Source: an uncultured Pseudoflavonifractor sp.
GTDB lineage: Bacteria > Bacillota > Clostridia > Oscillospirales > Oscillospiraceae
Reading direction: 5' to 3'
Length of the DNA stretch: 40,884 bases
Assembly: GCA_947651395.1 (NCBI GenBank)
Contig: CANSYW010000016.1
Coordinates: 1 to 40,884 of the forward strand
Shown here: positions 1 through 40,884 of the stretch, piece after piece
Layout: each line of letters starts with the position of its first letter
How positions within the stretch are numbered: position 1 is the stretch's first letter
Translations under genes and position numbers: made by a program
Notes under the pieces: model-generated
Database searches by the model: none
What the model saw: the letters and a program-made list of their open reading frames with translations, nothing else
What the model was told of the DNA's origin: nothing

Positions 1-55
1 ACGGCATACGACATAATGAGCGGTGACTGGAGTTCAGACGTGTGCTTTCCGATCT
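1..55. other. Illumina P7/index adapter sequence, not genomic
   Basis: Bases 1-11 match the end of the P7 flow-cell sequence (ACGGCATACGA). An 8-base index-like stretch follows at about 15-22, then the read-2 primer part GTGACTGGAGTTCAGACG and TTCCGATCT, ending at 55. Two small differences from the textbook adapter are visible: CAT instead of GAT before the index, and one C missing in TGTGCTCTTCC. Genomic sequence starts at about 56. The left edge is therefore an assembly end with untrimmed adapter, and anything read across it is artificial. Confidence 0.97.
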
Positions 56-63
56 GTTTTCCG

Positions 64-3000
64 TCAGTCCTCTATTCCGGCCACGTCCTGGCAGAACCGC
101 ATGAGGATGGCGGCCAGTTCAGCCCGGGCGGCGCTGCCGCCGGGACGGAAGGAGCCGTCCTGGTAGCCGTTGACCAGCCCGATGCTGGCCGCCCACTCCA
201 CCGCCTCCTGCGCGTATGGCTCAATGATCGCCTTATCCGTAAAGTCGGTGTTCTTCTTCCCCTTGGCGGTGTCATACCCCTTCAGCCTGGCGTAACGGTA
301 GAGGATCACCACCAGCTGCTCCCGGGTAAGGGCCTGGTCAGGACGGAAGGAGCCGTCCTCATGGCCGGTCACCAATCCCTTCTCCGCGGCCCAGGCCACC
401 GGGGAGGCGTAGTAGGCTTCCCCGGCCACATCGGCAAAGGCCACCGGTTCCGTGCCGGGCTCATCCTCCATCCGGTAGAGAATGGTCACCAGCATGGCCC
501 GGCTGGTGGAGGCGGCGGGCTCAAAATTCTTGGGGGTCATGCCGTTCATCATGCCCCGGTCATAGACGTACTGCACCGCGTCTTTATACCAGTTGGTGGG
601 CTTGATGTCATTGAAGCGCTTGGTGATGGGCTCGGCGGAGACCACGGTGGGCTTGACGGCCGGGTCGTTGACAAAGGTGACCTTCACCTCCACCTTGGTG
701 CTGGGCATGGTGAAGGTGAACTTACCGCCGCCTACGTCCTTGAGGGTGAGCTCCTTGCCGTTTTTGTCGGTGACGGTGAGCTTATCCAGCTTATAGCCCT
801 TATCGGGGGCAACGGTGAGGGTGACGGTGTCTCCCTTTTTCGCCTTCTCCACGTCAAGTGTCACCTTGCCGTTGTCCACCTTGGCAGGGGCGGTGACGGT
901 GTTGGTTTTCGTGCCGGAAGAGCCCGAACTGCCGCCGCTGCCGCCGGAACCTCCGCTACTGCCGCCGCTGGATTTTTTGGAGACGGTAAGAACGCCGTTT
1001 TTATACTCTATGGCGTAGTTGCTCTCCTTCACCCCCGCCTTCAGCGTACCGCCGGCGGGAATGATGGGATAGCTGCCCACCGTGTTCAGATCCGCCCCGG
1101 GGCAGCTGGCCGTGGGCTCCGTGGCCCAGCCGTCAGTCCCCACAAAGCCGGTGGTCTTCACGGTATAGGCGGGGGCGGCAGCCCCTGTGTTCACGCTCTT
1201 ATTCTCGGCCGTAACGGTGAGCGGGGCCCTGGAGATGGTAAAGTTGACCGAGAGAAGGCCGTAGTATTCCTCGGCTCCGCCATCCGAACGGGTGGAAGCT
1301 CCACCCTCCTCCTCGCTCTCGCCGGGATCCACCGGGGGCACAACGGGCGGCTCGGCGGTAGTGTTGACCGTAACCTTCAGGGTGTAGCTGCCGGCGTCTG
1401 TCACGGCGCTCACCGGGACGCCCCCGGAGAGCCACTCCCATGTCACGGCCTCCTCCGGGAGTGTCAGGGTCCTGTCCCCGTCCTTGACGGTGAGGGTTCC
1501 GGTATAGGCGGCGGGCTTGCCGTCGTAGGTCTTGTCGGCCACCCGGATCCCGGAGAGGACAACGGGGGTCTTGTCGGTATACTCCACCCCCACGGTGACC
1601 GTAACGGTATAGTTGTCGCTCTCTCCGGCAACGGTGACAGAGCCCTTGTCGGCGCCGGCGACGGCTGTGAGGGTAAGGCGCACCCCCTCCAGCAGAGCGG
1701 TAACGTTACTTTCCGCCCCCTGGGTAAAGGCGAAGGTCTCCCCCTTGGGAAGGGCCAGTGTGGACAGATCCACCTGCGCCGTACCGCCCTCCTCCCGCTT
1801 CATTACCACCGCCACGGGAATGCCGGGCAGGGAGGCCTTGGAGATGGACGCGGCGGCGGAATACTGGCCGCTGCTCAGCTTATAGTTCTTAGCGGCCTGG
1901 CCCATTAGGGTCACAGTGACACGCACCGTCTTGCCCACGCCGGCCTTGGCGTCCGGGAAGGCGGCGGTCACGGTGTAGTCCCTCCCCTCTGTCAGGCTCG
2001 CCCCGTCAAAGCTTACCGAGGTGACTTTGGCGTCGGTCTTTCCGTCGTATACCTTGTCGGCCACGGAGGCGGCCGCAATGGTCAGCGTCCTGGGCACGAT
2101 TTTGAAGGTATAGCTCAATGCCCCGGAATAGTCGCCCTTACCGGTAATGGTGAGGGTGGCGGTGCCGACATTGAGGTTGTCCTTATACTCCACCTCATAG
2201 TCGGTCCCGCTGACCAGGATCTTCTCTCCGTCCCTGCCCTCCACCGTTTTGGTGACGGCGGCGCCGGTATAGACCTCGTCCGTCACCGTCACGGCGGCAA
2301 ACATACTCTTGGTCAAGGGTTTGACCGTGGGCTCGGGACTGGGCTCAGGACTGGGACTGGGTTCGGGACTGGGCTCAGGACTGGGACTGGGTTCGGGACT
2401 GGGGCTGGGATCAGGGTCAGGCTCATTGCCGCTGTCGGCATCCACCAGAGCAAAGTCGCTGAAGTGGGTCAACACAAACGTAGCGTAATACTTGCCTCCC
2501 GCCTGGGTCACCGTAAAATCCGTGATACCGCTCAGTACCTCCGGCGCGCCGCCGTCAGCGGGATAATGGACGATCCGCAGATAATCAGGATCTATCGTAC
2601 CGGGAATGGGCAGCGTAATGCGGACAGGAACCTGCAGCTCATCGGGCGTCCATACACCCTCCAGATCCATGGAAAACCTGACAGAGATCGTGCAATCCTT
2701 CAGTGTCTCCGGAAGGGCCAGATCAGCCACACTGGGCTGACCGATCTTCAGGGCGGGTTTGCTCCCTTCATCTTCCAGTTCGTTCAGTCCGGCTCCCACA
2801 ACAGTCACCTCAGAAGCCGGGAATTCACCCATATCGCTCTCCACCGCGGCAGGCCCTCCCACCTTGCTCTCCAACGTCCGGAGCAGAGAGACGATACCGT
2901 TGCCGTCCTGATCCGCCATAATAGCGGTCTTTATATCTTCAGGCGCTATTGTCTGCAGTTCGCCCCGAATGGTCGCGGCATCGGCATCAACGGGGATCCC

Positions 3001-3771
3001 TGCGACAATGCCGTTTACCGCGTCGCTGAGGTCGGTAAGCGAAAGCTCGGGGCTCACCTCAGACCACTCACTGTTCCGGATCTTCGTAATATCCCCGGAC
3101 ATGGCGCGCACTTTAAACATGTAACTGCCTTTTCCCAATCCCAAAACGAGCGCATCAAACATTTTTCCCGTGGGTTCGGTAAAATTCCATGTCTCCCCCG
3201 CCGGTCTGAAGTAGTCGTCCGACTCGGAAGAGAAATACCATATAACATTGTAGAATGTCGTCCCCTGGCCCGCGGGAGACCAAACCGCGTTTACACCGTT
3301 CCAGACCGCGTTGGTGGGCATATCCAGCCTCTGCTCCGGCAAGGTGTGTGTCCAGGTTTCGGAACGAACCACCTCGCTGCTGGCATAGGTCTTCCCATCC
3401 CCAATATTCTGGACAGTATAGTAATAGTCCCCGGACGTCATTCTGTCCTCCCACCTGATCAGATCGGGAGAACTGGCGTAATCGCCCGGGTCATAGATCC
3501 AGCTTTGACGTCCAACTTCCTGATCTCCATCCTGGGTAACGCGCATAAGCCTGATCTCCGCCTCGCCCTGATGGAGTTCTCCTTTCTTCCAACAGAGCAT
3601 ACTGGGAATGGACACTGACGTTCCATCCTCCCTGTAATAAGTCCCCATTGACAACTCCGTGGGCGCGGACAGCTGTATCAGACCGGCCTTTCCCGCCGCC
3701 AGCGCGGTGGCCGGCAGCATTGTCAGGGCCATAGTCAAAGTCAGAACCAGAGACAACGCACGTTTTTTCAT
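64..3771 (-). CDS. Large S-layer homology (SLH) domain surface protein with MBG/YDG-type repeats
   Basis: Predicted secreted protein of 1235 aa held at the cell wall by its C-terminus. Residues 1-26 are a classic signal peptide (MKKRALSLVLTLTMALTMLP then ATALAA). Residues 27-245 look like fibronectin-III-type beta domains. Residues 360-443 form a beta domain common in clostridial surface proteins. A Pro-Ser-Glu linker spans 450-482. Residues 490-930 hold several MBG/YDG-like repeats (VYTGA, VYDGK, TYDGK starts). A Gly-Ser linker (934-953) precedes an InlB-B-like repeat (955-1034). Three SLH domains follow at about 1052-1100, 1111-1165 and 1175-1228 (FRPD..LTREQ motifs), which in this family bind pyruvylated secondary wall polymer. 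The start has a good ribosome site (GGAAAGGAAG) and a promoter at 3824-3851. The stop codon lies only nine bases from the adapter, so the gene is complete but its downstream region is lost. The ligand or adhesive role is unknown. Confidence 0.93.
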   Translation of the reverse strand: MKKRALSLVLTLTMALTMLPATALAAGKAGLIQLSAPTELSMGTYYREDGTSVSIPSMLCWKKGELHQGEAEIRLMRVTQDGDQEVGRQSWIYDPGDYASSPDLIRWEDRMTSGDYYYTVQNIGDGKTYASSEVVRSETWTHTLPEQRLDMPTNAVWNGVNAVWSPAGQGTTFYNVIWYFSSESDDYFRPAGETWNFTEPTGKMFDALVLGLGKGSYMFKVRAMSGDITKIRNSEWSEVSPELSLTDLSDAVNGIVAGIPVDADAATIRGELQTIAPEDIKTAIMADQDGNGIVSLLRTLESKVGGPAAVESDMGEFPASEVTVVGAGLNELEDEGSKPALKIGQPSVADLALPETLKDCTISVRFSMDLEGVWTPDELQVPVRITLPIPGTIDPDYLRIVHYPADGGAPEVLSGITDFTVTQAGGKYYATFVLTHFSDFALVDADSGNEPDPDPSPSPEPSPSPEPSPEPSPSPEPSPEPTVKPLTKSMFAAVTVTDEVYTGAAVTKTVEGRDGEKILVSGTDYEVEYKDNLNVGTATLTITGKGDYSGALSYTFKIVPRTLTIAAASVADKVYDGKTDAKVTSVSFDGASLTEGRDYTVTAAFPDAKAGVGKTVRVTVTLMGQAAKNYKLSSGQYSAAASISKASLPGIPVAVVMKREEGGTAQVDLSTLALPKGETFAFTQGAESNVTALLEGVRLTLTAVAGADKGSVTVAGESDNYTVTVTVGVEYTDKTPVVLSGIRVADKTYDGKPAAYTGTLTVKDGDRTLTLPEEAVTWEWLSGGVPVSAVTDAGSYTLKVTVNTTAEPPVVPPVDPGESEEEGGASTRSDGGAEEYYGLLSVNFTISRAPLTVTAENKSVNTGAAAPAYTVKTTGFVGTDGWATEPTASCPGADLNTVGSYPIIPAGGTLKAGVKESNYAIEYKNGVLTVSKKSSGGSSGGSGGSGGSSGSSGTKTNTVTAPAKVDNGKVTLDVEKAKKGDTVTLTVAPDKGYKLDKLTVTDKNGKELTLKDVGGGKFTFTMPSTKVEVKVTFVNDPAVKPTVVSAEPITKRFNDIKPTNWYKDAVQYVYDRGMMNGMTPKNFEPAASTSRAMLVTILYRMEDEPGTEPVAFADVAGEAYYASPVAWAAEKGLVTGHEDGSFRPDQALTREQLVVILYRYARLKGYDTAKGKKNTDFTDKAIIEPYAQEAVEWAASIGLVNGYQDGSFRPGGSAARAELAAILMRFCQDVAGIED
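2341..2400 (-). repeat. Two perfect 30-bp tandem copies encoding the Pro-Ser-Glu linker
   Basis: Positions 2341-2370 and 2371-2400 are identical, and degenerate copies flank them (2331-2340 and 2401-2420). Each copy encodes ten residues of the S-P-E-P linker in the SLH protein. The unit is a multiple of three, so gain or loss of copies would change linker length without breaking the frame. It is a likely slippage and assembly-collapse site. Confidence 0.9.
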
Positions 3772-3823
3772 CCCGATCTTCCTTTCCGCTCAGAAATGCG
3801 AGAGCATATCCTTGGTAATTTAC

Positions 3824-3851
3824 ATTATATCAGACCCATCGCCATTTTCAA
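3824..3851 (-). promoter_or_regulatory. Sigma-70-type promoter of the SLH surface protein gene
   Basis: On the minus strand there is TTGAAA (3851-3846), a 16-base spacer and a perfect TATAAT (3829-3824). Transcription would start near 3817, about 45 bases before the start codon. The A/T-rich flanks stand out against the GC-rich genes. Confidence 0.8.
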
Positions 3852-3886
3852 GGAAAATATTACAATTCGGTAACATTTTTTACAGG

Positions 3887-3934
3887 AAGTAAAGGAAGCC
3901 CCGCTCTCACAGGAGAGCGAGGCTTCCTTTACTT
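3887..3934 (-). terminator. Hairpin terminator at the end of the WYL regulator gene
   Basis: AAGTAAAGGAAGCC (3887-3900) pairs perfectly with 3921-3934. After one mismatch a further 7-bp stem follows, with a 4-base loop at 3909-3912. The hairpin includes the stop codon of the regulator gene (3929-3931). The U-tract is poor on both strands, so termination strength is uncertain. Confidence 0.65.
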
Positions 3935-4906
3935 CTCGCCCAAAGCCTTCCGGAGCATGTTCCGGTACTCCTCCACCGCCCAGTCCGGCCCGGTGAGCTC
4001 CACTCCGCTCCCCAGTCCGAAGAGCCAGCCGTAAAACTGGGGAGAGACCACCGCCTCCACCGTCAGGGTAAAGCGGCCCTCTCCGTCAGGGATGAGCATG
4101 GCCTCTTGCCCGAAGCGATCCAGCATAATGTTCACATACCGATCCTCACACCGCAGGCGCACCCGGGCCTCCCTGCCGGAGAACATATGGAAGTGCTTTT
4201 GCCCATACCGGGCCAGGTCAAAGTCCCTGCAGCTCCCGTCCCCCTGCCGGGGCAGTTCGGTCACAGACAGAGCGGCCATCTTATCCACCCGATAGTGGCG
4301 CAGGGCCTCCTTTCCTTCTTCCCAACCCACCAGGTAGTAATTCTCGTCCGCCCAGATCAGACCGTAGGGGGAAACGGTGTAGCGCGCGCCCTCCCGGCGG
4401 AAGACCTTCTCCTTGTGCACATTGTAGTCAAAATACCGGAAACTCACCGCCCGGTTTTCGGCAATGGCGGTGTGAAGCTGGTCAATGGCATAGTAGACCC
4501 CCTCATTGTCCGTCTTCACCCGGCGATCCACATAGACCTGGCGGCGCAGCTGCCTGGCCTGGGGACGGCTGGTGAGCCCCTCCAGCTTGCCGATCAGCTC
4601 TCCGCTCTTTTTCCGGGAGATGAACCGGGAGGACTGCACCGCGTCTACCAGCAGCTTAAGCTCAGGCAATTCAAATTCCCGCTCGCCGATGAACCAACCC
4701 TTCCCCTTGCTCTGCTGCACGTCCACTCCCAGCGTCTCCAGGGTCTCCATATCTGTGTAGATGCTTTTGCGCTCGGCGCTCACTCCCTCCCCCTCCAGCA
4801 GACGGATCAGCTCCTGGGTGGGGACGGGGTGGGCTTCGTCGCTGCGCTCCAAAAGAAACCGATACAACAGCAGAAGCTTGGCCTTCTGCCCGCTCTGTTT
4901 CGCCAT
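3929..4906 (-). CDS. WYL-domain transcriptional regulator (HTH-WYL-WCX)
   Basis: A 325-aa DNA-binding regulator of the YafY/DeoR-like WYL class. An N-terminal winged helix (KAKLLLLYRFLLERSD ... ERKSIYTDMETLE) is followed by the WYL domain (about 130-215; SPYGLIWADENYYLVGW, HYRVDKM) and a C-terminal WCX region ending near 320. WYL domains bind small ligands or nucleic acid; the ligand here is unknown. ATG at 4906 is chosen because GGGGGAGG lies 8 bases upstream. A GTG at 4939 would add 11 residues but has a poor ribosome site. The gene is divergent from the lysine-riboswitch muropeptide operon, with the two promoters' -35 boxes only 8 bases apart, so it may control that operon, itself, or both. 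That link is inferred from position only. Confidence 0.9.
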   Translation of the reverse strand: MAKQSGQKAKLLLLYRFLLERSDEAHPVPTQELIRLLEGEGVSAERKSIYTDMETLETLGVDVQQSKGKGWFIGEREFELPELKLLVDAVQSSRFISRKKSGELIGKLEGLTSRPQARQLRRQVYVDRRVKTDNEGVYYAIDQLHTAIAENRAVSFRYFDYNVHKEKVFRREGARYTVSPYGLIWADENYYLVGWEEGKEALRHYRVDKMAALSVTELPRQGDGSCRDFDLARYGQKHFHMFSGREARVRLRCEDRYVNIMLDRFGQEAMLIPDGEGRFTLTVEAVVSPQFYGWLFGLGSGVELTGPDWAVEEYRNMLRKALGEK

Positions 4907-4968
4907 GGGTACAGCCTCCCCCTTCTCCGGCTTTTTCACCCCTTGTCCGGGGTCTTCCTATGCACAGG

Positions 4969-4997
4969 ACTATACTCTCTCCGCCCTCGTTTTGCAA
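4969..4997 (-). promoter_or_regulatory. Sigma-70-type promoter of the WYL regulator gene
   Basis: On the minus strand there is TTGCAA (4997-4992), a 17-base spacer and TATAGT (4974-4969). The predicted start is near 4962, about 56 bases before the ATG at 4906. It lies back to back with the promoter at 5006-5034. Confidence 0.7.
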
Positions 4998-5005
4998 GGT
5001 TTTTC

Positions 5006-5034
5006 TTGACAACAGCCACCTGCTGTGATAGCAT
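5006..5034 (+). promoter_or_regulatory. Promoter of the lysine-riboswitch muropeptide operon
   Basis: Consensus TTGACA (5006-5011), a 17-base spacer and TAGCAT (5029-5034). The riboswitch aptamer begins about 15 bases after the -10, which fits a start site near 5041. The spacer holds an inverted repeat, ACAGC-CACCT-GCTGT (5012-5026), that could be an operator, perhaps for the adjacent WYL regulator. Confidence 0.75.
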
Positions 5035-5048
5035 ACTACTTATATTAA

Positions 5049-5216
5049 ACCTGATAGAGGCGCAGTTTTCATAAATACCCCTCCGCAAAGCCAGGCAGCC
5101 GCGCAGGGGGAAAGGGAGAACTGCCGAGGGAACACAGCGGTGCCTGCCGCTGTCTTTCCGGGCCGTCGGGGAATACCCGCCGGACTGTCACAGTATCTGT
5201 GGAGTGCTATTCGGGT
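5049..5216 (+). ncRNA. Lysine riboswitch aptamer (L box)
   Basis: The conserved L-box landmarks appear in order: GATAGAGGCGCAG (5053-5065), GCCGAGGG near 5123, GGGGAATACCC (5168-5177), ACTGTCAC (5184-5191) and GTGGAGTGCTAT (5199-5210). P1 forms between 5049-5057 and 5207-5216 with one bulged base. P2 pairs CAGTTTTC (5063-5070) with GAGAACTG. One arm is ACAGCGG/CCGCTGT, another is a GTCGGG/CCCGCC-type stem, and the last is CACAG/TGTG. The element binds free L-lysine in the nascent RNA. It sits between a strong promoter and an intrinsic terminator, so it should be a transcriptional OFF switch. The downstream genes recycle muropeptides rather than being standard lysine biosynthesis genes. Confidence 0.92.
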
Positions 5217-5251
5217 CTGGCAAAGCAGTTGCTATTGCTTTATCATTCCAT

Positions 5252-5289
5252 GGATGCTTTTCAGGTGAAAAGCATCCCTTTTTCTTTTT
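5252..5289 (+). terminator. Riboswitch expression platform: intrinsic terminator
   Basis: GGATGCTTTTC (5252-5262) pairs perfectly with GAAAAGCATCC (5267-5277) around an AGGT loop, followed by CTTTTTCTTTTT. It lies between the aptamer and the first gene's ribosome site. AAAGCA at 5222-5227 can pair with TGCTTT in the 5' arm (5255-5260), a possible part of the antiterminator, or with a local TGCTTT at 5236-5241. Lysine binding should favour this terminator. Confidence 0.93.
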
Positions 5290-5305
5290 CAGGAGGTGAC
5301 CGGTC

Positions 5306-6394
5306 ATGCGTATTGTTGATATTCAGGTGGGAAAACTCTCCCTTCCCCTGGCCCACCCCTTCAAGACCGCCCTGCGCACCGTGGAGCGGCTGGAGGATAT
5401 CGTGGTGCGGGTCATCGGAGAGGACGGCTCCATGGGCTATGGCGAGGCTCCCCCCACCGCCGTTATCACCGGAGACACCAAGGGCTCCATCCTCTGCGCC
5501 ATTCAGGACTTTATCAAGCCCGCCATTGTGGGAATGGATCTGATGGATCTGCCTGCCGTAATGGAAAAGCTCAACGGCTGCATGGTACATAACACCACCC
5601 CCAAGGCCGCCGTGGATATGGCCCTCTACGATCTGTGGGCCAAGGCCCAGGGCAAGCCCCTCTACCAGCTTTTGGGCGGTGCCAGGCCCGCCTTTGAGAC
5701 CGACATCACCATCTCGGTGAACCCCACCCAGGAGATGGTGCGGGACAGCCTGGAGGCGGTGGAGCGGGGCTTTACCACCCTGAAGATCAAGGTGGGTAAG
5801 GAGGGCACCGCCGACGTGGAGCGCATCGCCGCCATCCGCGCGGCTGTGGGCCCCGGGGTCAAGCTCCGGGTGGACGCCAACCAGGGCTGGACCGCCGCCC
5901 AATCGGTGGCCATCATCAAAGCCATGGAGGACAAGGACCTGGATATTGAGCTGGTGGAACAGCCCGTACCCGCCCTGGACGTGGCCGGGCTCAAATATGT
6001 CACCGGCCAGGTGGATACCCCCATCCTGGCTGATGAGGCGGTCTTTTCCCCTGTGGACGCCGCCAATATCATCGCCATCCACGCCGCCGACTACATCAAC
6101 ATCAAGCTCATGAAGACCGGCGGCATCTGGAATGCCCTGAAGATCTGTGAGTTGGCCAGGCAGCACGGAGTCAAATGCATGATCGGCTGCATGCTGGAAA
6201 GCCAGGTTTCGGTGGCCGCCGCCGCCCACCTGTGCGCCGGCCAGGACATCATCACCATGGCCGATCTGGACGGCCCCAGCCTGTGCGCCACCCCCCCTAT
6301 GCCCGGCGGCCCCGTGTTCGACGGGCCCACCATTTCCATGAGCGCCGATCCCGGCGTGGGGGTGGAAAATATCCCCTGCGGGACCTGGCGCTGA
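5306..6394 (+). CDS. ykfB: L-Ala-D/L-Glu epimerase (dipeptide epimerase, enolase superfamily)
   Basis: A cytoplasmic 362-aa enzyme that interconverts L-Ala-D-Glu and L-Ala-L-Glu, letting murein-derived dipeptide enter normal peptide metabolism. The muconate-lactonizing-type fold is complete. The KxK motif is at 160-162 (K162 the base), Mg2+ ligands are D190 (VDAN), E218 (VEQP) and D243 (ADEA), and the opposite base is K267 (IKLMK). A DxD pair (D320/D322) matches the motif that binds the dipeptide amino group in Bacillus Ala-Glu epimerase, which makes this call firmer than a generic family hit. AGGAGG sits 8 bases before the ATG. It is the first gene after the lysine riboswitch and starts an operon with the peptide transporter and murein-peptide hydrolases, the same functions as Bacillus ykfABCD. 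Confidence 0.92.
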   Translation: MRIVDIQVGKLSLPLAHPFKTALRTVERLEDIVVRVIGEDGSMGYGEAPPTAVITGDTKGSILCAIQDFIKPAIVGMDLMDLPAVMEKLNGCMVHNTTPKAAVDMALYDLWAKAQGKPLYQLLGGARPAFETDITISVNPTQEMVRDSLEAVERGFTTLKIKVGKEGTADVERIAAIRAAVGPGVKLRVDANQGWTAAQSVAIIKAMEDKDLDIELVEQPVPALDVAGLKYVTGQVDTPILADEAVFSPVDAANIIAIHAADYINIKLMKTGGIWNALKICELARQHGVKCMIGCMLESQVSVAAAAHLCAGQDIITMADLDGPSLCATPPMPGGPVFDGPTISMSADPGVGVENIPCGTWR

Positions 6395-6460
6395 GCCTCC
6401 CCAAGTGCAATGAGGCACTACCTCTTTACAATATGGCTCCAAGAAAGGAAGGAACGACAA

Positions 6461-8467
6461 ATGAAGAAAAGCAGACGCATATCAGCTCTTGCCCTCACCG
6501 CCGCCATGACCCTGTCCCTGTGTGCCTGTGGCCAGAAGGATCCCGCCGAGAGCAAAGCCGCCGATCCCGCGGTCTCTCAGGGCGCCTCCGCCTCCGGCGA
6601 GGCGGTCTACCGTTACCTCTACTCCAGCGAAGTGACCACCTTCAACTACCTGTACACCGGCAACCAGAACGACTTCCAGATGTCCGCCAACTGCGTGGAC
6701 TGTCTGGTGGAGTATGACAACTACGGCGTGATGATCCCCTCCCTGGCCGAGAGCTGGGAGCCCAATGAGGACAACACTGAGTGGACCTTCCACATCCGCA
6801 AGGGCGTGAAGTGGGTGGACTATCAGGGCAACGAGGTGGCCGAGGTCACCGCCAACGACTGGGTCACCGCCGCCAAGTGGGTGAACACCGCCGCCAACGA
6901 GGCCAGCAACCAGTACATGTATAACGGCATCGTGAAAAACGCCGAGGCCTACTACAACTACACCGCCTACCTGCTGGAGAGCGACAACGGCGCCAAGACC
7001 GTGGATGCCGACGGCAATGAGATCACCCCCGTGGACGAGGTGAAGTTTGAGGATGTGGGCGTAAAGGCCGTGGACGACTACACCCTGGTCTACACCATGG
7101 AGCAGCCCTGCTCCTACTTCCCCTCCGTGCTCAGCTATGACAGCTACATGCCCGTCTACGAGCCCTTCCTCACCGAGATGGGGGACAACTTCGGCGCCGC
7201 CACCGGCCCCGACACCATTCTCTACAACGGCGCCTTCCTCATGGCGGAGTTCGCTCCCCAGGATCACCGCACCCTGGTGAAGAACCCCACCTACTGGGAC
7301 AAGGATAACGTGTTCATCGACCGGATGGAGTGGCGCTACAACTCCACCGCCTCCACCCTGGGTCCCGAGCAGTTCGTCCGGGGCGAGGTGGACTACACCG
7401 AGCTGGACGCCGCCCTGCTCACCTCCTGGCTCCAGGACGACGCCAAGTACCAGATGGTCTCCCCCAGCCGTCCCAGCGTGGCCTACTCTTACTTCTATGT
7501 GTTCAACTTTGAGCCCAACTTCGACGCCTCCCTGGAGCCTGACAACTGGGTCATCGCAGTGAACAACGAGAACTTCCGCCAGTCCGTCATGCACGCTCTG
7601 GACCGGGTGAACGCCCTGGCTATTCAGGATCCCCAGAGCCCTGAGAGCCTGCTGAACAACACCGTCACCCCCGCCACCTTCGCCAGCGGCGCCGGCCTGG
7701 ATTTCACTCAGTACCCCGCCCTGAAGGCCATTGCCGGGGGAGACAGCTATGACACCGCCGCCGCCCTGGACTATAAGGCCAAGGCCATGGAGGAGCTCAC
7801 CGCCGCCGGCGCCACCTTCCCCATCAAGGTCTACATGCGCTACAACCCCTCCACCACCAACTGGGACAAGGAGTGCCAGATCGTGGAGCAGCAGCTGGAG
7901 GGCGTGCTGGGCACCGACTACATCGACATCATCGTGGAGGCCGGCCCCTCTACCGGCTTCCTGGGCGCCGTCCGCCGCACCGGCGAGTTTGGCCTGATGA
8001 AGTGCAACTGGGGCGCCGACTATGCCGACCCCCAGACCTGGACCGACCCCTTCGCCGCCACCGCCTCCACCGGCAACAACACCTACAACTTCATGCACAC
8101 CACCGCCGATCAGAACCGCAAGAGCGCCGACACCCAGGCCATCGTGGACAAGTATGTGGAGCTGGTGAACGCCGCCAAGGCCCTCACCGCCGTGGATGAG
8201 ATCGAGGCCCGCTACGCCGCCTTTGCCGAGGCCGAGGCCCACCTCATCGAGCACGCCGTCATCGTGCCCTTCTCCATCTCCACCAGCGGCTATGTGGCCA
8301 CCCGGCTCAATCCCTTTGAGGGGCAGTACGCCCCTTACGGTCTGGCCCTCCAGCGCTTCAAGTACCAGCACCTGCTGGAGCAGCCCATGAACATGGAGCA
8401 GTTTGAGACCCTGCACCAGCAGTGGCAGAACGAGCGCGCCGCCGCTCTGGAGGCCGCTGAAAAGTAA
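6461..8467 (+). CDS. Oligopeptide/murein-peptide ABC transporter substrate-binding lipoprotein
   Basis: A 668-aa family 5 extracellular solute-binding protein (OppA/DppA/MppA type). The start at 6461 is chosen because AGGAAGG lies 9 bases upstream and it gives a clean signal peptide. The lipobox ends LCAC-G, so C23 is the probable lipidated residue. A Ser/Ala/Glu-rich tether (24-45) follows, then the two-lobed binding fold (LAESWEPNEDNTEWTFHIRK; YNGAFLMAEF; FRQSVMHALDR). It is about 100 residues longer than typical OppA proteins, largely from insertions within the lobes. Its place between the epimerase and the permeases makes it the receptor of this importer. The expected ligand, a murein tri- or tetrapeptide, is inferred from the operon; binding of general peptides is not excluded. 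Confidence 0.9.
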   Translation: MKKSRRISALALTAAMTLSLCACGQKDPAESKAADPAVSQGASASGEAVYRYLYSSEVTTFNYLYTGNQNDFQMSANCVDCLVEYDNYGVMIPSLAESWEPNEDNTEWTFHIRKGVKWVDYQGNEVAEVTANDWVTAAKWVNTAANEASNQYMYNGIVKNAEAYYNYTAYLLESDNGAKTVDADGNEITPVDEVKFEDVGVKAVDDYTLVYTMEQPCSYFPSVLSYDSYMPVYEPFLTEMGDNFGAATGPDTILYNGAFLMAEFAPQDHRTLVKNPTYWDKDNVFIDRMEWRYNSTASTLGPEQFVRGEVDYTELDAALLTSWLQDDAKYQMVSPSRPSVAYSYFYVFNFEPNFDASLEPDNWVIAVNNENFRQSVMHALDRVNALAIQDPQSPESLLNNTVTPATFASGAGLDFTQYPALKAIAGGDSYDTAAALDYKAKAMEELTAAGATFPIKVYMRYNPSTTNWDKECQIVEQQLEGVLGTDYIDIIVEAGPSTGFLGAVRRTGEFGLMKCNWGADYADPQTWTDPFAATASTGNNTYNFMHTTADQNRKSADTQAIVDKYVELVNAAKALTAVDEIEARYAAFAEAEAHLIEHAVIVPFSISTSGYVATRLNPFEGQYAPYGLALQRFKYQHLLEQPMNMEQFETLHQQWQNERAAALEAAEK

Positions 8468-8495
8468 ACCTTTTTCTCTTCTTGCAGCGTGGAAT

Positions 8496-8601
8496 GGGAA
8501 GGCCGCCCTCAGGCGGCCTTCCCTCCCCGCGTTTTATACGCCTCTCCCTTTTCGGGGCGTATAAACCTGTCTTTCAGCCCTGAAGGCCGGGTTTATGCGT
8601 C
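8496..8601 (+). promoter_or_regulatory. Structured intercistronic RNA with alternative hairpins
   Basis: The 168-base gap between the binding-protein gene and the first permease is highly structured. Stem A is a perfect 12-bp hairpin (8496-8507 with 8512-8523). Stem B pairs TTTATACGCC (8533-8542) with GGCGTATAAA (8556-8565). Stem C pairs 8557-8567 with 8590-8600 (11 bp, two G-U) and encloses a small hairpin at 8571-8586. B and C share the same strand, so they exclude each other. No U-tract follows. It probably protects the upstream mRNA or tunes permease expression. Confidence 0.6.
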
Positions 8602-8635
8602 TTGACCCCACCCTTTATAAAGGAGGCTTTCTCCC

Positions 8636-9586
8636 ATGTTAAAATACATCGGCAAGCGACTCCTGCGCTCGCTGCTGACCCTTTTCATCATCATCACCAT
8701 CGTCTTTGCCCTGCTGCGGCTCATGCCCATCGAGGGCTATTTCCAGAATTTTGAGAAGATGACCCCCACCCAGATCCAGGTGGGGCTCCAGCAGCTGGGG
8801 CTTACCGACCCCCTCCCCGTCCAGCTCCTCCACTTCTGGCAGAACGCCGCCCAGGGGGACTTCGGCGTCTCTCACAAGTACCGGGTAGGGGTGGATGTGG
8901 TGGAGATCATCTCCGGAAAGATCCCCCTGTCCCTGTCCATCGGCATGTCCGCCCTGGCCCTGGCCCTGCTGCTGGGTCTGCCTCTGGGCATCCTCATGGC
9001 CCGATCCACCCGGACCAGGTGGAAGATCGGCGATAAGCTGGGCACCGTCTTCGTGGTGGTCATCCAGGCCATCCCCGCCGCCATCTATTACATCTTTATC
9101 CAGTTCTACTGTTCTCAGCTGCCGGGATTCTCCATGTTCGTTGACGCCAAGCAGCCTTTGACCTGGGTCCTGCCCGTCTGCTCCCTGGCGCTGGGCAACA
9201 TCGCCTATTACGCCATGTGGCTGCGCCGGTACATGGTGGACGAGAGCAACAAGGACTATGTAAAGCTGGCCCGGGCCAAGGGTGTGCCCACCTCGGAGAT
9301 CTCCCGGAAGCACGTGTTCCGCAACGCCTTTGTCCCTCTGGTACAGTTTATCCCCACCTCGGTGATCCTTACCCTCATGGGCTCACTCTACGTGGAGAGT
9401 CTCTACTCCATCCCCGGCATGGGCGGGCTGCTGGTCAACGCCATCCAGCTCCAGGACAACACCCTGGTTCAGGCCCTGGTGCTCCTCTACGCCGCCATCT
9501 CCATCATCGGATTGCTGGTGGGCGATATCCTCATGGCCCTGCTGGACCCCCGGATCACGTTGGGCAGGAAAGAAGGTGGCCGGTAA
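8636..9586 (+). CDS. Oligopeptide ABC transporter permease, DppB/OppB type
   Basis: A 316-aa inner-membrane permease of the BPD_transp_1 superfamily. It shows the typical N-terminal helix (SLLTLFIIITIVFALLRLMP), a periplasmic-side loop, and five more membrane segments (from about 100, 140, 180, 240 and 285). The EAA-like coupling region KLARAKGVPTSEISRKHVFR (about 210-230) contacts the ATPases. AAAGGAGG precedes the ATG. The TAA stop overlaps the next start by one base (TAATG), so the two permeases are translationally coupled. It pairs with the following permease to form the channel of the muropeptide-operon importer. Confidence 0.93.
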   Translation: MLKYIGKRLLRSLLTLFIIITIVFALLRLMPIEGYFQNFEKMTPTQIQVGLQQLGLTDPLPVQLLHFWQNAAQGDFGVSHKYRVGVDVVEIISGKIPLSLSIGMSALALALLLGLPLGILMARSTRTRWKIGDKLGTVFVVVIQAIPAAIYYIFIQFYCSQLPGFSMFVDAKQPLTWVLPVCSLALGNIAYYAMWLRRYMVDESNKDYVKLARAKGVPTSEISRKHVFRNAFVPLVQFIPTSVILTLMGSLYVESLYSIPGMGGLLVNAIQLQDNTLVQALVLLYAAISIIGLLVGDILMALLDPRITLGRKEGGR

Positions 9587-10659
9587 TGGCGATTTTCCGT
9601 ATAAAGGACAGCAAGACTCAGGCCCTTGCCAACAGCCTGAACAAGGAGAGCGCACGGCAATTCTCTCAGGAGGAGCTGTTCCAATTCGCCCCCTACGACC
9701 CCGACGCCGGGGAACGGGGCGGCTATTCCGACTACTCCTACTGGCGCTCCACCCTGCGGGCTTTCCGCAAAAACCGGGTGGCCATGTTCTTTTTGTGCGT
9801 GATCCTGGCCACCCTGCTCTTCACTTTCCTGGAGCCCCTTATCCCTTATGACAGGGAGCCCAACACCATCTATTACATTGAGCAGGAGAAGATCAATCTC
9901 TTCACCCGCCAACCGGTACTGGATGAACAGGGCAACCCGGTGGTGGAGGTCTCCCGGGCCACCGACCAGCGCCCCGGCCAGGAATTCTGGTTCGGCACCA
10001 ACTCCATCGGTCAGGACCTTTGGAGCCAGATCTGGTCCGGCACCCGCAACAGCCTGTTCATCGGCTTCTCCGTGGCCTGTGTGGACGCTCTTCTGGGCAT
10101 CCTGATGGGGGTTCTCTGGGGTTATGTGCGTAAGCTGGACTTCTTCTTCACCGAGCTCTACAACATCTTTGACAATGTGCCCCAGACCCTCATCGTCATG
10201 ATCATCTCCTATGTGCTCCGCCCCGGCATGGGCACCATGATCTTCGCCATGTGCCTGACCTCCTGGCTGGCCACCGCCCGGTTTATCCGCAACCAGGTGG
10301 TCATTATCCGGGACCGGGACTATAACCTGGCCTCCCGGTGCCTGGGCACCTCCACCTGGCGCCTCATCACCAAAAACCTGCTGCCTTATCTGGTGAGTAT
10401 CATTACCATGCGCATGGCCCTGGCCATCCCCGCTGCCATCAACAACGAGGTGTTCATCACCTACATCGGTCTGGGCGTCCCTCTGGAGACCCCCACCCTG
10501 GGCAATCTGGTGGAGACCGGCCGCAAGGTGATGGGCGAGGCGGCGCTCCGCTACCAGCTGTTTATCCCGGTGGTCATTCTTGCCACCATTACCATCTCCT
10601 TCTACATCATCGGCAACGCCTTTGCCGACGCCGCCGATCCCAAGAACCATGTAAACTGA
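9586..10659 (+). CDS. Oligopeptide ABC transporter permease, DppC/OppC type
   Basis: A 357-aa second permease. A hydrophilic N-terminal extension (about 1-60) precedes the first helix (VAMFFLCVILATLLFTFLEP), a periplasmic loop including the OppC-type segment FWFGTNSIGQDLWSQ, and then the five-helix core. The coupling motif is LASRCLGTSTWRLITKNLLP. The start is the ATG overlapping the upstream stop, since the open frame further upstream lies inside the previous gene. Together with the preceding permease it forms the membrane heterodimer. At 357 residues it is somewhat longer than common DppC proteins (about 300), because of an insertion after helix 1 (about 85-120). Confidence 0.92.
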   Translation: MAIFRIKDSKTQALANSLNKESARQFSQEELFQFAPYDPDAGERGGYSDYSYWRSTLRAFRKNRVAMFFLCVILATLLFTFLEPLIPYDREPNTIYYIEQEKINLFTRQPVLDEQGNPVVEVSRATDQRPGQEFWFGTNSIGQDLWSQIWSGTRNSLFIGFSVACVDALLGILMGVLWGYVRKLDFFFTELYNIFDNVPQTLIVMIISYVLRPGMGTMIFAMCLTSWLATARFIRNQVVIIRDRDYNLASRCLGTSTWRLITKNLLPYLVSIITMRMALAIPAAINNEVFITYIGLGVPLETPTLGNLVETGRKVMGEAALRYQLFIPVVILATITISFYIIGNAFADAADPKNHVN

Positions 10660-10674
10660 GAGGGGGCCCTTTTT

Positions 10675-11721
10675 ATGCCAAATGAAAACGCCATCCTCTC
10701 CTTTGAGGATCTGGAGATAGAATTTACCCTTCGGGGCCAGGTGCTCCGGGCCATCCGAAGCGTCTGTCTGGACGTGTACCGGGGCGAGTCTCTGGCCATT
10801 GTGGGCGAGTCCGGCTCGGGTAAGAGCGTATTTACCAAGTCCGCCATGGGCCTGCTGGACGCCAACGGGGCTATCACCGGCGGCCACATCTGGTATGAGG
10901 GCAAAGATCTGGCCCGATACACCACCGAGAAGGAGTGGCGCGCCATCCGGGGCAAGGAGATCGCCATGGTCATGCAGGATCCCATGACCTCCCTCAACCC
11001 CCTTCAGACCATCGGCGACCAGATCGCCGAGGCGGTGCGTCTCCACCAGGATCTGAAGGGCGGGGCGGCCAAGGCCGCCGCCGTCGAAGCCCTGGCCGCC
11101 GTGGGCATCGACGAGCCCGAGCGCCGCTATAAGCAATTTCCCCATGAGTTCTCCGGCGGTATGCGGCAGCGGGTGGTCATCGCTATTGCCGTGGCCTGCC
11201 GGCCCAAGGTACTCATCTGTGACGAACCCACCACCGCCCTGGACGTGACCATCCAGGCTCAGATCCTGGATCTGATCAAGATCCTCCAGAAAAAGCTGGA
11301 TCTCACCACGATCTATATCACCCACGATCTGGGGGTGGTGGCCAATGTGGCCGACCGGATCGCCGTGATGTACGCCGGAGACATCGTGGAGGTGGGCAAG
11401 TGCGAGGAGGTCTTCTACGACCCCAGACATCCCTACACCTGGGCGCTCCTCTCCTCCCTGCCCCAGCTGGGCGTAAAGGGCCAGGCGCTCTACTCCATCC
11501 AGGGCACCCCGCCCAACCTCTTCCACGAGGTCCACGGGGACGCCTTTGCCCCCCGGAACCCCCAGGCGTTGAACATCGACTTTGTGGAGCGTCCCCCCCT
11601 CTTTGAGGTGACCCCCACCCATAAGGCCCGGACGTGGCTCCTGGACCCCAGGGCTCCTAAGGTGGAGCCTCCGGAGCACATTCGCCAGCTGCGGCAGAAG
11701 GGAGGGTACCTCCATGGCTGA
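10675..11721 (+). CDS. Oligopeptide ABC transporter ATPase, DppD/OppD type
   Basis: A 348-aa ATPase that powers the peptide importer from the cytoplasmic face. Walker A GESGSGKS is at 44-51, followed by a Q-loop (VMQDP), the signature FSGGMRQR, Walker [12 protein letters not shown] and the switch histidine (THDLG). The C-terminal oligopeptide-transport extension is present ([14 protein letters not shown]). The cysteines usually found in the following motif of this family are absent: the segment reads [12 protein letters not shown]. It begins 15 bases after the permease gene and overlaps the next ATPase gene by 8 bases, so it is in the same operon. Confidence 0.93.
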
Positions 11722-12655
11722 GACACGGGAAAAGCTCCTGGAAGTGGAGAACCTCCAGGTCACCTTCGGCACCAAGCGTCACCCCTTTACCGCGGTGGAC
11801 GGGGTCTCCTTCGATATCTACAGGGGAGAGACCTTCGGCCTGGTGGGCGAATCCGGCTCGGGCAAAACCACCATCGGTCGGGCCATCATCCGGGTCAATC
11901 CGGTCTCCGGGGGCACAGTGAAGTATAAGGGGGAGGTCATCTCCGGCAAAGTGAGCCGGGAGACCGACCGACGCATCATCCAGAACATCCAGATGATCTT
12001 CCAGGATCCCATGGCCTCCCTCAATGAGCGGGCCAAGGTGGACTACATTGTCTCCGAGGGCCTCTACGCCCTGGGGGAAAAACTCAGTGAGGAGGCGCGC
12101 AAGGAGAAGGTGGCCAAAGCCCTCAGCGACGTGGGCCTTCTCCCCGAGTTCGCCAGCCGCTTCCCCCACGAGTTCTCCGGCGGTCAGCGCCAGCGCATCG
12201 GCATCGCCCGGGCCCTCATTATGGAGCCGGAATTCATCATCGCCGATGAGCCCATCTCCGCCTTGGATGTGTCCATCCGGGCCCAGGTACTGAACCTTAT
12301 GTCCCGGCTCCAGAAAGAGCGGGGCCTCACCTATCTCTTCATCGCCCACGATCTGTCGGTGGTACGTTTTATCTCCGACCGCATCGGCGTCATCTACAAG
12401 GGCAAGCTCATGGAGCTGGCGGGCAGTGAGCAGCTCTTCGCCCACCCTCTCCACCCCTATACCCAGGCCCTCCTCTCCGCCATCCCCATGCCCGACCCGG
12501 AGAGCGAACGGGAGAAAAAGCTGGTGGTCTACGATCCCACCCGGCACGGGTATACTGAGAACGATCCCCCCCTCTGGGAAGAGTTGGAGGACGGTCACTT
12601 TGTCCGGGGCAGCCGGCGGGAGCTGGAGGGCTACCGGAAGCTCCTGGGTCAATAA
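11714..12655 (+). CDS. Oligopeptide ABC transporter ATPase, DppF/OppF (YkfD) type
   Basis: A 313-aa partner ATPase. Walker A is GESGSGKTT (about 46-54). Next come the Q-loop FQDPMASLN, the signature FSGGQRQR, Walker [12 protein letters not shown] and the H-loop AHDLS, then the OppF-type tail ([15 protein letters not shown]). The tail beyond 280 is charged and lacks the usual cysteine. It overlaps the upstream ATPase gene by 8 bases and lies 24 bases before the LD-carboxypeptidase gene. In Bacillus the ykf operon also carries an OppF-like ATPase next to the epimerase and endopeptidase, which supports a dedicated muropeptide importer here. Confidence 0.93.
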
Positions 12656-12679
12656 GCACTCCTCAAAGGTGATGATATT

Positions 12680-13594
12680 ATGTTAACTCCTCCCTCCCTC
12701 TACCCCGGCGCGCGGCTGGCCCTGGTGGCTCCGGCATCCGCTGTGCCGGAAGAGCGGCTTCAGCCCGCCATCGACGCCGTCAAAGCCCTGGGACTGGAGC
12801 CGGTGGTCTTCCCTTCTTGCTATTATGTAAACCATCACGGCTACTTTGCCGCCGATGACGCCCAGCGGGCCAAGGATATTCAGGACGCCTTTTCCGACAG
12901 CGACATCCAGGGCGTCATGTGCATCCGGGGCGGCTACGGCGCGGGACGGCTGCTCCCTCTGCTGAACTTCCGGGACATTGCCCGGCACCCCAAGTTCTTC
13001 GCCGGATACTCTGACGTCACCGCCCTCCACATCGCCCTCAATCAGAGCTGCCGGCTGGTGACCTATCACACCCCCATGCCCTCCACCGAGTGGTACAAGG
13101 GGCTGGACGAGTTCACCACCACCTACCTCCGCCGGGCCCTCTTCGGCGCTCTCACCGGCCCCATGCCCCTGGGAGACAAAGTCCGGCCCCTCACCTCCGG
13201 CCGTGCCAAGGGACAGCTGTGCGGCGGCAACCTCTCCCTGGTCCAGAACAGTCTGGGCACCCCCTGGGAGATCGACACCCGGGGCAAGATCCTCTTCCTG
13301 GAGGACGTGGATGAAAAGACCTATCACCTGGACGTGATGCTCACCCAGCTGCGCAACGCCGGAAAGTTCGACGACTGTGACGGCCTTCTGCTGGGGGATT
13401 GGACTGACTGCGTACCCGAGCGGCCCGAGCTCACCCTCACTCTGGAGGAGATCATCCGGGAGACCATCCTCCCCGCCGGCAAGCCGGTGCTCTCAGGCCT
13501 TCCCGCCGGACACAGTCTGCCCACCATGTCCCTGCCCATGGGCGCTACGGTGTCCATGGATGCAGACGCCAAAACGCTGGAGGTTTGCGTATGA
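12680..13594 (+). CDS. ykfA: LD-carboxypeptidase (peptidase family S66)
   Basis: A 304-aa cytoplasmic serine peptidase that removes the terminal D-Ala from murein tetrapeptides (L-Ala-D-Glu-mDAP-D-Ala) to give the tripeptide. Catalytic residues of the S66 family are in place: nucleophile S111 in AGYSDVTAL, E208 in LFLEDVDE and H278 in PAGHSLP. The conserved IRGGYGAGRLLP segment (82-94) forms part of the oxyanion region. There is no signal peptide, as expected for recycling. A MccF-type immunity peptidase is the main alternative within S66, but the operon context favours LdcA/YkfA. The stop overlaps the ATG of the endopeptidase gene (ATGA). Confidence 0.92.
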   Translation: MLTPPSLYPGARLALVAPASAVPEERLQPAIDAVKALGLEPVVFPSCYYVNHHGYFAADDAQRAKDIQDAFSDSDIQGVMCIRGGYGAGRLLPLLNFRDIARHPKFFAGYSDVTALHIALNQSCRLVTYHTPMPSTEWYKGLDEFTTTYLRRALFGALTGPMPLGDKVRPLTSGRAKGQLCGGNLSLVQNSLGTPWEIDTRGKILFLEDVDEKTYHLDVMLTQLRNAGKFDDCDGLLLGDWTDCVPERPELTLTLEEIIRETILPAGKPVLSGLPAGHSLPTMSLPMGATVSMDADAKTLEVCV

Positions 13595-14433
13595 AGGTCA
13601 TTGTCAACTCCCCCATCTGCCCCCTGATGACCCAGCCCCGTCCCGACTGCGAGTGCGCCGACGAGGCCCTTTTCGGCATGGTGCTGGAGGTGCTGGAACA
13701 GACCACCTTCGGCTTCTGGAAGGTGCGCGCCCACTACCGCTACGAGGGCTATGTCTCGGTACACGGGCTGGTCATCAGCGACCAAAGCGCCGAAGCGTGG
13801 GCCACCCTGCCCAAGAAGGTGGTGCTCCACAAGAGCACCTGCGACGTGATGGCCCAGCCCAAGGTCCAGTCCTGGCCCCTGGTCACTCTGCCTCTGGGTG
13901 CGGTGGTGGCGGTGACCGAGCCCCCTGAGACGGACCCCGAGACCGGGGCGCCCACCGGGTGGCAAATGGTCTCCCTCCCCGACGGCCGGGAGGGCTATGT
14001 CCGCTCCAGCTGGCTGGATACCTATTATGACAAGCCCATCGACCTGCCGGAGCGGGAACTGCGCCGGCGGCTGGTGGACACCGCCTGTCTCTTCACCCAC
14101 AGCCAGTACCGCTGGGGGGGCAAGACCCCTCTGGGCGTGGACTGCTCGGGGCTTGTGTCCATGAGCTACCTGCTCAACGGCATCGTCATCTGGCGGGACG
14201 CCTCCATCAAGGAGGGCTTCCCCATCCATCCCATCGACCTGAAGGACGCCGGGCCCGGGGATCTGCTCTTCTTCCCCGGCCATGTGGCCATGTATATGGG
14301 GGACAACCGGTACATCCACTCCACCGGCAAAGCGGGTGACGACGGGGTCACCTTCAACAGCCTGAGCCCCAAGGACGCCATCTTCCGCGCCGACCTGCTG
14401 GAAAAGCTCACCGGTGTGGGAAGCTATTTTTGA
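13591..14433 (+). CDS. ykfC: NlpC/P60 gamma-D-glutamyl-L-diamino acid endopeptidase (YkfC-like)
   Basis: A 280-aa cysteine peptidase expected to split L-Ala-gamma-D-Glu from the diamino acid in murein tripeptide. Two N-terminal bacterial SH3-type domains (about 1-65 and 70-145) precede the NlpC/P60 domain (about 150-280). The catalytic triad is C185 (VDCSG), H231 (FFPGHVAMY) and H243 (YIHS). There is no signal peptide, so it acts in the cytoplasm, as in YkfC recycling enzymes and unlike secreted wall hydrolases. The ATG at 13591 overlaps the upstream stop, which decides the start. It is the last gene of the operon, directly before a strong terminator. The products feed the epimerase (dipeptide) and the mDAP/lysine pool. 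Confidence 0.93.
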   Translation: MKVIVNSPICPLMTQPRPDCECADEALFGMVLEVLEQTTFGFWKVRAHYRYEGYVSVHGLVISDQSAEAWATLPKKVVLHKSTCDVMAQPKVQSWPLVTLPLGAVVAVTEPPETDPETGAPTGWQMVSLPDGREGYVRSSWLDTYYDKPIDLPERELRRRLVDTACLFTHSQYRWGGKTPLGVDCSGLVSMSYLLNGIVIWRDASIKEGFPIHPIDLKDAGPGDLLFFPGHVAMYMGDNRYIHSTGKAGDDGVTFNSLSPKDAIFRADLLEKLTGVGSYF

Positions 14434-14444
14434 TCCATAATACA

Positions 14445-14477
14445 AAAGACTCGGGCATGATACGCCCGAGTCTTTTT
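14445..14477. terminator. Bidirectional intrinsic terminator
   Basis: AAAGACTCGGGC (14445-14456) pairs perfectly with GCCCGAGTCTTT (14464-14475) around a 7-base loop. On the plus strand T-runs end the muropeptide operon. On the minus strand the complementary run (CTTTTG) ends the recG-linked operon. Two convergent operons share it. Confidence 0.93.
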
Positions 14478-14491
14478 CCATTCAGAGGGGC

Positions 14492-14890
14492 TTACGCCTC
14501 CCCCTCCATGATCTCCGCGGCCATCTCCACGGCGTCAAAAACCATCCTGTCGCAGTGGCTCTTGCGCTCCTCCCCCCGCTGGGCGGCCGCCTTCAGAAGC
14601 TCCGCGCAGTTCAAAGCGCCGTTCTTGTCCCGGAAGCGGCGCAGCAGCTCCTGGCCGCTCTTCTCCCCCGCTCCCTGCAGCCCCAGGGCCATGAGGGCTC
14701 CGGTCACCGCGCCGCAAACTGAGCCGCAGCGCATTCCGCTGCCGAAAAAGGCCCCCATCCGGACACAGTCCGCCTCATCAGGGCCATCCTCGGGCCGAAG
14801 GGCAATGATGGCGGCCTGGGCACAATTGTAGTGGGCGGATGCGTCGGCGCGCAAGGCCCTCGCCTTCGTCAGACAACCTTCTTTTTTCAT
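14492..14890 (-). CDS. C_GCAxxG_C_C family protein (redox/metal-type cysteine protein)
   Basis: A 132-aa protein of the C_GCAxxG_C_C family, named for its cysteine pattern and common in anaerobes. The first cysteine is C23 (HYNCAQA), the core is CGSVCGAVTGAL (about 55-66), and later cysteines lie in LNCAELL and SHCDRM. The function is not established; the cysteines suggest a metal centre or redox role. ATG at 14890 is chosen because GGAG lies 9 bases upstream, while the ATG at 14896 is too close to it. The gene follows recG by 20 bases and ends at the bidirectional terminator, so the two are probably co-transcribed. Confidence 0.85.
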   Translation of the reverse strand: MKKEGCLTKARALRADASAHYNCAQAAIIALRPEDGPDEADCVRMGAFFGSGMRCGSVCGAVTGALMALGLQGAGEKSGQELLRRFRDKNGALNCAELLKAAAQRGEERKSHCDRMVFDAVEMAAEIMEGEA

Positions 14891-14910
14891 GGTCATATTC
14901 TCCTTTTTTC

Positions 14911-16959
14911 TCAGTTGAAAATATCTCCATCCTCGGCAAAGAGCCTGCGGATCTTCTCCAATACCGGGCGGTTCCGGGGCGTGCTGAGCGTGGGATCGTC
15001 CCTCAGCAGCGCTTCCGCCGCCTCCTGGGCCTCCTTGAGCACCCGGGTGTCCCCCGCCAGGTCGGCCGCCTTCATCACAGGCAGACCGTGCTGGCGCTGG
15101 CCGAAGAAGTCGCCGGGCCCCCGGAGCTCCAGATCCTTTTCCGCGATTTTGAACCCGTCGTTGGTCTGGCAGAAATAGCGCAGCCGCTCTCTGGTCTCCT
15201 GGGTGCGGTTGTCGCTGATGAGCACACAGTAGGACTGCCACTGCCCCCGGCCCACCCGGCCCCGGAGCTGGTGGAGCTGGCTGAGACCGAAGCGGTCGGC
15301 GTTTTCAATCACCATCAGGTTGGCGTTGGGCACATCCACCCCCACCTCCACCACGGTGGTGGACACCAGCACGTCCACCTCCCCCGCGCCGAAGGCGGCC
15401 ATCACCGCTTCCTTGTCCCTGCTTTTCAGCTTGCCGTGGACGAAGGCCACCCGCAGGTCGGGGAACACCGTTTCCGCAAGCTCTTTGGCGTAGGCGGTCA
15501 CCGCCTTCATGCCGTCGGACTCCCCCTCCTCCACGGCGGGGCATATCATATAAACCTGGCGGCCCTGGGAAACCTGCTTGCGGACAAAGTTATACATCCT
15601 CGCCCGCTTGTCCTCCCCCACCAGGTAGGTCTCCACCGGAGTGCGGCCGGGGGGCAGCTCATCGATGACCGTCACGTCCAGATCCCCGTAGATCAGCAGG
15701 GCCAGGGTCCTGGGGATGGGGGTGGCGGACATGACCAGCACGTGGGGCGGCTGAGCGGCCTTGGCGCTGAGGGCGGAGCGCTGTCCCACCCCGAAGCGGT
15801 GCTGTTCGTCGGTGATGACCAGCCCCAGCTCCCGATAGGTCACACCCTCTGAGAGCAGGGCGTGGGTCCCCACCGCCAGGTCGATCTCTCCCGCCGTCAG
15901 GGCGGCGTGGACGGCCCTCTTTTCCGCCGCCTTCAGGCTGCCGGTGAGCAGCCCCACCCGGATCCCCGCAGGTGAGAGAAGCCCGGACAGGGTCTCATAG
16001 TGCTGTCGGGCCAGGATCTCCGTGGGGGCCATCATGGCGCTCTGGAAGCCCCCGGCGTGGGCCAGCCACACAGCGAAGGCGGCCACCGCCGTCTTACCCG
16101 AGCCCACGTCTCCCTGGATCAGCCGGTTCATGGCCCGCCCTGAGATCAGGTCATCCCGAAGAGCCTCCATGGCCCGCCGCTGGGCTCCCGTAGGAGGAAA
16201 GGGCAGCAGGGGCCGGAACTCCTCCACCGATCCTGGGGGGAACACCCGTCCCGCCATCTCCCCCCTGCGCTTGCGCAGGAAGGCCATGCCGCAGGATAGG
16301 GTAAAGAGCTCTTCAAACACCGCCCGCCGCCGGGCGATGGCCAGGGCCTCCTGATCCGTGGGGAAATGGAGATTCCGGCAGGCATATTCCATGGCGCACA
16401 GGGCGTGCTCCTGCCGCACTCCGGCGGGGAGCTCCTCCGGGAGCAGCTGGGCGCAGCCCTCCACACACTGGAGGGCCAGCCCCGCCAGCAGATTGTTGGA
16501 GATCCCGGCGGTGAGAGGATAGACCGGCATGATCCGTCCGGTGAACCGGGCCCTGTCCTCCCGCTCGAAGATGGGATTGGTCATCTGCCGCCGACCCCCG
16601 GAGACCTCCACACGGCCATAGAGGATATAGCTCTCCCCCACCCGGAGGGCCTGGCGGACATAGTCCTGGTTGAAAAACACCGCCGTGGCCGAACCGGAGC
16701 CGTCCACCACCTTGCACCGGGTGATGGTCAGGCCCTTGCGGATATAGGAGGAGGTGGGCGTCTCCGCCACCAGGACGGATACGCACACCGGCTCCTCCGC
16801 CGGGGCCTGGGCGATGGGATAGGTTTTGGTGCGATCCTCATAGGCTCTGGGCCAATAGGTCAGAAGGTCGCCCGCCGTATGAAGCCCCAGCCTGGCCAGT
16901 GCCTTGGCCTTGGCCGGGCCGATGCCGGGAAAGGACTGAAGGGGGGTACTGAGCTCCAC
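14911..16959 (-). CDS. recG: ATP-dependent DNA helicase RecG
   Basis: A 682-aa helicase that remodels stalled replication forks and branch-migrates Holliday junctions. The N-terminal wedge/OB domain (about 10-160; FPGIGPAKAKALARLGL) precedes the helicase core: GDVGSGKTAVA (Walker A), MMAPTEILARQHYETL, DEQHRFGVGQR (DEQH box) and MSATPIPRTLAL. The C-terminal half (VSTTVVEVGVDVPNAN; QLRGRVGRG) and the TRG region (CQTNDGFKIAEKDLELRGPGD) are also present. Length is normal for RecG. The GTG start at 16959 is chosen because GGAGG lies 8 bases upstream; an upstream in-frame start would lengthen the protein without a ribosome site. A candidate promoter lies at 16993-17021. Confidence 0.96.
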   Translation of the reverse strand: MELSTPLQSFPGIGPAKAKALARLGLHTAGDLLTYWPRAYEDRTKTYPIAQAPAEEPVCVSVLVAETPTSSYIRKGLTITRCKVVDGSGSATAVFFNQDYVRQALRVGESYILYGRVEVSGGRRQMTNPIFEREDRARFTGRIMPVYPLTAGISNNLLAGLALQCVEGCAQLLPEELPAGVRQEHALCAMEYACRNLHFPTDQEALAIARRRAVFEELFTLSCGMAFLRKRRGEMAGRVFPPGSVEEFRPLLPFPPTGAQRRAMEALRDDLISGRAMNRLIQGDVGSGKTAVAAFAVWLAHAGGFQSAMMAPTEILARQHYETLSGLLSPAGIRVGLLTGSLKAAEKRAVHAALTAGEIDLAVGTHALLSEGVTYRELGLVITDEQHRFGVGQRSALSAKAAQPPHVLVMSATPIPRTLALLIYGDLDVTVIDELPPGRTPVETYLVGEDKRARMYNFVRKQVSQGRQVYMICPAVEEGESDGMKAVTAYAKELAETVFPDLRVAFVHGKLKSRDKEAVMAAFGAGEVDVLVSTTVVEVGVDVPNANLMVIENADRFGLSQLHQLRGRVGRGQWQSYCVLISDNRTQETRERLRYFCQTNDGFKIAEKDLELRGPGDFFGQRQHGLPVMKAADLAGDTRVLKEAQEAAEALLRDDPTLSTPRNRPVLEKIRRLFAEDGDIFN

Positions 16960-16992
16960 AGGGGGCGCCTCCTCTCGTTTTATTCCGCCCTT

Positions 16993-17021
16993 ATGGTAAC
17001 ACAAATCAGCCCCGGAGGCAA
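16993..17021 (-). promoter_or_regulatory. Candidate promoter for recG
   Basis: On the minus strand there is TTGCCT (17021-17016), a 17-base spacer and TACCAT (16998-16993). Both boxes match four of six consensus bases. The position, about 35 bases before the GTG, is suitable. Confidence 0.5.
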
Positions 17022-17058
17022 TGGGAAAGGGCCTTCCCGCAAAACGAACTTAATCCAG

Positions 17059-17105
17059 AAAAAGACCGTGGAGACCCGCTTTGTCCGCGGCTCTCCACGA
17101 TCTTT
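17059..17105 (-). terminator. Terminator of the symporter-nitroreductase operon
   Basis: AAAGACCGTGGAGA (17061-17074) pairs with TCTCCACGATCTTT (17092-17105) with one mismatch. On the minus strand the stem runs into five Us (17063-17059). It ends transcription coming from the nitroreductase gene before recG. Confidence 0.75.
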
Positions 17106-17122
17106 GCTCTGTGTGTCTGCCA

Positions 17123-17156
17123 CCGGGGTCGGCGTCTGTGCCACAGCCGACCCCGG
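17123..17156. other. Perfect 11-bp hairpin between nitroreductase and recG
   Basis: CCGGGGTCGGC (17123-17133) pairs exactly with 17146-17156. The 12-base loop holds an inner CTGT/ACAG pairing. There is no U-tract on the minus strand. Together with 17059-17105 it makes a tandem hairpin block in the 231 bases between recG and the nitroreductase gene; nothing else was seen there apart from the recG promoter. Confidence 0.6.
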
Positions 17157-17190
17157 CTATTTTGCGTTCATGTCATCTTTTGAACTTCGA

Positions 17191-17709
17191 TCAGTCGTGA
17201 GGATAGGTCTCATAAAACACCCGCCACGCCTCATAACGGGGATCGGCAGGCTTTGCCGCCTGGGGATATCCGATCGGGAGCATGGCAAAGGGGATCACCT
17301 GGGCGGGGAGCTCTAACAGCTCGGCGGCACGCGCGATCCGCTCCGGGATGGGGGCGATGGCCAGCCAGACCGCCCCCAGGCCCTGGCCGTGGGCGGCAAG
17401 AAGCAGGTTTTCGGCCGCCGCCGCCATGTCCTGCTGCCAGAAGGTATCCTCCTCCGGCAGGTACTTTCCCTTGTTGCACAAAAGCACAATGCCCAGCGCG
17501 CTGTTTTTCATCGCGCCCGCATAGGGGTCGATCTGTGACAGGGCCTCCAAAGTCTCTTTCCCGCGCACCACCAGGAATTCCCAGGGCCGCTCATTCTTTG
17601 CCGAAGGCGCCTGCATAGCCGCCTCCAACAGCCGTTTGAGCTTTTCTTCTTCCACCGGCCGATCGGAAAATCGCCGGATGCTGCGCCGGGTCAAAATCAC
17701 ATCTATCAT
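17191..17709 (-). CDS. Nitroreductase family protein (FMN-dependent)
   Basis: A 172-aa flavoprotein of the nitroreductase superfamily, short form. The N-terminal FMN-phosphate motif is RRSIRRF (about 8-14). APSAKNERPWEFLVV (34-48) is the usual conserved strand-loop. AAAAENLLLAAHGQGLGAVWLAI (about 96-118) and FAMLPIGYP (near 145) are the dimer and flavin-site segments. Such enzymes reduce quinones, nitro compounds or flavins with NAD(P)H; the substrate cannot be told from sequence. Its ATG overlaps the stop of the preceding gene (ATGA), so it is translationally coupled to the unrecognised protein upstream. A terminator follows. Confidence 0.88.
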   Translation of the reverse strand: MIDVILTRRSIRRFSDRPVEEEKLKRLLEAAMQAPSAKNERPWEFLVVRGKETLEALSQIDPYAGAMKNSALGIVLLCNKGKYLPEEDTFWQQDMAAAAENLLLAAHGQGLGAVWLAIAPIPERIARAAELLELPAQVIPFAMLPIGYPQAAKPADPRYEAWRVFYETYPHD

Positions 17710-18413
17710 CTTGCCGTGTCTTCCCTTCCCACGCTCTGTGTCTCCGCCTCAGGGGCCTCCATGTTCGATTTCTCCTTTTTCCTGAAGCGCCCCGCCAGTC
17801 CCGCCAGGGGCCGCTGCGCCTTTTGCCGCGCCGCCTCCCTCCGTCTGGCACGCTCTTCCATCCTTTGGGTCTCCTCCTCCGGGGAGTAGACTTTGCGAGT
17901 TTCCAGGGATAGAAGGCAGCGTTCCAGACGCTCCCGGTTCTCCTCCATGTATTGAGGGGTCGTGACCAGGCTGGCAATGACCATACGATGGGTCGTCTCA
18001 CAGTAAAAAGCCGCATTGCAGACACGAAGGCGCTGCATCTTCCTGGGATTGTTGACCAGGGATTGCGTTGCCTTGTACTGGGTCTCAATGAACCGCAGCC
18101 GCACCCCCCGGTCCGTCTCCAGGATCTCGTTGCGAAGCATCTCCAATTGATGGCTCTTTCCCTTGAGGCTTTTTTGATACTCCCGCTCCATGTTCTCTCC
18201 GAACTCCCGGAGGAAGGTCTCGTTATCACTTTGGGAACTCTCCCAGCGCAGACCGAGCGAGACCCTGGACCGCTTCTCCATCACATTTTCTTCAAAGCGA
18301 AACAGTCCGCTGTCATAGGTCAGGGTATAGGTCTGATCCGGCACGATCCGCCAGGTGGGAAGATATCGGAGCCGAATACCGAAAATTTCAAGAAGCGCAG
18401 CAGTTTCCGACAT
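17706..18413 (-). CDS. Unrecognised cytoplasmic protein with charged C-terminal tail
   Basis: A 235-aa protein of unknown function. No signal peptide or membrane helix is visible. The first 160 residues look like a mixed alpha/beta fold (LRYLPTWRIVPDQTYTLTY ... VSLGLRWE ... AFYCETTHRMVIASLV), loosely like PsbP/DUF1795-type proteins, but the resemblance is not strong enough to name it. Residues 165-235 are very rich in Arg and Glu (MEERARRREAARQKAQR), likely helical or disordered. A good ribosome site (GGAAAGGA) precedes the ATG. It lies 33 bases after the symporter gene and overlaps the nitroreductase gene by four bases, so the three form one operon. Confidence 0.75.
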   Translation of the reverse strand: MSETAALLEIFGIRLRYLPTWRIVPDQTYTLTYDSGLFRFEENVMEKRSRVSLGLRWESSQSDNETFLREFGENMEREYQKSLKGKSHQLEMLRNEILETDRGVRLRFIETQYKATQSLVNNPRKMQRLRVCNAAFYCETTHRMVIASLVTTPQYMEENRERLERCLLSLETRKVYSPEEETQRMEERARRREAARQKAQRPLAGLAGRFRKKEKSNMEAPEAETQSVGREDTAR

Positions 18414-18446
18414 AGCAAGTCCTTTCCAGAATGGCGTACAGCTCTC

Positions 18447-19964
18447 TTAACGAACCATCTTGCCCACCGCGCCGTCCACCACATCGTAGCAGCTGTTGCC
18501 GGTGACAATGATATTATTGACGTTGGTGATATACTTCTCTACGATCTCCTCAGGCACCTTGGTGGCCAGGCTGACCGCGATCATCACCACAAAGTTGATG
18601 ATGAGGCCCCACAGGAAAGCGGAAATACCCAAAGGCGGCTTGACAAAGAAGGTGAACATGACGACCACCAGCAGGCCGGAGATCGTACCGGCCCAGGCGC
18701 CTTCCTTCGAGGCACGGGGCCAGTACAGGCCAAGAATGGTGGCGGGCATGATCATCCCAAAGAAGGGGGAGGACAGCTTGTAGGCATTGTCCGTAATGCT
18801 GGCGGGGCGGGTGAAGACGATGAACAGCATGGCGAACATCAGGAACAAAATAGCGATCTGTCCCCAACGCACGGATCTTTTATCCTCCACCTTCTCCCCC
18901 TTGAGATACTTCCAGTGGACGAAGATATCCTCCGCGGCCATCTGACCGCCAACCAGCAGGAAGGAATCGGTGGTGGAGATGGCAAAGGCACACAGAGCCA
19001 GAATGGAGATAAAGGTCACAAACTTGGGCGCAAACTGTGTCGACAGCAAGGGCATGACCGTGTCGGGATTGGCAACATCGGGGCCAAGCAGGGCGGGGGC
19101 CAGGATCGCGCCCACAACAGCCAGCATGAAGAAGCACAGCGCATAGAAAATGGGCAGGAACGCCGCCATGATCTGGAAGTTCTTCTTGCCCTTGGCCATG
19201 AAGCAGCGCACAAAAATGTGGGGCCAGAAGAGATTGGCAATGGCGCCGGCCAGGGCGTTGTTGATGTTGCCCACCACAGTGAAGGTTCCCTTGGGGCCGG
19301 GGTTGGACAGCACAGCGGCATGGGCGCCGTTCTTGGTGACCTCATAGGCCTGCTGGAGGCCGTTGATCAGCCCACCCTCAAAATTGGTAGTGGTCACGAA
19401 ATAGATGATGAGGGCAAGCGCTCCATAGCCCAGGAAGAAGTGGAAGGTATCCATCCAGGCCACCGAGCTCATGCCGCCGCAGAGGGTATGGGTGGCGATG
19501 ACCACACAGGCGATGCCCACAGCCGCGCCGTAGGTGACCATGCCGGCGGTAGAGACCTCCAGACCGGTGCCGATGGAGATGACCTGCGTGGCAATATAGG
19601 GGATGATGAACAGGAACAAGAGCGCGGCGACAAAAAAGCCATACCCCTCAGAATAATAGCGGTTGCGCAGGTACTCAGAGGGAGATTTGAACCCATACTC
19701 CTTGCCCTGGATCCAAAGCTTGTAGCCGATGGTACAGAACATCAAGGCGGTGATATACCCGCCGTTGCCGGACAGATGTCCCACGCCGTTGGCATAGATG
19801 GAAGAGGGATAGCCGTAGATGGACAGTCCGCTGAAGATGGACATAGCCACCGTGGCCAGCAGCGCCAGGTTTCCCACTCCGCGGTTGGCCGTATAATAGG
19901 TCTCGGCGTCGTTGTTCTTAAACAGTCGGCGAATACCGTCCCAAAGGAGGATCACAATATCCAC
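18447..19964 (-). CDS. Sodium:solute symporter family protein, apparently lacking the first helix
   Basis: A 505-aa membrane protein of the SSS family, which couples sodium entry to uptake of an organic solute. It shows YYTANRGVGN (the family's xxAGR-like motif), then about eleven or twelve hydrophobic segments, including LLATVAMSIFSGLSIYGYPS, GYGALALIIYFV, FVTFISILALCAFAISTTDSFLL (the SSS signature region) and IIPYIATQVISIG. The N-terminus is unusual: the YYxAxR motif is normally preceded by a full membrane helix, but here only MDIVILLWDGIRRLFKNN precedes it. The start is a GTG with a weak ribosome site. A stop codon lies upstream in frame and a consensus promoter ends about 25 bases away, so a longer protein is not possible. 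The solute is unknown. Confidence 0.85.
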   Translation of the reverse strand: MDIVILLWDGIRRLFKNNDAETYYTANRGVGNLALLATVAMSIFSGLSIYGYPSSIYANGVGHLSGNGGYITALMFCTIGYKLWIQGKEYGFKSPSEYLRNRYYSEGYGFFVAALLFLFIIPYIATQVISIGTGLEVSTAGMVTYGAAVGIACVVIATHTLCGGMSSVAWMDTFHFFLGYGALALIIYFVTTTNFEGGLINGLQQAYEVTKNGAHAAVLSNPGPKGTFTVVGNINNALAGAIANLFWPHIFVRCFMAKGKKNFQIMAAFLPIFYALCFFMLAVVGAILAPALLGPDVANPDTVMPLLSTQFAPKFVTFISILALCAFAISTTDSFLLVGGQMAAEDIFVHWKYLKGEKVEDKRSVRWGQIAILFLMFAMLFIVFTRPASITDNAYKLSSPFFGMIMPATILGLYWPRASKEGAWAGTISGLLVVVMFTFFVKPPLGISAFLWGLIINFVVMIAVSLATKVPEEIVEKYITNVNNIIVTGNSCYDVVDGAVGKMVR

Positions 19965-19990
19965 CGGGCTCTTTTTTGTCAGGTTTTTTC

Positions 19991-20019
19991 AATATATCAT
20001 GCAGAAAAGCTCTTGTCAA
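19991..20019 (-). promoter_or_regulatory. Consensus sigma-70 promoter of the symporter operon
   Basis: On the minus strand there is a perfect TTGACA (20019-20014), a 17-base spacer and TATATT (19996-19991). Transcription would begin near 19984, giving a leader of only about 20 bases before the GTG. It is divergent from the sigma-54-type promoter at 20075. Confidence 0.85.
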
Positions 20020-20074
20020 AAAATTGTCGCGGCAAAAATCAGGCTCCGCCGCGCCCCTCCCCAATGCCCAAACC

Positions 20075-20090
20075 TGGCATAAAACTTGCT
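20075..20090 (+). promoter_or_regulatory. Sigma-54-type (-24/-12) promoter before the NifU-like gene
   Basis: TGGCATAAAACTTGCT fits the RpoN consensus TGGCAC-N5-TTGCW, with GG at -24 and GC at -12 correctly spaced. The predicted start is near 20101 and the gene starts at 20133. A near-copy stands at 20455-20470; both are followed by a TATAG element. No -35 box fits a sigma-70 reading. No clear enhancer-protein site was found by eye. Confidence 0.75.
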
Positions 20091-20132
20091 GTATAGCTAT
20101 TGTCCCCCATTTAATTTTCAGGAGGAATTTCC

Positions 20133-20450
20133 ATGAAAAAGAAAACCGTTGACCCGCTCCGTCTCCCCGACGGAATGCCCGAGTTCATTGAGCAAAGCAT
20201 CCGCCCCGCGCTCCACGCCCACGGCGGCGACCTGACTCTGACCGATCTGCGTGACGGCGTACTCTATTTCCGGCTGACCGGAGCCTGCCACGGCTGTCCC
20301 TCGGCCTGGCTCACCGCCGAGGAGCTTGTAAAACTCCCTTTGATGGCCCATTTTCCCCTCCTCCGGGATGTGGTGGTGGACAATGATATGGATGAGGATA
20401 TGATCCAGCTCGCCAGAGATGTTTTATCCAAAAAACGAGTTTTCCCGTAA
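20133..20450 (+). CDS. NifU-like Fe-S cluster scaffold domain protein
   Basis: A 105-aa single-domain protein of the NifU C-terminal (Nfu) family, which carries and passes on Fe-S clusters. The hallmark GGD (31-33) and the CxxC motif C52-H-G-C55 followed by PSAW match the family pattern LTGACxxCPSS. AGGAGG precedes the ATG. It has its own sigma-54-type promoter and ends five bases before the second one, so it sits directly before the butyrate genes. It may serve Fe-S proteins made under the same conditions; that is inference from position. The C-terminal 25 residues are acidic then basic and are not conserved in the family. Confidence 0.82.
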   Translation: MKKKTVDPLRLPDGMPEFIEQSIRPALHAHGGDLTLTDLRDGVLYFRLTGACHGCPSAWLTAEELVKLPLMAHFPLLRDVVVDNDMDEDMIQLARDVLSKKRVFP

Positions 20451-20454
20451 CAGT

Positions 20455-20470
20455 TGGCATGAAACTTGCA
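20455..20470 (+). promoter_or_regulatory. Sigma-54-type (-24/-12) promoter of the thl-hbd-crt-bcd operon
   Basis: TGGCATGAAACTTGCA fits TGGCAC-N5-TTGCW and differs from the promoter at 20075 at only two of 16 positions. The predicted start is near 20481, giving a leader of about 54 bases to the ATG at 20535. It begins five bases after the NifU-like stop codon. It implies control by an RpoN enhancer-binding protein not in this window. Confidence 0.78.
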
Positions 20471-20534
20471 TTATAGTCAGGCAGTGGTTTTGTGCAGCAG
20501 CAAACCTACTAAATCAAAACAGGAGGAACGCATT

Positions 20535-21737
20535 ATGTTTCATCTGGAGGAAGGACGCACCCCCGTTATCGTCAGTGCCGCCCGCACCGCCACCGGCAAG
20601 TTCGGCGGTTCCCTGAGCGGGATCAACTGCCCTGAGTTGGGGGCCATCTGCGCCAAAGAGGCCATGAAGCGGGCCGGCATTACCGGCGATATGGTGGACG
20701 AGGTAATTTTCGGCACCCACTTCCAGGCCGGGATCGGCGCCAACTCCGCCCGGCAGGTAGCCTTGGGCGCCGGCTGCCCTGTGGAGGTTCCCGCCTGGAC
20801 CGTCAACAAAAACTGCGGCACCGGCCTGAAGGCCATCAACATCACCGCCCAGCAGATCATGCTGGAGGAGGGGGACATCTACATCTCCGGCGGCTGTGAC
20901 ACCATGAGCCGTATTCCTTACCTGAACATCAACCACCGCTTCGGCGCCAAGATGGGCCCCGACACCCTGCAGGACGGTATGCTCTACGACGGTCTGGTGG
21001 ATCCCTTTATGCACTACCATATGGGCGTCACCGCCGAAAACGTGGCCAAAAAGTGCGGCATCACCCGTGAGGCCATGGATGAGTTTGCCCTGGCCAGCCA
21101 CAACAAGGCCGAGGCCGCCATTAAGGCCGGCAAGTTCAGGGACGACATTGTCCCTGTGGAGCTGAAGACCCGGAAGGGCGTCACCGTTTTTGACGAAGAC
21201 GAGACCGTTCGCTTCGGCGCCAAACTGGAGGACTTCCAGAAGCTGAAGCCCTGCTTTGTCACCGACGGCACCGGTATGGTCACCGCCGGAAACGCCTCTC
21301 CCTGTAACGATGAGGGCGCCGCCGTGGTCATGATGAGCTTGCGTAGGGCCAGAGAGCTGGGGCTGAAGCCCAAGTGCGCCATCCGCGCCTGCGCCTCCGC
21401 CGGTGTGGACCCCTCCATCATGGGCTACGCCCCCGTCCTGGCGGTGCAAAAACTGCTGGCAAAAACCGGACTGAAAAAGGAAGATATTGATCTGTGGGAG
21501 CTCAATGAGGCTTTTGCCGCCCAGTCCCTCGGCTGCATCAAGGATCTGGGCCTTGATACGGACAAGGTCAACGTTAACGGCGGTGCCATTGCTCTGGGGC
21601 ATCCCGTGGGCGCCACCGGCGCCCGCCTGGTCATGACCATCATGGCCGAGCTGGAACGCCGTGACGCCAGATACGGCGTTGTCACCTTGTGCATCGGCGG
21701 CGGCCAGGGTATCGCCACTTTGGTGGAGCGGATCTGA
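20535..21737 (+). CDS. thlA: Acetyl-CoA C-acetyltransferase (thiolase)
   Basis: A 400-aa cytoplasmic enzyme that condenses two acetyl-CoA to acetoacetyl-CoA, the entry step of butyrate formation. The nucleophile is C94 (NKNCGTGLKAI), the second active-site pair H356 (GGAIALGHPVGATGAR) and C386 (TLCIGGGQG). SAARTATGKFGG near the N-terminus is typical of biosynthetic thiolases. AGGAGG ends about 9 bases before the ATG at 20535; an in-frame ATG at 20466 lies at the promoter's -12 element and is not used. The active-site segment reads NKNCGTG where NKVCGSG is usual, a conservative variation. It heads the operon thl-hbd-crt-bcd. Confidence 0.95.
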   Translation: MFHLEEGRTPVIVSAARTATGKFGGSLSGINCPELGAICAKEAMKRAGITGDMVDEVIFGTHFQAGIGANSARQVALGAGCPVEVPAWTVNKNCGTGLKAINITAQQIMLEEGDIYISGGCDTMSRIPYLNINHRFGAKMGPDTLQDGMLYDGLVDPFMHYHMGVTAENVAKKCGITREAMDEFALASHNKAEAAIKAGKFRDDIVPVELKTRKGVTVFDEDETVRFGAKLEDFQKLKPCFVTDGTGMVTAGNASPCNDEGAAVVMMSLRRARELGLKPKCAIRACASAGVDPSIMGYAPVLAVQKLLAKTGLKKEDIDLWELNEAFAAQSLGCIKDLGLDTDKVNVNGGAIALGHPVGATGARLVMTIMAELERRDARYGVVTLCIGGGQGIATLVERI

Positions 21738-21788
21738 GTATGGTCTGTCAACACACGTCCATCACATTCGGAAAGGAAGGCTGAGCAC

Positions 21789-22640
21789 ATGAAAGAGATC
21801 AATTCCATCGGCATCGTCGGCGCCGGCCAGATGGGCTCCGGCATCGCCCAGGTCGCCGCCGTCTCCGGTTATCAGGTCAGGCTTTACGACGCCTTTGAGG
21901 GTGTGGCCGGCAAGGCTGTGACCCGCATCGGGAGCACTCTGGAAAAGTTGGTGAGCAAGGGCAAAATGGAGCAGTCCGCCTGCGATGCCGCCGTCCGGGC
22001 CATTACGGTGGTAAACTCCCTGGAGGAGATCGCGCAGTCCGACCTGGTCGTAGAGGCCGCCGTTGAAAAGGTGGAGCTGAAAAAGGAGCTCTTCCGTCAG
22101 CTGGATCAGCTCTCCCCCGCCGATACCATTCTGGCCTCCAACACCTCCTCCATCTCCTTGACCGAGATCGCCTCCGCCACCCGGCGGCCCGACAAGGTCA
22201 TCGGAATGCACTTTTTCAACCCCGCCCCTGTGATGAAGCTGTTGGAGGTCGTAAAGGGCTACTCCACCAGCCAGGAGACCATCGACGTCATCATGGCCAT
22301 CGGTGAGAAGATGAACAAGGTGACCATTCTGGCCCAGGACAAGGCGGGCTTCATTGTCAACCGTGTTCTGGATCCCATGCTCAATGAGGCCATTTTCCTC
22401 CTGGAGGAAGGCGTGGGCACCGCCGAGGACATTGACAACGGCATGAAGTTCGGCTGCAATCACCCCATGGGGCCTTTGGCGCTCACCGACCTGATCGGCC
22501 TGGACGTGCTCCTTGCCGTCATGGAGGTCCTGTACCGGGAGACCGCGGACAGCAAGTACCGCCCCGCTCCCCTGCTCAAAAAGATGGTACGTGCCGGTAA
22601 GCTGGGCAAAAAGACCGGCGAAGGCTTCTTTAAATATTGA
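21789..22640 (+). CDS. hbd: 3-hydroxybutyryl-CoA dehydrogenase
   Basis: A 283-aa enzyme reducing acetoacetyl-CoA to 3-hydroxybutyryl-CoA with NAD(P)H. The Rossmann motif GAGQMG is at 11-16. The family signature HFFNPAPVMKLLEVV carries the catalytic histidine, and GFIVNRVLDPMLNEA and HPMGPLALTDLIGLD belong to the C-terminal dimerisation domain. Length is standard. It begins 51 bases after the thiolase gene with a GGAAAGGAAG ribosome site. The glutamate partner of the catalytic histidine lies in the usual segment before GFIVNR. It is the second enzyme of the four-gene route and is followed after 11 bases by the dehydratase gene. Confidence 0.95.
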   Translation: MKEINSIGIVGAGQMGSGIAQVAAVSGYQVRLYDAFEGVAGKAVTRIGSTLEKLVSKGKMEQSACDAAVRAITVVNSLEEIAQSDLVVEAAVEKVELKKELFRQLDQLSPADTILASNTSSISLTEIASATRRPDKVIGMHFFNPAPVMKLLEVVKGYSTSQETIDVIMAIGEKMNKVTILAQDKAGFIVNRVLDPMLNEAIFLLEEGVGTAEDIDNGMKFGCNHPMGPLALTDLIGLDVLLAVMEVLYRETADSKYRPAPLLKKMVRAGKLGKKTGEGFFKY

Positions 22641-22651
22641 GGTGAACAGAA

Positions 22652-23431
22652 ATGGCTTATCAGTATGTGGAATATAAGGCCCAGGGCCCTCTCGCCTATG
22701 TGACCGTCAATCGCCCCGAAGCGCTCAACGCCCTGAATAAGGACGTCATCAGCGAACTGCTGGACTGCTTTACCAAAATCGACAACGACCCCGGCATCGG
22801 CTGTGTCATTCTCACAGGCGCCGGCCGTTCCTTCGTCGCCGGCGCCGATATCGGAACCATGCGGGATCTGGAGGTGCTGGACGGTCGGGACTTCACCATG
22901 TTCGGTCAACGGCTGATGGACTGTGTGGAGGGGATCCGCCAGCCCGTCATCGCCGCAGTCAACGGCTTTGCCCTGGGCGGCGGCTGTGAGCTGGCCATGG
23001 CCTGCGACATTCGCGTCGCCTCTGAAAAGGCCAAATTCGGTCAGCCTGAGGTAAACCTGGGCATTATCCCCGGCTTTGGCGGAACTCAGCGTCTGCCCCG
23101 GCTCATCGGCAAGGGCATGGCCAAATACCTCATTATGACCGGCGAGCACATTTCCGCGCAGGAGGCCCTGCGCATCGGCCTGGTACAGAAGGTCGTTGCC
23201 CCTGAGGAGCTGACGGCTGAGGCCGAGCGCATCGCAAAGCTCATTGTCTCCAAGGCACCCGTGGCTGTCCGCATGGCCAAGTGTGCTGTCAATGTGGCGG
23301 AAAATACGGACATGGCCTCCGGCGTAGCCTATGAGGCCGAGGCCTATACCACCTGCTTCCAGGCCTCTGACCGGGTGGAGGGGATGACCGCCTTCCTGGA
23401 GAAGCGCGAGGCCTCCTTCCAGGGCAAATAA
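22652..23431 (+). CDS. crt: 3-hydroxybutyryl-CoA dehydratase (crotonase)
   Basis: A 259-aa enoyl-CoA hydratase family enzyme that dehydrates 3-hydroxybutyryl-CoA to crotonyl-CoA. Both catalytic glutamates are present with the family spacing of 20: E113 (ALGGGCELAMACD) and E133 (GQPEVNLGIIPGFGGTQRLPR). The oxyanion loops are AGADIGTM (63-70) and NGFALGGG (104-111). Length matches clostridial Crt. Start ATG at 22652 follows GAGGTGA. It is in the middle of the butyrate operon, between hbd and bcd, so a short-chain substrate is likely. Confidence 0.94.
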   Translation: MAYQYVEYKAQGPLAYVTVNRPEALNALNKDVISELLDCFTKIDNDPGIGCVILTGAGRSFVAGADIGTMRDLEVLDGRDFTMFGQRLMDCVEGIRQPVIAAVNGFALGGGCELAMACDIRVASEKAKFGQPEVNLGIIPGFGGTQRLPRLIGKGMAKYLIMTGEHISAQEALRIGLVQKVVAPEELTAEAERIAKLIVSKAPVAVRMAKCAVNVAENTDMASGVAYEAEAYTTCFQASDRVEGMTAFLEKREASFQGK

Positions 23432-23460
23432 ACCACGATTCCAGAAAGGATTTGATTTAC

Positions 23461-24612
23461 ATGCTCGATTTTCAGCTTGACCAGGAACACCAGGAACTTC
23501 AGGAGCTCTACCGCAGGTTTGCCCAGGAGCGGGTAAAGCCCCTCGCCCACGAGATGGACGAGGCCGAGAAGTACGACATGACCCTGCTTCAGGAGATCAA
23601 GGACTGTGGCTTTTTCGGCATCCCCTTCCATGAAAAATACGGCGGACAGGGCTCTGATGTATTATCCTACGTGCTTTGCATGGAAGAGATGTCCAAAGTG
23701 GACGCCTCCACCGGCATCACTCTGTCCGTCCACACCTCCCTGTGCGCCTCTACCATTGAGGAGTTTGGAACCGAGGAGCAAAAGCAGCAGTGGCTGCGTC
23801 CCCTGGCCGACGGCTCCAGGATCGGCTGTTTTGGCCTTACCGAGCCCGGCGCCGGCTCCGATGTGGCAGGGGCCCGCACTACCGCGGTAAAGGACGGCAA
23901 TGAATACGTCATCAACGGGGAAAAGATCTTTACCACCAACTCCGGCTTTGCCGATACCTTTCTGGTCTTTGCTCTCACCGACAAGAGCGTTCCCGCCGCC
24001 AAGGGGATGTCCGCCTTTCTGGTGAGCCGGGACACCCCGGGTCTCACCGTCACCCCCGATATCCCCCGTATGGGGATCCGGGCAGCCTCCAACGCCGCCG
24101 TGGTCTATGAGGACGTCCGCGTCCCCGCCGAAAACCTGCTGGGCGGAGTGGAAGGCAAGGGCTTCAAGATGGCCATGAAGGCTCTGGACGGCGGCCGGAT
24201 CGGCATTGCCGCTCAGTCGGTGGGTATCGCCCAGGGCGCGCTGGACGAGGCCATCAAGTATTGCAAGGAACGGGTGCAGTTTGGCAAGACCATCGCCTCT
24301 TTCCAAAACACCCAATTCAAAATGGCGGAGCTCCAGACCAGGATCGACGCCGCCCGGCTCATGACCTGGCGGGCGGCCGCGGCCAAGGATCAGGGTCTGC
24401 CCTATAATGTATATGCCGCCATGGCCAAGCTGATGGCCTCCGAGGTGGCCAATGAGACCACCCGGGCCTGTGTCCAGTTCCTGGGCGGCTATGGCTTTGC
24501 CCGGGAGTATGCTGTGGAACGCATGATGCGTGACGCCAAGATCACCGAGATCTATGAGGGCACCTCGGAGGTCATGAAGATGGTCATCTCCGGCTCCATG
24601 AATCTGAAATAA
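23461..24612 (+). CDS. bcd: Butyryl-CoA dehydrogenase (acyl-CoA dehydrogenase family)
   Basis: A 383-aa FAD enzyme that reduces crotonyl-CoA to butyryl-CoA. It shows the N-terminal helical domain, the middle FAD domain with FGLTEPGAGSDVAG and INGEKIFTTNSG, and the C-terminal helical domain with the catalytic base E366 (IYEGTSEVM) and FLGGYGFAREY. The ATG at 23461 is preferred over an upstream TTG because AAAGGA is then 10 bases away. In clostridia this enzyme works with EtfAB to bifurcate electrons to ferredoxin. No etfB or etfA follows here, so the partner must be encoded elsewhere. It is the last gene of the operon; a hairpin lies about 70 bases downstream. Confidence 0.93.
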   Translation: MLDFQLDQEHQELQELYRRFAQERVKPLAHEMDEAEKYDMTLLQEIKDCGFFGIPFHEKYGGQGSDVLSYVLCMEEMSKVDASTGITLSVHTSLCASTIEEFGTEEQKQQWLRPLADGSRIGCFGLTEPGAGSDVAGARTTAVKDGNEYVINGEKIFTTNSGFADTFLVFALTDKSVPAAKGMSAFLVSRDTPGLTVTPDIPRMGIRAASNAAVVYEDVRVPAENLLGGVEGKGFKMAMKALDGGRIGIAAQSVGIAQGALDEAIKYCKERVQFGKTIASFQNTQFKMAELQTRIDAARLMTWRAAAAKDQGLPYNVYAAMAKLMASEVANETTRACVQFLGGYGFAREYAVERMMRDAKITEIYEGTSEVMKMVISGSMNLK

Positions 24613-24682
24613 GTTCCCGGAGACAGGCGCTCCTGTCCGCTCCACCTTCCGCGTTTTCTTCCTTTTGATCCATCGGTTTTTT

Positions 24683-24725
24683 AATGGCAAGGGGCTCTTC
24701 CCGACGGGAAGAGCCCCTTGCCATT
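24683..24725. terminator. Perfect 20-bp hairpin between convergent operons
   Basis: Positions 24683-24702 pair without mismatch with 24706-24725 around a 3-base loop. It separates bcd (plus) from the AEC permease operon (minus). Neither strand has a U-tract directly after the stem, so it may act as a strong pause or an RNA 3' end stabiliser. The rest of the 179-base gap holds only the hairpin at 24733-24760. Confidence 0.65.
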
Positions 24726-24732
24726 GAAATGA

Positions 24733-24760
24733 GCCTGTTGGATCGGTCTCTTCAACAGGC
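24733..24760. other. Second hairpin in the bcd/AEC convergent gap
   Basis: GCCTGTTG (24733-24740) pairs with CAACAGGC (24753-24760) around a 12-base loop. It lies 31 bases after the end of the AEC permease gene on the minus strand. It could be part of that operon's termination region, but no U-tract follows. Confidence 0.45.
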
Positions 24761-24791
24761 GCAAAACCTTTTGAAGACTTTTGTACGGCTG

Positions 24792-25715
24792 TCAGGAAAT
24801 GCCGAAGAGCACCACCAGCACCGACATAGCCACCACGCTGAACACCGCATAGATGGAGTTCACCGACGCCGCCATGGCCGTGGGGCCGTTCAGGTCGGCG
24901 GTAAAGCTGGCCGAGAGTACGGCGATGGGCGACAGGGCCAGAATGGCCAGCACCCGGCGGGTCTCCAACCCCACAGGGAGCAGGAAGTAGAGCCCTGCCG
25001 CCACCAGGATGCTGACTGCCGCCCGCAGTCCCACCAGCTTGAGGGCCTTGACCCCATCCCCCGGCTCCATGTGAAAATCCACCATCATGCCGATGAAGAG
25101 CATGGAGACAAAGGCATTGGCATTGGCCGCGGGAGTCAGCAGCGTGACCGCGGTCTGGGGGACCTTCAGCCCTACGGCTGTGTAGAGGATCATGAAAAGA
25201 TAGGTCACAAAGGGCACCACATGGAGGAGCTTTTTTCCCATATCCTTCAGGGAAAAGCCGGAGCCCTCCCCCCTGTCCACCAGGTTGGAGACGATGGCGT
25301 AACCGCCGCCGGTGGCAATGGTGGAGTTGCCCACATCAAACAGGCACGCCAGCGCCACCCCGTAGCCCCCCAGAAAGTTTTGCAGAAAGGGCAGGGCAAA
25401 GCAGCCCACATTATAGCCGCAGAAGCTCATCATCCAGAGCACCTTGTCGTTTCGGCTCTTCCGCCAGGAAAACAGGGCCGCCAGCGCGATCATGCCCAGG
25501 TTCATCCCCAGGCCCAGCACCGCCACCCCCAACAGGGCCGCGTCCATCTGAAAGCCGTTGAAGCTGACAATAATGGCCGCAGGGATGGTGAGATTCATCA
25601 CGATCCGCTGTACCACGGTATACTCCTTGGGGCCAAACACCCCCCGCTGACGGAGAATATACCCCGCGCAGATCACCAACAGAAAGGACGCCGCCTTCCA
25701 GATCACATCCCACAT
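24792..25715 (-). CDS. AEC family transporter (auxin efflux carrier-like permease)
   Basis: A 307-aa integral membrane protein with about ten hydrophobic segments in the two-half AEC/MdcF arrangement. The first half contains LRQRGVFGPKEYTVVQRIVMNLTIPA and GYNVGCFALPFLQNFLGG, and the second half TPAANANAFVSMLFIGMMVDF. Bacterial members move carboxylates such as malate, malonate or other anions; the substrate is not readable from sequence. GAGGG precedes the ATG by about 9 bases. It is the last gene of the TRAP/kinase/aldolase operon, 30 bases after the aldolase gene, and could export or import a carboxylate product of that pathway (inference). Confidence 0.88.
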   Translation of the reverse strand: MWDVIWKAASFLLVICAGYILRQRGVFGPKEYTVVQRIVMNLTIPAAIIVSFNGFQMDAALLGVAVLGLGMNLGMIALAALFSWRKSRNDKVLWMMSFCGYNVGCFALPFLQNFLGGYGVALACLFDVGNSTIATGGGYAIVSNLVDRGEGSGFSLKDMGKKLLHVVPFVTYLFMILYTAVGLKVPQTAVTLLTPAANANAFVSMLFIGMMVDFHMEPGDGVKALKLVGLRAAVSILVAAGLYFLLPVGLETRRVLAILALSPIAVLSASFTADLNGPTAMAASVNSIYAVFSVVAMSVLVVLFGIS

Positions 25716-25745
25716 ATGTACCCTCGCTCCCTCTGTCCTTCTTTT

Positions 25746-26507
25746 TTAGCCGCCTTTCACATCCCTTATCATAGCCTGAATTCCTTTTTTTAGCAAGCCC
25801 AATTCACTGTCGCAGCTAAATAAGGTCATTCCCCGGGCCTCCCAGCGGCGCAGGAAGGCGGGATTGGAGGCGATAACGCCGGTGGGCTTTCCGGCGGCCT
25901 TGCCCGCAGCCACCACCTTGGTCATGGCCGACTCCATCTCCGGGGTGTCGAAGTTCCCGGTACAGCCCAGGCCGCAGGCCAGATCGTTGGGGCCCACAAA
26001 CAGGCCGTCGATGCCCTCCACGGCGGCGATGGCCTGAGCGTTCTCCACCCCCAGACTGCTTTCGATCTGAGCAAAGAACATGGTGCGGCCGTTGGCCTTC
26101 ACCGTGTAATCGGCAAGCTTCCCGGGGTTGTAGTCACTGTGAGGCCGCATGGTGGAGATGCCCCGCTCTCCCTGAGGAGCATACTTGCCGAAACGGACCA
26201 GGGCCTCCGCCTGCTCAGGCGTCTCCAGCATGGGGATCAGAATGCCGTCCACTCCGGCGTCCAGATACTTCTGGATACACTCTCTGGAGATCTGGGGGGC
26301 CCGGACAATGAGGGGAAAGCCCACTCCGCTGGCCACGGCGGCCAGGGCGGCCACCTGGGAATAGTCAAAATAGCCGTGCTCGCAGTCCACGATCACATAG
26401 TCCAGTCCCGCGGCCTGCATCAGCCGGGTCAGGTTGGGCGCCGGGATCTCGGAAAGAAACGCGCCCAGCACCCTTTCATTGTTGTGGATACGCTCTTTGA
26501 AGCTCAT
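25746..26507 (-). CDS. HpcH/HpaI-type 2-oxo-3-deoxy acid aldolase
   Basis: A 253-aa class II (metal-dependent) aldolase of the HpcH/HpaI/citrate lyase family, which cleaves 2-oxo-4-hydroxy acids to pyruvate and an aldehyde. VDCEHGYFDY (40-49) carries the catalytic histidine, PLIVRAP the phosphate or carboxylate-binding arginine, and QIESSLGVENA with FVGPNDLACGLG the metal-binding Glu and Asp. Length is standard. Its ATG overlaps the stop of the kinase gene (ATGA). In this operon it would split the intermediate made from the TRAP-imported substrate. Relatives act on 2-oxo-3-deoxy-rhamnonate, 4-hydroxy-2-oxoheptanedioate and others, so the exact substrate is open. Confidence 0.88.
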   Translation of the reverse strand: MSFKERIHNNERVLGAFLSEIPAPNLTRLMQAAGLDYVIVDCEHGYFDYSQVAALAAVASGVGFPLIVRAPQISRECIQKYLDAGVDGILIPMLETPEQAEALVRFGKYAPQGERGISTMRPHSDYNPGKLADYTVKANGRTMFFAQIESSLGVENAQAIAAVEGIDGLFVGPNDLACGLGCTGNFDTPEMESAMTKVVAAGKAAGKPTGVIASNPAFLRRWEARGMTLFSCDSELGLLKKGIQAMIRDVKGG

Positions 26508-27862
26508 ATTGTCTCTCTCCCATCAACACATTTTTTTGCCAGCTTGAAAAGGCCCCCATACACCTCGTCGGCGGAGGCGGCCACCGTGTGGGGGATGTCC
26601 ATCGCCTCGGTAACGGCCTGACGGAGAATGGGATTTTTCAAAATGGCGCCGCCGGACAGATAGAGGGAGCCGGAAAACCGGGCGTAGTCACACAACTGCT
26701 CGGCGAAGCGGCGGTACTGCCGGCCAAAATCCTTGGCGGTGGCGTGGATCACGTGCTCCAGGGTCAGGTTCACATGGTCGATGCCCCCGATGGAGCCCCC
26801 CGCCAGTCGGTCGGGCAACTCGTAGAAGCTGCAGTCCACCGTCAGCCCACCATCCTCCCTCCAGTCGGAGTCCAGGGCCTGGATCCGCTCCCAGACCGTC
26901 TCCCGGGAGAGGCTCTGCCCGAAGATCCGCTCTCCCACGTCCCGAAGGTAGTCGATCTGCACGTCAAAGTTGCGCCCTCCGGGCATCCGGGAGATCACGT
27001 TGCAGTAATTGCCGTCGTAATAGGGCCGTATCTCATAGCTGCCGGGAACATAGCGGTCGGTGATATACACCAGCTGTCCGCTGGTGGCGATGTTTACGAT
27101 CATATCCCCCGACCTGGCCCCCGTGCCGTAGACGCTGGTCTGCACGTCTCCCACATCGGGGTAGACCTTCAGCTCCACCTCCCCGTCCCGGTAGACCCCG
27201 CAGCAGCCCAGATCCCTGGTGATCCGAGGCAGCTGGAAAAAGTCCAGCCCCACCCGGGCCAGAATATCGTGACGCCAGGTCCCCTCCAGGATATTGGCAA
27301 AGCCCATGGGGGCGGCGTTGGTGATGTGGCATACGCTGTTGCCGGTAAGCTTCTCAATGAGGTAGGCGCCCAGAGTATATACCCTGGCCTCCCCTCCCCG
27401 CTCCAGCTTCCCCTGGCGAAAGAGGGCATAGAGATTGCACAGGGCCAGAGCCGGCTTCACCGGCACGCCGGTATTCTCCATCACACCGGGAGGCAGCAGC
27501 TCCTCCAGCTCCTCCAGATAGCTCTTTCCCGTCTCCGGGTCCGTGTGAAGGCAGCGGGTGTCCTGCCAGGAGATATAGGTGTCCGCTTCCAGACCGGGGT
27601 GACAGAGCACACAGCCGTGCTGCTGGGTAGACATGAGCAGCCCCCCCGCGTCGGGATAGGCCCGGGCACAGCGGTGAACCACCTCACGCACGGCGTTCAG
27701 CAGAGCCTGGGCGTCATTCTCAAAAACCGCCGGATCCGGATCCGGCCGCTTGGCCGGGGTATGACATTTCTCCGTATACAGGATCTTCTCCACCTCCACG
27801 TCAAAGACCGCGGCCTTGATGAAGGTGCTTCCAATATCCAGAGTGATGACAATATTGTCCAT
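26504..27862 (-). CDS. FGGY-family carbohydrate kinase
   Basis: A 452-aa kinase of the FGGY family, which phosphorylates sugars or polyols with ATP. Domain 1 has the phosphate-binding DIGSTFIKAAVFD (8-20) and STQQHGCVLCH. ISWQDTR gives the likely catalytic Asp. Domain 2 has the GTGARSGDMIVNIATSGQ loop and LSGGAILKNPILRQAV near residue 420, the adenosine motif. It fits no named subgroup clearly (xylulo-, rhamnulo-, glucono-). The ATG at 27862 is preferred because GGGAGG lies just upstream; earlier in-frame starts would run into dctM. It lies 14 bases after dctM and overlaps the aldolase gene by four bases. Confidence 0.87.
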   Translation of the reverse strand: MDNIVITLDIGSTFIKAAVFDVEVEKILYTEKCHTPAKRPDPDPAVFENDAQALLNAVREVVHRCARAYPDAGGLLMSTQQHGCVLCHPGLEADTYISWQDTRCLHTDPETGKSYLEELEELLPPGVMENTGVPVKPALALCNLYALFRQGKLERGGEARVYTLGAYLIEKLTGNSVCHITNAAPMGFANILEGTWRHDILARVGLDFFQLPRITRDLGCCGVYRDGEVELKVYPDVGDVQTSVYGTGARSGDMIVNIATSGQLVYITDRYVPGSYEIRPYYDGNYCNVISRMPGGRNFDVQIDYLRDVGERIFGQSLSRETVWERIQALDSDWREDGGLTVDCSFYELPDRLAGGSIGGIDHVNLTLEHVIHATAKDFGRQYRRFAEQLCDYARFSGSLYLSGGAILKNPILRQAVTEAMDIPHTVAASADEVYGGLFKLAKKCVDGRETI

Positions 27863-27876
27863 GTCCGCCTCCCGGG

Positions 27877-29187
27877 TCAGCCCACAACGGGCGACGCCAT
27901 CAGCAGATTGGGCAGGAAGGTGACCAGAGGCTCGCAGAGCCAGAGAATGACCACTTCGGCCATCAGCACCAGGATCCATGGGATCAGGGCCCTGCTGACC
28001 CGCTCAATACTCAGCTTCTGCAGGCTGCAGGTGGTCATCAGCACCACACCCACCGGCGGGGTAATGTTGCCGATCATGGCGATAATGATGATGCAGATAC
28101 CCGCGTGAACCGGATCAAAGCCGGCATTGTTCAGCAGGGGGAGCACCATGGGCACAAAGACCATGATATTCACGTTGGGATCGCTCAGGCAGCCCAGGAT
28201 CAGGAAGAGGATGGTCACGCACAGGGCCACCAGGAACTTGCTGTCCCCGGCAAAGCCGGAGAAGGCGGCAAAAAGCCGATCCTGCAGGTTCTCCGCCGTG
28301 AGCACAAAGCTGAAGCACTTGGAGGCTGGGATGATGAGCAGCACCGAGCCGCTGGCGATAAAGACGCTCTGAAGGCTCCCTACCAGATCCTTGATGCCCA
28401 TGGTGCGGTAAATGATGACGCCCAGGATCAGCGCGTAGAGCACGGCCACAGCCGCAGCCTCGGTGGTGGTGACCACACCCATGTAGATACCACCCAGCAG
28501 GATCACGGGAGTGAGCAGGGGCAGGATGCAGGAGATGAAGGAGTGGAGCAAATGGGTCAGATAATAGCGCCAGCCCTGCCACTCCAGCCTGGGCCCGTTA
28601 TGACGGATGGACCAGATAAAGACATAGAGCATCATAATGGCGCCCATCAGGATGCCGGGAATGATGCCGCCGAAGAGCAGCTTGCCCACCGACACGTTGG
28701 CCACCATGGCATAGACCACCGCGGGAATGCTGGGGGGGATGATGGGGCCCACGGTAGAGGAGGCGATGGTGGTGCAGGCGCTGAACTCCTCGTCGAAGCC
28801 CTCGTCCACCATGGCCTGATAGGCCAGGTTGCCGATGCCGCCGGCGTCAGCCACGGCGGAGCCGGACATGCCGGCGAAGATGATGGAGGTGGTGATATTC
28901 ACATGACCCATGCCGCCGGGAATATACCCCACCAGATCCCGGCAGAACCCGAAGATCCGGTCTGAGACTGAGGTGCGGTTCATCACCTCGGCGGTGAGAA
29001 TAAACAACGGAATGGCGATCAGGGCAAAGTTATTGAGGCCGGTGAACATCCGGGTCCCCATCATGGAGAGACCGATCCCCGCGTTGAGGGCATACAGGAA
29101 GGAGGAAGTGATCATGGCTCCCGCGATGGGCATACCCAGCAGGAAGAGGATCACAAAGCTCACCAGGAAAATCATCAACGGGCTCAT
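27877..29187 (-). CDS. dctM: TRAP transporter large permease (DctM)
   Basis: A 436-aa membrane protein of the DctM family with about twelve to thirteen helices. It shows the typical start (FLVSFVILFLLGMPIAGAM), GMSGSAVADAGGIGNLAY near residue 105, STVGPIIPPSIPAV (about 145), and TEAAAVAVLYALILG. Together with DctQ it forms the sodium-driven channel of the TRAP transporter. The gene overlaps dctQ by four bases and is followed 14 bases later by the FGGY kinase gene, so one transcript covers uptake and metabolism. Confidence 0.95.
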   Translation of the reverse strand: MSPLMIFLVSFVILFLLGMPIAGAMITSSFLYALNAGIGLSMMGTRMFTGLNNFALIAIPLFILTAEVMNRTSVSDRIFGFCRDLVGYIPGGMGHVNITTSIIFAGMSGSAVADAGGIGNLAYQAMVDEGFDEEFSACTTIASSTVGPIIPPSIPAVVYAMVANVSVGKLLFGGIIPGILMGAIMMLYVFIWSIRHNGPRLEWQGWRYYLTHLLHSFISCILPLLTPVILLGGIYMGVVTTTEAAAVAVLYALILGVIIYRTMGIKDLVGSLQSVFIASGSVLLIIPASKCFSFVLTAENLQDRLFAAFSGFAGDSKFLVALCVTILFLILGCLSDPNVNIMVFVPMVLPLLNNAGFDPVHAGICIIIIAMIGNITPPVGVVLMTTCSLQKLSIERVSRALIPWILVLMAEVVILWLCEPLVTFLPNLLMASPVVG

Positions 29188-29702
29188 TTACTCTCCTCCC
29201 CTCTCTTCTCCTTGCGCTCTTTCAGGAGCATGACCGTGTCCTGGAGCATGTTGAACAAAATATGTACGCACATCACCCCAAAGACGATGGGCAAAATCAT
29301 GTAGATGTTCTTCATGGGCCAGCGCAGCACGTTGGAGATGGGCAGGGTGCGCATCAGGCTCTGAAGAGGCTTCATATAGAGCAGAAACATAACGATCATG
29401 ATCGCGTTCATCACCATGCGCAGCACGTACTGCAGCACCTTGGGAAAAAGGTTGGTAAAGGCGGTGATGCGCAGATGGGAATCGGTACTCATGGCATAGG
29501 CCGCCGCCAGGAATCCGAACCAGACAAAGAGAAAGCCGTTGAGCTCATCCGACCAGTTCAGACCGCTTTGAAACAGGTAGCGCAGGGCGGCGTTGATCAC
29601 CATGACCACAAAAAGCACTGCCAGGGTGATACATCCCAGAATCTTTTCCACCTTTTGCAGCGCGCTGTTTACAAGAGAAAAACCACGGTATAGCTGTTCC
29701 AT
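29184..29702 (-). CDS. dctQ: TRAP transporter small permease (DctQ)
   Basis: A 172-aa membrane protein with four predicted helices (about 20-42, 52-72, 90-112 and 130-152), the DctQ pattern. The motif NWSDELNGFLFVWFGFLAA is the family signature. A Lys/Glu-rich tail (KERKEKRGEESK) ends it. It overlaps dctM by four bases, so the two are translationally coupled. A terminator-like hairpin lies between it and the upstream binding-protein gene and should lower its expression relative to that protein. Confidence 0.92.
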   Translation of the reverse strand: MEQLYRGFSLVNSALQKVEKILGCITLAVLFVVMVINAALRYLFQSGLNWSDELNGFLFVWFGFLAAAYAMSTDSHLRITAFTNLFPKVLQYVLRMVMNAIMIVMFLLYMKPLQSLMRTLPISNVLRWPMKNIYMILPIVFGVMCVHILFNMLQDTVMLLKERKEKRGEESK

Positions 29703-29732
29703 GTCAGACCTGCCTTTCTATCGGGTATTCTG

Positions 29733-29772
29733 AAAAAGAAGGGGCCCGCGGCGACGGTGCGCTGCGGGCCCC
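29733..29772 (-). terminator. Intercistronic terminator/attenuator between dctP and dctQ
   Basis: On the minus strand GGGGCCCGC (29772-29764) pairs with GCGGGCCCC (29749-29741), followed by TTCTTTTTC (29740-29732). It ends part of the transcripts after dctP, a common way to make much more binding protein than membrane permease. Confidence 0.8.
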
Positions 29773-29799
29773 CTTTATGTCCGCTGATAAAGTGGGCGA

Positions 29800-30840
29800 T
29801 CAGGCCATAGCCTGGATCTGCTCGTACCAGTTCTGCCAGGCGGGGTAACCCTCCACCACCTTGGCGGCGTTCTCCCGGAAGGGAGTGGTGTCGATGTCAT
29901 CGATGACGGTCATGCCGTTGTCGATGCAGGTCTGGGTCAGGGCCGCCTCGTTCTCCTGGGTCAGCTCGTCGATGCGGTCGCCCTGGCGGGTGAAGACCTC
30001 CTCAAAGATGGCCTTGTCCTCATCGGACAGGGAGTTCCACAGATCCTCGTTGATGATGGTGGAGGAGCAGGCCAGCATGTGCTGGGTCATCATCAGGTGG
30101 CTCTGGACCTCGTAGAACTTCATGGTAATGATCTGGGTCAGGGGGTTCTCCTCGCAGTCGGCCAGGCCGGTCTGCAGGCTCATGTACACGTCCTCAATGG
30201 GAATGGAGGTGATGGCCACATTGTAGACGTCGGCCAGGGTGGAGTAGGGAGCAAAGTTCACGCAGCGGAGGGTCAGACCCTGCATGTCGTCCAGGGTGCG
30301 GATCTCCTTGTTGGCGGTGAGGTTACGGAAGCCGAAGTTGTACATGTTCAGCTGCTTGATGCCGCCTACGGCGCCGCCGATGGCCTCGCGCATCTCGTCA
30401 TAGAGATCGCTGGCCTTGAACTTATTCCAGTGGTCGTAGCTCTGGAAGCAGTAGGGGGCGAACAGAACGCCGGCATCCTCCAACCAGTCGGAGGCGGAGT
30501 CCAGGCAGGCGATGTCCAGATCGCCCATCTGGCAGGCGGTGATGCTGTCGGTGTAGTTGGCGTAGGTGCCGTTGGGATAGAGGGTCAGACCATAGCGGCC
30601 GTTGGTCTTCTCATAGAGCAGCTCGGCGGACTCCTGGAAGGCCACATAGACGGGATGCCCCTCGGCAAACACGTGGCTGGCCTTCAGATACTTGGTCTCC
30701 ACGGCGGCCTCGGACTGAGCGGGCTCCGCCGCCTTGGACTCGGCGGGCGCGGGGGTGTTGGAGCTGCCGCCGCCACAGGCGGCCATACCCAGCATCATGC
30801 TGGCAGACAGAACAAGAGCAAGGACATTTTTCTTTTTCAT
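29800..30840 (-). CDS. dctP: TRAP transporter substrate-binding lipoprotein (DctP)
   Basis: A 346-aa DctP-family binding protein. The signal peptide ends in MAAC-GGG, with C22 the likely lipidated residue, followed by a Pro/Ala/Glu tether (23-50). The mature fold shows LKASHVFAEGHPVYVAFQESAELLYEKTNGRYGLTLYP, the conserved segments GDLDIACL and LTLRCVNFAPYS (the substrate-carboxylate arginine region) and YEVQSHLMMTQHM. TRAP proteins of this type bind organic acids such as sugar acids, dicarboxylates or 2-oxo acids. Which acid is unknown, but the kinase and aldolase downstream suggest a polyhydroxylated acid. The gene heads the operon with a promoter at 30912-30940. Confidence 0.94.
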   Translation of the reverse strand: MKKKNVLALVLSASMMLGMAACGGGSSNTPAPAESKAAEPAQSEAAVETKYLKASHVFAEGHPVYVAFQESAELLYEKTNGRYGLTLYPNGTYANYTDSITACQMGDLDIACLDSASDWLEDAGVLFAPYCFQSYDHWNKFKASDLYDEMREAIGGAVGGIKQLNMYNFGFRNLTANKEIRTLDDMQGLTLRCVNFAPYSTLADVYNVAITSIPIEDVYMSLQTGLADCEENPLTQIITMKFYEVQSHLMMTQHMLACSSTIINEDLWNSLSDEDKAIFEEVFTRQGDRIDELTQENEAALTQTCIDNGMTVIDDIDTTPFRENAAKVVEGYPAWQNWYEQIQAMA

Positions 30841-30911
30841 TTTTGATACCCCTTTCGATATTGGATCGTTCCTTTTCGGCCATCCTCCAGAGGGTGGCCT
30901 CCTCGCTCAAA

Positions 30912-30940
30912 ATTGTAGGTCATTTCAAAAACAAAGTCAA
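30912..30940 (-). promoter_or_regulatory. Promoter of the TRAP/kinase/aldolase operon
   Basis: On the minus strand there is TTGACT (30940-30935), a 17-base spacer and TACAAT (30917-30912). Transcription would start near 30905, leaving a leader of about 65 bases before dctP. A 14-bp palindrome lies 12 bases upstream of the -35 box. Confidence 0.8.
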
Positions 30941-30952
30941 TAGTTTTATCAA

Positions 30953-30966
30953 AAATGTCGACATTT
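30953..30966. promoter_or_regulatory. Perfect 14-bp palindrome, candidate operator of the fused GntR regulator
   Basis: AAATGTCGACATTT is its own reverse complement. It lies in the 293-base divergent region between dctP and the reductase-GntR fusion gene, just upstream of the dctP -35 box. Its TGT/ACA half-sites resemble operators of FadR-type GntR proteins. A weaker inverted repeat, CCTGA-CAAA-TCAGG, lies at about 30995-31008. Binding by the neighbouring regulator is an inference. Confidence 0.55.
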
Positions 30967-31072
30967 ATTTTTTTATGTCCCCTTTTTTGTAGGGCCTGAC
31001 AAATCAGGGGCAGAATTTCTGTCTATTTTCACAAAGGGGATCCGGGAGGCTTGTAAATCTCTTCAATTGGGG

Positions 31073-31101
31073 GTGAAATTTTTCATCCTTTTTGGTATAA
31101 T
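31073..31101 (+). promoter_or_regulatory. Promoter of the reductase-GntR fusion gene
   Basis: GTGAAA (31073-31078), a 17-base spacer and a perfect TATAAT (31096-31101) with an extended TG element just before it. Transcription would start near 31108, about 26 bases before the GTG start. Confidence 0.75.
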
Positions 31102-31133
31102 CAAGGTGCCTGACGCGAAAGGGGGACTATTGT

Positions 31134-32753
31134 GTGAAACAGATCCAAAAGGTGGCCGTGATCGGCCTCGGCGCTCTGGGCGCCTGTTACGCCAATCAGA
31201 TCCTGCGGGGCGATCCTTCGGTAGAGCTCTATGGAGTGCTCCGCCCCGGCGCCGTCGCCGCCCCTGTCCTGCTCAACAACGTCCCTTTGCCGCTGGAGTG
31301 CCGCACTCCGGCGCAGTTGAAGGGGTTTCAGCCCGACCTGATCCTGGTGGCGGTCAAATCCTACGACCTGGAGGAGGTCATTGAGGCCATAACGCCCATG
31401 GTGGGCGAGGACACCCTTCTGCTCTCTCTGCTCAACGGAATGGAGAGCGAGGAGCGGCTCTCTCAGGTCTTTGGAGCTGAGCATGTGCTCTATGCTACTG
31501 TAGTGGGGGCGGACACCAACCGAAGCGAGCGGCAGGTCCACTGCCAGAACTCCGGCGTTATTCTCTTCGGCGACCGGAACGGGGCGCCCAACCTTGCCGT
31601 CGACCGACTGGAGGAATTTGTCCACCGCTGCGGGCTCACCGCCCGGCGGGTGGAGGATATCACTTATCAGATGTGGTGTAAGCTCCTGGTGAACGTGGGC
31701 TTCAATCAGGCCAGCACCGCCTATCAGCTTACCTATGGTCAATTCCGGGAGAATCCTGAGGCCATGGAGGTCATGCGCCAGGCCCAGCGGGAGGTCTGCA
31801 CCCTGGCCCAGCAGTGCGGCGTGGAGCTGGGAGAGGAAGCCATCCAAACCTGGGAAAAGACCCTGGCCCAGCTCTCCCCCGACGGCCGCTCCTCCATGCT
31901 CCAGGACTATTGGATGGGGCGTCGGTTGGAGACCGATATTTTTGGCGACTATGTCTCCCGGCTGGGGCGGAAGCTGGGCGTCCCCACCCCGGTCAGCGAC
32001 CGGCTCAACGCCCGGATCAAGCAGATGGAGCGCAGCCGAAACCTGACGGAAGCGCCCAGTCCCGAAGAGCCCCCCCACCTCCCCACCGGCAAGCTCTCCG
32101 TGGCCACCCCCAAAAAGATCGCCAGCCAGATCCGCATCGATATCGTCAAACAAAAATATAAGGCGGGAGACAAGCTGGTGGAGACCCAACTCTCCGAGCA
32201 GTACGCCGCCAGCCGCAGTTCGGTGCGCACCGCCCTGCAGATCCTGTCCGGTGAGGGACTCATCATCACCCACCCCAACGGACGCCGGGAGGTGGTAGCC
32301 TTTTCCGAACAGCAGGTGAAAAATCTCTACGACTTCCGCTGGCTCATTGAAAACAGAGCGCTGGAAATGGCCCTGGAAAAATGCGGCTCCGTCTATTCCA
32401 AACTGGCCGAGATCCTGGGGGTCATTGAGGGCTGCTGCGCCTGCCCCGCCGAGGAGGTGGACTGGTATGACCTGGACGTACGCTTCCACCGGGCCCTGGT
32501 CGCCTCGGCGGAAAACATTTTTCTCTCCAATGCCTGGGAGAGCAACGCGGAGATCTTCTACACCCTGATGAATTTCAACACCCTGATCGACTACAGCGAG
32601 CGCTATGCCGCCGAGTTTTTTGAAAAGCACCGCCGCATATACGAGCTGCTCCTGTCCCGGGACCGCCAATGTCTGACCCAGCTCAAACAACACATTCTGG
32701 ACGCGGAGAGCATCGCCAATTCCGTGCTGGAGTGCTTCGGCGCCCCCCGCTGA
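31134..32753 (+). CDS. Fusion of ketopantoate reductase-like enzyme (ApbA/PanE) with GntR/FCD regulator
   Basis: One 539-aa polypeptide with an enzyme in front and a transcription factor behind. Residues 1-298 are an ApbA/PanE-type 2-oxo acid reductase: GLGALG (11-16), KSYDLE, WCKLLVNVGFNQ with catalytic-type K183 and N187/N191, and SSMLQDYWMGRRLETD (253-268). It looks catalytically intact. A Pro/Glu-rich linker (300-325) leads to a GntR winged helix (326-390; LVETQLSEQYAASRSSVRTA, LQILSGEGLIITH). An FCD effector domain follows (395-535) with D448, H452, H499 and H520, the usual metal-site pattern. GntR proteins normally begin with the HTH; here it is internal. No ribosome site precedes the GntR part. 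The GTG start has GGGGG 8-12 bases upstream. It is divergent from the TRAP operon, which it probably controls. Confidence 0.9.
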   Translation: MKQIQKVAVIGLGALGACYANQILRGDPSVELYGVLRPGAVAAPVLLNNVPLPLECRTPAQLKGFQPDLILVAVKSYDLEEVIEAITPMVGEDTLLLSLLNGMESEERLSQVFGAEHVLYATVVGADTNRSERQVHCQNSGVILFGDRNGAPNLAVDRLEEFVHRCGLTARRVEDITYQMWCKLLVNVGFNQASTAYQLTYGQFRENPEAMEVMRQAQREVCTLAQQCGVELGEEAIQTWEKTLAQLSPDGRSSMLQDYWMGRRLETDIFGDYVSRLGRKLGVPTPVSDRLNARIKQMERSRNLTEAPSPEEPPHLPTGKLSVATPKKIASQIRIDIVKQKYKAGDKLVETQLSEQYAASRSSVRTALQILSGEGLIITHPNGRREVVAFSEQQVKNLYDFRWLIENRALEMALEKCGSVYSKLAEILGVIEGCCACPAEEVDWYDLDVRFHRALVASAENIFLSNAWESNAEIFYTLMNFNTLIDYSERYAAEFFEKHRRIYELLLSRDRQCLTQLKQHILDAESIANSVLECFGAPR

Positions 32754-32770
32754 TCTCCCCTTTGCAGACA

Positions 32771-32807
32771 CGTGCCCGGAGGAATCCTCCGGGCACGGTC
32801 CCTTTTT
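32771..32807 (+). terminator. Intrinsic terminator after the fusion gene
   Basis: CGTGCCCGGAGG (32771-32782) pairs perfectly with 32786-32797 around an AAT loop, followed by GTCCCTTTTT. It separates the regulator gene from the pyruvate carboxylase promoter. Confidence 0.92.
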
Positions 32808-32827
32808 GCAGCCTCCCCTTTTTTCTC

Positions 32828-32856
32828 TTGCGAAAGCAGGGCTTATCCATTATAAT
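32828..32856 (+). promoter_or_regulatory. Promoter of the pyruvate carboxylase gene
   Basis: TTGCGA (32828-32833), a 17-base spacer and a perfect TATAAT (32851-32856). The predicted start is near 32863, about 36 bases before the TTG start codon. Confidence 0.78.
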
Positions 32857-32898
32857 AATATCCAATAATCCGGCCATTTGGAAAGGACGGTAAAACCA

Positions 32899-35800
32899 TT
32901 GAGCGAGAAGACTTTTCAGAAAGTAATGGCTGCCAACCGGGGCGAGATCGCCATTCGTATTTTCCGGGCGTGCTACGACCTGGGCTTGCGTACGGTGGCC
33001 ATCTACTCCAACGAGGACACCTACGCCCTCTTCCGCACCCGGGCAGATGAGGCCTATCTGGTGGGCCAGAACAAGAGCCCGCTGGGGGCCTACCTGGACA
33101 TCCCCGGCATCATCGGTCTGGCCAAACGCCGGAGGGTAGACGCCATCCATCCGGGCTACGGCTTCCTCTCAGAGAACGCCGACTTTGCCCGTGCCTGCGA
33201 GGAGGCGGGCATCGCCTTTGTGGGCCCCTCCTCCTCCGTGCTGGCCCAGATGGGCGACAAGCTGGCGGCCAAGGCCACTGCCATCGCCTGCGGGGTACCC
33301 ATCATTCCCGGCTCTACCCAGCCCCTGAAGGATGCCGAGGAGGCGGTGGAAAAGGCCCTGAGTTACGGCTTCCCCGTGATCCTGAAAGCTGCCGCCGGCG
33401 GAGGGGGCCGGGGCATGCGGCGGTGCGACAGCGCCGAGGAGGTCCGGGTCAACTTCCAGCTGGTGAGGGGCGAGGCCAAGAAGGCCTTCGGCAATGACGA
33501 CATCTTCATTGAAAAGTATCTGGTGGAACCCAAGCACATTGAGGTACAGATCCTGGCCGACCAGTACGGAAACATTGTCCATTTGGGGGAGCGGGACTGC
33601 TCCCTCCAGCGGCGCTATCAAAAAGTGGTGGAGTTCGCCCCCGCCTGGAGCGTCCCCATAGCCGTGCGGGAAAAGCTCCGCGCCGACGCGGTAAAGATCG
33701 CCCGTCAGGTGGGATACGTCAACGCCGGCACGGTGGAGTTTCTGGTGGACAAGGACGGGGGATACTATTTCATCGAGATGAACCCCCGCATCCAGGTGGA
33801 GCACACCGTCACCGAGATGGTCACCGGCGTGGATCTGGTCCGCGCCCAGATCCTCATTGCCCAGGGCTGCCCCCTGTCCGATCCCCGGATCGGCATGGCA
33901 AGTCAGAGCGACCTGCGGGAGAACGGCTATGCCATTCAGTGCCGGGTCACCACCGAGGATCCGGCCAACAACTTCGCCCCCGACACCGGGCGCATCACCT
34001 CCTACCGCTCCGGCGGCGGCTTCGGGGTGCGGCTGGACGGCGGCAACGCCTACACCGGAGCGGTGATCTCTCCCTATTACGACTCCCTGCTGGTAAAGGT
34101 CACAGCCTGGGACAACACCTTTGAGGGGGCCTGCCACAAGGCCAGAAGAGCCATCAGTGAGGAACACGTTCGGGGGGTCAAGACCAACATCCCCTTTGTC
34201 ACCAATATCCTCACCCATCCCAAATTTCAGGCCGGCGAGTGCCATACCAAATTCATTGACGAGGCCCCCGAGCTCTTTGAGTTGGAAAACAGCCGGGATC
34301 GGGCCACCAAGGTGCTGCGGTATATCGCCGAGATCCAGGTGAAGAACCCCGACTCCCAGCGCAGGCAGCTGGAGATCCCCCGGTTCCCCACCCCCTCCCG
34401 GCTGATGAAAAAGGAGGACGGGCTCAAGGCCCTGCTGGACGAAAAGGGGCCCCAGGCTCTGTCCCGGTGGGTGCTGGAACAGAAAAAGCTCCTGGTCACC
34501 GACACCACCCTCCGGGACGCCCACCAGTCCCTCCTCTCCACCCGGATGCGCACCCGGGACATGGCCCTGGCCGCCCCCGGAACGGCGGAGATCCTGAAAG
34601 ACTGCTTCTCCCTGGAAATGTGGGGCGGGGCCACCTTCGACGTGGCCTACCGTTTCCTCCACGAGTCCCCCTGGGAGCGGCTGGATCTCCTGCGTCAGGC
34701 CATCCCCAATATCCCCTTCCAGATGCTCCTCCGGGGCGCCAACGCCGTGGGCTATGCCAACTATCCCGACAACCTGATCCGGGCCTTCATCCAGCAGGCC
34801 GCCGGGGCCGGTATCGACATCTTCCGGGTCTTCGACTCCCTGAACTGGCTGCCGGGGATCGAAGTGGCCATGGACGAAGTGCTCAACCAGGGCAAGTTCT
34901 GTGAAGCCGCGGTCTGCTTCACCGGCGACCTTACCGACCCCAGGCACAACAAGTACGACCTGAAATATTATGTAAACCTTTCCAAGGAGCTGGAACGGCG
35001 GGGCGCCCACATGCTCTGCATCAAGGACATGTCCGGCCTGCTGAAGCCCTATGCCGCCAAGACGCTGGTAAAGGCGCTGAAGGAGGAGATCGGCATTCCC
35101 GTCCATCTCCACACCCACGACACCTCGGGCAACCAGGTGGCCGCCTATCTTATGGCCGCCGAGGCGGGTGTGGATGTGGTGGACTGCGCGGTGGAGTCCA
35201 TGGCCTCCGCCACCAGTCAGCCCTCCCTCAACGCCCTGGCCGCCGCCCTTCGGGGCCAGGAGCGGGACACCGGACTGGCCTTCGCCCCCCTCCAACGTCT
35301 GAGCGATTACTGGGCGGACGTGCGGCTGCGCTACAACCGTTTTGAGGGCGGGATCACCAATCCCTCCGCCGACATCTACCGCTACGAGATGCCCGGGGGC
35401 CAGTACACCAACCTGAAGGCCCAGGTGGAAAGCCTGGGTCTGGGCCACCGCTTTGACGCGGTGAAGGAAATGTACCGGGATGTAAATCTGATGCTGGGGG
35501 ATATTGTAAAGGTGACCCCCTCCTCCAAGATGGTGGGAGACCTGGCCATCTTCATGGTGCAAAACGATCTCACCCCCGACAATATCGTGGAGCAGGGGGA
35601 GTCTCTCACCTTCCCCGACTCAGTGGTGAGCTACTTCAAGGGTATGATGGGTCAGCCCGCCTGGGGCTTCCCCGAGGAGCTCCAGCGGGTGGTGCTCAAG
35701 GGTGAGGAGCCCATCACCTGCCGCCCCGGTGAGCTGCTGCCTCCGGTAGACTTTGAAAAGGCCCGCCGTGAGGTGGAAAAATTCTACCCCGACGCCAGTG

Positions 35801-36327
35801 ACCGCACCGTGGTGTCCTGGTGCCTCTACCCCAAGGTGGTGGAGGAATTCTGCCTCCACCGTCAGGAGTACGGCTATATCACCCGCATGGGCAGCCACGT
35901 CTTCTTTGACGGCATGGCCCTGGGAGAGACCACTCAGATCAGCATTGAGGACGGCAAAACTCTGGTGGTGAAATATCTGGGTCTGGGCGACCTCAACGAG
36001 GACGGCACCCGTAACGTCCAGTTCGAGCTCAACGGCATGCGCCGGGAGATCGCCGTGCCCGATCCCGAGGCCGTTTCCCAGGTCAGCGCCACCGCCATGG
36101 CCGACCCCGCCGACAAAAGCCAGGTGGGCTCCTCTATCCCCGGCATGCTCTCCAAGCTGACCGTGAAGGCAGGGGATCCGGTGAAAAAGAACCAGGTGCT
36201 GGCGGTCATCGAGGCCATGAAAATGGAGACCAGCGTGGTGGCCCGGATGGACGGCACCGTGGATCGCATTCTGGTCTCCGAGGGCTCTACGGTAAAGGCG
36301 GGCGAACTGCTCATCACCATTAAATAG
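32899..36327 (+). CDS. pyc: Pyruvate carboxylase (single-chain)
   Basis: A 1142-aa biotin enzyme making oxaloacetate from pyruvate and bicarbonate with ATP. The domains are in the usual order. Biotin carboxylase (about 5-450) has LAAKATAIACGVPIIPG, the ATP-grasp Gly loop KAAAGGGGRGMRR and EMNPRIQVEHTVTE. Carboxyltransferase (about 520-800) has VTDTTLRDAHQSLLSTRMRT and LHTHDTSGNQVAAYLMAAEAGVD. The tetramerisation region follows, then the biotinyl domain with EAMKMET (K1108). Length is typical. Start TTG at 32899 is chosen because GGAAAGGACGG lies 8 bases upstream; an earlier TTG would overlap that site. It probably supplies oxaloacetate for amino acid synthesis or a reductive C4 branch. Confidence 0.96.
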   Translation: MSEKTFQKVMAANRGEIAIRIFRACYDLGLRTVAIYSNEDTYALFRTRADEAYLVGQNKSPLGAYLDIPGIIGLAKRRRVDAIHPGYGFLSENADFARACEEAGIAFVGPSSSVLAQMGDKLAAKATAIACGVPIIPGSTQPLKDAEEAVEKALSYGFPVILKAAAGGGGRGMRRCDSAEEVRVNFQLVRGEAKKAFGNDDIFIEKYLVEPKHIEVQILADQYGNIVHLGERDCSLQRRYQKVVEFAPAWSVPIAVREKLRADAVKIARQVGYVNAGTVEFLVDKDGGYYFIEMNPRIQVEHTVTEMVTGVDLVRAQILIAQGCPLSDPRIGMASQSDLRENGYAIQCRVTTEDPANNFAPDTGRITSYRSGGGFGVRLDGGNAYTGAVISPYYDSLLVKVTAWDNTFEGACHKARRAISEEHVRGVKTNIPFVTNILTHPKFQAGECHTKFIDEAPELFELENSRDRATKVLRYIAEIQVKNPDSQRRQLEIPRFPTPSRLMKKEDGLKALLDEKGPQALSRWVLEQKKLLVTDTTLRDAHQSLLSTRMRTRDMALAAPGTAEILKDCFSLEMWGGATFDVAYRFLHESPWERLDLLRQAIPNIPFQMLLRGANAVGYANYPDNLIRAFIQQAAGAGIDIFRVFDSLNWLPGIEVAMDEVLNQGKFCEAAVCFTGDLTDPRHNKYDLKYYVNLSKELERRGAHMLCIKDMSGLLKPYAAKTLVKALKEEIGIPVHLHTHDTSGNQVAAYLMAAEAGVDVVDCAVESMASATSQPSLNALAAALRGQERDTGLAFAPLQRLSDYWADVRLRYNRFEGGITNPSADIYRYEMPGGQYTNLKAQVESLGLGHRFDAVKEMYRDVNLMLGDIVKVTPSSKMVGDLAIFMVQNDLTPDNIVEQGESLTFPDSVVSYFKGMMGQPAWGFPEELQRVVLKGEEPITCRPGELLPPVDFEKARREVEKFYPDASDRTVVSWCLYPKVVEEFCLHRQEYGYITRMGSHVFFDGMALGETTQISIEDGKTLVVKYLGLGDLNEDGTRNVQFELNGMRREIAVPDPEAVSQVSATAMADPADKSQVGSSIPGMLSKLTVKAGDPVKKNQVLAVIEAMKMETSVVARMDGTVDRILVSEGSTVKAGELLITIK

Positions 36328-36386
36328 CGCACATATCCTACGCCTCCGCGCGAAGATACTTCAACGATCGGAAAGGAGCACTTTCT

Positions 36387-37343
36387 ATGGAAACCATTCT
36401 GAATCTCCTCCCTCTCACCGACAGTGAACGCGCCGACTTCCTGGCCGCCGCCCCCAACGACGACCACGTCTTCTGTCCCTCCCCCGATCTCACCTTTACC
36501 TCAGACACCGCCTCCCTGGACAAAATCGCCAGGGCCACAGTGATCCTGGGCTGCGTTCCCCCCCACATGCTCACGAGCTGTACCGGCCTCAAATGGCTCC
36601 AGACCTGGTCCGCCGGAGTCAACAACTATCTCACCCCCGGCGCTCTGCCCCAAGGGGCCATGCTCACCTCCGCGGTGGGCGCTTACGGTCAGGCCGTATC
36701 GGAGCATATGTTCGCCTCCCTCCTGGCTCTGATGAAGCGCCTTCCCGCCTATCGGGATCACCAGCGGGCCAAGGAGTGGGTGGATGAGGGCCAGGTGAAG
36801 ACCTTCACCGGCACCACCGTTCTCTGCCTGGGCACCGGGGATCTGGGCAGCCATTTCGCCGGCCTGGTAAAGGCCATGGGCGCCCACACCGTGGGCCTCA
36901 ACCGCCATCCGGATAAACCCGTTGTCCATATGGACGAGCTCCACCTTCTCTCCGAGCTGGACGCCTGGCTCCCCAGGGTCGATGTGGTGGCCATGACTCT
37001 CCCAGAGTCGCCGGAGACCATCCACCTGATGAACGCCCGGCGGCTGGCTTTGATGAAGCCCGACGCTATTCTGGTCAATGCCGGCCGCGGCTCCGGGGTG
37101 GACTGCCTGGCCCTGGCAGATGCTCTGAGGGCCGGAAAGCTCTGGGGGGCTGCCCTGGACGTCACCGAGCCGGAACCCCTCCCCGCCGGGCATCCCCTCT
37201 GGGACTGCCCCAACCTGCTCCTCACCCCCCACATCGGCGGCGGCGATCACCTGCCCCAGACCGTGCGCAATATCGTGGCCATCGCCCTGGACAATCTGCG
37301 CCGGTACACCGCCGGGCAGCCCCTGCGCAACCGGGCCCTGTGA
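36387..37343 (+). CDS. D-isomer-specific 2-hydroxyacid dehydrogenase
   Basis: A 318-aa NAD(P)-dependent dehydrogenase of the D-2-hydroxyacid family, reducing 2-oxo acids. The split substrate domain (1-100 and 285-318) surrounds the Rossmann domain with the nucleotide motif GTGDLG (about 147-152). The catalytic residues are the Arg in NAGRGS, the Glu in VTEPEPL and the His in LTPHIGGG. Wide members include hydroxypyruvate/glyoxylate and lactate-type enzymes; the 2-oxo acid used is unknown. It begins 59 bases after the pyruvate carboxylase gene with GGAAAGGAG as ribosome site, so it is likely in the same transcript. A hairpin follows at 37371. Confidence 0.92.
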   Translation: METILNLLPLTDSERADFLAAAPNDDHVFCPSPDLTFTSDTASLDKIARATVILGCVPPHMLTSCTGLKWLQTWSAGVNNYLTPGALPQGAMLTSAVGAYGQAVSEHMFASLLALMKRLPAYRDHQRAKEWVDEGQVKTFTGTTVLCLGTGDLGSHFAGLVKAMGAHTVGLNRHPDKPVVHMDELHLLSELDAWLPRVDVVAMTLPESPETIHLMNARRLALMKPDAILVNAGRGSGVDCLALADALRAGKLWGAALDVTEPEPLPAGHPLWDCPNLLLTPHIGGGDHLPQTVRNIVAIALDNLRRYTAGQPLRNRAL

Positions 37344-37370
37344 TTCCCTTGGTTTCGCCCAAAAAACATG

Positions 37371-37406
37371 ATACCCTCCTGGTAAAAGTTACCAGGAGGG
37401 TATTTT
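37371..37406 (+). terminator. 15-bp hairpin that contains the next gene's Shine-Dalgarno site
   Basis: Positions 37371-37385 pair perfectly with 37389-37403 around an AAG loop, followed by a short TTT. The 3' arm holds AGGAGGG (37394-37400), the ribosome site of the small SLH gene whose ATG is at 37407. It should terminate the dehydrogenase transcript partly. In read-through RNA it would hide the ribosome site. Confidence 0.8.
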
Positions 37407-37892
37407 ATGCGGTATTTTCTGGCCTTTCTGCTGATCTGCACCCTCGGAGTCCCCGCCGCTGCCGCGGAACCGGAGGAGCCGGTCACCCGGGGAGAATTTA
37501 TTCTTTTGATGTGGCGCTCCCATGGCGGGGTGCCCTTTGACAAAACCGCCCATCCCTTTTCCGACCTTCCCGACGACGAACTGGCTCAGGCCGTGGCCTG
37601 GGCCTATGGAGAGGGCCTGACCCAGGGCGTGGGCGACGGACTCTTTGCCCCGGAGCGCCCCCTCACCCGGGAGGAATGCGCCATGCTCCTGCGACGGGAC
37701 GACCGGCGGCTGGGCCGGCTCCCCTGGGCCGGCGACGGCGCGGCCGAGTGCAACGACCGACTGGAGATCTCCCCTTGGGCCGATGACAGCCTCTACCGAG
37801 CCTGTGTCACCGGACGTCTCCCCTGGCGGCAGGGCCGCCTGGCCCCTTTGGAACCGGTAACCCCCCAGGAGATCGCCCCATTTTTCCCCTGA
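37407..37892 (+). CDS. Small secreted SLH-domain protein
   Basis: A 161-aa predicted exported protein. Residues 1-20 are a signal peptide (MRYFLAFLLICTLGVPAAAA). Residues 25-85 resemble S-layer homology repeats: VTRGEFILLMWRSHG, then HPFSDLPDDELAQAVAWAYGEGLTQGVGDGLFAPERPLTREECAMLLRR, with the typical F-D, A-WA, G-F-P and TR-E pattern. The remainder (95-161) is a degenerate copy (ISPWADDSLYRACVTGRLPW). With about two SLH units and no other domain it could be a wall-polymer-binding accessory protein. Its ribosome site is buried in a terminator-like hairpin, so its translation may be conditional. It lies alone between two operons. Confidence 0.8.
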   Translation: MRYFLAFLLICTLGVPAAAAEPEEPVTRGEFILLMWRSHGGVPFDKTAHPFSDLPDDELAQAVAWAYGEGLTQGVGDGLFAPERPLTREECAMLLRRDDRRLGRLPWAGDGAAECNDRLEISPWADDSLYRACVTGRLPWRQGRLAPLEPVTPQEIAPFFP

Positions 37893-37969
37893 GTTCTCTC
37901 TGAAGGGCACATTTTCCTTTCCCTCATAAACTTTTTTCCGGTTTTCTATGGAAACTTTGGAAAATCATC

Positions 37970-37999
37970 TTTACTTTTTTTATATTATGGTGCTATAAT
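37970..37999 (+). promoter_or_regulatory. Promoter of the murA operon
   Basis: TTTACT (37970-37975), an 18-base spacer and a perfect TATAAT (37994-37999) in a strongly A/T-rich stretch. The predicted start is near 38006, leaving a leader of about 120 bases before murA. Confidence 0.7.
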
Positions 38000-38022
38000 A
38001 ACAATGTATTTTTGCGTACTGT

Positions 38023-38100
38023 CCAGGAAACTGGTTACAATAAGATCAGGCCGATGTTTTTCGGCCTCTACAATACCTTCCGGGTCGGTGTGTTCCCGGG
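38023..38100 (+). promoter_or_regulatory. Structured leader of murA (three small hairpins)
   Basis: CCAG-GAAA-CTGG (38023-38034) is a GNRA-capped hairpin. AGGCCGA/TCGGCCT (38048-38054 with 38061-38067) is a second, capped by TGTTTT. CCGGG/CCCGG (38080-38084 with 38095-38099) is a third, just before the GGGAG ribosome site. No terminator U-tract follows. It matches no riboswitch class I recognise. Confidence 0.45.
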
Positions 38101-38127
38101 TGGAAAAGCAAGGGAGTTGCTTTTATC

Positions 38128-39420
38128 TTGACAAAATATGTGATCCGCGGCGGAAAGCCGCTTTACGGTACAGTGGAGATCTCCGGCGCGAAAAATGCCG
38201 CCGTGGCGATCCTTCCCGCCGCCCTTCTGGTGGACGGCGTGTGCCGCATTGAGAATATCCCCCAGATCAGCGATGTGACCCTCATTTTGAATATTCTCCA
38301 GGAACTGGGCGCCGATGTGCGTACCGTCAACCGCACTACGGTGGATATCGACTGCTCCCACATCCGCAATGCCCGGGTCCCCGACACCCTGGCCCGTAAG
38401 ATCCGCGCCTCCTATTACCTCATCGGCGCCCTGCTGGGCCGCTTTGGCTCCGCCGAGGTACCCCCGCCCGGCGGTTGCGACTTCGGCGGCCGTCCCATCG
38501 ATCTGCACATCAAGGGCTTTGTCGCCATGGGCGCCGAAGTGGACGTCAAGGGCGGTCTCATCTGCGCCAAGGCAAAGGACGGGCGTATGGCGGGCACCAC
38601 CGTATACATGGATATGTCCTCTGTGGGCGCCACCATGAACATCATGCTGGCTGCCGTTCTGGCCACGGGCACCACTGTCATTGAAAACGCCGCCAAGGAA
38701 CCCCACATCGTGGATCTGGCCAACTTCCTCAACTCCATGGGGGCCTCCATTATGGGCGCGGGCACCGATGTGATCAAGATCAAAGGCGTGGATCACCTCT
38801 CCGGAGGCAGTTATTCCATCATCCCCGACCAGATCGAAGCGGGCACCTATATGGCGGCCGTTACCGCCACCGGCGGCGAGGTCCTTATCAAAAACGTCAT
38901 TCCCAAGCATTTGGAGTGCATTACCGCCAAGCTGGTGGAGATGGGCGCCGAGGTGGAGGAACAGGACGACGCCGTTCTGGTTCGCCGTGATCGTCCCCTG
39001 GAGCGCACCAATATCAAGACCCTGCCCTATCCCGGCTTCCCCACGGACATGCAGCCCCAGGTGGCCGCCTGTCTCTGCCTGGCCCAGGGCACCAGCGTCC
39101 TCACGGAGGGCGTGTGGGATAACCGTTATCGCTATGTGGACGAGTTCCGCCGCATGGGCGCTCAGATCCAGGTGGACGGCAAGATCGCCGTCATCGAAGG
39201 GGTCGCTCAGCTCACCGGCGCCGCGGTGGAAGCCTGTGATCTTCGGGCCGGCGCGGCCCTTGTCATTGCCGGTCTGGCGGCTCAGGGCTCTACCGAGATC
39301 AGTCAGGTGCGCCACATTGAGCGGGGCTATGAGGACATTGTCCGCAAACTCTCTGGCATCGGCGCGGATATTCGGGTGGTGGTGACCCCCGACGAGACCA
39401 AGGCCGTCCAGGCGGGCTGA
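38128..39420 (+). CDS. murA: UDP-N-acetylglucosamine 1-carboxyvinyltransferase
   Basis: A 430-aa cytoplasmic enzyme that transfers enolpyruvate from PEP to UDP-GlcNAc, the first committed step of peptidoglycan synthesis and the fosfomycin target. SGAKNAAVAILPAALL (19-34) carries the conserved Lys-Asn pair. The active-site cysteine is present in PGGCDFGGRPIDLHIKGF (about 112-129), so the enzyme should be fosfomycin-sensitive by this residue. DQIEAGTYMAAV and PYPGFPTDMQPQ are further family motifs. The start is a TTG at 38128 with GGGAG about 11 bases upstream; no better start exists in frame. It has its own promoter and leader and is followed by a terminator before walJ. Confidence 0.96.
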   Translation: MTKYVIRGGKPLYGTVEISGAKNAAVAILPAALLVDGVCRIENIPQISDVTLILNILQELGADVRTVNRTTVDIDCSHIRNARVPDTLARKIRASYYLIGALLGRFGSAEVPPPGGCDFGGRPIDLHIKGFVAMGAEVDVKGGLICAKAKDGRMAGTTVYMDMSSVGATMNIMLAAVLATGTTVIENAAKEPHIVDLANFLNSMGASIMGAGTDVIKIKGVDHLSGGSYSIIPDQIEAGTYMAAVTATGGEVLIKNVIPKHLECITAKLVEMGAEVEEQDDAVLVRRDRPLERTNIKTLPYPGFPTDMQPQVAACLCLAQGTSVLTEGVWDNRYRYVDEFRRMGAQIQVDGKIAVIEGVAQLTGAAVEACDLRAGAALVIAGLAAQGSTEISQVRHIERGYEDIVRKLSGIGADIRVVVTPDETKAVQAG

Positions 39421-39434
39421 ACGCGATCATAAAG

Positions 39435-39460
39435 AAGCGGCGGCAATGCCGTCGCTTTTT
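39435..39460 (+). terminator. Intrinsic terminator after murA
   Basis: AAGCGGCGGC (39435-39444) pairs with GCCGTCGCTT (39448-39457) with one G-U, around an AAT loop, and runs into five Ts. Some read-through into walJ is likely because no separate promoter was seen before walJ. Confidence 0.85.
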
Positions 39461-39481
39461 ATTACATAAAGGAGCTCCCCC

Positions 39482-40267
39482 ATGGAACTTCGCACCCTTT
39501 TCTCCGGCTCTTCCGGCAATTCCACACTTATCTCCCACGCCGGCGTCCACTTGATGGTGGACGCCGGCGTCTCCTGCCGTCGCCTCACCCTGGCCTTGGC
39601 AGACTGCGGCTTGGATCCCCAGTCCCTTGCCGGTATCCTGATCACCCATGAGCATTCCGACCATATCGCCGGGCTTGCCACCCTGACCAAGAAATATCAC
39701 TTGCCCATCTATACCAGCCCCGGCACCGCCCGACAGCTGGCCTACCGCATTGCCGCAGTAGAGGATGTGCTCCATCCGGTCGCCCCCGGCGACTCCTTTG
39801 CCCTGGGCCCCTTTGTGGTCAGCACCTTCCCCACCCCCCATGACGCCGCCCAGTCCATGGGCTTTGCCTTTGAGGCGGGAGGCCGAAAGGCCGCCGTGGT
39901 CACCGATCTGGGCTACGTCACCCCAGAGGTCCTGACCGGAATTTCAGGGGCCCACCTTTTGGTCTGTGAGGCCAACCACGATGTGGACTGGGTCCTCTCC
40001 GGCCCCTATCCATACTACCTGAAGCGCCGTATCCTGGGTGAACGCGGCCATCTCTCCAATGAAGCTGGAGCCCGCCTGGCCCTCCAATGTGTGGAGCAGG
40101 GGGCCCACACCATTGTGCTGGCCCATCTCTCCGCGGAAAACAACACCCCCGCCCACGCTCTGATGACGGCGGAGACCATCTTCCATGCCGCCGGGGCGGG
40201 AGCCCTTCGGGATGTGATCCTCACCGCCGCCCCCCGGAATGAAGCGTCTCCCCTGTACGAGGTGTAA
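39482..40267 (+). CDS. walJ: MBL-fold metallo-hydrolase, YycJ/WalJ type
   Basis: A 261-aa metallo-beta-lactamase-fold protein. The start MELRTLFSGSSGNSTLI and the metal motif HEHSDH (56-61) are those of the YycJ/WalJ group, which are exonuclease-like hydrolases linked to cell wall and replication control in Firmicutes. Further metal ligands are in PTPHDAAQSMGF, VVTDLGYV and LSNEAG/LAHLSAENN. Length is standard. GGAG sits 7 bases before the ATG. It is followed three bases later by rlmH, the same order found near the walRK locus in Bacilli; no walRK genes are in this window. Confidence 0.9.
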   Translation: MELRTLFSGSSGNSTLISHAGVHLMVDAGVSCRRLTLALADCGLDPQSLAGILITHEHSDHIAGLATLTKKYHLPIYTSPGTARQLAYRIAAVEDVLHPVAPGDSFALGPFVVSTFPTPHDAAQSMGFAFEAGGRKAAVVTDLGYVTPEVLTGISGAHLLVCEANHDVDWVLSGPYPYYLKRRILGERGHLSNEAGARLALQCVEQGAHTIVLAHLSAENNTPAHALMTAETIFHAAGAGALRDVILTAAPRNEASPLYEV

Positions 40268-40270
40268 ACC

Positions 40271-40753
40271 ATGACCAATGTAAAGCTGTTATGTGTGGGA
40301 AAGCTGAAGGAGCGCTTTTATGCCGACGCCTGCGCCGAATACATGAAGCGCCTCTCCCCCTTCTGCCGACTCACCGTCAATGAGCTTCCGGAGGAAAAGC
40401 TGCCTCAGGCCCCCTCCCCCGCCCTCATCGCCGCCGCTCTCGCCAAGGAGGCCGCCGCCATCCGCGCCAAGCTCCCTCCCAGAGCCCGCACCGTGGCCCT
40501 GTGCATTGAGGGTCAGCTCCTCTCCAGTCAGGAGCTGGCAAATCGACTGCGAACCTGGGAAGCCGGCCCCACCAACCAGCTGTGCTTTCTCATCGGCGGC
40601 TCCTACGGTCTGGATGAAACTTTAAAAAACGAGGCCCAGATCCGTATCAGCATGTCCCCTATGACCTTCCCCCACCACCTGGCCCGGGTCATGCTTCTGG
40701 AGCAGCTCTACCGCGGTTTTAAGATCAACGAGGGCTCCCACTACCATAAATAA
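40271..40753 (+). CDS. rlmH: 23S rRNA (pseudouridine1915-N3)-methyltransferase RlmH
   Basis: A 160-aa SPOUT-class methyltransferase that methylates pseudouridine 1915 in helix 69 of 23S rRNA, acting on assembled 70S ribosomes. It shows the typical N-terminus (VKLLCVGKLKERFY) and the C-terminal knot with the SAM loop FLIGGSYGLDE and MTFPHHLARVMLLEQLYRGFKINEGSHYHK. That ending is the near-invariant tail of the family, and the length is exact. GAGGTG overlaps the end of walJ as ribosome site, so the two are co-expressed. A terminator follows. Confidence 0.97.
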   Translation: MTNVKLLCVGKLKERFYADACAEYMKRLSPFCRLTVNELPEEKLPQAPSPALIAAALAKEAAAIRAKLPPRARTVALCIEGQLLSSQELANRLRTWEAGPTNQLCFLIGGSYGLDETLKNEAQIRISMSPMTFPHHLARVMLLEQLYRGFKINEGSHYHK

Positions 40754-40756
40754 AAG

Positions 40757-40804
40757 AACACAGGGAAGGGAGCGGCGCCGCCGCTCCCGTCCCGGTGTTG
40801 TTTT
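40757..40804 (+). terminator. Intrinsic terminator after rlmH
   Basis: AACAC (40757-40761) pairs with GTGTT (40795-40799). Inside it GGGAGCGGC pairs with GCCGCTCCC (core at about 40768-40788). TGTTTTA follows. It ends the walJ-rlmH unit. Confidence 0.85.
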
Positions 40805-40826
40805 AGGAATTGTCGCCAAATCCCTC

Positions 40827-40884
40827 TTGCCCCCTCCCCGGCCTTTGTGGGATAATTACCATACCATTTTATTGATTGGAGGTG
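40827..40884 (+). promoter_or_regulatory. Candidate promoter and ribosome site of a gene beyond the window
   Basis: TTGCCC (40827-40832), an 18-base spacer and GATAAT (40851-40856) make a possible promoter. GGAGGTG at 40878-40884 is a strong ribosome site, so a plus-strand gene should start within about 10 bases after the window's end. Confidence 0.55.

Follow-up and report, generated by a model that had tools for sequence, protein, structure and literature searches.

A single gene joining a ketopantoate-reductase-like domain to a GntR/FCD regulator opposite a TRAP transporter operon in the Oscillospiraceae

In an uncultured Pseudoflavonifractor sp., a single open frame on the plus strand (31134-32753) of a 40,884-nt contig, hereafter the window, meaning the whole stretch of DNA that was analysed, encodes a 539-residue protein with a GTG start in which a ketopantoate reductase (KPR)-type domain is followed by a linker, a GntR winged helix and an FCD domain. 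Judged by comparison with a second genome, the join between reductase and regulator is genuine and does not reflect a base-count error. On balance, we consider that the protein probably unites in one chain a functional 2-oxo-acid reductase and the local regulator, of the FCD-type GntR class, of a divergent operon. To our knowledge, few enzymes are fused to the regulators of their own operons, and we found no description of an ApbA-GntR-FCD protein among the titles and abstract openings of mostly open-access papers.

The fused gene and its join

All four domains score above the Pfam gathering cut-offs: ApbA (residues 7-149, E 1.2e-20), ApbA_C (residues 175-299, E 6.1e-27), GntR (residues 327-383, E 9.4e-13) and FCD (residues 398-521, E 9.4e-13). 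The original prediction, that a complete ApbA/PanE-type reductase shares one frame with a GntR and an FCD domain, is thereby borne out. On the plus strand, the ketopantoate-reductase-like domain occupies residues 1-301 (31134-32036; Pfam and the PanE alignment below), the linker residues 302-322 (32037-32099), the winged-helix domain residues 323-390 (32100-32303; Pfam) and the FCD domain residues 391-535 (32304-32738; Pfam and alignment with 3fms). A likely ribosome-binding site read directly from the plus strand, AAAGGGGG (31118-31125), stands 8 bases before the start codon, and a promoter scan returned a promoter-like GTGAAA-17-TATAAT further upstream on the same strand (31073-31101). An AlphaFold model of the fusion, built from a two-sequence input, had a mean pLDDT of 42.6 and was unusable.

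A run of seven C residues (C7) at 32070-32076 had been flagged in advance as a place where a miscounted base could have fused two separate genes, and it does sit in the linker; moreover, the window genome (G000) is a draft of 31 contigs, 78.5% complete. That a sequencing or assembly error in this run produced the fusion is nevertheless exceedingly improbable, because an independent complete genome reads through the junction without it. This genome, AP025582.1 (Oscillospiraceae bacterium CE91-St43; locus L003), which we take to be identical with sample genome G269 (same genus as the window genome, 97% complete), carries a full-length fused relative with 71% identity and the same four domains above the Pfam cut-offs. 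The relative's linker is equal in length (21 residues) and shares only 3 of the 21 residues, with no C7 run. Conservation between the two copies is uneven: 195 of 301 residues are identical in the reductase part, against 60 of 68 in the winged helix and 125 of 145 in the FCD domain (185 of 213 for the regulator part together). By the NG86 method applied to the two fused copies, the reductase part has a dN of 0.266 and a dS of 0.887 (dN/dS 0.30), and the winged helix plus FCD a dN of 0.082 and a dS of 0.741 (dN/dS 0.11), so purifying selection appears to act on both halves and to be stronger on the regulator.

Two products from the one gene, the full fusion and a free GntR/FCD protein, would require an internal start. 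Two in-frame candidates, either of which would give a regulator of ordinary size, are common to both copies: an ATG (residue 298, or 300 in the relative; product of ~242 aa) and a GTG (residue 323, or 325 in the relative). The claim that no ribosome site precedes the GntR part stands for the window, where neither start has a convincing site, and needs a reservation for the relative, whose GTG is preceded at four bases by a weak AAAAGAG; neither copy has a convincing Shine-Dalgarno sequence at the ATG, which in any case lies at the end of ApbA_C (175-299), a stretch conserved as protein. For lack of a convincing site at either shared start, internal initiation of the GntR part is unlikely, and we hold a two-product arrangement to be very improbable.

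The reductase and regulator halves

We aligned the fused proteins with E. coli PanE (from NC_000913.3), together with the reductases of four stand-alone loci (L005, L035, L091 and L095, retained by a length filter from 11 named) and of the Cupriavidus plasmid KK10. The seven PanE active-site residues K72, N98, K176, N180, N184, S244 and E256 correspond to K75, N101, K183, N187, N191, S254 and E266 of the fusion and are retained in both fused copies; the KK10 reductase is without equivalents of N180 and N184. The glycines of the PanE GxGxxG motif, A10, L11 and D248 are also matched in the fusion, and the motif and residues K183, N187 and N191 that had been read from the window sequence are thus found where PanE has them. 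Differences fall at PanE C8, R31 (an NADP contact), T118, H120, N241 and I257; with R31 changed, either NADH or NADPH may be the preferred cofactor. Roles for K72, N98, K176, N180, S244 and E256 are given in PMC3478992. With ApbA and ApbA_C both present, a score of 190 bits for the window protein against the NCBIfam TIGR00745 (2-dehydropantoate 2-reductase) cut-off of 141, and the active-site residues kept, the N-terminal half belongs to the PanE/ApbA family (TIGR00745, PF02558 + PF08546), sharing both full-length domains and the seven residues, and the reductase active site apparently is complete. The fusion departs from that family in its C-terminal regulator, in its position opposite a TRAP/kinase/aldolase operon and in the absence of a panB or panC match from either genome.

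This last point bears on the substrate. Neither panB (PF02548) nor panC (PF02569) was matched in either of the two genomes with the fusion, of which G000 is incomplete (78.5%), with positive controls returned in 11 and 9 of 14 named genomes, respectively. A role in pantothenate synthesis is therefore unlikely, and the fused reductase is unlikely to be a true PanE. It is also the one ApbA_C protein found in each of the two genomes. Conservation is lower in the reductase half than in the regulator half, so the reductase may have drifted in its role. According to PMC10127515, E. coli KPR reduces several formaldehyde adducts from the aldolase YfaU, which makes a KPR acting downstream of an HpaI-family aldolase chemically plausible. 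In that study E. coli KPR also rejected 4-substituted 4-hydroxy-2-oxo acids. These are the adducts that we would expect from an HpaI-type aldolase given larger aldehydes, so the proposed substrate link between aldolase and reductase is a weak one.

In the regulator half, H452, H499 and H520 align with the metal-holding histidines of TM0439 (3fms), as does D448, and the three histidines are kept in both fused copies; by this alignment the FCD domain appears to be of the metal-binding type, as had been proposed. The triad is named in PMC7674646 and PMC4746285. A winged helix followed by FCD, both above the Pfam cut-offs, and a conserved short palindrome near the presumed target genes, AAATGTCGACATTT, fit an FCD-type GntR regulator, whereas the winged helix is not N-terminal: the HTH starts only at residue 327, behind the reductase. 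Set beside CitO, DgoR, TM0439 and Atu1419, the fusion shares the order of winged helix and FCD and a place at a divergent operon, has a metal histidine triad like that of TM0439 and a short ATGT..ACAT palindrome like that of Atu1419, but differs from all of them in the complete reductase of ~300 aa in front of the winged helix. Since an FCD domain is in its own right a ligand-sensing module, of which DgoR and CitO offer examples, the sensing of redox state or an oxo acid by the reductase, as originally suggested, is not required.

Divergent operon, candidate operator and distribution

The TRAP/kinase/aldolase operon expected to diverge from the fused gene is confirmed by Pfam, with a perfect palindrome, AAATGTCGACATTT, between the two. 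From the intergenic region outward, its minus-strand genes encode the solute-binding protein DctP (29800-30840; 81% identical in the relative), the small TRAP permease DctQ (29184-29702; 72%), the large TRAP permease DctM (27877-29187; 89%), an FGGY-type kinase (26504-27979, with a start probably at 27862; 77%), an HpcH/HpaI-type aldolase (25746-26507, also matched in NCBIfam; 78%) and a Mem_trans permease (24792-25715; 68%). The same gene order makes up a cassette of ~8 kb in both genomes (window 24792-32753; L003 1610-9626). In the window it is flanked by pyruvate carboxylase and acyl-CoA dehydrogenase genes, and in the relative by an RpoA gene and further ORFs that look ribosomal-protein-like by eye; with order conserved and neighbours different, the cassette seems to have moved as a unit. 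Adjoining it in CE91-St43 is a gene for a 379-aa protein (L003 393-1532, plus strand) whose start looks dinucleotide-binding-like by eye and which had no Pfam match at E <= 0.001.

Elsewhere on the plus strand of the window, a butyrate-type module (20466-24612) encodes, one after another, thiolase, 3-hydroxyacyl-CoA dehydrogenase, enoyl-CoA hydratase and acyl-CoA dehydrogenase. Another set of genes (5306-14433), encoding an MR_MLE enolase-superfamily enzyme, a family-5 solute-binding protein, an ABC permease, an S66 LD-carboxypeptidase and NlpC/P60, is possibly an operon for cell-wall peptide salvage.

The intergenic DNA of the two genomes has diverged except for an identical block of 18 bp, AAATGTCGACATTTATTT (30953-30970), which holds the palindrome (30953-30966) and which we regard as a candidate operator; in 200 mononucleotide shuffles the longest shared block was 14 bp at most and 8.2 bp on average. 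In searches of both whole genomes, exact AAATGTCGACATTT occurs only at the fusion locus, and the sole copy with one mismatch is a second site at the fusion locus of G269; the window has no second copy. With two mismatches, there were 3 places in G000 against 4 for the reversed control, and 6 in G269 against 3, counts close enough to the control that no wider regulon is evident. For TGTCGACATTTAT with at most one mismatch, matches were confined to the fusion locus and one place in G000 (C21); its control gave 0 matches in G000 and matched on both strands in G269. At its core the palindrome reads ATGTCGACAT, which is similar to ATGTATACAT, the operator proven for Atu1419, an FCD regulator (PMC7797058).

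The scan placed a promoter-like TTGACT-17-TACAAT for dctP on the minus strand at 30912-30940, and the relative has TTGACA-17-TACAAT in the same layout. In both genomes the palindrome lies upstream of this site, its centre at about -54 if dctP transcription starts ~7 bases past the -10. A position upstream of -35 regions is also where CitO, an FCD activator, binds (PMC6608401 and PMC4746285), and by analogy with its sites activation at dctP is a little likelier than repression. On the regulator's own side, the relative has a plus-strand TTTATA-16-TATAAT from the promoter scan (L003 7819-7846) that overlaps the first palindrome, and its second copy stands just upstream of the TATAAT nearest the regulator gene (L003 7967; a box absent from the scan output). 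Palindrome sites that overlap, or lie directly next to, TATAAT boxes directed towards the regulator gene suggest self-control.

The fusion is rare in our samples, in which up to three candidates were scored per genome, the samples overlapped slightly and distant fusions could escape. In the family sample (n = 400; 74 matched at all at E <= 1e-20), two genomes had full-length matches. The class sample (n = 391; 25 matched at E <= 1e-45) and the phylum sample (n = 398; 23 matched at E <= 1e-40) each had a full-length match only in the window's own genome, and the remaining listed matches end at residues 291-323, within or just past the reductase part. Conservation of the fusion therefore rests on two genomes, only one related fused sequence having been found. 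The kinase shows the same rarity (3 of 400 genomes at E <= 1e-60, including one distant relative, in G383, with 32% identity and a different gene context), and the regulator half was matched in 9 of 330 family genomes at E <= 1e-12, the best beyond the two fusions being 31% identical. Twelve stretches of viral contigs matched a pattern, none coding for a relative, and among 626 plasmid records none contained a single place that covered 80% of the query. A supposed third fusion (G383:C57), in which FCD was matched in a 534-aa frame, reads as an ordinary GntR/FCD gene with a frame that is open upstream by chance, and the long frames around KPR matches in G358, G210 and G171 are not ApbA-GntR-FCD fusions.

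The converse expectation, that relatives might always keep the two domains as separate genes, did not hold, given one fused relative; more distant relatives do have them separate. We collected 120 stand-alone KPR loci (28 + 24 + 22 + 46) from the family, class and phylum samples with ~1.5 kb on each side, and searched them at E <= 1e-6 with a GntR/FCD profile of our own, built from 15 seed rows in which two loci appear twice. A GntR/FCD gene beside KPR was uncommon, occurring at 4 of the 120 loci (11 of the 120 extend <1.2 kb beyond the KPR frame in one direction, and more distant regulators could escape the profile), namely in G358, G209, G196 and G136, with Pfam confirming all four; the last two belong to one genus and have the regulator first, and in G358 and G209 KPR comes first on the same strand. 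Wider stretches also brought into view GntR/FCD genes 4.4 and 5.3 kb from KPR in G312 and G239. Of six plasmid KPR loci inspected from the 626 records, the Cupriavidus plasmid (KK10, H1) has KPR followed by GntR/FCD as separate genes; in the stretches shown for H2, H4, H9, H12 and H19, for which the gene table is incomplete, no adjacent GntR/FCD gene is annotated. As a separate observation, two stretches (L088 1663-7779 and L089 5225-12263) have a stand-alone KPR near genes that look acetolactate-synthase-like and ketol-acid-reductoisomerase-like by eye, and in both an FCD regulator is divergent from a dehydratase-like gene.

In G358 (L174 4942-12780) the genes run, on one strand, DctP, DctQ, DctM, N and C halves of transketolase, KPR, GntR/FCD and MOFRL/DUF4147; in G209 (L175 4368-12082) the order is DctP, DctQ, DctM, a transketolase N-half-like frame (L175 7357-8202, assigned by eye), the C half, KPR, GntR/FCD and an IclR-type gene. 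A recurrent TRAP pathway, in which DctPQM, a split transketolase, KPR and GntR/FCD share one strand, can thus be seen in two genera. The gaps between KPR and GntR/FCD measure 111 bp (G358) and 240 bp (G209). These pairs resemble the fusion in protein types, order, strand and DctPQM genes, but they are separate genes, accompanied by transketolase halves and not by kinase and aldolase, and their regulator lies on the operon strand and not divergent from it. Since unfused neighbours of this kind occur in DctPQM-transketolase operons, a plausible origin of the fusion is a reductase gene and a regulator gene lying side by side in a TRAP operon; at 25-30% identity for the adjacent regulators and 27-32% for the reductases, the pairs are an ancestor type or analogues and not direct ancestors.

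Proposed function and its alternatives

We propose that the N-terminal half is a KPR-fold reductase that probably acts on a 2-oxo (or hydroxy-2-oxo) acid from the pathway fed by the TRAP importer, the kinase and the HpaI-type aldolase, and that the C-terminal half would bind AAATGTCGACATTT between the divergent genes and tune the DctPQM-kinase-aldolase-permease operon in one direction or the other. The likely effector would be a sugar acid, hydroxy acid or oxo acid held at the FCD metal. Tethering would supply reductase and regulator in equal numbers, and the tethered enzyme could produce or consume the effector right next to the domain that senses it. The neighbouring gene pairs of relatives suggest that what was joined is a pathway enzyme and its local regulator.

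Other accounts of the same protein can be weighed against this one. The two genes may have been joined neutrally, each half working without influence on the other; separate adjacent KPR and regulator genes do exist in TRAP operons, the linker is unchanged in length but has only 3 of 21 residues in common, and the fusion occurs in few sampled genomes; against this, the join has survived a divergence of the copies down to 71% identity and a change of neighbours around their cassettes, and we rate neutral joining as a minor, though not negligible, possibility. We are slightly more doubtful that the reductase domain has turned into a sensor whose binding of NAD(P)H, a 2-oxo acid or both is signalled to the DNA-binding half, with hardly any turnover or none. 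BzdR, whose shikimate-kinase-like domain became an effector domain (PMC3602430), offers a precedent, and both the faster evolution of the reductase part and its standing as the sole ApbA_C protein found in either genome would fit; yet the enzyme domain of BzdR lost catalysis while seven active-site residues are kept here, a likely sensor is already present in the FCD domain and its histidine triad, and the unfused pair occurs in catabolic-looking operons of two relatives. A further reading, to which we give the same low weight as to the pure sensor, is that the reductase is both working enzyme and second input, such that the NAD(P)H or oxo-acid state would alter binding of AAATGTCGACATTT by the GntR part, redox state and imported acid would be integrated, and the FCD effector would be erased or made by the enzyme itself.

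The working reductase tethered to its local regulator has relatives in concept. PutA and BirA are trigger enzymes or bifunctional enzyme-regulators, with a metabolic enzyme and a transcription factor in one chain, and MocR-type GntR proteins begin with the HTH and carry an aminotransferase-like domain instead of FCD; the fusion differs from all of these in enzyme class. BzdR, too, combines an enzyme-derived and a DNA-binding domain in one chain at a catabolic locus, but its enzyme domain is C-terminal, serves as the effector domain and has lost catalysis (PMC3602430), whereas that of the fusion is N-terminal, looks intact from its residues and is accompanied by a separate sensor domain. Judged by residues only, the fusion is thus not a BzdR-like protein with a non-catalytic enzyme domain as effector domain.

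What sets this protein apart is that it keeps an apparently intact active site plus a separate ligand-sensing domain, and that TRAP operons in the same family contain unfused counterparts of its halves side by side. It offers a natural before-and-after case of an enzyme gene and a regulator gene becoming one. With a conserved palindrome and a compact cassette, the system is directly testable in vitro, and it provides a case in which to ask whether such a join creates feedback between flux and expression.
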